Of a stretch of 64,000 nt of DNA, positions 1 through 64,000 are shown piece after piece; within the stretch, counting starts at the first letter, position 1; each line of letters starts with the position of its first letter. Under the pieces are notes generated by a model. That model saw only the letters and a list, made by a program, of their open reading frames with translations, ran no database searches and had not been told where the DNA came from. This DNA comes from a candidate division WOR-1 bacterium RIFOXYB2_FULL_45_9 (GTDB lineage Bacteria > Margulisbacteria > WOR-1 > O2-12-FULL-45-9 > XYB2-FULL-48-7): the NCBI GenBank assembly GCA_001771575.1, contig MEUD01000001.1, positions 603,277 to 667,276 of the forward strand, in the 5' to 3' direction. Made by a program: the position numbers and the translations under genes.

Positions 1-1
1 C

Positions 2-325
2 ACGGTCGTTATCTCCAACCAGGAGTGCCTGGATGACCCGTGGAAAAAAGAGAAACTTGATAACCTGATCCTTCTGCTCAAAGGGGCGCTGACCGCCGAA
101 AGCAAGGTCGGGCTAAAGATGAACGTCATCAAGAGCAGACTGCGGACGATCCTCTCCATCCTCCCCGCCCTGCAAACCCCAACGGTGGCGGAACTCTCGG
201 ACCCCGACTGGGTCGACGTCGACACCATTTTGGACGAAAGCGTCATGCGGGATTTGATCCCCAAACTGAAAAAAGCGGGGGCTAAGGGGATTGTCGAATA
301 TCCGTTGAACAAAGTTATTTATTGA
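2..325 (+). CDS. hisG: ATP phosphoribosyltransferase, C-terminal part (cut by window edge)
   Basis: The first enzyme of histidine synthesis joins ATP and PRPP. Only the last 107 residues are present; the frame is open to the left edge, so the start lies outside. The visible part is the C-terminal regulatory domain of long-form HisG, recognised by VGLKMNV, the LPALQTPTVA stretch, the DPDWVDVDTIL stretch and the ending GIVEYPLNKVI. This domain binds histidine for feedback inhibition in long-form enzymes, so a separate HisZ subunit is probably not needed. The last 7 bases overlap the convergent acyl carrier protein gene. No other his gene is in the window. Confidence 0.9.
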   Translation, partial: TVVISNQECLDDPWKKEKLDNLILLLKGALTAESKVGLKMNVIKSRLRTILSILPALQTPTVAELSDPDWVDVDTILDESVMRDLIPKLKKAGAKGIVEYPLNKVIY

Positions 326-618
326 TCCCTTCTGTCTTCGCTCCGCTCAGACATCTCCCCCTTAGTAAGGGGGAGATTGAGAGGGGGTTTTAGCAGTTCT
401 TCCACCAAATCAACTATATCTTTTACGGTCGAGATGCTTTCCAAGCGGGCTTCGGGAATATCCAGCTGGTATTTTTTGTCCAGAGCGGCAAAGATCTCAA
501 CTCCCAACAACGAATCTACCCCCAGATCCTGAAAAATATCGGTCTCAAGTCTTACCTTTTCTTGCGGGACTTTGATCACTTTGGCGATCAAAGCGACGAT
601 CTCTTGTTCATTTCCCAT
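319..618 (-). CDS. Acyl carrier protein with repeat-derived C-terminal tail
   Basis: A 99-residue acyl carrier protein. The phosphopantetheine attachment motif GVDSLLGVE is present with Ser36, after the usual DIFQDLG helix. The ACP fold ends near residue 77 (DIVDLVEELL); the last 22 residues (PPLNLPLTKGEMSERSEDR and two more) are encoded by the palindromic repeat at 327-390 and are unlike any ACP helix. The start codon overlaps the end of the acyl-CoA ligase by 11 bp, so the pair is probably translationally coupled. The ligase may load a fatty acid or related acid onto this carrier rather than onto CoA. This is a dedicated ACP, not clearly the general fatty-acid-synthesis one, since no fab gene adjoins it. 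Confidence 0.88.
   Translation of the reverse strand: MGNEQEIVALIAKVIKVPQEKVRLETDIFQDLGVDSLLGVEIFAALDKKYQLDIPEARLESISTVKDIVDLVEELLKPPLNLPLTKGEMSERSEDRRDQ
327..390. repeat. Composite palindromic repeat at the hisG/acp convergent junction
   Basis: Two inverted repeats lie side by side: an imperfect 19-base palindrome (334-352, GTCTTC...CAGAC) and a perfect 10-bp stem TCTCCCCCTT / AAGGGGGAGA (354-363 and 367-376) with a 3-base loop. The element covers the 3' end of the acyl carrier protein reading frame and adds a low-complexity tail to it. The hairpin could also act as a transcription terminator for the converging genes, although the T-run after it (388-391) is short and 11 bases away. The layout resembles dispersed REP-type elements; copy number cannot be judged from one window. 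Confidence 0.6.
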
Positions 619-2203
619 CGGCCAGCTCCTTTTTCACCGCCAATCTTTTGATCTTGAGCAGTCTGGTCTTGGGAAGCTCGCGGCGGCGAATGACCAGGTT
701 GACCCGCTTAAATTCGGCCAGTTGCTTATTGAGCTCATGGACCTGCCGGTTGATCTCCGCGTCGCTGACCCCCTCTTTGGGGACCACCACCGCCACAACC
801 TTTTCGGTCCCCCGGCGGATCCCTTCGCCGATCTTTTCCCCGATCACAGCGCTTTCGGCGACTCCAGGGAGTTTGTTCAAACGCTCTTCGATCTCTTCCG
901 GATAAACGTTGACCCCCGAGCCGGTGACGATTATCTCTTTGATCCGTCCGGTAATAAAGAGGAATCCATCCTCGTCAAGATAACCGACATCGCCGGTCTT
1001 GAGCCATTTATCTTTCATCACTTCAGACGTCAGATCGGGACGCTGGTAGTAGCCTCGCATCACGTTGGGGCCGGAGACCAATATCTCCCCCGGACCGTCG
1101 CTGTTGGCAATCATCACCTTGACCCCGGGGAGGATCTGACCGACCGAACCGAGCCGGTTGGCGGTCAAACGGTTCACCGCGACGATCGGCGACGTTTCGG
1201 TCAAGCCGTAACCCTGCAGAACGGTAAAGCCAAGGAGGGAATATTTATGGACCAGGTCGGGACTGATCGCCGCACCGCCGGAAGCAAAAAAGCGGACCTT
1301 ACCACCGAACTTCTTGTGGACCATGCGGAAAAGATACCTGCCGATATTTACCCCGATCACATCGACAAAAAAGGCCGACAGGCTCAAGAGAAGATCAAAA
1401 AGCTTCTTCTTCCCGCTCTCTTCGGCCTGGCGCATGATCCCTTCAAAAATGATCTGGTAAAGCATCGGGACGCCGCACATGATCGTCACCCCGGTCTCCT
1501 GCATGATCCTGACCAGGACGTTTGATTTGAGGCTGTCGGTATAGGTGATACAGCTTCCGCGGCAGAATGGGGCCAAAAATCCGGCGGTCGTCTCAAACGT
1601 GTGCGAAAGCGGGAGGACCGACAGCATGTTGTCGCCGGGCCCGATCTTAAAAAGCGAAGCGACCGCGTCAGCATTGGAGGTCAGGTTCCGATGGGTCAGG
1701 ACGATCCCTTTTGGACTGCCGGTCGTTCCGGAGGTGTAGACGATCGAAGCGATATCGTCACCATTGATCTCCGGCCGGTCGAATTTGGCCGGCTCCGGCA
1801 GGGTCGCGAAGCGCTCCATTAAGAGAATGTGGAGGCCGGCAAAAACCCCCTGATGGCTGGCGGAAATCTTTTGGGAGATGATCGCCGCTTTGGGCCGGCA
1901 ATCGGCCAGGAGAGGAGCGATATCTTCGACCCGCAGGGCGGAATCAAGCGGAACAGCGACCGCGCCTAAAGTGGCAACCGCCAAATAAGCGAGCGGCCAT
2001 TCCGGCCGGTTCTCCGCCATGATCGCCACCCGGTCTCCAGTCGCAATCCCCAGAGAGATTAAATGATTTTGGATCCTGTTGATCGCCTGGGCGGCATCAG
2101 AGAAGGTGAAGGTTTGGTACCCCTCCTCCGTCCGGGCGCGGAAAGCCGGAGAAGCGGCATATCGCCTGGTCGATTGATCGGTTATCTCCCTTAAGCTCTC
2201 CAA
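608..2203 (-). CDS. AMP-dependent acyl-CoA/acyl-ACP synthetase
   Basis: ANL-superfamily adenylating enzyme of 531 residues that activates a carboxylic acid with ATP and passes it to CoA or a carrier protein. Motifs in order: P-loop YTSGTTGSPKGIVLT (156-170), QGYGLTETSP (330-339), the TGD motif (403-405), the hinge GR (419-420), and the C-terminal catalytic-lysine region PKTRLLKIKR (511-520, Lys517). The profile is that of long-chain fatty acid ligases. The start is a TTG codon at 2203 preceded by GGGAG five bases upstream. It lies 15 bp after the Yip1 gene and overlaps the acyl carrier protein gene that follows, which supports loading of that ACP. The true substrate cannot be read from sequence. 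Confidence 0.88.
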   Translation of the reverse strand: MESLREITDQSTRRYAASPAFRARTEEGYQTFTFSDAAQAINRIQNHLISLGIATGDRVAIMAENRPEWPLAYLAVATLGAVAVPLDSALRVEDIAPLLADCRPKAAIISQKISASHQGVFAGLHILLMERFATLPEPAKFDRPEINGDDIASIVYTSGTTGSPKGIVLTHRNLTSNADAVASLFKIGPGDNMLSVLPLSHTFETTAGFLAPFCRGSCITYTDSLKSNVLVRIMQETGVTIMCGVPMLYQIIFEGIMRQAEESGKKKLFDLLLSLSAFFVDVIGVNIGRYLFRMVHKKFGGKVRFFASGGAAISPDLVHKYSLLGFTVLQGYGLTETSPIVAVNRLTANRLGSVGQILPGVKVMIANSDGPGEILVSGPNVMRGYYQRPDLTSEVMKDKWLKTGDVGYLDEDGFLFITGRIKEIIVTGSGVNVYPEEIEERLNKLPGVAESAVIGEKIGEGIRRGTEKVVAVVVPKEGVSDAEINRQVHELNKQLAEFKRVNLVIRRRELPKTRLLKIKRLAVKKELADGK

Positions 2204-2218
2204 TAAAGCTCCCGTTTG

Positions 2219-2818
2219 TTAGAAGCTCATCGTCCGCATCAGGATCGGACCGTATATCGCTCCGCCAATGATGAACGAAAAGAAGAAGGTCAGGATCAAA
2301 GAAGAGACGACGATCGACGTGAAGAAGAGATAGACCTTGTCGTCCGGCGTCTCCAAAAGGATCGGCAAACCTTTGTAAAGGAGATAAAGCCCGTAGAGCC
2401 CCAGGACCTGCAGGATCCCGATCCCGGGAAGAAGAGCGGTAATCCCAACCACCCAGACCGGGGTCATTGAATAAACGATCAATTTAAAGGAGAGGTCAAA
2501 ATCCCCCCGGGAATTAAAATATGAAGCGATGTAGCCGACCACCCAGGCGCCGGCAAAGAGCATCGCCAGGTTCAGGAAATAGCCGACCACGCCGGCGATC
2601 AGCGCCTCCAGGAACGGGATCCTGATAATAAAACCGGTCGGGACCCGGATACCGACGATCGAGAGACCGATCAAAGTCGCCAGGGCCGGAAGCAGAGCAA
2701 GCGGAGCGGCATAGTTAACAAGCAAGTCCTTGATCTCTATCCTTTCGCTCTTGATCGCCCCCCAGGTCTCGATCGGATTCAAGATAATTGCTTTGACTCT
2801 TTCGAAAATTTCTTTCAC
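2219..2818 (-). CDS. Yip1-family integral membrane protein
   Basis: A 199-residue membrane protein. A short cytoplasmic N-terminus (MKEIFERVKAIILNPIETWG) is typical of bacterial Yip1-domain proteins, followed by about five hydrophobic segments (around residues 35-60, 70-100, 115-140, 140-155 and 165-195). The start is GTG at 2818, chosen because GGAGG lies 8 bases upstream. A -10/-35 pair lies just upstream in the divergent region shared with the barrel gene at 2954. The gene leads an operon with the acyl ligase and acyl carrier protein. Bacterial Yip1 proteins have no well-established function; a role in lipid or membrane handling is inferred only from its neighbours. Confidence 0.8.
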   Translation of the reverse strand: MKEIFERVKAIILNPIETWGAIKSERIEIKDLLVNYAAPLALLPALATLIGLSIVGIRVPTGFIIRIPFLEALIAGVVGYFLNLAMLFAGAWVVGYIASYFNSRGDFDLSFKLIVYSMTPVWVVGITALLPGIGILQVLGLYGLYLLYKGLPILLETPDDKVYLFFTSIVVSSLILTFFFSFIIGGAIYGPILMRTMSF

Positions 2819-2843
2819 TTAAGGCACCTCCGGGATTTTTTTT

Positions 2844-2889
2844 ATTCTACCATTCGTTAGTTGTCAAGACAAGGTAACTTTGATATTAT
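2844..2889. promoter_or_regulatory. Divergent promoters with a shared palindromic -35 region
   Basis: On the plus strand TTGTCA (2861-2866), a 17-base spacer and TATTAT (2884-2889) form a good sigma70-type promoter for the barrel gene at 2954. On the minus strand TTGTCT (2872-2867), 17 bases and TAGAAT (2849-2844) form one for the Yip1 operon. The two -35 boxes lie in the palindrome TTGTCAAGACAA (2861-2872), so the promoters overlap back to back and may compete. Confidence 0.65.
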
Positions 2890-2916
2890 GACGCCAGTTT
2901 CATCTATTATTAATAA

Positions 2917-2935
2917 CCACGACGTTTAGTCGCGG
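2917..2935. repeat. Short palindrome in the 5' leader of the barrel gene
   Basis: CCACGAC and GTCGCGG flank a GTTTA loop, giving a 7-bp stem with one mismatch. It lies between the promoter and the AAGGGA ribosome-binding site of the gene at 2954. The centre (GAC, TTTAGTC) matches the centre of the larger palindrome at 22388-22424, suggesting both belong to one repeat family. Confidence 0.45.
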
Positions 2936-2953
2936 GAAAAAAGGGATGCTGAA

Positions 2954-4189
2954 ATGAAAAAAACAATTATTCTGTTACTGATCACTCTCTTCTTCTGCCA
3001 AAATGTTTTTGCTCTTTACGGGACCAGGCCGATGGGGATGGGAAGCGCGTTTACCGCGGTCGCCGATGACGCCAACGCCCCCTACTGGAACCCGGCCGGT
3101 CTGGCCCTAAACCCGGAAGTTTCGATCACCGGGTCCACTAAATTAAATAACCGCAATACCTGGGTTGGCGATAACTTACTTAGCTTAAAGATGTGCTATG
3201 AAACCAAACTGAACCCTTTTCAGTGGCTCCTGGGGATCGGGATCGCTTCGCTGGTCGCTTATGAAGGGGCCTCTTATCTGGGAGAAAAAGGGATCCTGAA
3301 AACCGGCTGGGGACGTAACGTCCAAAAAACCAAACGGGGCGAGTCGATGGCCGAACAGGTGACCGAGGTCGGATCGGAACAGGCGGTCAGCCTCCGCCAG
3401 ATCGGCATGGGAGCAATTAAAGACGCCCTGGGAGTTTCGTCGGGGGGAGCAAAAGAAACGCCCGCCGTCCAACCAGCTCCTCCCGTCCGCCCGGTAGTGA
3501 TCAGGCCGCGCTATTACGTTTATCCGGCTCATTCCTGGTATCACCCTCGACCCAATCGCCGCGATTATTGGGAACCGGTTGAATATGAAGAAGTGGCGGA
3601 AGAAATCAACCCAACGAAAGCACAATTCGCCCTTGGTCTCGGCTGGATTAACGACAATAATATCCCTCTGGACGAAAAATCGAACCAATTTACGATCGGG
3701 GTCGCTTCCGGTTTTGAAGAGCGGGTGGCGATCGGCGCCAACGTCAATCTCTATGACAAGACGATAATTTCGTCCAACGTCCGCGGCTTTGGCGGCGACA
3801 TTGACCTTGGCTTTATCGGCAAACCGGTCGAATATATTTCTTTCGGTCTGGCGACCAAAGGGATCCTGACTTCCGATATCTACTGGCAGAACGGGGCCAG
3901 GACCCGCTACGAAATGCTGGTCAACGCCGGACTCGCCGTCAAACCGCTCCCCTTCTTTACCGTCGCGGCCGACGCCCATAATATTTTCAATCAGAACAGT
4001 CAGCAAGCGACTATGCATTACGGCGCGGAAGTCTCGCTCATCCCCGGGCTCCTCCTCCGCGGCGGTTTGGACGACGGGAACAAGACCGCCGGGCTAACCC
4101 TGGTCTTTGGCAATCTTTTGATCGACTACGCGATCCTGGGGGGGACGTACAACCGGACCCAGATGATCGGCGGAAGCTGGAGGTTCTAG
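2954..4189 (+). CDS. PorV/TraF-like outer-membrane beta-barrel protein
   Basis: A 411-residue protein with a clear signal peptide (MKKTIILLLITLFFCQNVFA). The mature start carries the family hallmark of PorV/UPF0164-type barrels: GTRPMGMGSAFTAVADD followed by YWNPAGLA (about residues 23-51). The C-terminal half alternates short polar and hydrophobic stretches as beta-strands do and ends in WRF, with an aromatic last residue as many outer-membrane barrels have. A proline- and tyrosine-rich insert (about residues 172-210) is unusual and probably an extracellular or periplasmic loop. AAGGGA precedes the ATG by 8 bases. The stop codon shares one base with the GTG of the next gene, so this leads an operon with the hydrolase and the dehydrogenase. 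Its cargo or ligand is unknown. Confidence 0.75.
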   Translation: MKKTIILLLITLFFCQNVFALYGTRPMGMGSAFTAVADDANAPYWNPAGLALNPEVSITGSTKLNNRNTWVGDNLLSLKMCYETKLNPFQWLLGIGIASLVAYEGASYLGEKGILKTGWGRNVQKTKRGESMAEQVTEVGSEQAVSLRQIGMGAIKDALGVSSGGAKETPAVQPAPPVRPVVIRPRYYVYPAHSWYHPRPNRRDYWEPVEYEEVAEEINPTKAQFALGLGWINDNNIPLDEKSNQFTIGVASGFEERVAIGANVNLYDKTIISSNVRGFGGDIDLGFIGKPVEYISFGLATKGILTSDIYWQNGARTRYEMLVNAGLAVKPLPFFTVAADAHNIFNQNSQQATMHYGAEVSLIPGLLLRGGLDDGNKTAGLTLVFGNLLIDYAILGGTYNRTQMIGGSWRF

Positions 4190-5682
4190 TGCAGGAAGTG
4201 CTGGACCCGGCAAGGCCGGCTACCTGGCAGCAGCTCAAGAAGCTCAATCCCTCCGCGCAAAAAGTCTGGCTCCACAAGCATTTTAAAGAGATCCGGGAAG
4301 CGCTGACCGCGCTTGACCACACCTTTCTGACCTTTATCGGCAACCTCTGCGTCAATAACAACCTCTACCAGGAAGCGGAATACATTTTTGACGAGCTTTA
4401 TAAAAAAGGGCATAAACAACACGACCTGGCAAGCACCGCCGCTTATTCCCGCGGGATCACCCGCTTTCTCCAGGGACGCTTTCAGGACGCTTTTGCCGAC
4501 TTCAAGATCTCCCGCCAGCACGATCTGCAGAGGCGCGACTTTAACGCTCCTTCCGCCCAGGCGATCGCCTACATGGAAGACACCCTCTTCCCCACCAGGG
4601 AAACGATCCGGAAGAACCAGGTCAAGCTGCTGCGCGACCTAAACGCCCCCAGGGCGATCAACCACGTTATCGGGCCGAACATCCTCCGGATAATGCGCAA
4701 GTGGAACTCTTCTTCCCCTCTCTTTTCCCACGGCGTCTCCCAGGGAGGGGGCTATTTTCTGACCACCAAGGACCGGCACGGCGAGACCAAAGGGATCGTG
4801 ATCGACCCGGGATACGCTTTCTTTGATATTTTCCGCGACCTGGGGCTCGGCATCTCCGACATCGACGCGATCATCATCACCCACGACCATGACGACCACA
4901 CCGATTCGGTCGAGGGGATCCTTTCCCTCCTGGCCAAACACAACGACCACAACGACCTGAAACGCTCAAAGGTGATCGATATTTTCGGCTCGGCCGGGAC
5001 CATGCTCAAGTTCAACGGCCTCCTGCCGGCGACCGACCCCAACGGCAACCGGGAGATAAATTTTAAATTGCTCGTCCCCGGAAGCTTGGTGACCGAGATC
5101 GGCGGCGAAGGACTGCTCGACAAATACGGGTTCACGATCAGCGTCAAACCGGCCCATCACACCGAGTTCTGGACCAACCAGGAGTCTTCGGTCGGGCTGG
5201 TCTTGAACACCAACCTCCCCTACAACGCGGGCGAACCGCTGAAGATCGGACTGACCGGCGATACCCGCTACGAAGTCGGGCTCGGGCTTGAATACCAGGA
5301 GGCGCAGGTCATTATGCTTAATATCGGGTCGGTCGAGAAAGAGGAAGGACGCCCCTTGAAACAGCATCTGGGGATGCTCGGTTGTATCAACCTGCTCAAG
5401 GAAGCCCGCCTCGGAAAGACAACACTCGCCATTTTGACCGAATTCGGGGAGGAGTTTTCCGGACGGCGCGAAACGATCAGCCACATCATCGAGAACTGGG
5501 CCCAGGCGATCGACGTGAGCCGCGGCTCCCAGCTGAAGGTGATCCCCTCCGATGTCCACCTGGAGATCCGCCTGACCGACCTCCATATCCGCGAGACCGG
5601 GTCCGGGATCTTTTTCCCCTGCCGGCAGATCAGGGTTGACGAAAGCGATCCGGAAGTCCTAAAATACAAGTTCAATGGTTAG
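4189..5682 (+). CDS. Metallo-beta-lactamase-fold hydrolase with N-terminal helical domain
   Basis: A 497-residue protein starting at GTG 4189, the base-sharing junction (TAGTG) with the upstream barrel gene. Residues 1 to about 140 look helical and TPR-like (for example YQEAEYIFDELYKKG and DLASTAAYSRGITRFLQG). Residues 160-470 are a metallo-beta-lactamase domain: HDHDDH (His232, His234, Asp236, His237), a further His pair (323-324), and LTGDTRYE with Asp358. The metal ligands for a dinuclear site therefore appear complete. There is no signal peptide, so it should be cytoplasmic. The substrate cannot be assigned; the fold serves nucleases, phosphodiesterases and thioesterases alike. It overlaps the next gene by 8 bp. 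Confidence 0.75.
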   Translation: MQEVLDPARPATWQQLKKLNPSAQKVWLHKHFKEIREALTALDHTFLTFIGNLCVNNNLYQEAEYIFDELYKKGHKQHDLASTAAYSRGITRFLQGRFQDAFADFKISRQHDLQRRDFNAPSAQAIAYMEDTLFPTRETIRKNQVKLLRDLNAPRAINHVIGPNILRIMRKWNSSSPLFSHGVSQGGGYFLTTKDRHGETKGIVIDPGYAFFDIFRDLGLGISDIDAIIITHDHDDHTDSVEGILSLLAKHNDHNDLKRSKVIDIFGSAGTMLKFNGLLPATDPNGNREINFKLLVPGSLVTEIGGEGLLDKYGFTISVKPAHHTEFWTNQESSVGLVLNTNLPYNAGEPLKIGLTGDTRYEVGLGLEYQEAQVIMLNIGSVEKEEGRPLKQHLGMLGCINLLKEARLGKTTLAILTEFGEEFSGRRETISHIIENWAQAIDVSRGSQLKVIPSDVHLEIRLTDLHIRETGSGIFFPCRQIRVDESDPEVLKYKFNG

Positions 5683-6832
5683 TTCACTGGCAATACTCCG
5701 CGAATCCAAGACCGACCCCCAGGGACGAGAGGTTGAGAACCGGGTCGTTCTCCTTCCGGCTCATGTCTCCCGCTTGATCGAACAGGTCCCACAGATCAAG
5801 GTCTTTGTGGAAAAAGAAGCGGGAGCAAAGATCGGTTTTCAAGACGCCGACTACGAGAGGGTCGGCGCGCTGATCTGCGATCACGCGGCGGCGCTGGATA
5901 AAGATATTGTCGTCGGGGTCAAGGAGACCCGCCCGGTCGATTTTCCCGGACTGCGAGACAATCTCTTCATCTCCTTTCAACACTTTGCCCAAAGCATTGA
6001 CCGGGCCTCTTTGGCCCTTAAGACCAGCCGGGAAAAAGGGACCGCCTTCCTCGCCCTGGAAACGATGGAGATCGGCAATGACTGCTCCACTTTCCCCTGT
6101 CTCGCCCCAATGAGCGAAGCGGCCGCCAAGATCGTCGCCCGGCACGCCGACGAGTTCGCCCTGATCAGCAAAAAGATCATCTCCTCCGGCCTGCCGGAGA
6201 CCGGCTTGAACGGGCTTAAAGCCGTTGTTTTAGGCGGAGGACGGGTCGGCCAGACCGCTGCGGAAGAGTTTTCCGAGCGGGGGTGTTCGGTCAGCTTGTT
6301 GGAGAATAATCCCCAGCGATTAAAATCTTTGACCGAATACTTCAAGGCCAATGAGATCCGCTTTCCCAAGGTCACCGTCATGGAAATGAACCAAAGCAAT
6401 CTGCGGGAAGCGGTTGCCGGCGCGTTCTTTTTGGTCTCCGCCATGTATATCTGCGGAAAAAAACCGACCAAAATAGTCTCTCTTGACCTGATCAGGACCA
6501 TGCAACCCGGCGGCTGTCTCTACCCGATCGATATCGACCAGGGGGGCGGGATCGAGGGGGTTCTGGAAACCAGTATTCTGGATCCGTTCAACCTGCCGAC
6601 CATCCCCGGGAGCGAGCTCTTCTTTTTTGCCCCTCCCAATCTTCCCTCCATGGGAGCGCTGACCGCGTCGGAAGCGCTGGGGACGGTATTGCTCCCCTAT
6701 TTAATTGAGATCGCCCAGAAGTGGCTCTACAAAGCCAAGGAAGATAATCCGGTCATAAATAGCGGGGTCAATATCGAGGAAGGAAAGATCGTCCACCCGG
6801 GGTTGGCGTCAGTTTTTCCCGGATTGAAATAA
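5675..6832 (+). CDS. Alanine dehydrogenase / transhydrogenase family protein
   Basis: A 385-residue AlaDH/PNT-family oxidoreductase. The N-terminal domain matches alanine dehydrogenase: ENRVVLLP (21-28), VGVKET with Lys83, and FQHFAQ with His103 in the places of the catalytic Lys and His. LAPMSEAA follows. The NAD-binding Rossmann motif is GGGRVGQTAAEEF, and SLLENNPQRL lies at the end of the second strand. Differences from classical alanine dehydrogenase (an insert DPQGRE near the start and a variant YLHLA motif) leave room for another amino-acid or keto-acid substrate. It overlaps the upstream hydrolase by 8 bp and the convergent murE by 24 bp. Confidence 0.75.
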   Translation: MVSSLAILRESKTDPQGREVENRVVLLPAHVSRLIEQVPQIKVFVEKEAGAKIGFQDADYERVGALICDHAAALDKDIVVGVKETRPVDFPGLRDNLFISFQHFAQSIDRASLALKTSREKGTAFLALETMEIGNDCSTFPCLAPMSEAAAKIVARHADEFALISKKIISSGLPETGLNGLKAVVLGGGRVGQTAAEEFSERGCSVSLLENNPQRLKSLTEYFKANEIRFPKVTVMEMNQSNLREAVAGAFFLVSAMYICGKKPTKIVSLDLIRTMQPGGCLYPIDIDQGGGIEGVLETSILDPFNLPTIPGSELFFFAPPNLPSMGALTASEALGTVLLPYLIEIAQKWLYKAKEDNPVINSGVNIEEGKIVHPGLASVFPGLK

Positions 6833-8203
6833 CTCCTCAACCACTTCTTTATCGTCAAAAGGGACCTTCTTACCCTTAAAATCCTGGAACTTTTCATGTC
6901 CCCGCCCGGCGATCAGGAGGATATCCCCTTTTTTCGCCAACGCCAACCCAGCTTTGATCGCTTCCCGCCGATCAACGATTTTTTTTATCCGTGTCCCGTC
7001 ACCCGTACCCCGTACACCCTTCATTATCTCCTCAATAATACTTTCCGGTTCTTCGCTATACGGATCGTCGGTCGTAATGATCACTTCGTCCGCCAATCGG
7101 GCGGCGATCTCCCCCATGATCGGACGCTTGGCCCGGTCTCGGTCCCCCGGACAGCCAAAGACCAGTATCACCCGGCCCTGGGCGACCAGCTTATATGTTT
7201 CCAGAAGCTTTTGCAGGCTATCGGGTGAATGAGCGAAATCAACGATCACCGTGAACGGCTCTTTGACGATCTTTTCCTGTCGGCCGGGAATAACCTTGAC
7301 CTTTTCGATCCCCTCTTTGATCACCGCCTGGCGAAGGCCGAGGGCCAGACCGCACTGGAAAGCGGCGGTCAGGTTGTAAGCGTTGTGGGTCCCGATGAGC
7401 GGGGTCCTGACCTCAACCCCGTTAATAACGACCGCCATTTCGTTCTCCCTGATCTCAACCGCGACCACGGCGGCATCGGCATCGTTGAACTTGGTGTTGC
7501 GCAGTTCATGCCGCGCTTCCTCAAGCCCGTAAGAAAAAACCTCCCCTTTCACGGCGCCGATCAGGGAAACGCTCGCCTTATCGTCGATGTTGATGATCGC
7601 GATCGCGTCGTGATCGAGCATCTCAAAGAGCTTCTTTTTTGCCGCCAGGTATTCCGCGGTCGTTTTGTGGTAATCAAGATGGTCGTGGCTAAGGTTGGTA
7701 AAGATCGCCACGGCGAAATAACAGCCGTGGACCCGATCCTGGGCCAGGGCATGGGAAGAGACCTCAAGGACACAGTGGGTGTATCCCTCGCTTACCTGGC
7801 GGGCAAGTTCCGCCTGCAGGTCGGATGATTCAGGGGTCGTCATCGGAAAATTAACCGTACCGATGAGCCCGGCCTTAAAACCGGCGGTGTTGAGGACCGA
7901 TTGGACCAGAAAAGCGGTGGTGGTTTTTCCTTTGGTCCCGGTGATTCCGATCAATTTAAGTTTTTTTGACGGGTGGCCATAGAATTCGGCCGACATTTCG
8001 GCCAGAGCTTTCCTGGCGGAGGGGACAATCTTTAATTCAACGCCGGACGGGAGCGGAATATCTTTTTCCGCGACGATCAGGGTCGCTCCAGCTTTGATCG
8101 CCTGCGGTACAAACTCCGCTCCGTCCTGCTTTAATCCGGGGATAGCGACGAAAATATAGTCTGGTTTAACTTTTCTGGAGTCGTAAGTAATGCCGGTATG
8201 CAT
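6809..8203 (-). CDS. murE: UDP-MurNAc-tripeptide synthetase (MurE)
   Basis: Adds the third amino acid of the peptidoglycan stem peptide to UDP-MurNAc-L-Ala-D-Glu in the cytoplasm. ATP-binding motif GTKGKTTT lies at 89-96, the SSHALAQ and NLSHDHLDYH motifs follow, and GRGHEKFQ lies near the C-terminus. The specificity motif that reads DNPR in diaminopimelate enzymes reads DDPY (379-382, then SEEP), so Arg is replaced by Tyr382. dapA, asd and the wider lysine route are nearby, yet the third residue (diaminopimelate, lysine or other) cannot be assumed. A heptanucleotide repeat encodes the loop at about 394-405. The ATG directly abuts the femX stop codon. Confidence 0.9.
   Translation of the reverse strand: MHTGITYDSRKVKPDYIFVAIPGLKQDGAEFVPQAIKAGATLIVAEKDIPLPSGVELKIVPSARKALAEMSAEFYGHPSKKLKLIGITGTKGKTTTAFLVQSVLNTAGFKAGLIGTVNFPMTTPESSDLQAELARQVSEGYTHCVLEVSSHALAQDRVHGCYFAVAIFTNLSHDHLDYHKTTAEYLAAKKKLFEMLDHDAIAIINIDDKASVSLIGAVKGEVFSYGLEEARHELRNTKFNDADAAVVAVEIRENEMAVVINGVEVRTPLIGTHNAYNLTAAFQCGLALGLRQAVIKEGIEKVKVIPGRQEKIVKEPFTVIVDFAHSPDSLQKLLETYKLVAQGRVILVFGCPGDRDRAKRPIMGEIAARLADEVIITTDDPYSEEPESIIEEIMKGVRGTGDGTRIKKIVDRREAIKAGLALAKKGDILLIAGRGHEKFQDFKGKKVPFDDKEVVEELFQSGKN
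6989..7016. repeat. Degenerate heptanucleotide tandem repeat inside murE
   Basis: Four consecutive 7-base units on the plus strand: CCGTGTC, CCGTCAC, CCGTACC, CCGTACA, followed by a weaker CCCTTCA. In the murE frame they encode the glycine-rich loop VRGTGDGTR, a place where MurE proteins vary in length. Confidence 0.6.
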
Positions 8204-9271
8204 TTATTCACCCAGGGAATCGGAAAACTTCCCTTTGGTCGCTAAACTGCGGAGATTCTGCCACCAGACTACGCCGTGTTCGAAAGCGTGGAAAAAAAGC
8301 GGGCTGTATGGAAAGTCGTAAGCGCCGATGTATTTTTTCAGTTCCCCGTTAAACCCTTTTTTGAAACGGTAGACGCCAAAGAGCGGATGCCCCTCCTCTG
8401 GTTTGACCGGGATCCCCCAAAGATCGTATTCCTTCAATCCTCTGGCTTTGGCCCACTTGATGATCTTCCAGTGGAGAAGATGGTTCGGCATGACATTCCG
8501 GTAGGCGGACGCGGAAGCGCCGTACATGTACCAGAGGCGGCCCCCGAAATTAAAAGTAATGACCGCGCCGATCGGCTTCCCTTCAAAATAGGCGACAAAG
8601 CAGGCCCCGAGCCCCGCCCGGAAGATCACCTCTTTGATCTTCTGATAATAAGAAAGGGGATGGATCAAAAATTGGTCGCGTTTGGCGGTCTCAAGATAGA
8701 GGTCGTAAAATTCCTTGATCCCTTTATCACTGCTCTCCTCTTTGACAAAGACCCCTTTTTTTTCGGCCAGCCGGATATTGTAGCGGGTCTTTTCGGCAAA
8801 GCTCCCCATCAGGTCGTCCAGTTCTCCTTCGATGTTGACGATAAAAGTCGCCCGGGGCTGGACCTGCTTTAAGGCCCGCTCAAAACCGAGCGAGCGGAGG
8901 TTGTCGAGGGCGAGAAGATCGTTTTCTTCGACGTCGGGATCGATCTTCAGCGAGATGGCCCGGTGCCGGTCGGCCTGTTCCTCCAAAAGATCGAGCATCG
9001 AGTGGAGGAGGTCTCGGTTCCCGTAATCGATTATCGGGCCGCGCGGCGCGTAAAAGAGGGAGTGGCGGATCAACGGGATCTGCCGCTTGAGAATGGAGAT
9101 CCCGGCGACGATCTTGCCGTTATCTTCCAGCGCCACCCTGATCGGCTGCCAGCCGAAACGGGACTTAAACTCTCCCCACTCGTAGGATTGGAGGATGGAA
9201 TTGCGCTCCGAATACGCGACAAAATTATTCCAGCGCTCGCGGTCAAGGTAGGTGATTATTTTCGGTTTCAT
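8204..9271 (-). CDS. FemX/FemAB-like peptidoglycan bridge aminoacyltransferase
   Basis: A 355-residue protein of the FemAB/GNAT-fold family, which transfers amino acids from aminoacyl-tRNA to the peptidoglycan precursor to build interpeptide bridges. Recognisable stretches are [18 protein letters not shown] (24-41), a [15 protein letters not shown] strand, the tandem GNAT core with [14 protein letters not shown], and [18 protein letters not shown] followed by KEYDLWGIP near the C-terminus. It is immediately upstream of murE with no spacer, so both should be made together, which fits a wall-peptide role. It could instead be a peptidoglycan-unrelated FemAB member, as many exopolysaccharide clusters carry one; none is seen here. 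Confidence 0.8.
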
Positions 9272-9278
9272 CTTTGTG

Positions 9279-9290
9279 TTATAATTATAA
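9279..9290. promoter_or_regulatory. Palindromic -10 region shared by divergent femX and amidotransferase genes
   Basis: TTATAATTATAA is a perfect palindrome holding a TATAAT in each direction (9280-9285 plus; 9289-9284 minus). The plus box ends 6 bases before the ATG at 9292 and the minus box 12 bases before the ATG at 9271. No Shine-Dalgarno sequence precedes either start. Neither direction has a good -35 box. Confidence 0.6.
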
Positions 9291-9291
9291 C

Positions 9292-9864
9292 ATGATTCTT
9301 GTGGTGGATAATTACGATTCGTTCACGTACAATCTCGTGCAGTATCTTGGAGAAATGGGGGAAAAGCTCGCGGTCTACCGGAACGACGAGATCACCATTC
9401 CCGAGATCAAAAAGCTTCACCCCGACCGGATCTTGATCTCCCCCGGCCCCAAATCACCCAAAGAAGCGGGGATCAGCCGCGAGGTGATCAGGACTTTTGC
9501 CGGACAAATCCCGATCCTGGGGGTCTGCCTCGGCCACCAGGCGATCGGTGAAGTCTTCGGCGGCAAGGTTGTCCGCTCCGGGCGGATCATGCACGGCAAA
9601 ACGTCGGAAATATTTCATGACGGCAAAACTATCTTCAACGGCCTGCCAAGCCCATTTTCGGCTACGCGCTACCATTCCCTGATCGTGGAGAAAAAAAGCC
9701 TCCCTGATTGTTTGGAAGTTTCCGCCTGGACCAAAGAAGGAGAGATCATGGGTTTGCGGCATAAAGAATTCGTCGTGGAGGGGGTCCAGTTCCATCCGGA
9801 ATCGATCCTGACGGAACACGGCCATAAATTGCTGGCCAATTTCTGCAAACTGCTGAATAATTAA
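9292..9864 (+). CDS. Anthranilate/aminodeoxychorismate synthase glutamine amidotransferase subunit
   Basis: A 190-residue class I glutamine amidotransferase of the TrpG/PabA type, which hydrolyses glutamine and passes ammonia to the chorismate-using partner. It shows [17 protein letters not shown] (4-20), ISPGPKSP (49-56), the nucleophile elbow [11 protein letters not shown] with Cys79, and FHPES with His168 and Glu170, so the catalytic triad is intact. The ATG at 9292 is chosen because family members begin [11 protein letters not shown]; an in-frame codon 18 bases earlier lies in the promoter. No trpE or pabB is in the window, so tryptophan and folate roles cannot be separated. Confidence 0.9.
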
Positions 9865-10100
9865 ACTTTCGTCTCGCCGATATTTTCCGCTTGAATAACA
9901 CGCAAAGAAAATAAATTCTGTGGATTAGGAGAAAATATTACCCCGCTGTCGCCGGGGAGCTTGGTCCCGACCAGCTTGCCGGTCTCTTTGGCAAAAGTCT
10001 CTTTTAACGCTTCCAAAAAGTTTTCCCGCGCGCTGGGAGCCCCTTTTATATTACTAGAAGATAGACCGCTTCCGGAGATTTTAAAGATACCGTCAACCAT
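9861..10100 (-). CDS. Small hypothetical protein downstream of serS
   Basis: A 79-residue reading frame 14 bp after serS on the same strand. The sequence is hydrophilic, without signal peptide or membrane span: a short N-terminal FKISGSG stretch, one probable helix ([18 protein letters not shown]) and a C-terminal segment [17 protein letters not shown] recognise no family. Its stop overlaps the convergent amidotransferase stop by 4 bp. The tight spacing and lack of another gene support it as real, but it could be a chance frame. Confidence 0.5.
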
Positions 10101-10114
10101 ACTAATATATCGGG

Positions 10115-11395
10115 CTAGATGGCGGAAAACTTGCGCAAGCCGCCTAAATACGGCTGGAGCGCTTCGGGGATGACGATCGAACCGTCTTCCTGCTGGTAAT
10201 TCTCAAGGATAGCCGCAAAAGTCCGGCCGACCGCCAGACCGGAGCCATTCAGCGTGTGGACAAATTCAGGTTTGGTCTCTTTTCGCGGCCGATAGCGGAT
10301 CCCGGCCCTTCTGGCCTGGAAACTGCCAAAATTTGAACAGGACGAGATCTCGCGGTACGCTCCTTCCGATGGGAACCAGACCTCCAGATCGTAGGTTTTA
10401 GCCGAAGCGAAGCCAAGGTCGCCGGTGCAAAGCTGGACCACCCGGTACGGCAAGCCCAGTTTTTGCAGGACCTTTTCCGCGTCGGCGGTCAACTGTTCAT
10501 GTTCGGCCGGTGAGTTTTCCGGAGCGGTAAACTTGACCAGCTCAACTTTATTGAATTGGTGCTGGCGGATGATCCCTTTGACGTCTTTGCCGTAAGAACC
10601 GGCCTCTCTGCGAAAACACGGGGTATAGGCAACATATTTCAGCGGCAATTTCTCCGGCTCCAATATCTCATCCCGGTGCAAATTGGTCACCGGAACTTCA
10701 GCGGTCGGGATCAGATAAAGATCGTCATCCTGACAGCGAAAAAGATCTTCCGCGAATTTGGGAAGCTGTCCCGTTCCGCGCAGGCTGTCGGCGTTGACCA
10801 GCAGTGGGGTCAAAACTTCGATGTAGCCATGCTCTTTGGTGTGCAGGTCGAGCATAAAGGAGATCAGGGCCCGCTCCAGCGCCGCGCCAAAACCACGGTA
10901 AACAACGAACCTGGACCTGGCGATCTTGGCCGCCCGGGCAAAATCAAGGATCCCGAGCCGCTGGCCAAGCTCGTCATGCGGCAGGGGCTTGAACGAAAAG
11001 GCCGGTTTCTCTCCCCAGCTCCTGACCTCTATGTTCTCCGCGCTCCCCTCGCCGACCGGCACCGAGCCGTCGGGCAGGTTGGGCAAACCAAGCACGAGAT
11101 TGTTCAGGTCGGACTCAAGAGCCTGCTGTTTGGTCTCCAGCTCTTTGATCTCGTCGGATAAGGTTTTCATTTCGGCCAGCAGGGCCGAAGCGTCTTCCTT
11201 TTTTCTTTTAAGTTCGCCGATCTTTTCGGAAGCGGCGTTCCGGCGGGCTTTTTTTTCTTCGATGCCGGCGGTCAGCTTCCGCCACTTTTCATCGATCGCG
11301 GTGAACTCGTCGACCAAAGAAGGATCCCCCCGCCTGTTTTTCAGGCCGGCTTTAACTTTTTCCGGGTCCCCTCGCAAGAGCTTTGGATCGAGCAT
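10115..11395 (-). CDS. serS: Serine--tRNA ligase
   Basis: Class II aminoacyl-tRNA synthetase of 426 residues. It has the N-terminal coiled-coil arm (about 30-105, rich in Lys and Glu), [10 protein letters not shown] (231-240), motif 2 around [13 protein letters not shown] (259-271), [15 protein letters not shown] (349-363), and motif 3 [20 protein letters not shown] (382-401). Length is normal. It lies 4 bp after the MFS gene, inside the long minus-strand array that also holds cysS, so two synthetases share one transcription unit. Confidence 0.97.
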
Positions 11396-11399
11396 GGAT

Positions 11400-12464
11400 T
11401 TATTTTATCACCTTTTTGGCGCTAAGCAATGCGGCAAAAGAGACGGCGATCGAAAAGAACAAGACGCCGGGAAAGCCCCAAAAATGAAAAAAGAGCCCTG
11501 ACAAGAGGGGGCCAATGACCGCCGCCAGGTTAAGCAGAGAGGTTAAGATCCCGGCCACCCCGGCTTTTTCGGCGTTCCTGGTCAACAACTCCTGGTTAGC
11601 CCCAACTTCAAAAGTTGAGAATGAAAAAGCGATCAAAATCTGGAGCGGCAGGACCAGCCAAAAATTCGGCAGAAGGGCGTAAAAAATAAAAGTGACCAGA
11701 GTATAAAATATCCCCCGGCGGAACATGGCAAGCCCCGGGAACCGTTCGACATACTGCATCATGACAAACTGCGAAAAGGTGTTCACGAAATAGGCGATCC
11801 CGACCCAGAACCTGGTCCCGCCAAGGTGCATCAAATACAAAGGAAAGATCACCCATAAATTTTGGGCGCTCAAGGAGCGGAGAAAATACGGCAAAAAGAT
11901 CGCCCGGTTACGAAAAAGAAGCTCCCAGGAAAAGGGATCGCGGGAGACCGGTCTTATCAGCGGAAGTTCTTTGAGCCGCAATGAATAAAGAAAAGCCGCG
12001 CCAAAAAGAAGGGAGCTGATGATAAAGATATAGTGGTTGTGAACCAAAAGAGCGGCCAGCATGGACCCGACCGCCCACCCCAGCGCGCCGTAAGCCTTGA
12101 ATTTGCCGATCAGGCCACGGTCCTTAAAGGCGTAAACGGTCAATGAGGCCGGGAACATTCCGGCGGAGAACCCGGCCCCGATCCTGACCAGAAGGAGTGA
12201 GAAGGGATCATTGGCCGCTACCTGAAGAGCAAAGAAAATAGTCGAAAGGAAGAGCCCGAGACGGAGAAAAAAAGAGTAGCCATAAAGATCGGCCAGGCGC
12301 CCGAAAACGTATGCGGAGAGAAAAAACGCGGCAAAGTAAGCGCTGATCGTCAGGCCGACCGCCAGGTTGCTCCCCCCCATCTCTTTGACCATCACCGAAA
12401 TAAAGAGCTGGGACGAAAAAAGAGAGGCGCTGGTTAGAAAACCGATCAGAGTGGAGATTTCCAT
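11400..12464 (-). CDS. Major facilitator superfamily transporter
   Basis: A 354-residue polytopic membrane protein with about eleven to twelve hydrophobic segments. The MFS signature between helices 2 and 3 is present as [18 protein letters not shown] (about 54-71). It is shorter than most MFS members because loops are tight. AGGA precedes the ATG. It is 9 bp after cysS and 4 bp before serS. The substrate is unknown; the placement between two aminoacyl-tRNA synthetase genes gives no firm clue. Confidence 0.85.
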
Positions 12465-12473
12465 TTATCCTGG

Positions 12474-13904
12474 TTAAGAGCGGCTCCATTTGGTCCCGTA
12501 GGGGGTGTCTTCCAAAATGATCCCTTTCCCTTTCAATTGGTCGCGGATCTCGTCCGACCGTTTAAAATCTTTGTTCGCCCGGGCGGTCTCCCTCTCGGAG
12601 ATCAGCGCCGCGAGCGCCGAATCAAGCTCCTCTCCGGCCGAAGCGAAAGTGATCCCCAAATGGCCAAAATAAGTAGCGACCGTGTCGCGCATATACTGAA
12701 GGCACTCTTTTTCGTCTTCCCCCTCGTCCAGGGTCTTGCGGCAATATTTGATCATTTCAAAAAGAGCGGCGATCGCGCCGGCGGAGTTGAAATCATCGCT
12801 CATCGCCGCTTCAAACTTTAAAAGGTAGGGCTGGAGCTCTTCGATAATATCGTTTAATTCGACCATAGGGGCCGACCCGGGGGATTTTTCGAGCATAAAG
12901 TCGAGATCAGCCAAAAATTGTTTGACCCGGTCATACGCCTCGGCCCCACCCCGCATCTCCGCGTCGCTGTAGTTGATCGGGCTCCGGTAGTGAGTGGAGA
13001 GAATGTAAAAGCGGATGACCATGGGATCAAACTTCTCGAATATATCCTTCAAGGTAAAAAAGTTGCCGAGCGACTTGCTCATTTTTTCTTTATTGACCGT
13101 GACGAAGCCGTTATGGAGCCAATACTTCACCCAGGGCCGTTTACCGGTCAGGCTCTCGGTCTGGGCGATCTCGTTCTCGTGATGGGGAAATTCCAGGTCA
13201 AGCCCACCGCCGTGGATGTCGAATTGCTGGCCAAGGTATTTGGTCGACATAACCGAACACTCAATGTGCCAGCCGGGACGCCCTTCTCCCCAGGGACTGG
13301 GCCAGGAGGGCTCTCCTTCCTTCGCCTTTTTCCAGAGGACAAAATCGAACGGGTTTTTCTTCCCCTTATGCTCCTTAACTCTCCCCCCCTCTTCCTGCTC
13401 ATCAAGGCGGCGGCCGGAAAGCTTGCCGTAATCGGAAAAAGATCCGACCGAAAAGTAGATCCCGTCGGGAAGCTCGTAAGCAATCCCTTTGGCCTCAAGA
13501 CCTTTTATCCAATCGATCATTTCCGGGATATGGTCGGTCGCTTTGGGATAAACATCGGCCCGCAGGACGTTCAATTTGTCCATCGCGTCAAAGAAAGAGG
13601 CCGAATATTTTTCGGCGATCTCGCGGCACTTTTGTTTCAAATCCGTCCTTTCTCCAGTTTCCTGCATCGCCTTAGCAATGATCTTGTCATCAATATCGGT
13701 AATGTTCTGAACATGCCTGACCTTATATCCGGCGTGGACCAAATAGCGTTTGATAACGTCAAAGGTAATGTAGGCTCTGGCGTGCCCCAGATGCGATTCG
13801 TCGTAAGGAGTGATCCCGCAGACGTACATTTTGATTTCCGGGGGATCGATCGGAAAAAGGTCCTCCTTGCGGCGGGAAGCGGTGTTATAAAGCGAGATGG
13901 TCAT
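12474..13904 (-). CDS. cysS: Cysteine--tRNA ligase
   Basis: Class I synthetase of 476 residues. The HIGH-type motif is HLGH (38-41), with Cys29 in [10 protein letters not shown] and the downstream GWHIECSVM and HHENEIAQ motifs completing the zinc site that recognises cysteine. KMSKS lies at 274-278. Length is normal. The start overlaps the cysE stop by 4 bp, so synthesis of the cysteine precursor and charging of cysteine are coupled in one transcript. Confidence 0.97.
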
Positions 13905-14395
13905 GCGACGATCCGGGAAGGATTGCCGACCACCGTTGAATGCGACGGGACCGGTTTGGTCACTACCGCGGCGGCCCCCACTCTGGCAAAATCGCCGATC
14001 GTGATGTTCCCTAAAATGATCGCCCCCGCGCCGATCACCACATTATTGCCGATCGTCGGATGGCGTTTCCCTTTTTCTTTTCCGGTCCCCCCCAGGGTCA
14101 CCCCCTGGTAGATCGTCACGTTATCTCCAATGACGGCGGTCTCGCCAATCACCACGCCGCAGCCATGGTCGATAAAGACCTTTTTGCCAATCTTCGCCCC
14201 GGGATGGATCTCGATCATCGTCAATAGCCGCATAATTTGCGAGATCAATCTCGGCAAGATGGGGATCCGCCAGTTATAAAGAACATGGGAGATCCGATGG
14301 ATCCAGATCGCCCAGAGCCCCTGATAGAGCAAGACCTCAAAAATATTGGCCGCCGCCGGATCACGTTCAAAGATCGCCTGGATATCGCTTATCAT
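13901..14395 (-). CDS. cysE: Serine O-acetyltransferase
   Basis: Makes O-acetylserine, the precursor of cysteine, from serine and acetyl-CoA. At 164 residues it is the short form, lacking the long N-terminal helical region of the enteric enzyme. The left-handed beta-helix hexapeptide repeats start at [20 protein letters not shown], include [20 protein letters not shown], and close with NPSRIV. GAGGAG lies 7 bases before the ATG. It overlaps cysS by 4 bp; no cysK is in the window. Confidence 0.95.
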
Positions 14396-14408
14396 AAATT
14401 ACTCCTCA

Positions 14409-14936
14409 TTATCTGTCAAAAAAGGGATTTTTACCCGAGACCGAAAGCGGAATGCCGTAGGCTACAATCACTTCTTCGCTTAAAAAGCCCCCTTCGATCG
14501 CCGCTTTTCCCGCCGAATACATCACCCGGTTATCGATCCGATGGTCCATTGCCACCGAGACCGCTGAACCGATGGCGATCCCCAGGTCGCCGGTATTATA
14601 AGCGCAGATCACCCCCGCTTTTTCCGCCTCCGCGCAATTCGCCCGGCCGCAAAAAGAGCAGTACTTTAAGCCGATAACCTTCTTTTTGGTGCCGATCAGC
14701 ACCAGCGCCAGCGCTTTTCTGATGTTCTCGGAATCGCGCGAAAAAGTCTGGTGGCTTTCCCGCTCGCCGATCGCTTTCATTTTTTCCGCCAACAAAACGA
14801 TGTCGCCGCCGGTTAAGATCAGGATCTCTAAAAGATCGGTCCCGCGCGCCTTGGGAGCGGTCCTGGCGGCGACCGCCATTTCTCCGGCAATTTTTTCCAC
14901 CAACTCCTGCCTGATCTTTTCTTCCGTCGTCTTCAT
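14409..14936 (-). CDS. DUF2148 ferredoxin-like domain protein
   Basis: A 175-residue member of the DUF2148 family, known mainly from anaerobes. Four cysteines stand in the order expected for an iron-sulfur site: Cys93 and Cys96 (KYCSFCGRANC), Cys101 and Cys111 (VICAYNTGDLGIAIGSAV). The N-terminal half contains the family stretch TAPKARGTDLLE. There is no signal peptide, so it should be cytoplasmic. It overlaps the K+ channel gene by 4 bp and is followed by cysE 13 bp on. The biochemical role of the family is not established; a redox function is inferred from the cysteines. Confidence 0.8.
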   Translation of the reverse strand: MKTTEEKIRQELVEKIAGEMAVAARTAPKARGTDLLEILILTGGDIVLLAEKMKAIGERESHQTFSRDSENIRKALALVLIGTKKKVIGLKYCSFCGRANCAEAEKAGVICAYNTGDLGIAIGSAVSVAMDHRIDNRVMYSAGKAAIEGGFLSEEVIVAYGIPLSVSGKNPFFDR

Positions 14937-15952
14937 CCGATCATTTTCTCCAGCTTCTTTAACTGTTCCGGAGTGCCGATCGCGACCAGGGTGTCTTCCA
15001 GCTCGATCTTGGAGCCGGCCGTCGGCTGCATTTCTAATTTTCCGCTCCCCTTTTTGATCGTCACGACGTAAGCGCCGGAAGCCTGGCGAATACCGGACTC
15101 TTTCAGCGTTTTATTGATCATTTTACTGCCGGGGTCGGGCCTAAACTCGGCGATCGCCACCTGAAGGTGGTTGTGGTGCATGATCGTATCGACAAAATCA
15201 TAGGCGGTCGGTTTGGTCGCCAGGGCGGCCATCTGCTTACCGGCCATAAAGTAAGGGGAAATAACCCGATCCGCCCCCGCTTTTCTTAATTTCTCTTCGG
15301 TCTCAACCTTGCCGGCCCGGGCTATTATGAACAGCTTGGGATTAAGGACCCGGGCCGAAAGGGTCACAAAAACATTGTCGGTGTCGGAGTCGGCGGCGGC
15401 GACCAGCCCTTTGGCGCTCTTGATCCCGGCGTCAAGCAGGAGCTGGTCAGAGGTCATGTCTCCGACGAAATAAGGAATATCTTTCATCTCCAGCTCCGCG
15501 GAGGTTTCCTGTTTATTGTCAATGATCACGTAATTGATCCGGGCCGCTTCAAATTCGCTGGCGATCTGATGGCCGACCCTCCCAAAGCCGCAGATAATAA
15601 AATGATTTCTCATGCTTTCAACTTTTTTGGTCATTCTCCTGTTCCTCCTTATTCTGACAAAATCTCCGGAAACAATAAACTCCATGGCGCGGCCGATCAC
15701 CACGACGATCAGGATCACGCCAATGGACACAAAGACCATATCAAAGATCATCCCAGGTCCCGACATCCCCTTGACCGGGCGATAGCCGACCGTCGTCAGG
15801 GTGACGACGACCATATAAAACGCTTCAAGCAGAGAAAAGCCGTCGATCCGCATGAAGCCGGCAACCCCGAACAGCGCGACGACTATCAAAATCAGCAAGG
15901 GGAGAAAAAACTGCCGCCAGAGCCGGAGCTCGTAAATTTTATTTTTTTTCAT
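14933..15952 (-). CDS. Potassium channel with RCK (TrkA-N/TrkA-C) domain, variant selectivity filter
   Basis: A 339-residue MthK-type channel with two transmembrane helices (about 14-34 and 72-95) and a pore loop between them, then a Rossmann RCK domain (IICGFGRVGHQIASEF, about 119-134) and a C-terminal TrkA-C domain (about 255-339). The selectivity filter reads TTVGYR (53-58) in place of TVGYG, so Arg58 replaces the last glycine. The remaining architecture is intact. It probably controls K+ flux under nucleotide control, though the filter makes K+ selectivity uncertain. It overlaps the genes on both sides by 4 bp. Confidence 0.85.
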   Translation of the reverse strand: MKKNKIYELRLWRQFFLPLLILIVVALFGVAGFMRIDGFSLLEAFYMVVVTLTTVGYRPVKGMSGPGMIFDMVFVSIGVILIVVVIGRAMEFIVSGDFVRIRRNRRMTKKVESMRNHFIICGFGRVGHQIASEFEAARINYVIIDNKQETSAELEMKDIPYFVGDMTSDQLLLDAGIKSAKGLVAAADSDTDNVFVTLSARVLNPKLFIIARAGKVETEEKLRKAGADRVISPYFMAGKQMAALATKPTAYDFVDTIMHHNHLQVAIAEFRPDPGSKMINKTLKESGIRQASGAYVVTIKKGSGKLEMQPTAGSKIELEDTLVAIGTPEQLKKLEKMIG

Positions 15953-16596
15953 TTCAACAAAAAGACCGTAAAGTCCCCCTCGTGATAATCATGCCTCAAG
16001 ATATACTTGTTGCAGGCGTATCGGATCAGGCGCAAGAGCTGTTCCGGATCAAAATGATAGTAATGGGAGGAATTGAGCCCCCCGGGATCGCTGACCGGCA
16101 GTGAACCCTGGCTTAAAAAATTCAGGGCCACGCCGCAGCGCGCCAGCTCATACATACGGTAGATCATCTCCCGGACAAAATCAAGATGCTCTTCTTCACT
16201 GGTCGTTCTAATGGTCAGGACCCCGCTGGCCATGATGTAATCAAACCGGGGAAGAGCTTTTTCTTCCAGGATATCTTTGATCGCGAAATCGGCCTCGGGA
16301 AACCTTTTGACCGCCGTTTCCACCAGTTTTGGGGCAATATCCCAGCCGGTATATTGGATCCGGTTCTTCTGGAGCAGGTTCTCGCTTTTTAAGAAGGCGT
16401 AGAGGTCGCCAAGGCCGCAACCGAGATCGAGCAGGGAAATGCCGCTGGATTTGCGGCCGTACAAAAATAGCTCCGAAAAGATCCGGTAGCGGAGGCGCTG
16501 GCTCTCCGGAGAATTCCAGTCGAGCGCCTTGTAATTCGGCCCGTGCTCGGCCAAAAGCCCTTCGAAATAGGCGATCTGCTTCTGTTTGTCGATCAT
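15949..16596 (-). CDS. Class I SAM-dependent methyltransferase
   Basis: A 215-residue protein with the SAM-binding motif I LLDLGCGLGDLYAFL (55-69), motif post-I YTGWDIAPKLVETAVKRFP, and a motif II region FDYIMASGVLTIR. Length and motifs match small soluble methyltransferases of the Methyltransf_25/31 type. GGAGGAG precedes the ATG, 14 bp after asd. It overlaps the channel gene by 4 bp. The substrate is not predictable. Confidence 0.85.
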   Translation of the reverse strand: MIDKQKQIAYFEGLLAEHGPNYKALDWNSPESQRLRYRIFSELFLYGRKSSGISLLDLGCGLGDLYAFLKSENLLQKNRIQYTGWDIAPKLVETAVKRFPEADFAIKDILEEKALPRFDYIMASGVLTIRTTSEEEHLDFVREMIYRMYELARCGVALNFLSQGSLPVSDPGGLNSSHYYHFDPEQLLRLIRYACNKYILRHDYHEGDFTVFLLK

Positions 16597-16610
16597 CGCT
16601 CCTCCGGCGG

Positions 16611-17630
16611 TTAGATCAACCCGTCTTTGATCATTCTTTCCGCGATTAAGACCGCGTTAAGGGCCGCGCCGCGGCGCAGATTGTCGGCCACGATCCACAT
16701 CTCAAGTCCCCGTTCCTGGGAAATATCTTCGCGGACCCGGCCGACCAGGGTCTCGTTCTTTCCCACGCAGTCGATCGGGGTCGGATAGATCCCTTTGGCC
16801 GGATCGTCCATTACTTTGACGTCGGCAAAACCGGACATCAGTTTCCTGGCTTCAGCCGCGGAGATCTTTTTCCTGGTGGTAATATTGACCGATTCGGAAT
16901 GGCCGATCACTACCGGCACCCGGACGGTGGTCGCGGTCACTTTGATCGACTCGTCTTCAAAGATCTTTTTGGTCTCGTTGACCATTTTCAGCTCTTCTTT
17001 GGTATAGCCGTTATCGGTGAATTGGTCGATCTGCGGCACCACGTTAAAAGCGATCCGTTTAAAAATACACCTGGCTTCCACTTTGGCGTTGGGATCGGCT
17101 AAAAGCGCCCTGCTCTGGTTCATCAGCTCTTCAACCGCCTCTTTCCCCCAGCCGGAAACGGATTGGTAGGTCGAGACAATGATCCTCTCGATCCCGACCG
17201 CGTCATGGATCGGCTTAAGGGCCAGGACCATTTGCGCGGTCGAGCAGTTAGGGTTGGCAATGATCCCTTTGTGGTTTTTAATGGCGTGGCCGTTGACTTC
17301 CGGGACGATCAGCGGCACTTCCGGGTCCATCCGGAAATGGGAGGTATTATCGATCACGACGCATTTCCGTCTGGCCGCTTCCGGCGCCAGCGCGGCGGAG
17401 ACATTGCCGCCGGCGGAAAAAAGGCCGATCTCGATCCCGTCAAACGATTCCGGTTTGGCCTCTTCAACGGTATACTCTTTTCCCTGAAAAGAGACTTTGG
17501 TCCCGGCGGTCCGGCCTGAAGCCAGAGGGAGAAATTTATTGACCGGGAAATTCCTCTCCTCCAGGACCTTCATCATCTCTTTTCCGACCATCCCGGTCGC
17601 CCCTAACACGCAAATATTATATTTTTTCAT
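16611..17630 (-). CDS. asd: Aspartate-semialdehyde dehydrogenase
   Basis: Reduces aspartyl phosphate to the semialdehyde, the branch point toward diaminopimelate, lysine, threonine and methionine. It shows NADP-binding GATGMVGKEMM (10-20), the catalytic cysteine in NPNCSTAQ (Cys129), and a substrate-binding QIDQFTDNGYT stretch. Length 339 is normal. The ATG overlaps the dnaX stop by 4 bp. With dapA in the same array it supplies diaminopimelate to the cell wall. Confidence 0.96.
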   Translation of the reverse strand: MKKYNICVLGATGMVGKEMMKVLEERNFPVNKFLPLASGRTAGTKVSFQGKEYTVEEAKPESFDGIEIGLFSAGGNVSAALAPEAARRKCVVIDNTSHFRMDPEVPLIVPEVNGHAIKNHKGIIANPNCSTAQMVLALKPIHDAVGIERIIVSTYQSVSGWGKEAVEELMNQSRALLADPNAKVEARCIFKRIAFNVVPQIDQFTDNGYTKEELKMVNETKKIFEDESIKVTATTVRVPVVIGHSESVNITTRKKISAAEARKLMSGFADVKVMDDPAKGIYPTPIDCVGKNETLVGRVREDISQERGLEMWIVADNLRRGAALNAVLIAERMIKDGLI

Positions 17631-19159
17631 AATACTCTCCCTCCAAAATATTCAGCGACACCCGACGGGGTCAGAGCGGCAGCGGCCGCGGCGGGGGCCG
17701 GTTCCGCGATGATCAGCTCAATCGGCAAGCGCTCTCCGCTATATTCCCGGACCGCTTCCATCAACGACTCCCGGTTCTTGGCGTCATCCATTCTTTCCTT
17801 ATGGAAAGAAAAACCCTTGCGGAACCCGATCACCAGTTTGCCGGAACTGATCTCGATCGGTTCAGCTTCGGAAAGCGAAACATAACCGGAAAGGCTTTTT
17901 TGCTTCATGCTCTCCAGGATATCTTTCCAGTGGTGCTTGATCCGCTCAATGGTCACGCCATCTTTTTTGATCGGTTTTACTATCGGCTGGGACGGCGTTT
18001 CAACTGGTTTTTGCGGAACAGCGGCCATGGTTGGCCGGTCAGACACTTTTACTGCCGGTTTCTGCTCTGCGACCTCCGGTTTTGTTTCAAGCAATTCAAC
18101 GATCGCCACTTCCAGGACCAGTCGGGCGTGGGGATGCCATTTCATGTCCAGCTCCGCCCGGGAAAGGGCTTTGATCGCCTCTTTGATCCGTGGCAGGGTA
18201 AACTTTTTCGCCTGGTCCCTTAACTTTTCCAAATATTCGCTCGTGAGCTCCAGCGCTTCGCCGGAGCCGACCTTCAGATGGAGCAGGTTGCGAAAGTGCA
18301 TCACAAAGTCGCGGGCGACCTGCGACATTGACCGCCCCTCTTCCACCCCCGCTTTGATCAGAGAAAGGACCCTGGTCTCGTTCCCTTCGGCGATCGCTTC
18401 GGCAAAACCGAACAAAAGCTCTTCGTCCGCCGTGCCAAGCAGGGTCACAATGCTGTCGTAGGATATCTCTTTCCCAGCGAACGAGATCGCCTGGTCAAGC
18501 AGGGAGATCGCGTCCCGCATCCCCCCCTCGGAAGAACGGGCGATCAGGTCCAGGGCTTTTTCTTCGGCGGCAAACCCTTCCGCTTTCGCGATCTTTTTTA
18601 AATGCGCGGTAATCTCGGCCAGTTTGATCCGGCTAAAATCAAGGCGCTGACAGCGGGAAGCGATCGTCGGCGGGACCTTCTGGATCTCGGTCGTCGCTAA
18701 AATAAAGATCGCGTGCGACGGCGGCTCTTCCAGCGTCTTGAGCAGGGCGTTGAACGCTTCGGAGGTCAGCATGTGGACCTCGTCGATAATATAAACTTTA
18801 TAGCGCCCTTCCAGCGGCGCGAAACGGACCCTCTCGCGCAGGTCGCGGATCTCGTCGATCCCCCGGTTGCTGGCGGCGTCGATCTCGATCACGTCGACCG
18901 AATGGCCGTTCTTGATCTTGTCGCAGGTCTCGCATTTACCGCAGGGATTGGGGGTCGGCCCTTCTTTACAGTTGAGCGATTTGGCCAGGATCCTGGCGGC
19001 CGAGGTCTTTCCGGTACCGCGTGGCCCGGTAAAAAGATAGGCATGGGCGATCCGTTTGGTCTCGATCGCGTTCTTCAGCGTCTGGACGATGACCGGCTGG
19101 CCGACGATCTCATTAAAGGTCTGCGACCGCCATTTTCGATAGAGCGAGATGTAGCTCAT
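17627..19159 (-). CDS. dnaX: DNA polymerase III subunit gamma/tau
   Basis: Clamp-loader ATPase of 510 residues. Walker A GPRGTGKTS (45-53), the zinc module Cys64, Cys73, Cys76 and Cys79, Walker B with DEVH (126-129), and sensor I LATTEIQKVPPTIASRCQRLDF are all present. The C-terminal third is the tau-like part with a proline-rich linker. The start is ATG 19159 (MSYISLYRKWR), the family start, which overlaps the alr stop as ATGA; an upstream in-frame codon at 19195 would intrude 40 bases into alr. I see no obvious slippery site for a short gamma form. It lies between alr and asd, an unusual setting with no recR or ybaB beside it. Confidence 0.95.
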   Translation of the reverse strand: MSYISLYRKWRSQTFNEIVGQPVIVQTLKNAIETKRIAHAYLFTGPRGTGKTSAARILAKSLNCKEGPTPNPCGKCETCDKIKNGHSVDVIEIDAASNRGIDEIRDLRERVRFAPLEGRYKVYIIDEVHMLTSEAFNALLKTLEEPPSHAIFILATTEIQKVPPTIASRCQRLDFSRIKLAEITAHLKKIAKAEGFAAEEKALDLIARSSEGGMRDAISLLDQAISFAGKEISYDSIVTLLGTADEELLFGFAEAIAEGNETRVLSLIKAGVEEGRSMSQVARDFVMHFRNLLHLKVGSGEALELTSEYLEKLRDQAKKFTLPRIKEAIKALSRAELDMKWHPHARLVLEVAIVELLETKPEVAEQKPAVKVSDRPTMAAVPQKPVETPSQPIVKPIKKDGVTIERIKHHWKDILESMKQKSLSGYVSLSEAEPIEISSGKLVIGFRKGFSFHKERMDDAKNRESLMEAVREYSGERLPIELIIAEPAPAAAAAALTPSGVAEYFGGRVL

Positions 19160-20247
19160 TTGTACACCCTCGGCACCCTTTTCCCGATACTGCAAACGAC
19201 CTCGTAAGAGATCGTCTCTTCCAGGTTTGCCATTTCATCGGCGGAGAGCCCTTCTCCCCCTTGCCGGCCGATCAAGACCGCTTCGTCGCCGACCTCAACA
19301 TTGGCGCTCCCGACGTTGACCAGCGACATGTCCATGCTCACTCTCCCCACGATCGGAAAGCGTTTCCCCCTGATCAGGACATGCCCCCGGTTGGAAAGCC
19401 GCCGGCTAAACCCGTCGGCATACCCGACCGGCAGGGTCGCGATATTGGTTGCTTCCCTGGTCAGGTAAGTTGAACCATACGAGAGCGGCGTCCCCGCCGG
19501 GACCCTTTTTAAATAGACGACCCTGGTCTTGAAAGAGAGGGCCGGCTCCAGAGCGATGAGCCGCCGGGAATTTCCTAAAGGATAAAGTCCGTACATCATC
19601 AGGCCGATCCTGACCATGTCCAGATGGGTCGACGGGTGAAAAAGAGCGGCGGCCGAATTGGCCGAATGTTTGATCGGGATGTTAGGGGCCCGGTCCGCCA
19701 GCTGCTTGAACCGGCTGAATTGTTCTTCCGTAAACTTATCTTCCGGGTCTTCCGCCTTGGCGAAATGAGTGAACAACCCTTCGATCGTCAACCCGGGAAG
19801 AGAGGAGACCTTGGCGATAAAAGCGATCGCTTCCGAAGGAGCGACCCCCACCCGTCCCATGCCGGTATCGATCTTGACGTGGACCTTGACCCGGCATTTT
19901 CGTTTTTGCGCTTCTTCGGAGAGGGCTTTGGCTTCGGCAAACGAATAGATCGTCTGGGTCAGGTCATGCTGGATGATCTCGTCGGCCACCGAGGTCGGCG
20001 ATTCCGTCAAGATCAGGATCGGGGAAAGGATCCCCGCTTCGCGCAGTTCCAGGGCTTCTTTCAAATTAGCGACGCCGAGATAATCGGCCCCCGCTTCGCC
20101 CGCCGCCCGGGCGACCGCCACGGCACCATGCCCGTAAGCGTTGGCTTTGACCACCGCCATGAATTTGACCGCGGGCGAGAGCTTTTTTCGGATCTCGCCG
20201 ATGTTGTTTTTGATCGCCGCTAAATTAATTTCCGCGTGAGTGTTCAT
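19156..20247 (-). CDS. alr: Alanine racemase
   Basis: PLP enzyme interconverting L- and D-alanine for peptidoglycan. The PLP lysine is Lys34 in AVVKANAYGHG. Other marks are KIDTGMGRVGV, the HSANSAA stretch, the PLSYGSTY loop that bears the second catalytic tyrosine region, PVGYADGFSR, and GRVSMDMSLV. Length 363 is normal. The gene overlaps the PHP gene upstream by 23 bp and dnaX downstream by 4 bp. Confidence 0.96.
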   Translation of the reverse strand: MNTHAEINLAAIKNNIGEIRKKLSPAVKFMAVVKANAYGHGAVAVARAAGEAGADYLGVANLKEALELREAGILSPILILTESPTSVADEIIQHDLTQTIYSFAEAKALSEEAQKRKCRVKVHVKIDTGMGRVGVAPSEAIAFIAKVSSLPGLTIEGLFTHFAKAEDPEDKFTEEQFSRFKQLADRAPNIPIKHSANSAAALFHPSTHLDMVRIGLMMYGLYPLGNSRRLIALEPALSFKTRVVYLKRVPAGTPLSYGSTYLTREATNIATLPVGYADGFSRRLSNRGHVLIRGKRFPIVGRVSMDMSLVNVGSANVEVGDEAVLIGRQGGEGLSADEMANLEETISYEVVCSIGKRVPRVYK

Positions 20248-21049
20248 CTCTTAATTTATCCACCAATTCGTCGGGAATTGAAAAATCTCCAAGTTTCGTC
20301 TCTCTTCCGGAATCCTCGCCGTGAAAGTCAGAGCCTCCGGTCAAAAGCAAACCATTCTTCCGCCCCAGCTCGACGTAATAATCGACCTGGTCGGCGTAAT
20401 GGCCAAGATAATAAGCTTCGATCCCGCGCAATCCGCTGGTGATCAGCTCCGGGATCAGGTCATCGGCCTTTGAGATCGCCGGATGGGCGAAGACCGCTAT
20501 TCCGCCGGCTGATTTGATCAGCTTGATCGCTTCGGTCGGCGTCAGTTTAAAATGCGGAACGTAGGCCGGCGCCCGAAAATCAAGGTAGCGTTTGAACGCT
20601 TCCCGGAAATTCAAGACGAGCCCTTTTTTGATCAGGGCCCTGGCGACATGCGGCCGCCCCGGCGATTTTTCTCCTGACAGCGCGAAAACATCGGACGCTT
20701 CGATCTCGACCCCGAGCGACTTAAGCTTTTGGACTATCGTATGGATCCGCTCGATCCGGCTCGCCTGGATCCTGGCCAGGACCTCCAGCAATCCCGGGTT
20801 CCGGCGATCGAGATAATAACCCAGGATGTGGATCTCCGCCTGGGCCGTCTCGGTAGTCATTTCGATCCCGGGGATCAGCTCAAGGCCGACTCGCGCGGCG
20901 ATCTGTTCCGCGGCTTCAAGCCCGTCAACGTTATCGTGATCGGTCAAAGAAATGGTTTTCAGGCCGGCCGCGGCCGCCATTTTTACCGTTTCTTCAGGAG
21001 AAAATGTGCCATCGGATTGGTTCGTGTGTATATGAAGATCGGCTGACAT
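20225..21049 (-). CDS. PHP-domain phosphoesterase
   Basis: A 274-residue protein of the polymerase-and-histidinol-phosphatase family, closest in layout to bacterial 3',5'-nucleoside-bisphosphate phosphatase (RNase AM/YciV). It begins ADLHIHTNQSDGTFSPEE (metal ligands His6 and His8), then LTDHDN, GIEMTTE, VFAHPA, and GGSDFHGED near the end, giving a full trinuclear metal site. ATG 21049 is chosen over a TTG four codons upstream because a TATAAT box lies 11 bases before it. It overlaps alr by 23 bp. A role in degrading small nucleotides such as pAp is likely but not certain. Confidence 0.85.
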   Translation of the reverse strand: MSADLHIHTNQSDGTFSPEETVKMAAAAGLKTISLTDHDNVDGLEAAEQIAARVGLELIPGIEMTTETAQAEIHILGYYLDRRNPGLLEVLARIQASRIERIHTIVQKLKSLGVEIEASDVFALSGEKSPGRPHVARALIKKGLVLNFREAFKRYLDFRAPAYVPHFKLTPTEAIKLIKSAGGIAVFAHPAISKADDLIPELITSGLRGIEAYYLGHYADQVDYYVELGRKNGLLLTGGSDFHGEDSGRETKLGDFSIPDELVDKLRDEHSRGN

Positions 21050-21060
21050 TTTCTGGGTCA

Positions 21061-21066
21061 ATTATA
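21061..21066 (-). promoter_or_regulatory. -10 box for the PHP-domain gene
   Basis: A perfect TATAAT on the minus strand lies 11 bases before the ATG at 21049, in the 23-base gap after the HExxH gene. No good -35 is visible at the right distance. It may give an internal promoter for PHP, alr, dnaX and asd. Confidence 0.45.
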
Positions 21067-21072
21067 GCAGAA

Positions 21073-21663
21073 TCAGGCTTTTTTCGCCAGAAAAGAGGCC
21101 ATCAGCATGTAGTCAAAAACTTCAGGGGTCAGTTCGATCCCGAGCAGGGTCTGGGTAAAGGCCTGGGCGGCGACTTCGCTCAACCCCTTGATCTGTTTAT
21201 GGGAGGCAAAGGGACCGACTTCCCAGGCTTTAAAGCGGAATTTTTTATAGACCTCTCCGAAACGCTCCAGCTCAAAATAATGAAAGAGCTCGTGAGCGAC
21301 CACGATCTTCAAAAGCCGCTCGGAAAGCTCCGGGATATGGACCTGCCGCCGGAGCTTATCGTGAAAACGTCTGGAAAGAACGATCTCTTTGGTCGCCGGG
21401 CGGTATTCACTCCGCACCAGCCCTTTTTTTTCTTCGCCAAAGATCCTGATCCCCAAAAGAGCGGCGATCTTGCGCGGGTCATGGGAACGGTATTCGGCGA
21501 TCACCTTCCCGGCGATCTCATCGCCGTCACGGAGCGCTTCGCGAAGCGACTTCAGCTTCTCGTTCTCGCCAAGGCTGGAAAAGAGCGGGTCATCGGCCAG
21601 CTCCAGGTAAGCCAGGGCCAGACGGTTCCTCAACGTTACGGCGGCCGCTTGTTTAGTTTTCAT
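21073..21663 (-). CDS. HExxH-motif putative metalloprotein
   Basis: A 196-residue soluble protein with a zinc-peptidase-like motif AHELFHYFE (HELFH at 124-128) and a downstream glutamate in LSEVAAQAF (Glu163) that could be the third ligand, as in gluzincins. The N-terminal half is helical. No signal peptide is seen. I do not recognise a named family; it resembles the small cytoplasmic minimal metalloproteases only in motif. It overlaps the metallophosphatase gene by 11 bp and is transcribed with it. Confidence 0.65.
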   Translation of the reverse strand: MKTKQAAAVTLRNRLALAYLELADDPLFSSLGENEKLKSLREALRDGDEIAGKVIAEYRSHDPRKIAALLGIRIFGEEKKGLVRSEYRPATKEIVLSRRFHDKLRRQVHIPELSERLLKIVVAHELFHYFELERFGEVYKKFRFKAWEVGPFASHKQIKGLSEVAAQAFTQTLLGIELTPEVFDYMLMASFLAKKA

Positions 21664-22438
21664 AAGGTCTTATCACCTGATCAGCGATCGAATCGCCATT
21701 CACGGTTATTTTAACATAATGGTAGAATCCGCCAAGCTCCCTTGGCAAATGGAGCGGCCCGCCCCCCCCACCGCTGACGACGTAAACAACCCCATCGCGT
21801 TCCGACTTCGCGTAACCATGAATATGCCCGGCAAAAACATAACGGACCTTATACTTTCTAAAAAGAGAAGTCAACTCATCAGTCACCGCCCGGCCCGACA
21901 TAACATAATCCTTGTAGATCTCGGAGGGATCAAAGACCGGCTTATGCATAAAGACAAAGATCTTTTTGCCGTAGGCGGCAGACAGCTGTTTTTTAAGCCA
22001 GTTGAATTGCGCGGTGTCAAAACTTTCCCGGAACGAATTGTTCAGGACAATAAAACGGCAATCTTCATGATTGAAGGCGTAGTACGCCGGACCAATGAGC
22101 TTTTCAAAATTCCGCCAGCCGCCGGCCACACCGTCATGATTCCCCTGGACATTATAGAGCGGTTTCTTCACCCTTTTAATTTTCTGTTTAAAAGCGAGAT
22201 ACTCCTCTTTTTTGCCGTGCAGGACAAAATCGCCCAGGTTGACCACAAAGGCGACCTTCGGGTCCGCGTTAACCCGGTCAATGATCAGGTTGAGGAGTTC
22301 GTCATTCTGGTGGTTATCGCCAAAGACAACGAAGGAAAAGGAGTAAGCGGGAGAAAGTAGACTGCTCAATAAAAATGCAACAATCAACCACCGGAACCTG
22401 AGACTAAAGTCTCGGTTCCGGTGGAACCGCGAATTCAT
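21653..22438 (-). CDS. Secreted calcineurin-like metallophosphoesterase
   Basis: A 261-residue exported metallophosphoesterase. A signal peptide with hydrophobic core LIVAFLLSSLLSPAYSF is followed by the motifs FGDNH (39-43), NLGDF (68-71), GNHD (99-102), FMHKP and AGHIHGYA, so all metal ligands of the fold are present. ATG 22438 is chosen: it lies one base after the dapA stop. The N-region of the signal peptide (residues 5-17, FHRNRDFSLRFRW) is encoded by a 37-base palindrome (22388-22424). It should act in the periplasm or at the surface on phosphate esters; the substrate is unknown. Confidence 0.8.
   Translation of the reverse strand: MNSRFHRNRDFSLRFRWLIVAFLLSSLLSPAYSFSFVVFGDNHQNDELLNLIIDRVNADPKVAFVVNLGDFVLHGKKEEYLAFKQKIKRVKKPLYNVQGNHDGVAGGWRNFEKLIGPAYYAFNHEDCRFIVLNNSFRESFDTAQFNWLKKQLSAAYGKKIFVFMHKPVFDPSEIYKDYVMSGRAVTDELTSLFRKYKVRYVFAGHIHGYAKSERDGVVYVVSGGGGGPLHLPRELGGFYHYVKITVNGDSIADQVIRPYEN
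22388..22424. repeat. Perfect palindromic element inside a signal-peptide coding region
   Basis: CCACCGGAACC, a single unpaired T, GAGACT, AA, AGTCTC, GGTTCCGGTGG. The arms pair over 17 bases each. It lies entirely in the coding region of the metallophosphatase and keeps the frame. The centre GAGACTTTAGTCTC (minus strand) recalls the palindrome at 2917-2935. Confidence 0.75.
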
Positions 22439-22439
22439 T

Positions 22440-23321
22440 TTACACAAGCCCCAAATCCCTTAAAACTTTTTTTATCCGCTCTTTTTCGCTTTCGGTCGGT
22501 TCGACCAGGGGAAGGCGGGGTTTGCCGGCAGGGAGGCCAAGCAATTCAAGGGCGTATTTGACCGGCGCCGGGTTCGGCGCGATAAACAAGACTTTGAACA
22601 ACGGCAACAGTTTCAAATGCAGTTCGCGCGCTTTTTTGGTGTCGCCCGCGTGGAAGGCGGCGACCATCGCGGCGATCTCTTTTCCGGCGACGTGAGAAGC
22701 AACGGAGATGATCCCGGTCGCGCCGACCGCCATCATCGGCAAGGTCAGAGAATCGTCGCCGCTCCAGATAATAAAATCCGGCGGGCAAAGCTGGCGGGCG
22801 GCCGAAGTCTGATCAAGGGAACCGGCAGCGTCTTTTAAGCCAACAATATTCTTGATGTCGGCCAGACGTGCGGTCGTCTCCGGCGTCATGTTGATCCCGG
22901 TCCGCCCGGGGATGTTATATAGAATGATCGGCAAAGAAGTAGCAGCGGCCGCCGCTTTAAAATGCTGGTACAGCCCTTCCTGCGACGGTTTATTGTAATA
23001 TGGGACGACCAGCATGATCCCGTCGACCCCGATTTCGGACGCTTTTTTGGTCGATCTTATCGTCGTTTCGGTCGAGTTGGAACCTGTCCCGGCGATAATT
23101 TTGCATTTCCCGCCGACCGCTTTTTTGATCACTTTATATAGTTCGTACTCTTCTTCGTGGGTCAGGGTCGGCGATTCACCCGTCGTTCCGTGCAGTACCA
23201 ACCCGTCCGATCCGTTATCGGCCAGATAAGCGGCCAGCTTCTCCGCCCCCGCCCAGTCAACCGACAGGTCGGCTTTAAACGGCGTAACCATTGCCGTGAT
23301 AACATTGCCTAAATTAATCAT
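22440..23321 (-). CDS. dapA: 4-hydroxy-tetrahydrodipicolinate synthase
   Basis: Condenses aspartate semialdehyde with pyruvate, the first committed step to diaminopimelate and lysine. It carries HGTTGES (44-50), the catalytic tyrosine in ILYNIPGRTG (Tyr135) and the Schiff-base lysine in VGLKDAAGS (Lys163). Length 293 is standard. ATG 23321 is chosen over a GTG three codons upstream because GGAGG stands 8 bases before it. It heads the long minus-strand array that also includes asd and alr; TATGAT at the upstream side is a possible -10. Confidence 0.96.
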   Translation of the reverse strand: MINLGNVITAMVTPFKADLSVDWAGAEKLAAYLADNGSDGLVLHGTTGESPTLTHEEEYELYKVIKKAVGGKCKIIAGTGSNSTETTIRSTKKASEIGVDGIMLVVPYYNKPSQEGLYQHFKAAAAATSLPIILYNIPGRTGINMTPETTARLADIKNIVGLKDAAGSLDQTSAARQLCPPDFIIWSGDDSLTLPMMAVGATGIISVASHVAGKEIAAMVAAFHAGDTKKARELHLKLLPLFKVLFIAPNPAPVKYALELLGLPAGKPRLPLVEPTESEKERIKKVLRDLGLV

Positions 23322-23379
23322 GCCAAACACCTCCGAGAATTACTAATTTTATCATATTTATCGAGAGATAAACAGGCTC

Positions 23380-25353
23380 CTAGTCAAGGTCAAAGACCTT
23401 TTTGAGCTCCTTGATCTTGTCGCGGATCTTCGCCGCCCGTTCAAAGTTCAAAGCGGTCGCCGCTGCGAGCATCTCCCCTTCCAGCGAAGCGAGCAGGGCC
23501 GGGACCTCGTCTCGCGGGACAAATTCTTTGAGCTTCTTGATCTCTTCCGTCCGGCTCTCTTTGATCCGGTCGGAAATGTCGGAAATTTCTTTAACGATCG
23601 TCTGGGGCGTTATCTTATTTTTCTTGTTAAATTCGATCTGGAGCTTGCGCCGCCGCTCGGTCTCGCCGATCGCCCGCTTCATGGAGTCGGTCAACTTGTC
23701 GGCGTACATAATGACCATCCCCCCGGCATTGCGCGATGCCCGCCCGATGGTCTGGATGAGCGAGGTCGCCGCCCGCAGGAACCCTTCTTTGTCGGCGTCA
23801 AGGATCGCCACCAGCGAAACTTCCGGCAGATCCAACCCCTCGCGCAAAAGGTTGATCCCGATCAACACGTCAAATTCTCCCAGACGCAGGCCGCGCAGGA
23901 TCTCAATCCGGTCCAGGGTCTCAACATCCGAATGGAGATAGCGGACCTTGATCCCCGCCTCGTTCAGGAATTCGGTTAAGTCCTCGGCCATCCGTTTGGT
24001 CAGAGTCGTCACCAGGACCCGCTCTTTCTTTTCCACCCGGGACTTGATCTCGCCAATCAAGTCGTCGACCTGCCCTTCCGATCTCCTGACCACGACCGCC
24101 GGATCGATCAACCCGGTCGGCCGGATGATCTGTTCAACAATCCGTTTGGAATGTTTCAGCTCATACTCGGCCGGGGTCGCGGAAACAAAGACCACCTGGT
24201 TAAGTTTCCGCTGAAATTCCTCAAAATTCAAAGGACGGTTGTCGTAAGCCGAAGGGAGACGAAAGCCAAAATCGATCAGGGAAGTTTTACGGGCCCGATC
24301 GCCGTTGTACATCGCCCGCAATTGGGAAATAGTAATATGCGATTCGTCGATGAACATCAAGGCATCTTCAGGAAAATAGTCGAGCAAAGTCGCGGCCGGA
24401 TCGCCGGGCTTGCGCCCGTCAAAATGGCGCGAATAATTTTCGATCCCCGAACAATACCCCATCTCCCTGATCATTTCGAGGTCATATTTGGTCCGCTTTT
24501 CCAGCCGGTTAGCCTCGATCAATTTCCCCTGTTTAGTCAAGACTTTCAATTGCGCGGCCAGCTCCTCTTTGATCGACTTGATCGCCGATTCGATCTGGTC
24601 TTCAAAGGTGACGTAATGGGTGCCGGGAAAAACATAAGCGACCGTCTTTTCGCCGATCTTCCGGCCGGAGACCCCTTCCAGCTCCGAGATCCTGGCGACC
24701 AGACTGCCGTCAAGCTCGATCCGCAAAATGTTTTTTTCGTACGCCGGAAAGATCTCAATGCTCTCTCCGCGGACCCGGAAGCGTCCCCGTTTAAGCTCAA
24801 AGTCGTTCCTTTCATACTTCACCGAGATCAATTTTTGCATCAGCTCTTCCCGGTCGAACTTCTCCCCCAGTTTAATGGTAATGACCGCCCGCTGATAATC
24901 TTTGGGGGTCCCCAGGCCGTAAATACAGGAGACCGAGGCGACCACGATCACGTCGCGACGGGTTAAAAGCGACATTGTCGCTTCATGGCGCAGGCGATCC
25001 AACTCTTCGTTGATCGCCGAATCCTTTTCAATGTAAGTATCGGTGTGCGGGATATAAGCTTCTGGCTGGTAGTAATCGTAGTATGAAACGAAGTACTCGA
25101 CCGCGTTGTTGGGGAAAAAGCTCCGGAACTCCTGGCAGAGCTGGGCGGCGAGCGTTTTGTTGGGGGAGATGACCAGGGTCGGCCGCTGGACCTTTTCAAT
25201 AACGTTCGCCATGGTAAAGGTCTTTCCCGATCCGGTAATGCCGAGCAAAGTTTGAAACTTTTCGCCGCCAGTGAGCCCTGTGGTCAGTTCGGCGATCGCT
25301 TTGGGCTGGTCGCCGCGCGGTTCAAAACTGGAGACGACTTTAAAATCAGGCAT
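23380..25353 (-). CDS. uvrB: Excinuclease ABC subunit B
   Basis: DNA-damage recognition helicase of nucleotide excision repair, 657 residues. Walker A GITGSGKT (38-45), the beta-hairpin tyrosine-rich stretch [12 protein letters not shown] (about 92-103), DESH Walker B, SATPAEYE, helicase motif [11 protein letters not shown] and the C-terminal UVR coiled-coil motif (about 612-650) are all present. The upstream promoter puts the -10 only 8 bases before the ATG, so the message is probably leaderless. It is divergent from the unknown gene at 25394. Confidence 0.97.
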
Positions 25354-25361
25354 AGGCCGAA

Positions 25362-25390
25362 ATCATAGCAAAAACGTTGAAATTTGGCAA
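25362..25390 (-). promoter_or_regulatory. uvrB promoter, leaderless configuration
   Basis: TTGCCA (25390-25385), a 17-base spacer and TATGAT (25367-25362), with TG one base ahead of the -10 as an extended element. The -10 ends 8 bases before the ATG at 25353, so the expected transcription start is within one or two bases of the start codon. No Shine-Dalgarno is present. Confidence 0.65.
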
Positions 25391-25393
25391 AAA

Positions 25394-26095
25394 ATGGAGC
25401 GACAACTACCTGTCATGATCTCTTCAATCTTTTCCCGTCCGGGAAATATAGTTAAAATCGGAAATTGCGTCAGCGGAACTCTTTCCGCGCCGCGCGATCC
25501 CATCAAACGGCGAATCGCCCTGGCAACCGAAGCGGCCTGGCAACAGCTCGAACGGCCGGAAATCAGGCAAGCCTTCCAACACGATCTGCAAAGAAAGGTT
25601 TTTCATCATAATCGCATCAGTTTTTGGTCGTTCACCCGCTTTGGTTTTCTCTCCCACACTTTTGAGAACGGCAAGGGGATAGAAAATTACGGTTTGCTTC
25701 AGCCGACTAGGCAGGGGGTCGTTGATTTTAGCGAAACATTTGAAAGCCTGACCCGGGTCGGCAAAGGCCCCCACCGCCGCGCCTTTTTGGCGATCATGGG
25801 TATAATGGCCGAACAGGGAATCGATGAAGAAGAACCTTCGATCTATTGCGCCATGCTGGCAAAAATGGATAAAGAATATGACGGACCGAATTTTCCGACA
25901 ATAATTTCCGTCTCGGTCAGCGATCAATTGGCAAAAGACCGGGTGGTTAAAAACCGGAACGGGACCCAAAGCATTACTTTTTCGCTACAGGAGCTTGATA
26001 AATACGGGTATCACGGGCTCCCAACTTTGGCCAGGTTTAGGCCGCCGCGGGAAGCGAACCTGGCTTCTGGGAATTGGCCATTTCGTAAACCGTAG
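25394..26095 (+). CDS. Hypothetical protein, convergent with a PPP-type phosphatase
   Basis: A 233-residue soluble protein without signal peptide or membrane span. I recognise no domain. Visible features are a mixed N-terminus with basic stretch PIKRRIALATEAAWQQLERP, an aromatic SFWSFTRFGFLSH segment, and two alternating strands (PTIISVSVSDQLAKDR and GTQSITFSLQELDKYG). The start may be ATG 25394 or ATG 25415; neither has a clear ribosome-binding site. The final 59 bases overlap the end of the converging phosphatase gene. The tail RPPREANLASGNWPFRKP lies wholly in this overlap. Coding is supported by the absence of any other gene in the gap and by a reasonable amino-acid composition. Confidence 0.6.
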   Translation: MERQLPVMISSIFSRPGNIVKIGNCVSGTLSAPRDPIKRRIALATEAAWQQLERPEIRQAFQHDLQRKVFHHNRISFWSFTRFGFLSHTFENGKGIENYGLLQPTRQGVVDFSETFESLTRVGKGPHRRAFLAIMGIMAEQGIDEEEPSIYCAMLAKMDKEYDGPNFPTIISVSVSDQLAKDRVVKNRNGTQSITFSLQELDKYGYHGLPTLARFRPPREANLASGNWPFRKP

Positions 26096-27323
26096 TAAAA
26101 GGGACAAACCCCTTCTTGACATGCAGCCGCTCCCTGATCAAATTCTCGCCAAAAATCCCAACCCCAAAATTGTTGGTCACGTTTGAATGGATTATTCTAT
26201 AGTTCGGCTGGCTCTTATCCGGGGAGGTTGCCCAGTAGCTTTCGCGCTCATGACCGGAATAAATAAAAACCTGTGACGGCGCGACCCCAAATTCCCGCGC
26301 CAGGTTATTGATCGCGGCACCGATATGCGACTTGCCGTATTGTTCTTTGGCGGGGTCAGGCGTTTCTTCGAACCTGTTCCAAAGAACCTGACTGACCCTT
26401 TGACGATCTTTTTCCAACTCGACCATTTGACGGGGAGTCGGAAAAGGAAGATTTGGGACCGCCGAATGGGCCATATAAATAACACCGTCTTTGTGCTGGA
26501 CAACGGCTTGCAGGGGACAGTTATCAAAAAATGACTGATAGGCCCCCACCAACTGGTCGATCTCATCAAGGCTTTTCCCCTGGTTCTTGAAAAAATTGAC
26601 CGTGTAACGGAGAAACTCGATCGTTTGCGGAACAAAAGTGGTCGGGTCTTTTTGATCAACTTGTTTACCCAATCGCAAGCCTCTGGCTTCAGGATCAAGC
26701 ACATTAAGGGCCTGAAGATCGGCGTATAACTTAAGACCGGGGTCCCGTTGATGATTGTAAATATATTCCACGACCCGCCGGCGGTCGGCTGGATTTTTGA
26801 CTCCGTCGAGGATCACATCATGGTTCCCCCGAAGAATATGGACCCGGTCCGGATAGGTATTTTTAAGTTGAATGACCGCGTTAAGCAAGCCAAATGACGA
26901 TCGCATGTCGGCCAGATTATTCTTGCTTTCCGGGTGGATCAGATCACCGAGAAAAACCAAGGAAAGCTCTCCCGACTGAAGCTGGGGCCCAAATTCTTTG
27001 AGGATCATGTTCAGTCGGTCAACATTGCCATGCAAATCGCCGATCGTCACAACCCCTCCCGCATGCCCTTTGAGCCTGACCAGCGAACCAAGCCGCCCTT
27101 CGGACGTTGACTGCCTTAAGAAATATTTATTGTAAACCCCGCTTGTTTCCGATTGAAGATTATAGACTACCCGTTGAATTGTTGAGCGAAAGTCGGTAAT
27201 TTCACTATATAAGTTGGAGACATTGAGCGCCGGCTTGGTCACAACCTGCGGATATGTGCGTGAACCTATCACCCGATGATAGATATCAACCGCTTTATGA
27301 TAATAATGGCCGATCCTTGACAT
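26037..27323 (-). CDS. PPP-like metallophosphatase with long N-terminal extension
   Basis: A 428-residue cytoplasmic protein. The motifs of Ser/Thr-type PPP phosphatases appear in order: GDLHGN (95-100), GDLIHPE (126-132) in place of GDxxDRG, and LRGNHD (164-169), then MAHSAVPN and YSGHERES for the later histidines. The N-terminal 90 residues are helical and unassigned. ATG 27323 is preceded by GGAGGAG at about 9 bases; an upstream in-frame codon at 27386 would lie inside coaE. It follows coaE by 23 bases. Loss of the DRG triad is common in bacterial Ap4A-hydrolase-like or RNA-repair phosphatases, so the substrate may be a nucleotide rather than protein. Confidence 0.75.
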   Translation of the reverse strand: MSRIGHYYHKAVDIYHRVIGSRTYPQVVTKPALNVSNLYSEITDFRSTIQRVVYNLQSETSGVYNKYFLRQSTSEGRLGSLVRLKGHAGGVVTIGDLHGNVDRLNMILKEFGPQLQSGELSLVFLGDLIHPESKNNLADMRSSFGLLNAVIQLKNTYPDRVHILRGNHDVILDGVKNPADRRRVVEYIYNHQRDPGLKLYADLQALNVLDPEARGLRLGKQVDQKDPTTFVPQTIEFLRYTVNFFKNQGKSLDEIDQLVGAYQSFFDNCPLQAVVQHKDGVIYMAHSAVPNLPFPTPRQMVELEKDRQRVSQVLWNRFEETPDPAKEQYGKSHIGAAINNLAREFGVAPSQVFIYSGHERESYWATSPDKSQPNYRIIHSNVTNNFGVGIFGENLIRERLHVKKGFVPFTTVYEMANSQKPGSLPAAA

Positions 27324-27346
27324 AATTTGATCTCCTCCCAAAGATA

Positions 27347-27967
27347 TTATCGCTTTGAGAAAGAAAAATCTTGCGGTTTCACCCACATAATAATAGTCTG
27401 AAATTGAACCTTTAAATCAGCCAAAGAACCGTTATTTTTTATTATTTTATCAGCCATTTTCAGGTATTCGGTATCCGCTTTTTGCGCTTTGATTCTTTTC
27501 TCCGCCGCACTTTTGCTCATTCCCTTGCCTATCAGCCTTTTCAACCTGGTCGGCCGGCTAGCGGTTACCACCCAGACCTCATCAACTATGGGGATCAAGC
27601 CGATCTCTTTTAAAACAGCGGCGTTGATAACTACCAACTGACAACGACCAACTGACGACTTACAACTATCGATTTCTTTTAGTATTGCTTCTTTTAAGTA
27701 GGGGTGGACAATCTTGTTAAGCTGTTTTAACTTTTTAGGGTCATTGAAAACGATCTCGCCAAGCTTGCGGCGGTCGATCCCACCGCCCCGCTTGAGGATA
27801 CCGGAGCCGAATTTTTTGACCAGGGTTTGCCAGAGGCGGTAATTCTTTTTATAAAGCTCGTGGGCGAGAAGGTCGGCATCAACAACATAGGCGCCGGGGC
27901 GCTTTAAAAGCCTGGCGACCTCATTTTTACCAGCCCCGATCGGTCCGGTCAAGCCAATGATCTTCAT
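27347..27967 (-). CDS. coaE: Dephospho-CoA kinase
   Basis: Last step of coenzyme A synthesis, phosphorylating dephospho-CoA. P-loop GPIGAGKNE lies at 8-16, the VVDADLLAHELY substrate region at 28-39, and HPYLKEAI at 88-95. Length 206 is normal overall. Residues 100-113 (DSCKSSVGRCQLVV) are encoded by six heptanucleotide repeat units that lie just before the conserved LVVINAAVLKE strand. A TTGTCA-17-TATAAT promoter ends 9 bases before the ATG. Confidence 0.93.
   Translation of the reverse strand: MKIIGLTGPIGAGKNEVARLLKRPGAYVVDADLLAHELYKKNYRLWQTLVKKFGSGILKRGGGIDRRKLGEIVFNDPKKLKQLNKIVHPYLKEAILKEIDSCKSSVGRCQLVVINAAVLKEIGLIPIVDEVWVVTASRPTRLKRLIGKGMSKSAAEKRIKAQKADTEYLKMADKIIKNNGSLADLKVQFQTIIMWVKPQDFSFSKR
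27629..27670. repeat. Six degenerate heptanucleotide units inside coaE
   Basis: On the plus strand: AACTACC, AACTGAC, AACGACC, AACTGAC, GACTTAC, AACTATC. The consensus is AACTGAC. Forty-two bases equal fourteen codons, so the frame is kept. The form recalls the short tandemly repeated heptamers described in filamentous cyanobacteria. Confidence 0.7.
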
Positions 27968-27976
27968 TTCCCCCGG

Positions 27977-28027
27977 ATTATATCACGCTCGTTTTTCGTT
28001 GACAAAAAAGGGGGGCTAACCTAAAAT
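27977..28027. promoter_or_regulatory. Overlapping divergent promoters for coaE and the barrel gene
   Basis: Plus strand: TTGACA (27999-28004), 17 bases, TAAAAT (28022-28027). Minus strand: TTGTCA (28005-28000), 17 bases, TATAAT (27982-27977). The two -35 boxes cover the same seven base pairs, so both cannot be used at once. The plus -10 ends 7 bases before ATG 28035 and the minus -10 ends 9 bases before ATG 27967, which predicts leaderless or near-leaderless messages in both directions. Confidence 0.75.
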
Positions 28028-28034
28028 GCCAATA

Positions 28035-29954
28035 ATGAAGTTGGGGAGGATTTTATTCCCGGTCTGCTTTATTTTTTGCCTTTCGACCGCTCTTGGCGCG
28101 GCTGAAGTCGCTTTCCCATACGGCCGCTTCAGCTTAAAGCTCCCCCCGCTGGAAAATCCTTATCCGGGCTTTGGCGGATACTTTACCACTATCTCTCTTG
28201 GGCAAAAAACCGCACTCTGGAACCCCGCTTCGCTCGCCAAGCTAAAGCTTTCCGAGTTTTCCTGGGACACCTTTATCGGAGCGGGACACTCCAGCGGGAC
28301 CAAAACCTCCCGGGTCGATGAACCGAGCGGCTCGATCGACTGGAGCGGCGACCCGGCCAGCACCGCCCGGATAAATTACGGGATCTATTTTCGCGAAGAA
28401 GCGGCTATCCCGGCCAACGCGCCGACGGAAGCGGTTGATATCAACAGCCGGGTTGACTCGCAAACCTCGGGTTCGGGCCTTAATTTTTCCGCCGCCCAAA
28501 GGGTGAACGACTGGCTGGTGGTTGGTTTTTCGACCAGGAACCCGATTGACGCCGACGCCGACATTGGCGGAATTTTCCCGGCGACCGGAAAAATATTCGC
28601 CGACCTCCACGGCTTTCGCTCCGATGACCTGCTCGTTAAAAGCGACGGCGTCCTGCAGTATACCTTCCACTCCGGCGGCGTGATCACGACCATGGAAACG
28701 ACCTCTCCCGTCTGGATCGGCTTCCTCTCCCAGGAGGTCTCGGTACCGGTCCAAAACCTGATCGAACTGCGAAATAACCTGAAAATTGACGCCCCGTTCG
28801 TCGGGACGATCGCCGCCAGCCACCAAAAGTTCCACGCCGGCCTCAATTATATTCCCATTTCCGCTTCCGGCAGTATCAACAATGACGTTCGGGCGGTCGT
28901 CCCGGAAAGCGCTACCGATCAGTATTTGTACGTCCCTAACTTTGACCCAAACGATCCCAACGCGGGAGGAAACTGGATGGTTGACCCTGACCTTTACGGG
29001 ACCTCCGCCGGATACTCTAAAAAACAGATCACCCTCCCCTCCGGAGAGCTGGTGGCCAACGCCAAGTACCGCGGTTTTTACCAGGGAAATACCAGCCGTT
29101 TTGACCTCGGGATGATGTACGACGTCAATGAATGGATCACCGTCGGACTGATGCTGGAAAATCTAACCGGCTCCAAGGTCACCCTTCAGGGGAGCGGACT
29201 ATCGGCATACTACTCCTACCGCCAGGTCAACACCGCCGAGGCCGAGACCTTATTTCAACCGGGGAGCTCCAGCAACTGGAGCCCGATCTCCAACAACTGG
29301 TTCACCTCTTATGAGGCGGGAGCGACCAAGCTGATGCTGGAAGAAGAAAAAACCATCTCCCTCCCAAAAAGGCTCCGCTATGGGGTCGCGTTCAAACGTC
29401 CTTTTCTGATCGCTCTTGATTGGGAACAGAACCACTCCCCGATAACCTTAAAGCTCTCGGACAATCCCCAGGACGTGGTCATAAGCGACTTGAACTTTCT
29501 CCACCTCGGGATAGAAAGCCAGCTCTTCTCAATGCCGGTCATCATTAGAAGTGGTTTGACCTGGCTGTTCAAACCTTCGGTCAGCGGTTTGACGGCCGAC
29601 CAGCAAAAAGGGGTCAATGACGCCTTTTCCATGCTTGGCGGGCTTCCGGTAAAGTTTGACCTGGGGACCACCTTCAACATGTGGGATTATAAGGTTGACG
29701 GGAACTGCGGCATCAGCGCCCTTTCCTTGATCAACGCCATGCAGTTTGACAGCACCAGTTTAAATCTTGGAAAGACGGTCTTTGCCGGCCTTGCCGTCGC
29801 GAGAGACCCGTGGACGATCGCTTATCAAGCCGAGTTCGACCCGCTGTCGACCGCGGCCGCCTATGGGGTCAAAACCAAAGACGCCGGCGAAAGGAAGTTT
29901 GAAATGTCGGATGTCAGGCTGGTCCAAACCATCGGGTTAACGTACAGGTTTTAA
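28035..29954 (+). CDS. Outer-membrane beta-barrel protein, FadL/PorV-like
   Basis: A 639-residue exported protein. The signal peptide is MKLGRILFPVCFIFCLSTALGAA. The mature N-terminus has the barrel-family stretch FGGYFTTISLGQKTALWNPASLA. The rest alternates strand-forming segments, with inserts rich in Gly, Ser and Thr, and ends in an aromatic residue (TYRF). ATG 28035 is used rather than ATG 28026, which lies inside the -10 box of the only visible promoter. Two bases separate it from the next gene, which is a secreted protein with a C-terminal sorting-type domain. A role as transport or assembly partner for that protein is inference. Confidence 0.72.
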   Translation: MKLGRILFPVCFIFCLSTALGAAEVAFPYGRFSLKLPPLENPYPGFGGYFTTISLGQKTALWNPASLAKLKLSEFSWDTFIGAGHSSGTKTSRVDEPSGSIDWSGDPASTARINYGIYFREEAAIPANAPTEAVDINSRVDSQTSGSGLNFSAAQRVNDWLVVGFSTRNPIDADADIGGIFPATGKIFADLHGFRSDDLLVKSDGVLQYTFHSGGVITTMETTSPVWIGFLSQEVSVPVQNLIELRNNLKIDAPFVGTIAASHQKFHAGLNYIPISASGSINNDVRAVVPESATDQYLYVPNFDPNDPNAGGNWMVDPDLYGTSAGYSKKQITLPSGELVANAKYRGFYQGNTSRFDLGMMYDVNEWITVGLMLENLTGSKVTLQGSGLSAYYSYRQVNTAEAETLFQPGSSSNWSPISNNWFTSYEAGATKLMLEEEKTISLPKRLRYGVAFKRPFLIALDWEQNHSPITLKLSDNPQDVVISDLNFLHLGIESQLFSMPVIIRSGLTWLFKPSVSGLTADQQKGVNDAFSMLGGLPVKFDLGTTFNMWDYKVDGNCGISALSLINAMQFDSTSLNLGKTVFAGLAVARDPWTIAYQAEFDPLSTAAAYGVKTKDAGERKFEMSDVRLVQTIGLTYRF

Positions 29955-29956
29955 CC

Positions 29957-32554
29957 ATGAAAAATATTTTAATAGCTTTATTTTGCTTATTTGCCGTCTC
30001 TTCGGCCTTTGCCGCCATCGTCATAGTCAACGAAGAATTGACCAGCGTCGAGGATAACTCGTTCATTGTCACCTGGACAACGACCGACGAAGCGGCCGCG
30101 ACCGCCATTGAGTACGGAATTAGCGGTTACACCAACACCGCGACGGTCAGCGGGAACACCAATTATCACTGGTGCCAGGTCACCGGACTTCTTCCCAACA
30201 CCACTTACCAATACCGGGTCAAATCGGGGAGCGCGTACGGTCCTCCCCGTTTGGTCACGACCCTTAGCAGGCCGACGGGGGAATACCTTTTTAGTTTTGC
30301 TATCCTGACCGATCCCCGCTACGCCGAAGGACGCGCCCCAGACGCCAGCGGCGCCCGGGGGCTCCCATATTCCCTTTGCGACGAGATCATCGCCTCCAGT
30401 GTTTCTGATATTAACGCCCTACCCAACCGTCCCGCCTTTATCGTGCTGGGAGGGAACCAGGTCGATATTTGGACGAACAACTCCGGCGACCAGGCCAAGA
30501 ACGAGTTCAAGGCAAAATTTGCCGCGTTTACCGGCGCCTCCGATCTTGGGAATCCGAACTATCGGCTTAGCCCCGTCCCCGGCTATTACGATAAACTGGC
30601 CGATTACTCGACCGACTGGGTCACCGACAATCTCAATCCCCTGCGAACCAACACGACCCAGTACTCCACGACCGATGCCGGGACCGATTCGATCTACAAT
30701 TACAGCTTTAGTTATAAAAATTATAATTTTGTTTTTGCCGACTCGGTCACCGCGGCCGGCGGCGGCCATCTTAATACCAACGCGGTCCGGGACCTGATCA
30801 CCGCCGAAGCCAGAAAGACCTTTATCTTCTCCAGTTATCCGGCATACGATCTGGCGGGAGTTGTGATCGACGGCGAGACCAAGCGGGATTACCCGATCGA
30901 CCTGCCGACGGTCGAAGGAGCGGCGGCGATCGACAACAGCGTCGATTTCCGCGCCGCGCTGGAAGGCCTGACTTACACGGTCGGCACGCAAAGCTATCCC
31001 CTGACCGCGGCGGTCATCTCCGGACATATCGGGGATAATTACAAGCGCGATATTCACGGGATCTCTTACGTCCGCCAGGGACCGGCGGTCCAGTATCCGA
31101 CCGGCTATTCCGTCTACCGGGTCTATTCCAACGGCTACACCAAGACCTTTTATAAAACTTCCGGTCGGGACACGGCCGGAAAACCCTATTATGAACGCGC
31201 CCGCGACCTGATCGCCGACTCCGAAGGAGTTATCAAAGAGCTGTTGACCTCGTTCTGGCTTGGATCAAACAGCATGCGGAACTTCAGCTACTCTTATCCT
31301 TACGCCCCGGGGATCGCACCGGGCATGGTCTCCAGCACGCCGACCAGCGGCGCGTACGCCGTCCCTTTGAACCAGCCTTTCGTCGTTACTTTCAACAAGC
31401 GAATGTCCAGCGCCCCTGCTTCCAGCTGGATCTATGTCACACCGCCGGTCATTAAAGGGACCCCGACCATTGACGACAGCGGACGGGTAATCACCTTCCC
31501 CCACTCCGGATTGGATGCTGGACGGACCTACACCGTGACCCTGATGAAAACAGATGTCCGGGACGAAGGCGGCGGGAGCATGGACGCGGACCAATCATTT
31601 TATTTCTACACGACCGGCAGTGTAAACGACTACACCCCGCCGGCCGTTTCCATTTTGAATCCGCCGGCTGATAATATCACCACCGATATTTTACCGACCT
31701 TTCTCGGTATCGCGACCGACGAAGCGGGGGTCGGCCGCGTTGATTTCCGGATCGACGGCGGGACCTGGCAGTCTGCCCAGCCGGCCGATGGGATGTTTAA
31801 TTCCAGAGAAGAGACTTTTATTATGACCTCTCCGGAAAAACTTCCCAAAAAGGAGCACCTGCTTGAGATCCGGGCGTATGACTCGATCGGCAACACCGCG
31901 ACTTCAGAGTTCACCGCTTACGCCTTTATGGTGGCTGATGAAAAACCGAGGATCTCACTCCTGATCGACGGCATTGTTCCCCTTCCCGGCGATCCGATAG
32001 GTCTCCTGCCGCAATTAACCGCCAGGGCGGTCTCGATAAATCCAATAACTTCCGGATCGGTCAACATTGACGGCCAGAAGAAGGGCTTAACCTATGTCCT
32101 TGCCGATTCGTACTATGCCGCCACCTTTACTCCTGACGATCCGCTAAGCAACGGGATCCACTCCATTACCATTGAAGCGTTCGATTCGATCGGCCAGGGG
32201 GCGACTTACGAGATCACGCCGCTCTACGTTGAAGCCGATAAAGGCCCGGCGATCCTTGGCGCCCCCCTGACCTATCCCAATCCTTTTGATCCGAGAAGCG
32301 GCAACGCGGCGATCACTTACCTTTTGACCCGCTCTTCAAATATTACTTTGACCATCCATAACCTCTCCGGCGCCCTGCTCGCCAAAAAGGTTTATCTCTC
32401 CGGCAACTCGGGAGGCAGGGCCGGCTATAACGAGGTCGCCTGGGATGGCCGGTCAGACGGCGGGGTTGAGCTGGGGAACGGGATCTATATCGTCTTGATC
32501 CTTGCCGACGGCAAAGTTTTAGCCAGGGGAAAGATCACGGTGTATAAGAAATGA
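29957..32554 (+). CDS. Secreted multidomain protein: PAP-like N-terminus, Ig domains, FlgD/type-9-like C-terminal domain
   Basis: An 865-residue secreted protein. Order: signal peptide 1-19; a fibronectin-III/purple-acid-phosphatase N-terminal domain (about 22-105, LLPNTTYQYRVKSG); a calcineurin-like fold region (about 108-430); a Big_5-type Ig domain (about 455-555, TPTSGAYAVPLNQPFVVTFN); one or two further Ig-like domains (560-765); and a C-terminal domain from YPNPFDPRSG (773) to the end with LSGNSGGRAGYNEVAWDG and NGIYIVLI. The phosphatase motifs are degenerate: the GDxxD position reads GGNQVD and the GNHE position reads VPGYYD, so it is probably not catalytic. The C-terminal domain resembles the FlgD-Ig/type 9 sorting domains. 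The ATGA overlap with the following barrel-SLH gene suggests paired function. Confidence 0.8.
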   Translation: MKNILIALFCLFAVSSAFAAIVIVNEELTSVEDNSFIVTWTTTDEAAATAIEYGISGYTNTATVSGNTNYHWCQVTGLLPNTTYQYRVKSGSAYGPPRLVTTLSRPTGEYLFSFAILTDPRYAEGRAPDASGARGLPYSLCDEIIASSVSDINALPNRPAFIVLGGNQVDIWTNNSGDQAKNEFKAKFAAFTGASDLGNPNYRLSPVPGYYDKLADYSTDWVTDNLNPLRTNTTQYSTTDAGTDSIYNYSFSYKNYNFVFADSVTAAGGGHLNTNAVRDLITAEARKTFIFSSYPAYDLAGVVIDGETKRDYPIDLPTVEGAAAIDNSVDFRAALEGLTYTVGTQSYPLTAAVISGHIGDNYKRDIHGISYVRQGPAVQYPTGYSVYRVYSNGYTKTFYKTSGRDTAGKPYYERARDLIADSEGVIKELLTSFWLGSNSMRNFSYSYPYAPGIAPGMVSSTPTSGAYAVPLNQPFVVTFNKRMSSAPASSWIYVTPPVIKGTPTIDDSGRVITFPHSGLDAGRTYTVTLMKTDVRDEGGGSMDADQSFYFYTTGSVNDYTPPAVSILNPPADNITTDILPTFLGIATDEAGVGRVDFRIDGGTWQSAQPADGMFNSREETFIMTSPEKLPKKEHLLEIRAYDSIGNTATSEFTAYAFMVADEKPRISLLIDGIVPLPGDPIGLLPQLTARAVSINPITSGSVNIDGQKKGLTYVLADSYYAATFTPDDPLSNGIHSITIEAFDSIGQGATYEITPLYVEADKGPAILGAPLTYPNPFDPRSGNAAITYLLTRSSNITLTIHNLSGALLAKKVYLSGNSGGRAGYNEVAWDGRSDGGVELGNGIYIVLILADGKVLARGKITVYKK

Positions 32555-34515
32555 TAAGGATAGGCAGGGAAAGACTATGTCTGCTATTGATAATTTGTTA
32601 TGTTTTAATTTCCCCTGCTTTTGCCGGTTCCTCGCTGGACCCGTCAAGCGTTATCTATAACGCCCGTCAGCTCGGCATGGGAGGAGTCTCCCTTGGCCTG
32701 ACCACCGATGGAAGCGATATTTTTCTCAATCCTTCGGCTTTGAGCCGGATCGATTTTCCTCAATTCACCGCGACCGCCAGACGTCTGGCGCTGGATGAGA
32801 CCCAATACAGCCTCGCCGGGTGGGCTTTCCCGACCCAGTATGGGGTGTTTGGACTCGGGTTTACGGGCCTGAATACCGGCGGATCGATCCCGACCATGCG
32901 CGACCCAGCAACCGGCCGCGTGATCCAAAACCCAAGCCAGGAGGTCGGTAGTTTTGACAACAGCGCGCTGGTCTTTTCCTGGGCCCGGGACCTGGACGCG
33001 CCGGACAATATCGCCATCGGAGGGAGCCTAAAGTTAATCACCCAAACTTTGGCCGGCGGCACGAGCGACCGGGCAACCGCCCTCGCGCTTGATCTGGGGG
33101 CGACCTATTTATATCGCCCCTGGCTTAAATTTTCCGGAAACCTGCAAAATATTTTGGGAGCCGGGCTAAAGTGGAGCGGCGGCGAAGACAAGCTTGGCGG
33201 TTATTATAAGTTCAACGGCGCGGTCAACATCCTTGGAGATGAAAAAAGCTCCCTTCAGAAACACGATCAAACACTGGTCGCCGGCCTTGGTGTTGACCTG
33301 CCAAACGCCGCGCCGGGGAACGCACTTCTTTTTCATACCGGGGTCGAATACGAACCGCAAAAGAACATCACCCTCCGGGCCGGCCTCAACCAGGAAGAAG
33401 GGAGCACCGGATTGACTATGGGAGTCGGGCTGTATAACAGCGGGTATCGGTTTGACTACGCTTTTGTCCAGCGGCCCAACCTGCCGGGAGACAACCCGCA
33501 TTATTTCTCGCTTTCGTACGTCGGAGAAAAGACCCTGACCACCTCGATCAAACCGACCAGAAAGATCCCCTTCCTCAAATTAAATTATCCCCCCGACCGC
33601 CTGCTGACCAACCGGTTCTATCTGGTCGTCTCCGGCGAAGGTTATGTCACCAAACTGCTGGAGAAGCAAAGCGTTTGGAAGATCGCATCCTTTGGTACCA
33701 CGGTCGAGGTCCAGCAGTTATCAACAATCGAGCCGTTCAGCAAGGTCTATGTGAACAATGTCCTGCTTAAGGACCCTTCGTCGATCGAGGCCAACCAGAT
33801 CCTTTCGGTCGGCCGCAATGTCACGACCTTGATCGCGCAGACCACCCACGAAAACATCGATGAGACCAGGATCATCACCGCCGAGAGCCTGACCCGGCAG
33901 GCGGTGGTCCTCCGCTTCAACCCTTTTCGCGACACCCCAATGAGCTACTGGGCGATCGAGCCGATCGCGCTGGCGGTCACACTGGAAATGGTCAAGGGGT
34001 ATCCCGACGGCAAGTTTTATCCGGACAAAGGGATCACCAGGGCGGAGCTGGTCACCCTCCTCGTCAGGACGCTGGACAAAGCGGAGGCGACCTTGATCCC
34101 GTACGGCGAAAACAAGATCTTTAAAGATGTTTTCCCCAAGCACTGGGCGGCAAAAGAGATCAACTACGGGAGCGTGATCAGGTATATCACCGGCTATCCG
34201 GACGGGACCTTCAAGCCGAACAAGGTCTTAACCCGCGCAGAAGGGATCACGATCCTGGCCCGTTACGGGAATTTGGAAGAAGAACGATTCTATGCCGGCT
34301 CCCCGTTTCCGGACCTGCCAAAGGATTTTTGGGCAAATAAAAACATCCTATCAGCCAAAAAGGCCGGATTGCTTAAATATTTAGAGGGGAAGGAATTTAA
34401 ACCAAAAGCCGCATTCACCAGGGCGGAAGCGTGCGAGGTCCTCTACCGGGTGCCGACCATCAGTCGGGCGGTCGACTATTTCTGGCAGACCGGCAAGGTC
34501 TCTCTGTCGCAATAG
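32551..34515 (+). CDS. PorV-like outer-membrane barrel fused to C-terminal SLH domains
   Basis: A 654-residue protein with signal peptide 1-25. Residues 28-60 hold the PorV/UPF0164 hallmark NARQLGMGGVSLGLTTDGSD followed by FLNPSALS, opening a barrel of about 300 residues. A beta-rich linker (about 335-455) follows. Three S-layer-homology repeats fill 465-650; each has a GYPDG.F.P or YLEGKEFKP turn followed by TRAE (GYPDGKFYPDKGITRAE, GYPDGTFKPNKVLTRAE, then the divergent YLEGKEFKPKAAFTRAE). SLH domains bind cell-wall polymers, so the barrel should be tethered to the peptidoglycan. The start overlaps the upstream cargo-type gene by 4 bp; the last 56 bases overlap convergent comEC. Confidence 0.85.
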   Translation: MIRIGRERLCLLLIICYVLISPAFAGSSLDPSSVIYNARQLGMGGVSLGLTTDGSDIFLNPSALSRIDFPQFTATARRLALDETQYSLAGWAFPTQYGVFGLGFTGLNTGGSIPTMRDPATGRVIQNPSQEVGSFDNSALVFSWARDLDAPDNIAIGGSLKLITQTLAGGTSDRATALALDLGATYLYRPWLKFSGNLQNILGAGLKWSGGEDKLGGYYKFNGAVNILGDEKSSLQKHDQTLVAGLGVDLPNAAPGNALLFHTGVEYEPQKNITLRAGLNQEEGSTGLTMGVGLYNSGYRFDYAFVQRPNLPGDNPHYFSLSYVGEKTLTTSIKPTRKIPFLKLNYPPDRLLTNRFYLVVSGEGYVTKLLEKQSVWKIASFGTTVEVQQLSTIEPFSKVYVNNVLLKDPSSIEANQILSVGRNVTTLIAQTTHENIDETRIITAESLTRQAVVLRFNPFRDTPMSYWAIEPIALAVTLEMVKGYPDGKFYPDKGITRAELVTLLVRTLDKAEATLIPYGENKIFKDVFPKHWAAKEINYGSVIRYITGYPDGTFKPNKVLTRAEGITILARYGNLEEERFYAGSPFPDLPKDFWANKNILSAKKAGLLKYLEGKEFKPKAAFTRAEACEVLYRVPTISRAVDYFWQTGKVSLSQ

Positions 34516-36715
34516 AATAACCCCGGCCATCGCTCCTGATCGTCACCGCCCCGACATCTTTGGTCATGAGCAGCCCAAGCGGCGCGAGCTTAGCCAACGC
34601 TTTTTTTGAGGGATGGCCGTATCGATTGCGTTTTCCGACCGAGATCACCGCTTCTTTTGGGGAAACCGCTGCCAGGAACTCGTCGGAAGTTGAGGTCGCG
34701 CTCCCGTGGTGCCCAACTTTCAAAATGGTCGACCGGAGGTTTTCTCCCCGACCAAGCAAGCGCGCTTCGCTCTGGTCGTCCAGGTCACCGGTAAATAAAA
34801 ACGAGGTCGCGCCGTAAGCGAGCCGAAGGACAATCGAATTGCCGTTCACCGTTCCGTCAAGATCGCTGGGCCATAAGATCTTAGCGTTGACCTCCCCCAA
34901 GTTAAGGGTCATTCCTACCCGGCCGACCACCCGCCTGATCTTGTTCAAAGCGATCAATTCTTGAAAACGCCGGTAGGCGGGAGAATTTAAAACCTCTCCA
35001 TTATCGATGAGATTATCTACTTTTACCGACCGGAGAACCTCGTTAAGTCCGCCGATATGATCAGCATGTGGATGGGTAGCAATCACCAGGTCTAGTTTAT
35101 TGACCCCCTGTTTTCGCAGGAAAGGGAGGAGTACCATTTTGCCGATCCGGTCATACCCCCGCCCCTTATCACTCTCCTCACCGCCGCCGTCGATCAATAT
35201 TTTTCGGCCGTTTGGGCATTCAATAAAGGCGGCATCCCCCTGTCCGACATCAATAAACGTCACCACCAACCCCTTTTCACCGCCAATGAAAAGAGGGAGA
35301 AAGAAAACAATAATAAATAAAAAAACCGCCCGTTTGATCCCCTCCCGCGTCGCAAGCCTTTTGATCAGATTTAGGAGAACCAGATAATAAACGGCGAGCC
35401 AGATGAACGGCACCTGCCTAACATAAGCGGAACCGGCCGGAAGGGCGGCGATCGCTTTAGCGATCAGGTCGAGGAAAGCCAATCCCAGCCAGAGGGTCCC
35501 TCCCAGGACTTTAGCCAGCGGTAAAAAAATAAAGCCGATCATCGCGGTCGAAAACCCAAAAACGACCAGCGTTTCGATCCAGGGGAGAACAATAAAGTTG
35601 GATATTATCCCGGCCAAAGAGAACTGGTTAAAATTATAAACAATGAGCGGTGTCGTCGCCAGAAGGGGGCCGATCGATAAAGCAAAAAGCTCTCGCCCGG
35701 GAATTTTTTCCGGTAAACTTTCGGTAAGCGGCGGGACCAGAAAAAAAAGGGACCAGGTCGCCAGGAAAGAGAGCTGGAAGCCGAGATCAAAGAGATAATT
35801 GGGATCGAACAATAAAAGAATAAGCGCCGAAAGAGCAAGAGCGGTAGAAAATTCTTTTTCCCGATCAAACAGCTGGCCGACCAGAGCAATCTCCCCCATT
35901 ATAGCCGCTCGAAGGATCGACGCCCCGCCGCCAGTTACCACAACCAGCAAAAGATTAAATATCGTAGCGACGGCAACGCTAAGCCAGACAGGGAAGCGGC
36001 ATATTTTAGCTAACGATAGGCAAACCCCGATCAAAATCGAAACCTGTGTACCGGAAACGACCAGCAGATGGATAAGCCCGGCCTTGCGATACTCCTCTTT
36101 TACTTCAGGGTCCAGGGGCGAAACCGAACTTCCCAGGAGAACGCTCCCCAAAAGAGAGGCCTCTTTAAGCGGCAGGATCTGGACCAATACGTCATTAAAC
36201 CGGTCGCTAAAATAAAACGCCACTTTATTCCACCAATTCCCGCCGCTCCCCAGTTTCCGGCAGTGGGTCACTGAAAAAAGCAGTAACTTCTCGGGCCGGC
36301 TTAAGCGGCCGCGCAATTCAAGCTTATCCCCGTATTCAATCGGTTTCCCCGCTCGCAAAAAAACCAAAATATCCTGCCTGATCTTATTTTCATTCGCTCT
36401 TATTACCGTAAACGGAAAATAGACCTTTTCGCCGCTGACATTTGGTTTCCCGGCAACTTCTCCCTGAACCGTCAAAAAATCAGTTTCCACGAAACAGCCA
36501 AGTGGATCGGCTTGAGGCGCGCGCGATTGCAACAAGCCAAAAAGCAAAAAAATAACCAGCAACAACCGACCTATCTTGATCTTGATAATTATCGCGATGA
36601 CTGCTAACCCGACAAATAGTAACAACAAATAAAACGGCAGTGGAGGCGGAATATATTGGCCCAAGGCAATCCCCAGCGCGTAAGCGGCGGTTAAAAGGAC
36701 TATCGGTGAGAGCAT
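34460..36715 (-). CDS. comEC: DNA internalisation channel ComEC/Rec2
   Basis: Inner-membrane channel that carries single-stranded DNA into the cytoplasm in natural transformation. The 751-residue form has an N-terminal membrane pair and OB-like domain, a multi-helix competence domain (about 200-490, with LLVVSGTQVSILIG), and a C-terminal metallo-beta-lactamase domain (THPHADHIGG with His548, His550, Asp552, His553; LFTGDLD). All metal ligands are kept, so it may be nuclease-active. ATG 36715, one base after the comEA stop, is preferred over the upstream codon at 36763. Its last 18 codons run into the convergent barrel-SLH gene. Confidence 0.92.
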   Translation of the reverse strand: MLSPIVLLTAAYALGIALGQYIPPPLPFYLLLLFVGLAVIAIIIKIKIGRLLLVIFLLFGLLQSRAPQADPLGCFVETDFLTVQGEVAGKPNVSGEKVYFPFTVIRANENKIRQDILVFLRAGKPIEYGDKLELRGRLSRPEKLLLFSVTHCRKLGSGGNWWNKVAFYFSDRFNDVLVQILPLKEASLLGSVLLGSSVSPLDPEVKEEYRKAGLIHLLVVSGTQVSILIGVCLSLAKICRFPVWLSVAVATIFNLLLVVVTGGGASILRAAIMGEIALVGQLFDREKEFSTALALSALILLLFDPNYLFDLGFQLSFLATWSLFFLVPPLTESLPEKIPGRELFALSIGPLLATTPLIVYNFNQFSLAGIISNFIVLPWIETLVVFGFSTAMIGFIFLPLAKVLGGTLWLGLAFLDLIAKAIAALPAGSAYVRQVPFIWLAVYYLVLLNLIKRLATREGIKRAVFLFIIVFFLPLFIGGEKGLVVTFIDVGQGDAAFIECPNGRKILIDGGGEESDKGRGYDRIGKMVLLPFLRKQGVNKLDLVIATHPHADHIGGLNEVLRSVKVDNLIDNGEVLNSPAYRRFQELIALNKIRRVVGRVGMTLNLGEVNAKILWPSDLDGTVNGNSIVLRLAYGATSFLFTGDLDDQSEARLLGRGENLRSTILKVGHHGSATSTSDEFLAAVSPKEAVISVGKRNRYGHPSKKALAKLAPLGLLMTKDVGAVTIRSDGRGYSIATERPCRSARNSRPPD

Positions 36716-36716
36716 C

Positions 36717-37265
36717 TCATAAAACAAGCTCTCCCTTGATCCTCTCAAACTTGGCCTTGCCAAAACGAGGGAGATCCATTAACTGCTCAAGCTTGGTAAA
36801 GGGACCATTCTTCTGACGATAGGCAACAATCGCTTTGGCAGTCGACGCGCCGATCCCAGGAAGAGCATCAAAGGCTTTTTCATCGCTTGAGTTTAAGCTG
36901 ACTTTGTTTCCCAGAGCGCTCGCTCCCCCAACCTCTTGGAGAATAACAACTTTTTGTGGAATAGCGATCTTTTGGCCATCTTTGACCGTTTCCGCCAAGT
37001 TAACTGACGAAAGGTCGGCAGTCGGCAGTGAACCACCGGCCAACCGGATAACATCAATTACACGATCACCCCCTTGGACGGAATAAACCCCTTCATTTCT
37101 AACCGCGCCGCAAAGATGGACCTCAACTTTTGAGGCTGTTTCCGGCGGCATAATAGCCAGCTCTTGAGCGGTATTCCCCGGTTTGAAATACATCACGCCA
37201 AGTCCTATTATTAATGATAAAACAAGTCCGAGGATAAGAAGTTGTTGTTCTTTATTGATCTCCAT
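36717..37265 (-). CDS. comEA: Competence DNA-binding protein ComEA
   Basis: A 182-residue DNA receptor of the transformation system. It has an N-terminal membrane anchor (about 8-26), an SLBB domain (VEVHLCGAVRNEGVYSVQGGDRV, about 47-102) and a C-terminal double helix-hairpin-helix (FDALPGIGASTAKAIVAYRQ, about 132-151, then LMDLPRFGKAKFERI). The helix-hairpin-helix binds double-stranded DNA outside the inner membrane. comEC follows directly. A TAAAAT box lies 15 bases before the ATG. No pilus genes are in the window, so competence is likely but not shown. Confidence 0.92.
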   Translation of the reverse strand: MEINKEQQLLILGLVLSLIIGLGVMYFKPGNTAQELAIMPPETASKVEVHLCGAVRNEGVYSVQGGDRVIDVIRLAGGSLPTADLSSVNLAETVKDGQKIAIPQKVVILQEVGGASALGNKVSLNSSDEKAFDALPGIGASTAKAIVAYRQKNGPFTKLEQLMDLPRFGKAKFERIKGELVL

Positions 37266-37313
37266 GACCGAGGAAAAGCAATTTTATTGCCAAAAAAACC
37301 AGATAACCCTCAC

Positions 37314-37904
37314 TTATATCTTCTTGGCTACGTTGAGGATATCTTCGACATAGGCTTTGGTCTTGGCGGAGAAGCCGCCGTTGCGGGTGATGGCGTTGGG
37401 GCCTTCAAAATAACCGGCCAGGGCGTTGGTCGCGTTCCCTCCAAACCTTTGCAGGAGGGATTTAATGTAAAGGACGGTCCCGTGGGTGTTTTGCTCAATA
37501 TCAAAAGGGTCGTCGAGCTTAAGTCCCTTCGCGGTCGACGGGAGGAGCTGGCCAAGGCCGATCGCCCCGGATGAAGAGACCGCTTTGGGATTAAAACGGG
37601 ACTCCCGATACATTAGGGCGGTAATCAATTTGGGGTTGACGTTTTTTTCGTTGGAATTGCGGACGATGCTTTCGGCAATCGTCGCCGCTTCATCGGGAGA
37701 CCGGTATTTGACGATAAATTTTTGGATCGCCGCTCGCTCCCCTTCTTCAGGGTCGCCGACCGGATCGATCGGCGGAGCGCTAACATCATTATAAACGACC
37801 CCGGGAGGAGAAGGCGGCTGGCCGCTTGGAGATTTATGATCGCCAAGACTGGTCAAGATCGAGATCACAAAAATGAAGACAACTACCGCGGTGGTAGCTT
37901 CCAT
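37314..37904 (-). CDS. Lytic transglycosylase (SLT domain)
   Basis: A 196-residue peptidoglycan lyase. An N-terminal hydrophobic anchor (about 5-20) is followed by a proline-rich linker (23-50) and an SLT domain (about 75-195). The catalytic glutamate is Glu101 in ALMYRESRFNP; SSSGAIGLGQLLPSTA and the downstream YFEGP turn are the other marks. It should sit in the periplasm on the inner membrane. The ATG abuts the purL stop. It precedes comEA by 48 bp on the same strand and could open the wall for the DNA uptake machinery, though this is only suggested by position. Confidence 0.88.
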   Translation of the reverse strand: MEATTAVVVFIFVISILTSLGDHKSPSGQPPSPPGVVYNDVSAPPIDPVGDPEEGERAAIQKFIVKYRSPDEAATIAESIVRNSNEKNVNPKLITALMYRESRFNPKAVSSSGAIGLGQLLPSTAKGLKLDDPFDIEQNTHGTVLYIKSLLQRFGGNATNALAGYFEGPNAITRNGGFSAKTKAYVEDILNVAKKI

Positions 37905-40055
37905 TTATCTTTTTTCGCCGGTCTCAGCCGGCGTCAGTAAGTTGGGGATAGCGTGATAATAAGTATCGCTCATCTTTTTGACCGGCAATTCCAGCAGTTT
38001 TTTCTGTTTCTTGAAGATCGAAAGCAAGGCGCCACCGACCTTCCCCAGGATCTGGAAGGGGACGTCGTTAAGCATGGCAATATCGGAAAGCGGAAAAATG
38101 TTATCGGGCGAGATCGTGATCAGGATCCGCGACTGCCCCTCACCGAACAAAAGAGAATTGTTATCGACCGGCTCGTTCAGATTAAGCGAAGCGCCGATCT
38201 TACCAAGAATACAGCATTCCGCCAGGGCAACCGCCAGCCCACCTTCCGACAGGTCATGGGCCGACTTGACGAGCCCCAGCTGGATCGCTTCCAGGCAGGC
38301 TTTTTGGACCTTCGCCTCGACCTTGAGATCGATATCCGGCATCCCGGTCCAGGTTTTGGTCTCTCCCAACAGGATGATCAAATCCCCTTTTTCTTTAAAA
38401 GGAGCGGAACAGCGTTGGTTGATATGCTTGACGATCCCGACCATCCCGATCATCGGGGTCGGCAGGATCGGCCCCCTGGGACTTTCATTATAAAGAGAGA
38501 CATTGCCGGAAACAACCGGCAGGTTATAAAACTTACAGGCGTCGGCGATCCCTTCGACGCACGACTTAAACATATAGAAGCGGTCCGGTTTCTCCGGGTT
38601 GGCAAAATTCAAGCAGTCGGTCACCGCCGCCGGATCGGCCCCGGTTACCACCAGGTTCCGCATCGCCTCCGATACCGCGATCTGCGCCCCGATATAAGGG
38701 TCGAGCTGGCAATAGCGGGCGTTACAGTCGGTCGTGACAGCGATCCCCCAGTCCTTATCTTTGAGTCGGAGAACGGTCGCGTCCCCACCCGGATAAACGG
38801 TCGTGTTCAGCTGGACCATGTGATCGTACTGCTCATAGACCCATTTCTTGCTGGCAATGTTGGGATCGGCCAGTAGTTTAAGAAGATGCCGGCTATTGTT
38901 GGCCGGCTTTTTTACTTTGGGCTTTTCAGTCTTTGGCTTTTCAAACGCCATTTCGTAAATCGGGGCTTTGGCCAGTTCGTCCGCCGGGAGGTTGGCGACT
39001 ATTTTATCGCCGCTTCTAATAACAACTTGCTTCTTTTCGGTCACGAAACCAACGACCTCCGCTTCCAGTCCCCATTTGTGGAAAATATCGAGGATCGCCT
39101 GCTCTTTCCCCCGCTGGACGCAGAGGAGTTGGCGCTCCTGCGATTCGGACATCATGATCTCCCACGGCTCCATACCGGTTTCACGCAGTGGAACTTTATC
39201 AAGATCTACGTCGACCCCTACTCCCCCGGCCGCCGCCATTTCGGCCGACGAACAGGTCAAACCGGCCGCCCCCATATCCTTGATTCCAACCACCAGCCCG
39301 GTCTTTAAAGCTTCCAGGGTCGCTTCGATCAAACATTTTTCGGTAAAGGGATCGCCTACCTGGACGGTCGGCCGTTTCTCGCACTCCCCCGCCGCAAATT
39401 CTGATGACGCCAAGACCGAACAGCCACCGATCCCGTCACGGCCGGTCTTGGAACCGGCATAAATTATGGAATTTCCCGGCCCCTGGGCCCTGGCCCGAGC
39501 AATCTCATCCCGCTCGCAAACCCCGACACACATGACGTTGACCAGGCAATTGCCGGCGTAAGCTTCGTCAAAATAGATTTCGCCGCCAACGGTCGGGACC
39601 CCGACACAGTTCCCGTAGAACTGAATCCCGTCGATCACTCCGGAAAAGATGAACTTATTAAGCGGGTTATCAAGAGGCCCAAAGCGGAGCGAGTCAAGCA
39701 GGGCGATCGGCCGGGCGCCGGTCGTAAAAATATCACGGATGATCCCGCCAACTCCGGTCGCCGCCCCCTGGCGCGGCTCAACCTGGGAAGGATGATTGTG
39801 GGATTCGGCTTTAAAGATGATCGCTTTGCCGTCGTAAACAATCCCTCCCGCGTCCTCGCCCACCAGCGACTCGTATTTCCCTTTCTGGGGGAAGAGACGG
39901 AGGTATTTGCGAGAGCGAGGATAGCCGCAATGCTCGGACCATTCAACCGAGAACATTGCCGTTTCGGTCGGGGTCGGTTCGCGGTCAAGTGTTTTAACGA
40001 TCCGCTCAAACTCGGCGTCGGTTAAGCCAAGCTCGCGGTAAACTTTTTTCTCCAT
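37905..40055 (-). CDS. purL: Phosphoribosylformylglycinamidine synthase II
   Basis: Small-form PurL of 716 residues, the ATP-dependent FGAM synthase subunit of purine synthesis. It shows EHCGYPRSRKYLR, the AESHNHPSQVEP catalytic region, GIIRDIFTTGARPIALLDSL, GVGVPTVGGE-like GVPTVGGEIYF, and VVSGNVSLYNES in the second half. A lysine- and proline-rich linker (about 372-390) joins the halves. purS and purQ are not beside it. A TTTCCA-17-TAAAAT promoter ends 6 bases before the ATG. Confidence 0.96.
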   Translation of the reverse strand: MEKKVYRELGLTDAEFERIVKTLDREPTPTETAMFSVEWSEHCGYPRSRKYLRLFPQKGKYESLVGEDAGGIVYDGKAIIFKAESHNHPSQVEPRQGAATGVGGIIRDIFTTGARPIALLDSLRFGPLDNPLNKFIFSGVIDGIQFYGNCVGVPTVGGEIYFDEAYAGNCLVNVMCVGVCERDEIARARAQGPGNSIIYAGSKTGRDGIGGCSVLASSEFAAGECEKRPTVQVGDPFTEKCLIEATLEALKTGLVVGIKDMGAAGLTCSSAEMAAAGGVGVDVDLDKVPLRETGMEPWEIMMSESQERQLLCVQRGKEQAILDIFHKWGLEAEVVGFVTEKKQVVIRSGDKIVANLPADELAKAPIYEMAFEKPKTEKPKVKKPANNSRHLLKLLADPNIASKKWVYEQYDHMVQLNTTVYPGGDATVLRLKDKDWGIAVTTDCNARYCQLDPYIGAQIAVSEAMRNLVVTGADPAAVTDCLNFANPEKPDRFYMFKSCVEGIADACKFYNLPVVSGNVSLYNESPRGPILPTPMIGMVGIVKHINQRCSAPFKEKGDLIILLGETKTWTGMPDIDLKVEAKVQKACLEAIQLGLVKSAHDLSEGGLAVALAECCILGKIGASLNLNEPVDNNSLLFGEGQSRILITISPDNIFPLSDIAMLNDVPFQILGKVGGALLSIFKKQKKLLELPVKKMSDTYYHAIPNLLTPAETGEKR

Positions 40056-40061
40056 GAGGCT

Positions 40062-40090
40062 ATTTTATCATTATTTGCGGATCATGGAAA
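40062..40090 (-). promoter_or_regulatory. purL promoter, leaderless configuration
   Basis: TTTCCA (40090-40085), a 17-base spacer and TAAAAT (40067-40062). The -10 ends 6 bases before ATG 40055, so transcription should begin at or next to the start codon. The -35 box overlaps the first codons of the divergent gene at 40084. Confidence 0.6.
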
Positions 40091-41670
40091 CAGAAAGCCT
40101 TATTTCGCGCAAGAAATCACCCCAAATAAACGATAAATATGCATCAGAACCATGGGAGGCGCAAATGGTCCAAAACTGTTCTTTTACCGGGGTAACCGGA
40201 GCACCCCAGAGGCAATTCCGGCCAAATTATGTCCATGTTGACCAAAGGCCAAATTTATTAAATCACCTGAATACCGTCCGTTTTGCTGAAGCTTCCCGGT
40301 TATTGGCGAACCCCGGTCCTGATATTTTAACCCTTGGAACAATCGGCTCCGGCAGTCATTTTGAAGCCAATATCCCATCCCTCTCCCCGATTATTGCCGA
40401 GTTCCGCTATAATCAACAGCAAAACCAGTGGGAAATCAAAGGTTCATGGGTTAGCGCTTTTCTACTGGTCGAGAATGGGAAAGCGACCCAGATCGGCGGC
40501 CGGAGCGGCCAGGTCGATTGGTGTAAAATTGAAAGCGGCAACCTTCTCCAATTCTGCAACGGACAAGAAATCGATTTCACTTTTCCCGTAAATGAACCGG
40601 AACCCAAACCAGGGGAAATCGTTCCTGGCCACCGTTCCCCCTGCCAGATATTTACCAACCGTTTATTATTTTCCTGCCTGAATCCATACCGAAGCCATGA
40701 AGTCGACCAGGCGCTAAAAAGTTCCAGCTGGGTCATTTCACTCGGGGTCCGCGGTTCAGGAAGCCATTTTGAAGTTGATCTCCCCACCCTTTCACCCGGG
40801 ATTGCGGAGTTCAGCTATAGCCGACGGCTGGGAACGTGGCAAGTCCGGACAGCTGGAATCGATGCTATTTTGATGATTGATAAAGAAAATGGAGCGGTCC
40901 AGCTTGGCGGGGCCAGCGGTAAAAATGGTTGGGTTCCGATTAAATGCGGTAATTTGCTCCAGTTCCACAACGGCGACCGGCTCGAGTTCTCCCTCCCCAA
41001 CCATCTGGAGGTTGAAAGCCACGTACCAAATGTTAAATATCGCAACGGTCTAGTGTATACGATAGTTTCAAACCCGGAGCGGCTGGTTTCCGGCTGTAAT
41101 ATCCCAGGTTCCCATACACGGGAAATTATTTCAGTTCGCGACGACCAGGAAACCAGAGATTTCATTGAGCAAGGGATGATCACAGCCGCTCAACATCGTA
41201 CCCGCGTCTTCAAATGGGGAAAAAGCGAAGCAGAATCCCTGTTTTCGTATACCACTTCCCATTTCAAGTATACCTGGGAAGATACCGATGAAGGGTGGAG
41301 AACGACCTGGGAAGCGCTGGCCAAAAAGTATCATGATCTGAAAGTTTCTCTTGGGATCTTTATTGCCGAACGCACCGGCTGCTGCCGCCATCAAGCGACC
41401 GCCCTGCAACTTCTCTATCAGGAATGGAGCCTGGAGTCGCGCTTCGTCAGGGGGACAATCAAGGTCAATGGCAAAAATTGCCGGCATGCCTGGGTTGAAG
41501 TCTTGATCGACGGCAAATGGCATGTTGCCGATCCGGCCCAGCGATATTTCAAGGAAAAAACTGAAGCTTACCAAAAAAGAGGGTATATCGTAGGCTCTAA
41601 CGAGGTTGAAATGCCGATAACCGAAAACCTTGAGCCGGGGGCTCACGGCACGGCATTATTTGGTAAATAA
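40084..41670 (+). CDS. Transglutaminase-like protein with two FHA-like repeats
   Basis: A 528-residue cytoplasmic-type protein with no signal peptide. Two repeats of about 87 residues (80-166 and 217-305) share LG..GSGSHFE.(N/D)(I/L)P.LSP.IAEF.Y, a W near the middle, and LLQF.NG at the end. Their layout resembles FHA domains, but the residues that bind phosphothreonine (R and H in SRxH) are replaced by P and I/A. The C-terminal part (about 360-520) is a transglutaminase/cysteine-protease core with Cys434 in GCCRHQA, His468 in RHAWVEV and Asp483 in VADPAQ, so the triad is complete. ATG 40084 is preferred to 40054, which overlaps purL. Function is not known. Confidence 0.65.
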   Translation: METESLISRKKSPQINDKYASEPWEAQMVQNCSFTGVTGAPQRQFRPNYVHVDQRPNLLNHLNTVRFAEASRLLANPGPDILTLGTIGSGSHFEANIPSLSPIIAEFRYNQQQNQWEIKGSWVSAFLLVENGKATQIGGRSGQVDWCKIESGNLLQFCNGQEIDFTFPVNEPEPKPGEIVPGHRSPCQIFTNRLLFSCLNPYRSHEVDQALKSSSWVISLGVRGSGSHFEVDLPTLSPGIAEFSYSRRLGTWQVRTAGIDAILMIDKENGAVQLGGASGKNGWVPIKCGNLLQFHNGDRLEFSLPNHLEVESHVPNVKYRNGLVYTIVSNPERLVSGCNIPGSHTREIISVRDDQETRDFIEQGMITAAQHRTRVFKWGKSEAESLFSYTTSHFKYTWEDTDEGWRTTWEALAKKYHDLKVSLGIFIAERTGCCRHQATALQLLYQEWSLESRFVRGTIKVNGKNCRHAWVEVLIDGKWHVADPAQRYFKEKTEAYQKRGYIVGSNEVEMPITENLEPGAHGTALFGK

Positions 41671-41674
41671 AAAA

Positions 41675-41696
41675 GGACCGGCTTTTCAGCCGGTCC
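41675..41696 (-). terminator. Rho-independent terminator after pnp (possibly bidirectional)
   Basis: GGACCGGCT (41675-41683) pairs perfectly with AGCCGGTCC (41688-41696) over a 4-base loop. On the minus strand it is followed by a run of six T, as expected for the end of the rpsO-pnp transcript. On the plus strand it follows the transglutaminase-like gene by 4 bases with a weaker T-rich tail. Confidence 0.85.
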
Positions 41697-41722
41697 TTAA
41701 ATCACTACTTACGTTTAACTAA

Positions 41723-43843
41723 CTACATCGCCCGTTTTTTATCATCTTCCGTAACACCCTTCATGGTCAGGTTGATCCGGCCTTTATCGTCGATCTCAAT
41801 AACTTTGACGATCACTTCGTCATCAAGTTTCAGAACATCTTCAACCCTGGCAACCCGCTGGGGAGCGAGCTGGGAGATGTGGACCAAGCCGTCTTTCCCG
41901 CCCGGGATCTCGCAGAAAGCGCCGAAGTCCATAATTCTGACCACTTTAGAGTGGAAAACATCGCCCGCTTTCGGTTCAAAGGTGATCGCGTCGACTTCCG
42001 CTTTGGCTTTTTTCGCCATTTCGGCATCGTTGGTCGTGATCCGGATCGTTCCGTCGTCTTCGATGTCCATTTGGACGCCGGTTTCGTCGGTGATCCGTCT
42101 AATGTTCTTTCCGCCCGGGCCAATGACCATGCCGATCTTCTCGGGATCGATCTTGAAAGAGATGACCCGCGGTGCGAACGGCGACAGTTCAGTGCTTGGC
42201 TTGGGGAGGATCGCTTCCATTTTATCAAGAATAAAATAGCGCCCTTCTTTAGCCTGCTGGAGCGCCCTCTTGATCAGGTCAAAGGAGAGCCCTTTGATCT
42301 TGATATCAACCTGGATCGCGGTAATCCCTTTGCGGGTACCGGTCACCTTGAAATCCATGTCTCCCAGGTGGTCTTCAAGCCCCTGGATATCGGTGATCGT
42401 GACGAACTTATCCCCTTCAGAGATCAAGCCGACCGAAATACCGGCGACTGGAGCGTCGATCTTGACCCCGGCGTGCATCAGGGCAAGGGTGGAGCCGCAG
42501 GTCGAAGCCATTGAAGTGGAGCCATTGCTCCCCAGGACTTCGGAAACCAGGCGAAGGGTGTAGGGAAAATCGTCCGGTTTTGGAACAACCGGTAAAAGGG
42601 CTTTTTCTGCCAGAGCACCGTGGCCGATCTCCCGGCGGCCCGGACCGCGCATTGGGCGAACCTCGCCGACCGAGTAGGCCGGGAAGTTGTAATGGTGCAT
42701 GTAGCGTTTGCCGGTCTCTTCAAGGTCAAGCCCTTCAAGCCGCTGTTCTTCTCCCAATGAGCCAAGTGTTAAGATCGTTAGGACCTGGGTCTGGCCCCGG
42801 GAAAAGATCGCTGAACCATGGGTCCTGGGGAGGGTCCCGATCTCGCAGTTGATCTCGCGAATGTCGTTTGGCCCCCGGCCGTCGACCCGCTTGTTCTCTT
42901 TAAGGACCAGGCGGCGCATCGTTTCGTATTCGATCTCTTCAATGACCGCTTTAATATCACCGGGATGTTTTTTCAGCTCGTCTTCCAGCTCTTTGTTTTC
43001 CAGCGCTTTGGCCTTGACATCGGATTTGATCGCGTCAAGTTCGTCCATCTGCTTTTCCCGGTCGGTGATCCGCATCGCTTTTTCGATCCTACCAGTAACT
43101 TCCTTAGTGACAAAAGAGCGGACCTTGTCGCTGATCTTATATACTTCTACTTTAGCTTTTTCTTTGCCGGCTTTTTTGACCAGCTCTTCCTGCATGGCGA
43201 TCGATTCTTTGATAAAAGTGTGGCCAAATTTGATCGCTTCGAGCATCTGGTCTTCGGAGATCTGGTTCGCCCCGGCCTCGATCATGGAGATCTCGGTCTT
43301 GGTCCCGGCGATCACCAGGTCAAGGGTTGATTCTTTGGTTTGGGACTGTGTCGGATTGGCGACAAACTTGCCGTCCACGATCGAAACTCTGACCGCCCCA
43401 ATCGGACCGTCAAACGGGATATCGGAGATCGAAAGAGCCGCAGAAGCGCCGATAATCCCCAAAACATCATGCGGATTTTCCTGGTCAACCGAGAGCGGGG
43501 TCACCACGACCTGAACATCGTTGCGGAACCCTTCGGGAAACATCGGCCGGATCGGCCGGTCAACTTTGCGGCAATTGAGAATAGCTTTTTCCGAAAGGCG
43601 CCCTTCCCGCTTGAAGAAACCACCCGGGATCTTCCCGGCGGCGTAGAGCTTTTCTTCAAATTCAACCATTAAGGGGAAGAAATCGATCCCTTCGCGGGGG
43701 GTCAGGCTCATCGTCGCGGTCGCTAGGATCATGGTATCGCCAATACGGACAATAACCGAACCGCCGGCTTCTTTGGCTACTCGACCTGTTTCAATGGAGA
43801 GGACTTTACCGTCACTAAGGGTCTTTTCAACTGTATTAATCAT
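41723..43843 (-). CDS. pnp: Polyribonucleotide nucleotidyltransferase
   Basis: Phosphorolytic 3'-5' exoribonuclease of the RNA degradosome, 706 residues. Two RNase PH cores flank a helical domain. A KH domain lies near the C-terminus (IDPEKIGMVIGPGGKNIRRI) and is followed by an S1 domain (VVRIMDFGAFCEIPGGKDGLV and HISQLAP). Length and order are standard. The start shares one base with the rpsO stop, the usual rpsO-pnp arrangement. Confidence 0.97.
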   Translation of the reverse strand: MINTVEKTLSDGKVLSIETGRVAKEAGGSVIVRIGDTMILATATMSLTPREGIDFFPLMVEFEEKLYAAGKIPGGFFKREGRLSEKAILNCRKVDRPIRPMFPEGFRNDVQVVVTPLSVDQENPHDVLGIIGASAALSISDIPFDGPIGAVRVSIVDGKFVANPTQSQTKESTLDLVIAGTKTEISMIEAGANQISEDQMLEAIKFGHTFIKESIAMQEELVKKAGKEKAKVEVYKISDKVRSFVTKEVTGRIEKAMRITDREKQMDELDAIKSDVKAKALENKELEDELKKHPGDIKAVIEEIEYETMRRLVLKENKRVDGRGPNDIREINCEIGTLPRTHGSAIFSRGQTQVLTILTLGSLGEEQRLEGLDLEETGKRYMHHYNFPAYSVGEVRPMRGPGRREIGHGALAEKALLPVVPKPDDFPYTLRLVSEVLGSNGSTSMASTCGSTLALMHAGVKIDAPVAGISVGLISEGDKFVTITDIQGLEDHLGDMDFKVTGTRKGITAIQVDIKIKGLSFDLIKRALQQAKEGRYFILDKMEAILPKPSTELSPFAPRVISFKIDPEKIGMVIGPGGKNIRRITDETGVQMDIEDDGTIRITTNDAEMAKKAKAEVDAITFEPKAGDVFHSKVVRIMDFGAFCEIPGGKDGLVHISQLAPQRVARVEDVLKLDDEVIVKVIEIDDKGRINLTMKGVTEDDKKRAM

Positions 43844-44106
43844 TACTTTGTTTTCAAACTAGAGGAAAGCTCTTCGAACTTCTTAACATCCGTCCGGTGG
43901 AGGTAGTTAAGGAGCCGTTTGCGCTGACCAACCAGGATCAGGAGACCGCGCCGGCTGTGATGATCTTTTTTGTTCCTTTTAAGATGATCAACCAGCTGAT
44001 CTATTCTTTTGGTCAGGACCGCGACCTGGACTTCGGGTGATCCAGTATCACTCGCATGCCTTTTGTATTTCCCAATGACCTCTGTTTTTACTTCCTTTTT
44101 TAACAT
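43843..44106 (-). CDS. rpsO: 30S ribosomal protein S15
   Basis: An 87-residue primary 16S rRNA-binding protein. It shows [29 protein letters not shown] and [21 protein letters not shown], the full family signature. It has its own promoter in the end of ribF (44116-44144), with the -10 nine bases from the ATG. The leader is too short for the pseudoknot by which enteric S15 represses itself. Confidence 0.97.
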
Positions 44107-44115
44107 ATTAATTGT

Positions 44116-44144
44116 ATTGTATCACATCCTCCGCAGACGGGCAA
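44116..44144 (-). promoter_or_regulatory. rpsO promoter, near-leaderless
   Basis: TTGCCC (44144-44139), 17 bases and TACAAT (44121-44116). The -10 ends 9 bases before ATG 44106. The -35 lies within the last codons of ribF. A second TACAAT, overlapping the first by one base, sits 4 bases from the start. Confidence 0.55.
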
Positions 44145-45024
44145 TATCTTTTTTGATTTGCACCTTAAGTTGGGCAACCTCCCTGAAGCGGCGCTCCCCT
44201 CTTAGTCGACAATAAAGATCGACTGCGAGCGTCCGGCCAAGGAGCCGGCCGGAAAAGTCCAAAAGATGGGCCTCGACCAATTGGACGTTCTTCCCAAAGG
44301 TTGGCTGGAACCCAATGTTGACCGCGCATTTGCGGCCATCGATCAACCCGCAGTAAACCCCCGGGGCAGGGATCAATTTTCCAGGATCAAGCTTCAGGTT
44401 GGCGGTCGGAAACCCAAGCACCCTGCCACCGATCCCCTTCCCTTTGACCACTTTCCCGGTCAGGCGATATGGGTGATCCAACAGCGTATAGGCCGGCTTA
44501 AAATCACCGCCGCAAAGCAGTTCCCGGATCAACCCGGATTTGACGATCCGGCCGCGAACTTTGACTGGCGGGATAACATGAACCTCAAAACCATGTTCTT
44601 CTCCCAGCTTTTTCAGGGCGGTCGCGCTCCCGCTCCGTCCTTTCCCCAAAGCGTAATCGTAACCAATAAAAACCGCCCGAACCCCAAGTTTTTTGACCAG
44701 ATAGCGCTCAACATACTGCCGATAGCTTAGCTTCCGGAGTTGGGGGGTAAAACGACTGACTATTACCGAATCAACGCCAAGTTCAGCTAATAAAGCCTCC
44801 CTTTCGGCTAGCGTGGTCAGAAGCTTGAGCCCCCTATCGGGAGCAACGATCGCTTGAGGATGCGGATCAAAAGTGATCGCGGCCGAATGGGCGCCGATCT
44901 TCCTGGCGTAGGCGACCGCCGCTTCGATCACCCGGCGATGCCCAAGATGGACCCCGTCAAAAGTCCCCAAGGCAACGACAGGCCGATGCAGCTGCCCTTT
45001 GCTTGGATGGCGGATTATCTTCAC
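44122..45024 (-). CDS. ribF: Bifunctional riboflavin kinase / FAD synthetase
   Basis: Makes FMN and then FAD. The N-terminal nucleotidyltransferase half has ALGTFDGVHLGHRRVI (about 18-33) and FDPHPQAI; the C-terminal riboflavin kinase half has GKVVKGKGIGGRVLGFPTAN and GVYCGLI. Length 300 is typical. The start overlaps the amj stop by 4 bp. Confidence 0.95.
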   Translation of the reverse strand: MKIIRHPSKGQLHRPVVALGTFDGVHLGHRRVIEAAVAYARKIGAHSAAITFDPHPQAIVAPDRGLKLLTTLAEREALLAELGVDSVIVSRFTPQLRKLSYRQYVERYLVKKLGVRAVFIGYDYALGKGRSGSATALKKLGEEHGFEVHVIPPVKVRGRIVKSGLIRELLCGGDFKPAYTLLDHPYRLTGKVVKGKGIGGRVLGFPTANLKLDPGKLIPAPGVYCGLIDGRKCAVNIGFQPTFGKNVQLVEAHLLDFSGRLLGRTLAVDLYCRLRGERRFREVAQLKVQIKKDIARLRRM

Positions 45025-45839
45025 TGACCGAACATTCCTTTTACTAAAAGAGTGGTTGATTTTATGTATTCCGCGGCGGGGAGGAAAAGAAGCTGGGAAA
45101 GAATAAGGGTACCCACAACCCGGCCTATAATGATGTAAAAGACCATCGCCCTGACGTCTGACACTTCCCTCTTGCCGCGGACCGCCTGGTCGGTTATATA
45201 GGCGCAGGTCGGGTCAACCAGGGTAACCAGCAAGATCGTGGCGATACCGTTAACAATGGCGGAGAGCTGGGAAGCGGTGATCCTAAACTCCGGGACCAGC
45301 GCCCCAGCGTAAAGGGAAGAGAGGACCCCGATCGCGTAAACCGAAACGACGACCAGATTGGTCCAGAGAAAACCGGTCGGGATCCCTCTCATCCGCAAAT
45401 TAATGAACGACTTTTTGGTCGGCAAACGAAAAAGCCTGGAAATTGCCCTGATGTTTTTCGGCAAAAAGGCGGCGGCAATAAGCCGCGGAACCGAACCGGC
45501 CTTTTCAAAACGGAGGATTGCTTTAGTAAAGACAGCGACAAAGAACGGCGTGCAGATGGCGCCGAGCAAGTTACCGATAAAAGCGGCCAGGATCACCAGG
45601 CGGAAAGAATTGATCAAAGCATCCGGCTGGCCGGTTAAGATGGCGTGATCGACCAATCCCCCCAAAAAAGGGGCCTGGAGCATGTTTGAGGTCCTGGTCA
45701 CCAGCAAGGTCGCGTTAACAAAGGAAAGCGAGGTCGCGATCTGCCCGGTCCTAACCCCGGCCAAGCGGAGCGAAGAAGCGGCCGTTTCGGTAAAGTGGAT
45801 TATCCCGGTCAAAATACAGACTATATAAAGTGGGTTCAT
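45021..45839 (-). CDS. amj: Lipid II flippase, Amj family
   Basis: A 272-residue membrane protein of the Amj (alternate to MurJ, DUF2837) family, which moves the peptidoglycan precursor lipid II across the inner membrane. The family stretch near the N-terminus is SLRLAGVRTGQIATSLSFVN (23-42), followed by LLVTRTSNMLQAPFLGGLVD. About six hydrophobic segments are seen. It lies between queC and ribF with 4-bp overlaps on both sides. Its presence together with MurE, Alr and a FemX-like protein underlines an active peptidoglycan wall. Whether a MurJ also exists cannot be told from this window. Confidence 0.82.
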   Translation of the reverse strand: MNPLYIVCILTGIIHFTETAASSLRLAGVRTGQIATSLSFVNATLLVTRTSNMLQAPFLGGLVDHAILTGQPDALINSFRLVILAAFIGNLLGAICTPFFVAVFTKAILRFEKAGSVPRLIAAAFLPKNIRAISRLFRLPTKKSFINLRMRGIPTGFLWTNLVVVSVYAIGVLSSLYAGALVPEFRITASQLSAIVNGIATILLVTLVDPTCAYITDQAVRGKREVSDVRAMVFYIIIGRVVGTLILSQLLFLPAAEYIKSTTLLVKGMFGQ

Positions 45840-46489
45840 GAAGCCTTATTATATAACGAAAAACCCTTCGCCCGCAAACGACAGGAGTCGCAGACTCCGC
45901 ACGGTTTACTCCCACCCTGATAACAAGACCAGGTCATTTCCAGCGGGGCGCCGAGCTTGCGACCAAGCTTGATGATCTCCGCTTTAGTCAGGTCGATCAA
46001 CGGAGTAACGATTTTGATTTTTTTGGCTTTGGTCCCCTTTTCGATCACCTTTTGATAGGCGGCATAATAATCGGGGCGACAATCGGGATATCCGGAATAA
46101 TCGAGGGCATTAGCGCCGATAAAAATCGCTTGAGCACCAATCGCTTCGGCAAAAGAGAGTGCAAAGCTCAAAAAGATGGTGTTGCGGGCGGGAACGTAGG
46201 TTGAAGGGATATTGGACAGTCGGGTAAACGGAGATACGGGAAAACGTGACTTTGGGATTGGCATTTTTTTATCAAGGAGCGAGCTCCCCTTCCAAGGGAA
46301 TTTGATTTTAAGTATTTGATAAGGAACTTTGGTTAGTTTGGCCACTGCCACCGCACTCCGCAATTCCCGTTTGTGCCGCTGGCCGTAATCGAAAATTAAA
46401 GCCTGGCAGGTATAACCTTTATTAAGGGCGTAATATAAAGTGGTAGTTGAATCGAGGCCTCCGGATAACAGGATAACCGCTCTTTTCAT
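45836..46489 (-). CDS. queC: 7-cyano-7-deazaguanine synthase
   Basis: Makes preQ0, the precursor of queuosine in tRNA. It has the PP-loop SGGLDSTT (9-16), FDYGQRHKREL, TYVPARNTIFLS, and a C-terminal zinc site (CYQGGSKPCGVCDSC). The ATG at 46489 is chosen because the family begins MKRAVILLSGGLDS; the longer frame upstream has no similarity and overlaps purA. Residues 84-92 (FPVSPFTRL region) come from an octamer-like repeat. No queD, queE or queF is in the window. Confidence 0.94.
   Translation of the reverse strand: MKRAVILLSGGLDSTTTLYYALNKGYTCQALIFDYGQRHKRELRSAVAVAKLTKVPYQILKIKFPWKGSSLLDKKMPIPKSRFPVSPFTRLSNIPSTYVPARNTIFLSFALSFAEAIGAQAIFIGANALDYSGYPDCRPDYYAAYQKVIEKGTKAKKIKIVTPLIDLTKAEIIKLGRKLGAPLEMTWSCYQGGSKPCGVCDSCRLRAKGFSLYNKAS
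46216..46239. repeat. Possible octanucleotide repeat inside queC
   Basis: Plus-strand units ACAGTCGG, GTAAACGG, AGATACGG share the last three bases and partly the middle. It lies in frame in a variable loop of QueC, shortly before the conserved TYVPARN. With only three loosely similar units, it may be chance. Confidence 0.3.
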
Positions 46490-46496
46490 GCGAGGG

Positions 46497-47786
<1,290 letters not shown>

Positions 47787-47792
47787 TTAGCC

Positions 47793-47821
47793 AAAAAAAA
47801 TCCCCGCTCACGGCAGGGATT
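47793..47821 (-). terminator. Terminator-like hairpin in the purA 5' leader
   Basis: On the minus strand AATCCC...GC, loop CGTGA, GC...GGGATT form an 8-bp stem with one mismatch, directly followed by eight T. It stands 19 bases before ATG 47774, that is between a possible promoter (TTGAAA-16-TAAACT, near 47839-47866) and purA. It could attenuate purA or block antisense read-through from the divergent gene. Confidence 0.6.
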
Positions 47822-47828
47822 CGCATCC

Positions 47829-47857
47829 TTGAATAAGTTTAGCATATGTATTAGAAT
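47829..47857 (+). promoter_or_regulatory. Promoter of the propeller lipoprotein gene
   Basis: TTGAAT (47829-47834), a 17-base spacer and TAGAAT (47852-47857). The -10 ends 12 bases before ATG 47870, giving an expected leader of about six bases and no room for a ribosome-binding site. Confidence 0.6.
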
Positions 47858-47869
47858 TTTCAATCAGCA

Positions 47870-49081
47870 ATGAAAATAACAATAAGCCACCGAGCCTGGA
47901 CGATTATTTGCTGTTTTAGCCTGATCGGATTGCTAATGGCCGGTTGCGGCCGGGAGCTGTCGGACGAAGAAGCGGCCGCCTCCACAACAACGACGACCAC
48001 GACGACCGTAACCTCGACCAGCACCTCGTCCACCACTTCGACGACGGTCGACTCCACTCCGGTCATCGTCCCGATCGCCGGCGGGGGGAGCTTCTCCTAT
48101 CAAAACATCGCTTCGACCGGCACGAACGGCAATATCTACAGCTCGATCGCGGTCGACAAAAATAACGCAAACAGGGTCCATATCAGCTATTACCAGAAGG
48201 ACACGGAAGACCTAAAATACGCTTCCGGCACCATTTCCAGCTGGGCCTTTGAGACCGTCGACAGTGCCGGCGACAGGGGACTTTACTCATCGATCGGGAT
48301 AGACAGCAACCAAAAAATCCAGATCAGCTACTACGCCACCAGCGCCGGACTGGCTTTCGCTTATGGCAGCGGCGGTTCCTGGACCACCGCGACGGTCGAC
48401 AACCCAACCGGGATCGATGTCGGCTACTACACTTCGCTGGGGATCGACAGCGGCAACAAAGCGCATATCAGTTACTATGACTGGGATAACCAGGCGTTAA
48501 AATACGCGACCAATAAAAGCGGCGCCTGGGTCGTTACTACGCTGGATGGGTCCGGCAATACCGGGCTATACAGCTCCCTGGCGATCGACAGCGGGAATAA
48601 TATCCATATCAGCTATTACGACGCGGGGAATAAAGACCTGAAATACGCCAATTATTCCGCCGGGGCCTGGCATTTTCAAACCATCGACAGCGCCGACGAC
48701 GTTGGGATGTTCAGTTCAATAGCTGTCGACGCGAGCGGTAATCCCCACATCGCCTACTATAACGCGACCGCTCAAACCCTAAAATACGCCGGAAGGAACG
48801 GGAGCTGGAGCACCGCCACGGTCGATCCAACCACCGACCGGGGAAAATTTAGCTCGATCGCCGTAGACTCGAGCGGCAGGGCGCACGTTAGCTATTACGA
48901 CTCGACCAATTCGGCCTTGATCTACGCGACCAACAAAAGCGGGAGCTGGCTCTACTCGACCATTGATATAACCGGCTCGGTCGGACAAGATACCGATATC
49001 GCCATGGGAAGCGACGACAAAGCGCACATCAGCTATTGGGACGCGACAAATAATACGGTAAAGTACGCGGTGGAAAACTGA
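47870..49081 (+). CDS. Lipoprotein with seven-bladed beta-propeller repeats
   Basis: A 403-residue lipoprotein. The signal peptide ends in the lipobox LMAGC, so Cys26 should be lipidated. A Thr/Ser-rich linker (about 38-62) follows. The rest consists of seven repeats of about 45 residues with the core SSIAVD.....HISYYD.....LKYA, spaced like blades of a propeller (blades begin near residues 90, 136, 184, 228, 274, 319 and 363). No catalytic motif is seen; such propellers usually bind proteins or sugars. The gene stands alone, divergent from purA. It should sit at the outer membrane or face the periplasm. Confidence 0.78.
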   Translation: MKITISHRAWTIICCFSLIGLLMAGCGRELSDEEAAASTTTTTTTTVTSTSTSSTTSTTVDSTPVIVPIAGGGSFSYQNIASTGTNGNIYSSIAVDKNNANRVHISYYQKDTEDLKYASGTISSWAFETVDSAGDRGLYSSIGIDSNQKIQISYYATSAGLAFAYGSGGSWTTATVDNPTGIDVGYYTSLGIDSGNKAHISYYDWDNQALKYATNKSGAWVVTTLDGSGNTGLYSSLAIDSGNNIHISYYDAGNKDLKYANYSAGAWHFQTIDSADDVGMFSSIAVDASGNPHIAYYNATAQTLKYAGRNGSWSTATVDPTTDRGKFSSIAVDSSGRAHVSYYDSTNSALIYATNKSGSWLYSTIDITGSVGQDTDIAMGSDDKAHISYWDATNNTVKYAVEN

Positions 49082-49099
49082 GGGGTCAGGGGTGAGGGC
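49079..49099. repeat. Three heptanucleotide units at the lipoprotein/aspS junction
   Basis: TGAGGGG, TCAGGGG, TGAGGGC. The first unit includes the stop codon of the lipoprotein gene. The array fills the gap between two convergent genes. Confidence 0.55.
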
Positions 49100-49100
49100 A

Positions 49101-50900
49101 TTACAAAATTCTGATATTTAATTCTTTGAGCTGATTGGGGGAAACCGCATCCGGCGCCCCGGTCAGAGGGCAAAGGGCGGATTGGGTCTTGGGAAAAGCG
49201 ATAACGTCCCGGATCGATTCCATCCCGGCCAGAAGCATAACCAGCCGGTCCATCCCGAGCGCTATACCACCGTGCGGCGGCGCCCCGTATTCAAGGGCTT
49301 CTAAAAAGAAACCAAATCTCGCCCTGGTCTCTTCATCGCTCAAAGAAAGGAGTTTAAAGACCTTGGCCTGGATCGCCGGCCGATGGATACGGATCGAACC
49401 ACCTCCGATCTCGGTCCCGTTCAAAATAAGGTCGTAAGCCTGGGCTTTGAGCGACCCGGGATCTTTAAGGAACCGCTCTTCCAGATCGTCCCAATTGCCA
49501 TGCGGCGCGGTAAATGGATGGTGGTTGGAGACCCAGCGTTTTTCGTTTTCACTGTGCTCAAAAAGAGGGAAATCGGTCACCCAGAGAAAATGAAAACTGT
49601 TGTTGTCGATCAAATTCAATTTCCGGCCAAGTTCCAGACGGAGCTCGCTCAAGACCTGGTGGACGATCTTGCTCTTGTCCGCGACAAAGATCAAAATATC
49701 CCCCGCCTCTCCCTTCATCCGATCGACCACCGCGCCGATCTGCTCCGGCTTAAAGAATTTGACGATCGGCGATTTTAACCCTTCCGGCGTGACGGCGATC
49801 CAGGCTAGCCCTTTGGCTCCTAAAGCCTTTGCCTTTGCCTCAAGATCATCTATTTCAGAACGGGAAAACTTTCCTCCGTTTTTAACATTGATCCCTTTGA
49901 CCCGACCCCCCTTATCGACGGTCTCGCGAAAGACCTTGAATTCGACCTCTTTCATCAGGTCGGAAAGATCGACCAGTTCCAGGTCGAAGCGGGTATCGGG
50001 CTTATCGCTCCCGTAGCGGCTCATCGCTTCTTCCCAGGTCAACCGGGGAAAAGGAAGAGAGATCAAAGGTAACTGCTTATGGCGATACTGGTCGATGTCT
50101 TTGGCCAGGGAGTCAAGGGCGTGCTTGATCAGGTTCTCCGTCATCTCCATGACCCCTTTTTCGTCTACGAAAGAGAGCTCAATGTCGAGCTGGGTAAATT
50201 CCGGCTGGCGGTCGGCCCGCAGGTCTTCGTCCCGGAAACAGCGAACCACCTGATAATATTTTTCCATCCCCGAAACCATCAGGATCTGTTTGAACAGCTG
50301 GGGGGATTGGGGCAGAGCGTAGAATTTTCCGGGATTGACCCGGCTCGGAACGAGATAGTCTCTCGCCCCTTCGGGGGTCGATTTGGTCAGAAAAGGGGTC
50401 TCGATCTCCAAAAAGCCTTCTTTATCGAGATAATCCCCCAACGCTTTGGTGATCTTATGGCGAAAGATCAGGTTCTCGCGCATTTTTTCCTTGCGCAGGT
50501 CCAGGTAACGGTATTTGAGCCGGACCATTTCGTCAGGCTCGGTCCGGGGGTCGGCGATTTCGATCGTCGGCGTTTTGGCAGTGTTCAAAATCTCAAGAAG
50601 CTCGGCGATAATCTCGATCTCTCCGGTCGGCAGCTCTTTATTAACGGTTTGGGGGGATCGCTTGACCACCCGCCCCCTGACCGCCACGACGAATTCCGAG
50701 CGAAGTTCACCGGCCAATGCGTGCAGTCCTTTATTTTCCTCATTAAAAACCACCTGCACCAGACCGGAGCGGTCGCGCAGATCGATAAAGATCAATCCAC
50801 CGTGGTCGCGGCGACGGTGGACCCAGCCGCATACGGAGACTGTTTCATTTTCCTGGGTAGCGCGAAGGAGTCCGCAGTTGATTGTCCGTTGTATTGTCAT
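49101..50900 (-). CDS. aspS: Aspartate--tRNA ligase
   Basis: Class II synthetase of 599 residues. It has the N-terminal OB-fold anticodon-binding domain ([21 protein letters not shown]), motif 2 region ([18 protein letters not shown]), the bacterial GAD insertion domain (about 290-420) and motif 3 near [15 protein letters not shown]. This is the long bacterial form; discrimination of tRNA-Asn cannot be told from sequence alone. A TATAAT lies 9 bases before the ATG, in the 20-base gap after the barrel-SLH gene. Confidence 0.97.
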
Positions 50901-50909
50901 GGAAATATA

Positions 50910-50915
50910 ATTATA
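50910..50915 (-). promoter_or_regulatory. -10 box of aspS
   Basis: TATAAT on the minus strand, ending 9 bases before ATG 50900. No clear -35 at 16-18 bases. It sits right after the stop codon of the upstream barrel-SLH gene, giving aspS its own start. Confidence 0.45.
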
Positions 50916-50920
50916 GCTTA

Positions 50921-53152
50921 TTAATAACCGATGTTCCAGTCGCGGAGGTTGCGGATATTATCGGAGAAGTAATGGGTCTTGGCGACCATTTCGGCTACTT
51001 CAACCCTGGTCAATCGTCTGTCCGGTTCAAATCGATTACCTTCCAGGTAGCTCAAAAGCCCAGCTTCTTTCGCGGCGCTAATCTCTTTGATCGACCAATG
51101 CCGTCCGGGAATGTCGGAAAAAGGCAGTTCCAGAAGCCGCGGTTCGCCAAGCTTGGCAAATCTGGCAATTACCGAAACCCCTTCCGCCCGGGTAATGCTC
51201 CCTTTTGGCCGAAAAGTTTTGTCCGGATATCCCCTGATCAATCCCTCTTGAGCTCCCTTATCGATATACACAACGGCCCAATGGTTCAACGGCACATCGT
51301 TAAATAGCTGTTTGTTCTTGGGGGTTTCTATTTCTTCTCCGGTAGCTTTAGCGATCAAAGCCTTTTCTTCAGCCTCAGTAATCGCCTGCTCCGGCCTAAA
51401 TTCCCCATCTGCGAATAAGGTCATCAAGCCGTTATTAACCGCCGCCGAGATATAAGGGGCCAGTGGATGGCTTTTACTAACGTCCGGGAAAACATCGTCG
51501 TCAACCGTCGGGAAAGAAAGATCGTCGGTTTTGACCAGCCATTTGGCATAGTCAGCTCGTGTCAGCCCTTTTAACGGGTCGTAATTTTTGCCAACTTCGA
51601 CCACGCCAAGAAAGATCAGTTCCTGAATTCTTTTACGCTGGGAAGGTAAAAGATCGTTCGGAGACGACATTGTCTTGACCAGCAAGGTCGCTATTTCCGC
51701 CCGGGCAATGTTCCCTTCAGGCCGGAACGAGCCATCGGGATAGCCGGTCAAGATGTTCTCCATCGCCAGGTAAGCAATTGGGAAAACCGCCCAATAATTA
51801 ACGGGAACGTCAACAAAGCTCTTGAGGCTCAAGAGCCTGATCTTTTCGGCCGCCAGCAAACGATCCTTAGCGTCAAAGCCGGCAATATTTAAGGAATTTT
51901 TCCCGTATTTTAACGGCAGGGTCAGGTTAAAGCGCCCATCGTCTCCGACCACTACCTCCAGACTATTGACCGTCACCCGGCGGATCAGCCAGTTATCAAC
52001 CTCTCCCTTAACGGTAACCTCCTGCGTGTAGAGGACTGTTTTATCGGCGGGAAAAATGGAAAAGTTCTTGACTTCTACCGCCTCGACCGACGGCTTACCG
52101 CGGTCCAGGCCATATGTGATCGAGAAATAGTGGGTATCGTTGGCCGCGACCTGGTTATACTGATGGAAAGCGTAATCAAAACGGAAATTTCCGTAATACA
52201 AGCCGACCCCCAGGGTCAAATTGTTGGTAAACTCGATCTCCGTTCCGTTATTGCGGCCAACGTAATCCTGATCGATCCCCGCCCGCAGGTCAAGAAAATC
52301 GATCGGCGACCATTCGATCCCGTTGTGAAAAAGGCTCGGCAGACTGGAATGGGTCGGGTAGTAATCGTAATCAAAATTGAGAGAGAGTTCGTGGTCTCCC
52401 AGCCGGCGCCACCCCTGGCGTCCCAGAACCTTGAAACTAAAACCGGTCTTGAGAAGAGCGGGAAAAGATTCTTCCACGCCGCTGTCCCACTTCATCTTTC
52501 CCCCCATGGAAAAAGGAAGGACATTCTGCAGGACCATACCGGCCTTGAATACCGGGTTGGGAGTGTAATGCAGTCCCAGATCGACTTCGTTGCCGTAAGC
52601 GCTCCCCCCGACGATCCCGGGACCGGTCAACCGGGCAAAATAAAACTTGAGAGTGCCGCCGGCGACGATATTGTCCAATACCTTGAGGTCAAATAAACCC
52701 TTGAGCGGCTTTCCCCAGGAAAGAAGGAGGGTCTGATTACCGTAAGAAAAGCTGGATCCTTCAGTCGACGACGGGACGATCCTGATCCCGTCCTGAACTT
52801 CAGTAGTCACTCCGATGGCGGTAAAGCCGATACTACTGCTGACCAGGCCGATCCCAAATGTGCCGTAGCTGGTCGGGTAAGCGGCGCCAAAATTAAGGTA
52901 ATCGTATTCATTGATAAATTTCCCGGCCATGGTCGTCAATTGCCAGTTGTTAAGATACCCAAGAGAGGCCGGATTACTGAATATCCCCAGCAGGTCATCG
53001 GCCAAGCCGACATAAGCCTTCCCCATCCCCAGAGTTCTCGCCCCAACTCCAATATAAGTGGGATCATTGGCGACCGCGGTTTGGGCGGAAACCGAATGAG
53101 ACAAAATAAACAGGACAATTATTATGCCAACAATTCGCAATTTCATTTTCAT
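50921..53152 (-). CDS. PorV-like outer-membrane barrel fused to C-terminal SLH domains (second copy)
   Basis: A 743-residue paralogue of the protein at 32551. The signal peptide is about residues 1-23. The PorV hallmark is [19 protein letters not shown] followed by FSNPASLG (about 35-63). The barrel runs to about 350 and ends in HYFSITYG, close to HYFSLSYV in the paralogue. An Ig-like linker (about 360-440) is followed by SLH repeats starting near 446, 555, 617 and 678; two have GYPD(G/K).F.P...ITRAE or IARAE. The start is one base after the stop of the giant surface protein, so the pair should be co-translated. SLH binding to the wall would anchor the barrel. Confidence 0.85.
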
Positions 53153-53153
53153 T

Positions 53154-56100
53154 TTAATTATACACTACCAGGTAAGCTTTCCCAATCGGATTGTAATCGC
53201 CGATCACCCGAATAACATAAATGCCGTTGGACAGGCGACTGCCGGTATCGTCCCGGGCCGCTTCGATCTTGACCTGGTTGAAGCCGGCCTTTCCTCCATT
53301 GGTGCCGGACAAATAAAGCCGGGTGATGACCTGCTGGCCGCCGCCGCTGATCAGCATGATCTGCACCTGGGCGTCCTTGGTCAGGTTGTACGACACTCCA
53401 AAAGATTTATCCATTGAGCTGGAGAAAGGCATCGGGAAGACGGTAGTCTTTCCGCCGACAACTCCGACCGCTCCGCCGGCGACCGCCACTTTCAAGTTAT
53501 CGATCGTCAAGCCGGCGTAACCGTTAGATCGATCTCGCCCTTCTGCCGCCAATGAGTGGGTCTTGACCGACTCATCGGCCAGATCTTCGGTCGGCTCCGC
53601 CGAGAACTTGAGGCGGTTAACAGTCGCCTCAACTACGGTTGTTGCCAGCTCGACCCCGTCGAGCGAAAACTTACGGTACGATTGGTCGATCGCGATATTA
53701 TCGGTCAACGTCACCTCAAACTTGGGCCGTTTGCTGATGTAGTCGCCGCTTTCCAGTGTCACCCCGGCGATCGTCACGTGGATCTTCGGCAATGATTGGT
53801 CGGTTTTAACATAGGCGACAGGGACATAGGTCTGCTCCTCGCCCAGAGTAAAGACCCCACTGGTCCCTGATCCGGTGTTCCCGGCCAGATCGACCGCTTC
53901 CACCCTGATCATCGCATTATCCGAATAGAGAGCCGGCAGGGTCCAATTATAGCTCCCGCTATTGGCGATCCCGGCGGCGATCGCCGACCAGCTTGATCCG
54001 CCATTAACCGATAGGGAAATAGTAATGGGGGTCGGGCCAAACCCGGCACTATCGGTCGCCGTCCATAAAATTGTGTAGGCCGATCCGCTAACAATGGCCC
54101 CGGTGCTTGGGGCAATTACGGAAACAGCAGGGAGAGAAGTATCGACCGTAAAGCCCCAGGTCAATGAAGCGGCTCCCCAGTTCCCCGCGTTATCCTCGGC
54201 CCGAACGCTCCAGCTGTGGGCGGCGTCGGTCAATGTGCCGGTCAAGGTATGAGTGGTCACCGCCCCTAATGTGGCGGCAATCGTTCCATCGACGGTTATT
54301 TCGTAACGAGCGACCCCGCTGGTCGGATCGACCGCCACGTTCCAGACAAAGGTCGGCTGATTGTCGTTGATGCTTGAGCCGCTGGCCGGAGTAATAAGGC
54401 TTGGGGGGACCGGTCCCGCGGTATCAATGATGATGCTATCGCTCCCGACCGCCGACTCGCTGGAGGCAACATCCATAACTTTGGCGTAAACCGTCCGGCT
54501 TCCATCACCGGCTGTCAGGGTGAACTGGCTCGCTGTTTCATAGGTGACCCAGCCGGTGTCATTCCCGCTCCCGTCAAAGAGATTATTCCCGGAAAGACGC
54601 ATCAAGACGACATCGGGATCGGCCGCCGTTACCTCAATACTGACAATCAGCTCCTTCGAATAGACCGTGCTTCCGCTGGTCCTATCCTTAAGCAAGACAG
54701 TCGGCGCCGCCGGACCAAAATTAACGATAATGCTGTCGGTCACAACCGCGCTTTCGTTGGAAGCGGAGTCTCTTACTTTATAGTGGGCTTCTCTGGTCCC
54801 CTCACCCGCCGCCAGGGTAAAGTCATAAGACGACCGATAAGCGATCCACCCGGTTGATCCTAGCGTAAAGGCGGCGTCGCGAGCAATGAGCATGGAGACC
54901 GCGTCGGCGCTTACGCCAAACGCTTCCAGGGTCACCAGCGAGGCCGATGAATAAACCGGGCTTCCGGTGATCCGGTCAAAGAGTGTAATGTGGTCGACTT
55001 CCGGTGAAACGGTATCAATAGTAATACCGTCATTTACAGTATTGCTTTCGTTGGAAGCGGCGTCGCGGACCTTGTAATAGACAGTCCGCGAACCTTCGCC
55101 GGCGGTAAATGTATATTGGGTGTTCGCCAGGTAAGTTATCCAACCGGTCGAATTTTCCGTAAAGGCGGCATCCTGGGCGATCAACATAGCAACCGCGTCG
55201 GCGCTCACCCCGGACGCTTCCAGCGATACCGTCAGTGAGCTGGAGTAAGCCGGGTTTCCGGTCACGCGGTCTTTCAGCAGGATACTGCCGACCGTCGGCG
55301 AAGCGGTATCTATCAGAATAGCATCGCTAATCACCTGGCTCTCGTTGGAGACGGCGTCGCGGACCTGGTAGTAAGCGGTCCGGGAGCCATCACCGGCGGT
55401 AAAGGTGTATTCGGTCGTCGCCAGGTAAGTTATCCAACCGGTCGAATTATCGGTAAAGCCGGCGTCCTGGGCGATCCGCATGGAGACCGCGTCGGCGCTC
55501 ACCCCGAACGCTTCCAGCGATACCGTCAGATCGCGAGAAAAGACGATACTGCCGGTCTGCCGGTCAGAAAGGGTAATATGATCGACTTCAGGAGAAGTAG
55601 CGTCAACTTGAATGCTGTCATTCACCGCCGCGCTTTCGTTGGAAGCGGCGTCGCGGACCTGGTAATAAGCGGTCCGGGAGCCATCACCGGCGGTAAAGGT
55701 GTATTCGGTCGTCGCCAGGTAAGTTATCCAACCGGTCGAATTATCGGTAAAGCCGGCGTCCTGGGCGATCCGCATCGAGACCGCGTCAGCGCTCACCCCG
55801 AACGCTTCCAGCGATACCGTCAGTTTATTGGTTTGGACCGTGCTTCCGGTCGTTCTGTCAAACAGGGTAATATGGTCTACTTCAGGGGTCGTCGTATCAA
55901 TTGTAATACTGTCGCTGACAATATTGCTTTCGTTGGAGGCGGTGTCGCGGACCTGGTAGTAAGCGGTCCGGGAGCCATCACCGGCGGTAAAGGTGTATTC
56001 GGTCGTCGCCAGGTAAGTTATCCAACCGGTCGAATTATCGGTAAAGCCGGCGTCCTGGGCGATCCGCATGGAGACCGCGTCGGCACTTACCCCGAACGCT

Positions 56101-59100
56101 TCCAGCGATACCGTCAGATCGCGGGAATAGGCAGAGCTCCCATTACCGCGATCCTTCAAAAGGATACTGCCGACCGTCGGCGAAGCAGTATCTATCAGTA
56201 TGCCGTCGCTAACGACATTGCTTTCATCGGAGCTGATGTTCCGCGCTTTAAAATACGCGGTCCGCGAGCCGTCACCGGCGGTAAAGGTATATTCGGTCGT
56301 CGCGGCATAGGTGATCCACCCGGTCGCGTTCTCCGAAAATCCGGCATTCTGCGCGATGTTCATCGCCGCCGGCTCACCGGTCACGCCAAACACTTCCAGG
56401 GAGACAGTCAACTGGTTGGTAATAACCTGGCTGGCAGTGACCCGGTCGGACAGTACGATGAAACCGATCTCCGGCGAAGCGCTCGTGTAGATCGTAAAGT
56501 TCGCCCCGCTCATGTCGCTGGCAAAGAAGCCGACCTGGTCGACCGCTTCAATACTGACACGGGAGCCGGTACTGCTGACGGATGGGATCGTCCAGATGTA
56601 ACCTCCGTCATTAGGCTCCTGGCTGGCAATCAAGGTCCAGCTTTCGCCGGTATCGAGAGAATAGCGGAGAGTGATCGGGCCGGAGCCAAAGCCAACTTCG
56701 TCGGTCGCGATCCAGGTGATCTCATAGGTCGCGCCGCCGGTCAAGTTTTCACCACCGCCGGGCAGGATAAGGGTGACTTCAGGTGTTGTGGAATCGATTG
56801 AAAATACCCCTGATTCTCCGGTCCCGGTATTATGGTAAACGCAATTGTCATTGATGTTGACCCTGATCCTAACCTCACTGCTGGTCAGGCCAATCGGCGT
56901 CGTCCAGGAATATGGCGAAATAACCGCCGCGTCGGCGGTGATCAGATTCGGATAGGTCAAACCGCTGTCGATTGAATAATATATCGCCAGAGAATTTGGT
57001 TGGATCCCTGATTCATCGGTCACTTCAAAAGAAATATCATGGACTGCGTCGCCAGGGAAGACTTCGCCGCTGGCCGGGGCTTCGACCGTAATCAGCGGCG
57101 GCGTGGTATCGGAAATGGTAATAATCACGTTATCGGTTGAATCGTAGCCGATCAACCCGACCCGATTTTCCGCCCCGACTTTGATCCTACCATTAGCTGT
57201 CTCTAAAGTCGCCGGCACCGACCAGGAGTAAGTCCCGTCGTTTGGCTCACTGCTGGCGATCTGAGTCCAGGTTTCGCCGGTGTCGAGTGAATAATACAGG
57301 CTTATCGGGTTGGTCTTGAAGCCGCATTCTTCGGTCGCGACCCATTGGATATCATAAGCAGAGCCGGATGGGATAACTTCGGCGCTTATCGGCCTGGTGA
57401 TCGTCACTTCCGGCGAGGTCGAATCGATGATAAAGGTCACATTCGATTCGTCCGATCCGGTGTTTTGCAGGTCGCCGTTCGCCTGGACAGAGACCCTGAC
57501 CTTGACCTCTGTCGTCGAGATCAGGGGAGTAGTCCACGAATAAGGAGCGGAGACCGATTCCTGGGTAGCGACCGTTATCCAGGCGGTCCCTTCACCGGTC
57601 GTGTAATAAATTCTTGCTGAATCGGCCAAAATCCCTTCCCTGTTGCTGGCGGCAAAGACCACTTCGTAGCTTACTCCGCCGCGCCAATCTTCTCCCCCGT
57701 TGGGAGCTTCGATCGTCACCAAAGGAAGAGACGGATCGGCAAACCAGTCGTAGGCCCCCCGATCGGTCCCGGCCGGTGTCCCGCTCGCCCGGTTGGGTGA
57801 AATGTCTAATAAATGATAGTCGTTTGTTGCCTGGTTCCAAAAGCCGGGCTCAACGGAAATATCACCGATATCGGGAGAGACCCCATCCCAGTTGGTCGCC
57901 CAATTATAAACGTCATTGTAGCTTGGGGTAATAACTGAATCGCCATTCCAAGAAACCCCGGTCGAATACCCACGGCCATACATGATGTTGTTCTTAAACA
58001 GAAGTACACTGGTCAACCCGCCGGTTGAACCGGTACTATAAAAGCCTCTGGAATATTGTGCTCCAGCGATCGTATTCCGATTGATCACGCCAGGTAAGCC
58101 GGAAGGAAAATTATAATTGTGGACCGACAGATTGTAATTAAAACTATTGATCACATTTCGATAAATATTAAGGGCAGAAGGTTTAAAAACGTAAAGCCCG
58201 TAAGAGACGGAGATGCCGGAGGAAATCTCACCGGAGATTAAATTCCCCTCGATCGTCACCATACAAGTGCCGGACCCAAGTGTGCTATTAATTTCGACCG
58301 CTGAAGTATTGTTCTTTATTAAATAAGTAATCTCATTGTGCTTAATATAGTTCTTCCATAAGCCTTGGGAAATAATCCGGCCGGTCAGTTTTACCCCTTC
58401 CAGGGTGGTAAAAGAATGGAGATATATCGTCCCGGTGATCCGATTGTCATTGACCGTCCCAACATCAGTATCCTGAAGAGCTCCCCGAACGTGTCGTTCA
58501 ACTCCAAAATGGAAATTGCTCGCCCATTCGCCATTCCCCGTGGAGTAATTTCCGTTACCGATATTAATATTATGTATCGTGTAACGGTTCGCTTTGCTCA
58601 ACGTCCGCCAGGCGGTCGCCCAGGAAAGGCCGTCTCCTGTCGCGTCACTCCCCTCGCCACTGACAAAGGATTCCAAAATGTACGGCGAATACCCTTCACC
58701 GGTCCCATTATAAGCGCCGATATTGACCCCACCGATCCCGGTCCCAATACATGGCGAATCATAATAAAGCCGGTAATCACCATTCCACGGCTCGACAAAA
58801 CGAGGGTAGAGTGAGATTGTGTTTGATATGCTATAACCGCTACCGCCATAAATATCAATTCCGTTACGCCAGATAAGGTTGGTATCAAACCGCTCTTTCC
58901 CGCCGCTGTAGGGGGCATAAATACCGTACCCTTCAACCGTCCCGTCAAGCGCGGCAGCATAACAAAAGATATTGTTAGTCACTTCAGCGGTGGCATCATC
59001 AAAAGTGTCAACTTCAATCCCGTAAGGGGCATGAACAACAGTGTTTCGATCAATTTTAGAAGTAGCGTTAGTTACACCGGAAGTATCACCATCATTACCA

Positions 59101-62100
59101 TTAAACACACTGAACCCGTCGATTAAGTTCCGATAAAAATGATAACCCTGGCCGCCATTGTCCCATAATCCGCCGGTCAAACCAAACGCGTATCCGCCGG
59201 GGCTCAAGCTGGTATTGAGAATCTCATTAGCTTCGATAGTGATCAGTGATCCCTTGCGCAGAAGGACAGCGTTTATATCTCCACCGGTAATTCGACTGTT
59301 GCGCAGATAACTATTATTTCCACGAATTTGCACAAGCCAATCGCCATAATCGTAAATGCCGTTGATCATTGAGAGTCCCTCAATAGTCGAATTGCGATCG
59401 ATATGCAGGAGATCATAAACGCTTGAATTAGCATTAATTATTGAAACGTCGCGTCCCGCCCCAACAATATGACGGTTATAGCCAAATTTAATCGGGAAGA
59501 CCTCGCCTAACGCGGCGGTATATTGCCCGCCACCGACATTTATTTTCCGCTCGGTATATTTGGCCGCCTGGGTCAGGGTCCGCCACGGGCTCCCAATTGA
59601 GCCATCGCCGGACGTGTCGGCGCCGCCGCCGTCAATATATGATTCGGTACGGTAGGGAGAGCCTGCTTCTCCTGCACCGTCATAAGCCCCAATGTTAACC
59701 CCGCCGTCACCTCTGCCGATACACGGCGAAGTGGAATAAAGCCGAAAATCGTTATTCCAGGGGGCGACAAAATGAGGAGGGGCGCTGATCGCGCCGGTGC
59801 CGGGCAACACCCCTTCTTCATATTCCGTTTCATTCTGCCAGACATTATTATAAGAACAGGTGAAATCAGCCCCACCTGATAGCTTATTGAGCCCCATCGA
59901 CCCATAATCGGTCCCGGAGCTATAATGCCAGGTATAATAAATGTCGCCGTCAAGCCGCGGCTGGTTCATAATAATATTGTTCGTAACATACGCCCCCGCG
60001 GTCGCATAAGAGCTTATTCCATCGTGGTTCATAACCAAAGTATTCCGGTTAATTGTCCCGCCGTAATTTACGCCGCCAATTGTAATACCATCGCCATACT
60101 CTCTAATTTCGTTCTTATAAATATTCCAGCCGCTTATTGAATCGTCAAAATAATTGTAAATGCCAACCCCTCTGCCGGCCGGTTTATTATAAGAGATCTC
60201 CTCGGCGGAATTAACTATAATATTGCCGCTGATATAAGAATAATCGTCGCAAACTGAAAGGGCGGTATCCCGGGTTTGCGTAGTAAACCGGTTGTTTATG
60301 ACTGAAGCATATTTCCCATTTACCACAATAGTCCCGCCAAAAGAGAGATATACCGTTCCCCAGAACGGCGACCAACCGTAAAGAGCACTCCCCCCTTCTC
60401 CCAACGCGTACAGGTGCATTCCTTCAACAGTTGTGTAGCTCCCCATGGTAAAGGCGGCGGTGTTGGCCAACGCCTCTATTGTCACTGTGTCGCGGCTGGC
60501 GCCGGAAATATGCATCCCCTGACGCAAATTGATCGGGGTGATATCTCCGGCCGCCTGGTTGTAGGTCCCGGCCAGGACATTAATTTTGGTAAGGGTAAAC
60601 CGGAGAGCTTTGCTGATGCTCCGCCAAGGGCTCCCAATCGAACCGTCACCGGTCGTATCATTGCCGCCCCCGCTGACATAGGAATAATATTGATATGGCG
60701 ACCCCGGGAGTCCGGCTCCATCATAGGCGCCAATGTTCACTCCCCCCTCCCCCTGGGCGATACAGGGGGAAGTCCAGGTCCCGGTCGACGCGTAGAGGCG
60801 AAAATCCTGGATATCATAATCAACAAACCCTGGACATTCAGACCTATTGGTCGCCCCATAAGAAAACAACCCGCCATAATTTGCCCCGTTGTTCCAGATA
60901 TCATTGTAGCCATTGATCAGACCGGCTCCGCCATTTAATCCAATGCTATCGCTGGCGGCGACCGCGTCGAGCGACGGCTGGTTGACCATGATATTATTTA
61001 TAACCGTTCCGGCAACAGCGTAAACGCCGTACCTAAATCTAACGATCGTGTTGCGATTAATATAAGCGTTCGCCGCCCTGACACCGTAATTGGTATAACC
61101 ATAGATCGCCGTGGTCTGACGGTAAATGGTATTCCCCTCGATCGTCGCGTATCCCGGACTGGCCAGCACGCCGTAGGTATAACCTTCGGCATTAATAATA
61201 TTCCGCGCCAGGGTAACTCCCTCAAATGAGGTCGTCACCACCGCCGTCCCGCCATTCCCCTTCAGGAAGAAGCCCTCCAGCCAGGCGGACGATTCCAGGC
61301 TGACTGCCGCGCCGGAGCTCCCGCTCTCTTCGATCGTCGCCTGTCCGGTAACCGTCGAATAGACGCTCCTGCCGGAGATGGTGATCGGGAAAATTTCTCC
61401 CGCGGCGGCGTTATAAGTCCCCGGAGCGGCATAGGCCGGTTTGCCGCTCGCCGCCGCGGTCGCCGCGTAAGTTAAGGTCTTAAAAGGCCCGTTCAGTCCG
61501 CTCCCAACCTCCGAAGTCAAACCGTTGTAACTGTTACTCCCGGTAGTCGGATTGACGTAATACGCCGCTTCCGGAGTAACCGCGAAGGTCCCTGATTCCT
61601 CGGTCACCACATTGCTCCTGGTGGCGACGATCTTGACCCTGGCGGTCTCGGTCGCGACTTCGGTGACAAACCAGGGGAAAATATTATCGTCCGCTTCGCC
61701 TGTTACCAGATCGGTATAGGTCGCTCCGTTATCAAACGAATAATAGATATCAATTCGGTCGGCGGTCCCCGGAGAAGCTTCCCAGGTAATATTATGCCAG
61801 GTCCCTCTCTGCCAGATGTTCCCGGCAAGAGGAGCGCCAATGGTCAGGGAGATCGGGTGATCGTAGTAATAAGCTCCCATATCGGCCCGGGTCGTGTCGG
61901 GATCGTTGTACTGCGGATCGGGGTCGCCGGTATCGATACAAGTGGATGCCGCCTGCAAATGATAATCATCGCCGCCGGCATCGACAAAAAGCGGATCGTC
62001 AAAGATCGTCCCGGTCCCGCCGCCGACCGTCCCTTCATAAGTAACGTCAACGGCATACAGGTCGTTATAAGTAGAATTGACGGTCCCGCCGGTCTGGACG

Positions 62101-64000
62101 ATAGCTTTGACCGTTTCCGGAGTAGAGTAGCCGCCGACGCTCCCCGCGATGATCGTGTTCAAAATATTGGCATTAACCGCCGATCTGACCCCGACATTGC
62201 TCTTGGCGATAGTGTTCTTATTAATGGTAAATGTCCCGCCGGCGACGCAGTTGATGCCGCCTTCGAGCGGGTCATAATAATTACGGATCTCGTTCAAGTA
62301 GATATTGCCATCGCCATTTAAGTAGAGCCCGGCTTTTGAACCGCCGTCAAGCCCCATGATCTTATTGTTCCGGGCGATAAAGTTGGTACAGGCCCCCGCC
62401 TGGTAGACACCGTAGTTGGCGGTAATGGTATTCCCCTCAACGGTGATGCTGTCGCCGCCGTCCAGATAAATGCCGTCGCTCCCCGAAGAGTGGTTGGTAA
62501 TTATGTTGGCGTTAAAGTTGATGTAATTGGCTCCGCCGGCGACGGATATTGTCCGGTGCCCTTCGGAGCTTATCGTGTTGCTGAAGACCCGGCAGTTATC
62601 GCCACCCGATGTAATATGCAGAGCGCGGGCGCTCCCAGCCGCCGCGCTTAGGAGGAGCTGGTTATTGTAGAGCCTGGCGCTCGCTCCGGTCACCCTGACA
62701 CCGGCATAGTCCCCAGTCGCGGCGCTTCTAACGACAAACCCTTCCAGGGTCCCCCCCGCTTCAAGAGATACTCCGTCAACCTCAAGGCCTCCGGTATCAA
62801 TTTCAGTGGTCCCGGTCCCGGAGAAGATCCGGCCATTAATAATGATCGGGAACGATTCCCCATTGTCGACGCTGAAGTTCCCTCTGGCAATAACCGTCGC
62901 GCCAGTCACATCCTGGGTCCCGGCAAAGGAGAGTGTTTTCCAGGGACCGTTATTACCGGAGACTTCGGTCGTCAGCCCGTTATAATTATTGTCACCGGTT
63001 ATCGGATCAACATAATAATATGTCGCCGGGGTGATGGTAAAGTTGCCGTCCGATTCATCGGTCGACAACCCGCTCAGGACACTAACTCCTTCAACCTTTA
63101 CCCTGGCCTGGTTTGTATAGGTACTGTCGACCAGCCAGGGATAGTTCCCGTCGTCGGCTTCGTTGGTAATGATCTGCCGATAGCTTGCCCCGCCATCCCG
63201 GGACAAATACAAATTGATCGAGGTCGGGAACCCGCTCGATTGCCAGGTAATGTTCCGGGCGCTCCCCGCCTGCCAGACTTCGCCGCTGACCGGAGCGATC
63301 ACCCTAACGCTAAAGTTATAGTCATACGCCCCGCGGTCAATCCCTGCCCCTTCCGGCGTGCCGGTGTCGATACAGGGGGAATCAGGCTGGAGGTAATAGT
63401 TTTGAGCGGTGGGGTTGTAAAATTTAGGATCAATAGTATTGTCGCCGCTTCCGGCGGTCACGTTATAGTAATTGGTATCATTGGCATAAAAAGTGTTGTA
63501 CCTGGAAGTAACCTGATTTGTATAGGTGCTGTATATTCCATAGGTCCCGCTGGCAGAATAGCCGCCAACCTCTGACGCGATAATGTTGTTGGTCAAATTA
63601 GCATAAGCGCTATTGGCCCTGATCCCGCGATTGTTGCCGACCACGGTATTTTTATCAACTTGAAAGTTAGTGCCGGTCGAATAATAAAGATATATTCCAC
63701 CATAGGATGAATTTTGGTAACCGCGCACCTCATTAGAAGAAATCGTTCCGTTACCCGAAAAATACATCCCGGCATAGGTCGAGGTCCCTGGATGGGTCGC
63801 CGTAATTTTGTTGCGGCTGATCGTTATCCCCCGCAGGTAATTGGGATAATAAGAATAAATCCCGTAATCAGCGGTAATTGTATTCCCTTCGATGGTAATA
63901 CCGTAAATATCATTGGTAGAAGCTTGATAGAAGATAATCCCGTTGCTGTACCAATTCGAATATAAAGTATTATCCCTGATATAGGTCAGCGGATAATAAT
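53154..64000 (-). CDS. Giant surface protein: beta-helix modules, Ig-like repeats, FlgD/type-9-like C-terminal domain (N-terminus outside window)
   Basis: More than 3600 residues; the frame is open to the right edge, so the start and signal peptide lie outside. Order in the protein: six right-handed beta-helix modules (about 63998-57735), most opening with a DUF1565-type motif (YYVDPITGDNNYNG, YVSGGGNDTTGDGS) and closing with SPCI..G....GAYD; Ig-like domains between the first modules (63320-63030 and 61850-61570); four W..GG..Y-type Ig domains (57735-56480); seven 98-residue repeats (56447-54410); two further Ig domains; a domain with RPKFEVTLTDN; and a C-terminal domain from VFPMPFSS with YLSGTNGGKAGFNQV and NGIYVIRV. 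It is probably an adhesin or surface-layer fibre. The barrel-SLH gene follows directly. Confidence 0.85.
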   Translation of the reverse strand, partial: YYPLTYIRDNTLYSNWYSNGIIFYQASTNDIYGITIEGNTITADYGIYSYYPNYLRGITISRNKITATHPGTSTYAGMYFSGNGTISSNEVRGYQNSSYGGIYLYYSTGTNFQVDKNTVVGNNRGIRANSAYANLTNNIIASEVGGYSASGTYGIYSTYTNQVTSRYNTFYANDTNYYNVTAGSGDNTIDPKFYNPTAQNYYLQPDSPCIDTGTPEGAGIDRGAYDYNFSVRVIAPVSGEVWQAGSARNITWQSSGFPTSINLYLSRDGGASYRQIITNEADDGNYPWLVDSTYTNQARVKVEGVSVLSGLSTDESDGNFTITPATYYYVDPITGDNNYNGLTTEVSGNNGPWKTLSFAGTQDVTGATVIARGNFSVDNGESFPIIINGRIFSGTGTTEIDTGGLEVDGVSLEAGGTLEGFVVRSAATGDYAGVRVTGASARLYNNQLLLSAAAGSARALHITSGGDNCRVFSNTISSEGHRTISVAGGANYINFNANIITNHSSGSDGIYLDGGDSITVEGNTITANYGVYQAGACTNFIARNNKIMGLDGGSKAGLYLNGDGNIYLNEIRNYYDPLEGGINCVAGGTFTINKNTIAKSNVGVRSAVNANILNTIIAGSVGGYSTPETVKAIVQTGGTVNSTYNDLYAVDVTYEGTVGGGTGTIFDDPLFVDAGGDDYHLQAASTCIDTGDPDPQYNDPDTTRADMGAYYYDHPISLTIGAPLAGNIWQRGTWHNITWEASPGTADRIDIYYSFDNGATYTDLVTGEADDNIFPWFVTEVATETARVKIVATRSNVVTEESGTFAVTPEAAYYVNPTTGSNSYNGLTSEVGSGLNGPFKTLTYAATAAASGKPAYAAPGTYNAAAGEIFPITISGRSVYSTVTGQATIEESGSSGAAVSLESSAWLEGFFLKGNGGTAVVTTSFEGVTLARNIINAEGYTYGVLASPGYATIEGNTIYRQTTAIYGYTNYGVRAANAYINRNTIVRFRYGVYAVAGTVINNIMVNQPSLDAVAASDSIGLNGGAGLINGYNDIWNNGANYGGLFSYGATNRSECPGFVDYDIQDFRLYASTGTWTSPCIAQGEGGVNIGAYDGAGLPGSPYQYYSYVSGGGNDTTGDGSIGSPWRSISKALRFTLTKINVLAGTYNQAAGDITPINLRQGMHISGASRDTVTIEALANTAAFTMGSYTTVEGMHLYALGEGGSALYGWSPFWGTVYLSFGGTIVVNGKYASVINNRFTTQTRDTALSVCDDYSYISGNIIVNSAEEISYNKPAGRGVGIYNYFDDSISGWNIYKNEIREYGDGITIGGVNYGGTINRNTLVMNHDGISSYATAGAYVTNNIIMNQPRLDGDIYYTWHYSSGTDYGSMGLNKLSGGADFTCSYNNVWQNETEYEEGVLPGTGAISAPPHFVAPWNNDFRLYSTSPCIGRGDGGVNIGAYDGAGEAGSPYRTESYIDGGGADTSGDGSIGSPWRTLTQAAKYTERKINVGGGQYTAALGEVFPIKFGYNRHIVGAGRDVSIINANSSVYDLLHIDRNSTIEGLSMINGIYDYGDWLVQIRGNNSYLRNSRITGGDINAVLLRKGSLITIEANEILNTSLSPGGYAFGLTGGLWDNGGQGYHFYRNLIDGFSVFNGNDGDTSGVTNATSKIDRNTVVHAPYGIEVDTFDDATAEVTNNIFCYAAALDGTVEGYGIYAPYSGGKERFDTNLIWRNGIDIYGGSGYSISNTISLYPRFVEPWNGDYRLYYDSPCIGTGIGGVNIGAYNGTGEGYSPYILESFVSGEGSDATGDGLSWATAWRTLSKANRYTIHNINIGNGNYSTGNGEWASNFHFGVERHVRGALQDTDVGTVNDNRITGTIYLHSFTTLEGVKLTGRIISQGLWKNYIKHNEITYLIKNNTSAVEINSTLGSGTCMVTIEGNLISGEISSGISVSYGLYVFKPSALNIYRNVINSFNYNLSVHNYNFPSGLPGVINRNTIAGAQYSRGFYSTGSTGGLTSVLLFKNNIMYGRGYSTGVSWNGDSVITPSYNDVYNWATNWDGVSPDIGDISVEPGFWNQATNDYHLLDISPNRASGTPAGTDRGAYDWFADPSLPLVTIEAPNGGEDWRGGVSYEVVFAASNREGILADSARIYYTTGEGTAWITVATQESVSAPYSWTTPLISTTEVKVRVSVQANGDLQNTGSDESNVTFIIDSTSPEVTITRPISAEVIPSGSAYDIQWVATEECGFKTNPISLYYSLDTGETWTQIASSEPNDGTYSWSVPATLETANGRIKVGAENRVGLIGYDSTDNVIITISDTTPPLITVEAPASGEVFPGDAVHDISFEVTDESGIQPNSLAIYYSIDSGLTYPNLITADAAVISPYSWTTPIGLTSSEVRIRVNINDNCVYHNTGTGESGVFSIDSTTPEVTLILPGGGENLTGGATYEITWIATDEVGFGSGPITLRYSLDTGESWTLIASQEPNDGGYIWTIPSVSSTGSRVSIEAVDQVGFFASDMSGANFTIYTSASPEIGFIVLSDRVTASQVITNQLTVSLEVFGVTGEPAAMNIAQNAGFSENATGWITYAATTEYTFTAGDGSRTAYFKARNISSDESNVVSDGILIDTASPTVGSILLKDRGNGSSAYSRDLTVSLEAFGVSADAVSMRIAQDAGFTDNSTGWITYLATTEYTFTAGDGSRTAYYQVRDTASNESNIVSDSITIDTTTPEVDHITLFDRTTGSTVQTNKLTVSLEAFGVSADAVSMRIAQDAGFTDNSTGWITYLATTEYTFTAGDGSRTAYYQVRDAASNESAAVNDSIQVDATSPEVDHITLSDRQTGSIVFSRDLTVSLEAFGVSADAVSMRIAQDAGFTDNSTGWITYLATTEYTFTAGDGSRTAYYQVRDAVSNESQVISDAILIDTASPTVGSILLKDRVTGNPAYSSSLTVSLEASGVSADAVAMLIAQDAAFTENSTGWITYLANTQYTFTAGEGSRTVYYKVRDAASNESNTVNDGITIDTVSPEVDHITLFDRITGSPVYSSASLVTLEAFGVSADAVSMLIARDAAFTLGSTGWIAYRSSYDFTLAAGEGTREAHYKVRDSASNESAVVTDSIIVNFGPAAPTVLLKDRTSGSTVYSKELIVSIEVTAADPDVVLMRLSGNNLFDGSGNDTGWVTYETASQFTLTAGDGSRTVYAKVMDVASSESAVGSDSIIIDTAGPVPPSLITPASGSSINDNQPTFVWNVAVDPTSGVARYEITVDGTIAATLGAVTTHTLTGTLTDAAHSWSVRAEDNAGNWGAASLTWGFTVDTSLPAVSVIAPSTGAIVSGSAYTILWTATDSAGFGPTPITISLSVNGGSSWSAIAAGIANSGSYNWTLPALYSDNAMIRVEAVDLAGNTGSGTSGVFTLGEEQTYVPVAYVKTDQSLPKIHVTIAGVTLESGDYISKRPKFEVTLTDNIAIDQSYRKFSLDGVELATTVVEATVNRLKFSAEPTEDLADESVKTHSLAAEGRDRSNGYAGLTIDNLKVAVAGGAVGVVGGKTTVFPMPFSSSMDKSFGVSYNLTKDAQVQIMLISGGGQQVITRLYLSGTNGGKAGFNQVKIEAARDDTGSRLSNGIYVIRVIGDYNPIGKAYLVVYN
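54410..56447 (-). repeat. Seven tandem 294-bp repeats in the giant surface gene
   Basis: Units begin at 56447, 56153, 55859, 55565, 55271, 54977 and 54686 (minus strand), each starting with an Asp-Arg codon pair. Units 2, 3 and 4 are almost identical in DNA over about 150 bases (for example the block starting at 55381 recurs at 55675 and 55969), while units 1, 6 and 7 have diverged. Each unit encodes a 98-residue domain with the core LTVSLEAFGVSADAVSM, TGWITY and SRTAYYQVRD. Confidence 0.92.

Follow-up and report, generated by a model that had tools for sequence, protein, structure and literature searches.

Why should the gene of a secreted protein with a type 9-like C-terminal domain run straight into the gene of a PorV-like outer-membrane barrel that carries its own wall-binding module? 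The locus that raises this question lies in the window (the whole stretch of 64,000 nucleotides that was analysed) of a candidate division WOR-1 bacterium whose genome is one contig of 1.67 Mb. A sequence-only reading had already offered an answer: the barrel would capture the C-terminal sorting domain (CTD) of the protein encoded immediately upstream and hold it at a wall-anchored site, as a display system standing on its own. The answer reached here retains the putative capture and discards the isolation: the pair is probably one unit of a system for type-9-like secretion and anchoring in the WOR-1/Saganbacteria class of Margulisiibacteriota, in which the barrel would bind the CTD and the cargo would be secreted.

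The cargo, its carrier and their identities

The pair belongs to a conserved three-gene operon of the window:

28026..29954, plus strand: outer-membrane-barrel-like protein of 642 aa, opening the operon; a very distant PorV/FadL-type relative
29957..32554, plus strand: cargo of 865 aa, with a signal-peptide-like N-terminus, a purple-acid-phosphatase N-type/fn3 domain, Ig-like domains and a CTD
32273..32539, plus strand: the CTD, of the type 9, type A kind (cargo residues 773-861; TIGR04183)
32551..34515, plus strand: PorV-family barrel with three C-terminal SLH repeats, 654 aa (NF033709, PF00395)
32656..33519, plus strand: PorV/PorQ-family barrel portion of the same protein (residues 36-323; NF033709, and the genome's own PorV profile against the PDB)
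33922..34431, plus strand: its three SLH repeats (residues about 458-627; PF00395)

The cargo frame (29957-32554) and the PorV-SLH frame (32551-34515) overlap by 4 bp, as the sequence-only reading had it, and 2 bp separate the cargo gene from the 642-aa barrel gene before it. The FlgD/type-9-like CTD that had been placed from residue 773 is borne out by TIGR04183, whose score of 23.0 bits over residues 773-861 equals the curated cut-off; the FlgD_ig match at the cargo C-terminus falls short of its own. The PorV-hallmark barrel and its three SLH repeats likewise stand: the former matches NF033709, the NCBIfam PorV/PorQ model, with 83.1 bits (E 2.7e-23; cut-off 90), and the latter match PF00395 (E 7e-28) and, in the PDB, the Sap SLH (3pyw) and the SLH proteins 8bym/8bys/8bz2. 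The match of the 642-aa protein to the genome's own PorV profile is weak (30 bits), and structure modelling of PorV-SLH, tried with two sequences, reached a pLDDT of 29.

Profiles built from the genome's own proteins (14 barrels for PorV, 11 domains for the CTD) were searched against 177,635 PDB sequences, and comparison with solved T9SS structures upholds both identities. The best match of the PorV profile is Flavobacterium johnsoniae PorV in the SprA translocon (6h3i_F, E 7.4e-12); the best matches of the CTD profile are the CTD of PorU (6za2, 2.7e-7) and PorZ (5m11, 2.6e-5), with FlgD behind them. Type A CTDs have a near-invariant Lys near the C-terminus (PMC10994853), and 48 of 58 CTDs here have Lys at the corresponding position. 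Among T9SS parts, a PorV-family carrier is thus present (three PorV paralogues of the genome exceed the NF033709 cut-off, the window's own barrel reaching 83 of 90 bits), and so, by TIGR04183 and these PDB matches, is a type A CTD on substrates.

Further type 9-like parts in the window and the genome

The sequence-only reading had found no other type 9 component in the window. This was mistaken, for the window holds a second CTD-PorV-SLH pair and a third PorV-family gene:

2954..4189, plus strand: divergent PorV-family barrel of 411 aa, without SLH and without an adjacent CTD gene
50921..53152, minus strand: PorV-family barrel of 743 aa with an SLH tail, downstream partner of the giant protein below and with it the window's second CTD-PorV pair
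53154..63998, minus strand: C-terminal 3614 aa of a secreted giant of 9118 aa (beta-helix, Ig), which continues beyond the window
53157-53444, minus strand: divergent CTD of the giant, of the same kind as the cargo CTD

Nor does the first pair stand alone in the genome, which encodes a SprA-like translocon (described below) and 14 PorV-family genes, several of them SLH-free; for this reason the system is more readily seen as an offshoot of type 9 secretion than as a display system with no relation to it. SLH is clear in six of the 14, a seventh (L034) has a weak SLH match, and eight of the 14 lie directly 3' of a gene that ends in the same kind of CTD. One of these CTD partners, at 108 aa, is scarcely more than a signal peptide and a CTD. 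TIGR04183, applied to the whole genome, puts four CTDs over its cut-off. Two giant cargos of 4412 and 3395 aa (G000:C1:801096 and 724313; L030 and L029) have very similar CTDs, and each is followed by a PorV of 308-311 aa without SLH; the 4412-aa protein also contains several internal FlgD_ig/CTD-like domains.

CTD then PorV: a rule of the class

PorV-family genes were present in all 38 genomes of the class and phylum that were searched (8-22 matches in class members). Pairing was counted in eight contiguous genomes of the class (Margulisiibacteriota: WOR-1/Saganbacteria) by comparing each listed PorV match (107 loci) with each C-terminal CTD match (117). A same-strand PorV gene lies immediately downstream of 61 of the 117 CTD genes, against 0.25 expected from random placement; PorV precedes CTD three times, and adjacency on opposite strands does not occur. 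The median spacing from CTD gene to PorV gene is -1 bp, and the frames overlap in 35 of 58 distinct pairs. Chance adjacency is ruled out by these counts, and restriction of the pair to one genome is ruled out by the class-wide pairing together with the conserved operon. CTD-PorV pairs are systematic and conserved among relatives, and the window pair is one case of a class-wide CTD-then-PorV rule. Cognate pairing is not universal, since roughly half the CTD genes, and 48 of the 107 PorV genes, lack a partner. Is each CTD also fitted to its own PorV? Co-divergence was considered as a sign of such specificity and rejected: the correlation between CTD and PorV divergence, r 0.54 overall, falls to r 0.07 among the divergent paralogues of one genome, and therefore reflects only co-inheritance of the pair.

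The other seven contiguous genomes, and G001 from the same genus, all have an orthologue of the window's PorV-SLH (36-83% identity) with a CTD gene in front of it; directly upstream of that CTD gene, at least six of them also encode an orthologue of the 642-aa barrel. The cargo orthologues are at least 835 aa long in four genomes (the source genome included) and 224-336 aa long in five; these short cargos keep merely the last ~205-310 residues (Ig and CTD), and the PorV-SLH is retained. What the window operon conserves is CTD and carrier, with the passenger lost in five genomes.

The tail of the carrier

SLH is found in 59 of 109 PorV proteins, C-terminal to the barrel in every one of the 59, and 57 of these SLH tails have the [TS]RxE motif. 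Among the Pfam-checked tails, one has LysM in place of SLH, one has SLH plus three LysM and two have TPR (these fusions to PorV barrels are at L192:1702-2910, L195:286-2898, L224 and L225). CsaB exceeds its cut-off in eight of eight genomes. The termini of outer-membrane barrels face the periplasm, and LysM is a peptidoglycan binder. Taken with the ubiquity of CsaB in these eight genomes, these two facts are the grounds on which the PorV tail is best read, from sequence and by analogy, as a periplasmic anchor that would bind peptidoglycan or its pyruvylated polymer. Exposure of the SLH repeats on the cell exterior is rejected on barrel topology and because LysM occupies the same place. The sequence-only reading had spoken of a wall-anchored site; since SLH follows a barrel whose termini should be periplasmic, the repeats are predicted to be periplasmic too and would anchor from the inside, not on an outer wall.

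Might the tether be the whole story? Diderm Terrabacteria attach their outer membrane mainly through SLH-bearing barrels (PMC10628300), the genome encodes further SLH-containing proteins, and the 48 PorV genes that have no CTD partner also suit a view in which PorV-SLH proteins are tethers or porins of the OmpM kind and the secreted proteins encoded upstream are co-expressed with them and do not bind. This is unlikely in view of the company that these barrels keep: the partner is a CTD-class protein in a fixed order (61 cases against 3), SLH-free carriers are paired even more often than the others (31 of 45 short ORFs against 28 of 62 long ones), the barrel is of the PorV type and no porin, and the cargo keeps its CTD while losing its passenger.

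A SprA-like translocon candidate and its subtilase neighbour

Through what pore would such cargos leave? The search of the full genome for sov/sprA brought up a conserved SprA-like barrel gene, outside the window and below the TIGR04189 cut-off, which has a CTD gene for a neighbour:

G000:C1:1230067-1234137, minus strand: SprA-like barrel of 1357 aa (L090), with a partial TIGR04189 match
L055:5850-8060, convergent with L090: CTD-bearing subtilase adjoining the SprA-like gene

TIGR04189 matches the 1357-aa protein in three partial stretches with 40.7 bits (cut-off 200 bits), and also gives a weak match in Thermus. All 20 class genomes searched have a full-length orthologue of 1326-1452 aa, and six further genomes of the phylum encode distant relatives that are longer (26 of 26 overall). 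For residues 22-1221 of a named SprA-like orthologue, AlphaFold2 gave a model with pLDDT 80 and pTM 0.46 (24 sequences), and the top four PDB matches that Foldseek returned for it are SprA chains (E 1.4e-15 to 4.2e-10; the next match 6.6e-7). The TM-scores against these chains are low (0.23-0.28), hence the label "SprA-like" rather than proven SprA. Pfam SprA_N found no match, and none in the controls either, and a SprA-like profile found no match among the PDB sequences. There is also a smaller second SprA-like protein (L054:5610-8600; 996 aa, TIGR04189 27.7 bits); N-terminal TIGR04189 matches like its own occur in most class genomes, in frames mostly of 850-1080 aa.

The neighbouring CTD gene is convergent with the SprA-like gene in 18 of 18 class loci (subtilase Ser motif in 17), and stands beside it in all 22 named loci with enough flank (Ser motif in 20, one truncated). 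One may guess that this CTD-bearing subtilase is itself a cargo or else takes over the function of the PorU sortase. No C25 (PorU sortase) peptidase was found in six class genomes, by a search that was positive in another class; GldM was not found in the source genome and five class genomes, by a search that lacked a valid positive control. The absence of C25 is the better evidence of the two, because the same search found C25 elsewhere. The C25 (gingipain/PorU-type) domain of the other class of the phylum lies at G034:C19:23121-24188, within a 3856-aa frame.

Is this, then, an ordinary, complete type 9 system transferred from Bacteroidota, with its motor and sortase missed through divergence? 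SprA-, PorV- and CTD-like parts are all there, one genome of another class does have a C25 peptidase, and the GldM search was uncontrolled. Yet the SprA-like protein, at 1326-1452 aa, compares with about 2300 for SprA, and its conservation through the class, with longer forms in the rest of the phylum, suggests old vertical descent; C25 is missing from six class genomes by a search that can find it; and it is a conserved CTD-bearing subtilase that adjoins the SprA-like gene instead. We regard such a transfer as improbable.

A proposed mechanism

The favoured reading, a type-9-like unit of secretion and anchoring, can be set out as a series of steps: 1) The signal peptide would bring the cargo into the periplasm. 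2) The cargo would cross the outer membrane through the compact SprA-like barrel, whose gene is found elsewhere in the genome and whose function is presumptive. 3) The PorV-family barrel encoded directly downstream, the observed partner, would take up the CTD of the cargo; a PorV-SLH would collect it at the SprA-like pore. 4) The periplasmic SLH tail of the carrier would bind a pyruvylated, peptidoglycan-linked polymer in whose synthesis CsaB assists. Once loaded, the PorV-SLH carrier would keep the passenger at the cell surface from a fixed, wall-tethered position, and its tie to the wall would make it a permanent surface anchor. Paired carriers without an anchor may serve mobile or released cargos.

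An arrangement in which the barrel binds the CTD at its periplasmic face instead, as a receptor or plug partner, and the cargo stays in the periplasm, is very improbable: the SLH/LysM/TPR tails do put the carrier to work on the periplasmic face as well and the role of SprA is a presumed one, but the cargos resemble adhesins (beta-helix, Ig, TIG, carbohydrate-binding) and are as long as 9118 aa, which is typical of surface proteins, and in solved T9SS complexes it is the extracellular loops of PorV that bind the CTD (PMC10994853).

The secretion-and-anchoring reading can be taken a step further, although here it is tentative, possible rather than probable: a Terrabacteria-side phylum may possess a sister branch of type 9 that either predates the Bacteroidota form or is independent of it, and that works without the known motor and sortase. 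Its pore would be the compact SprA-like protein, a subtilase would stand in for PorU, and for many cargos a private PorV, tethered to the wall, would be carrier and final surface anchor in one.

Precedents and implications

Bacteroidota employ one PorV for type A CTDs, and their type B substrates use a PorP/SprF encoded directly downstream (PMC12618676); some type B substrates are believed to be anchored to the wall by PorP-PorE (PMC12618676, PMC9143113). The F. johnsoniae pairs SprB-SprF and Fjoh_3952-Fjoh_3951 (PMC12618676) resemble the present ones in having the carrier gene directly 3' of the CTD substrate gene, and also in the multiple dedicated carriers per genome and their FadL-type barrels. 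There, however, a type B CTD (TIGR04131) goes with PorP/SprF, and here a type A CTD (TIGR04183) goes with PorV/PorQ, a family that provides one general carrier in Bacteroidota and many paralogues, cargo-paired in part, in these genomes. PorE-PorP-PG1035 of Porphyromonas gingivalis (PMC9143113) is likewise a peptidoglycan-linked barrel carrier holding a CTD protein, but the link is made by a distinct protein, a lipoprotein that bears an OmpA-like domain, whereas here SLH and/or LysM is fused to the barrel. Capture of the preceding gene's CTD, to be held at a wall-anchored site, would match the PorE-PorP-PG1035 and SprB-SprF precedents, which have experimental support (PMC9143113, PMC12618676), and on the best reading by analogy the wall-tethered PorV carrier would be a one-protein counterpart of the PorP-PorE-substrate complex of Bacteroidota.

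The SprA-PorV translocon (6h3i, 8gl6; PMC10994853) supplies the best structural and PDB-profile matches; it differs in that the SprA-like protein here is little over half the size, the PorV paralogues are many, and neither GldM (the search being without a valid control) nor C25 PorU was found. The OmpM/SlpA SLH-barrel tethers of Terrabacteria (PMC10628300, PMC9388160), known from Deinococcus-Thermus and Cyanobacteria (PMC10628300), also have SLH on the periplasmic side of the barrel and probably bind a pyruvylated polymer too; OmpM has its SLH N-terminal and its barrel is a porin, unlike the C-terminal SLH on a PorV-type barrel beside a CTD gene. The combination found here is that of a type-A-like CTD, a PorV-type carrier, one carrier per cargo when paired, and a fused anchor in the role of PorE.

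The T9SS has been described as exclusive to Bacteroidota (PMC12618676) and its genes as "absent from other bacterial phyla", that is, outside the FCB group (PMC11285876). A literature search (subscription papers and preprints not covered) found nothing linking Margulisbacteria, WOR-1 or Saganbacteria to type IX secretion, PorV or secretion systems, and nothing joining PorV with SLH in the protein sense. If the present reading is true, a set of SprA-like, PorV and CTD proteins in a phylum from the neighbourhood of Cyanobacteria would move the origin of the T9SS back, and would provide a reduced version of it for asking which parts are essential. Wall fixation via PorP-PorE remains in part a proposal; carriers fused to SLH/LysM would give a direct view of a secreted protein fixed to the wall via an outer-membrane barrel.

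The passenger and the convergent neighbours

Residues about 100-420 of the cargo, after the purple-acid-phosphatase N domain, look metallophosphatase-like by eye, with altered metal-binding motifs (LTDPR, LGGNQVD); Pfam Metallophos has no match in the cargo (29957-32554). Convergent with the window pair are ComEC-like and ComEA-like genes (34460-37265, minus strand), named by eye from the sequence, and the stop of the ComEC-like gene overlaps the 3' end of the PorV-SLH gene (32551-34515) by 56 bp.
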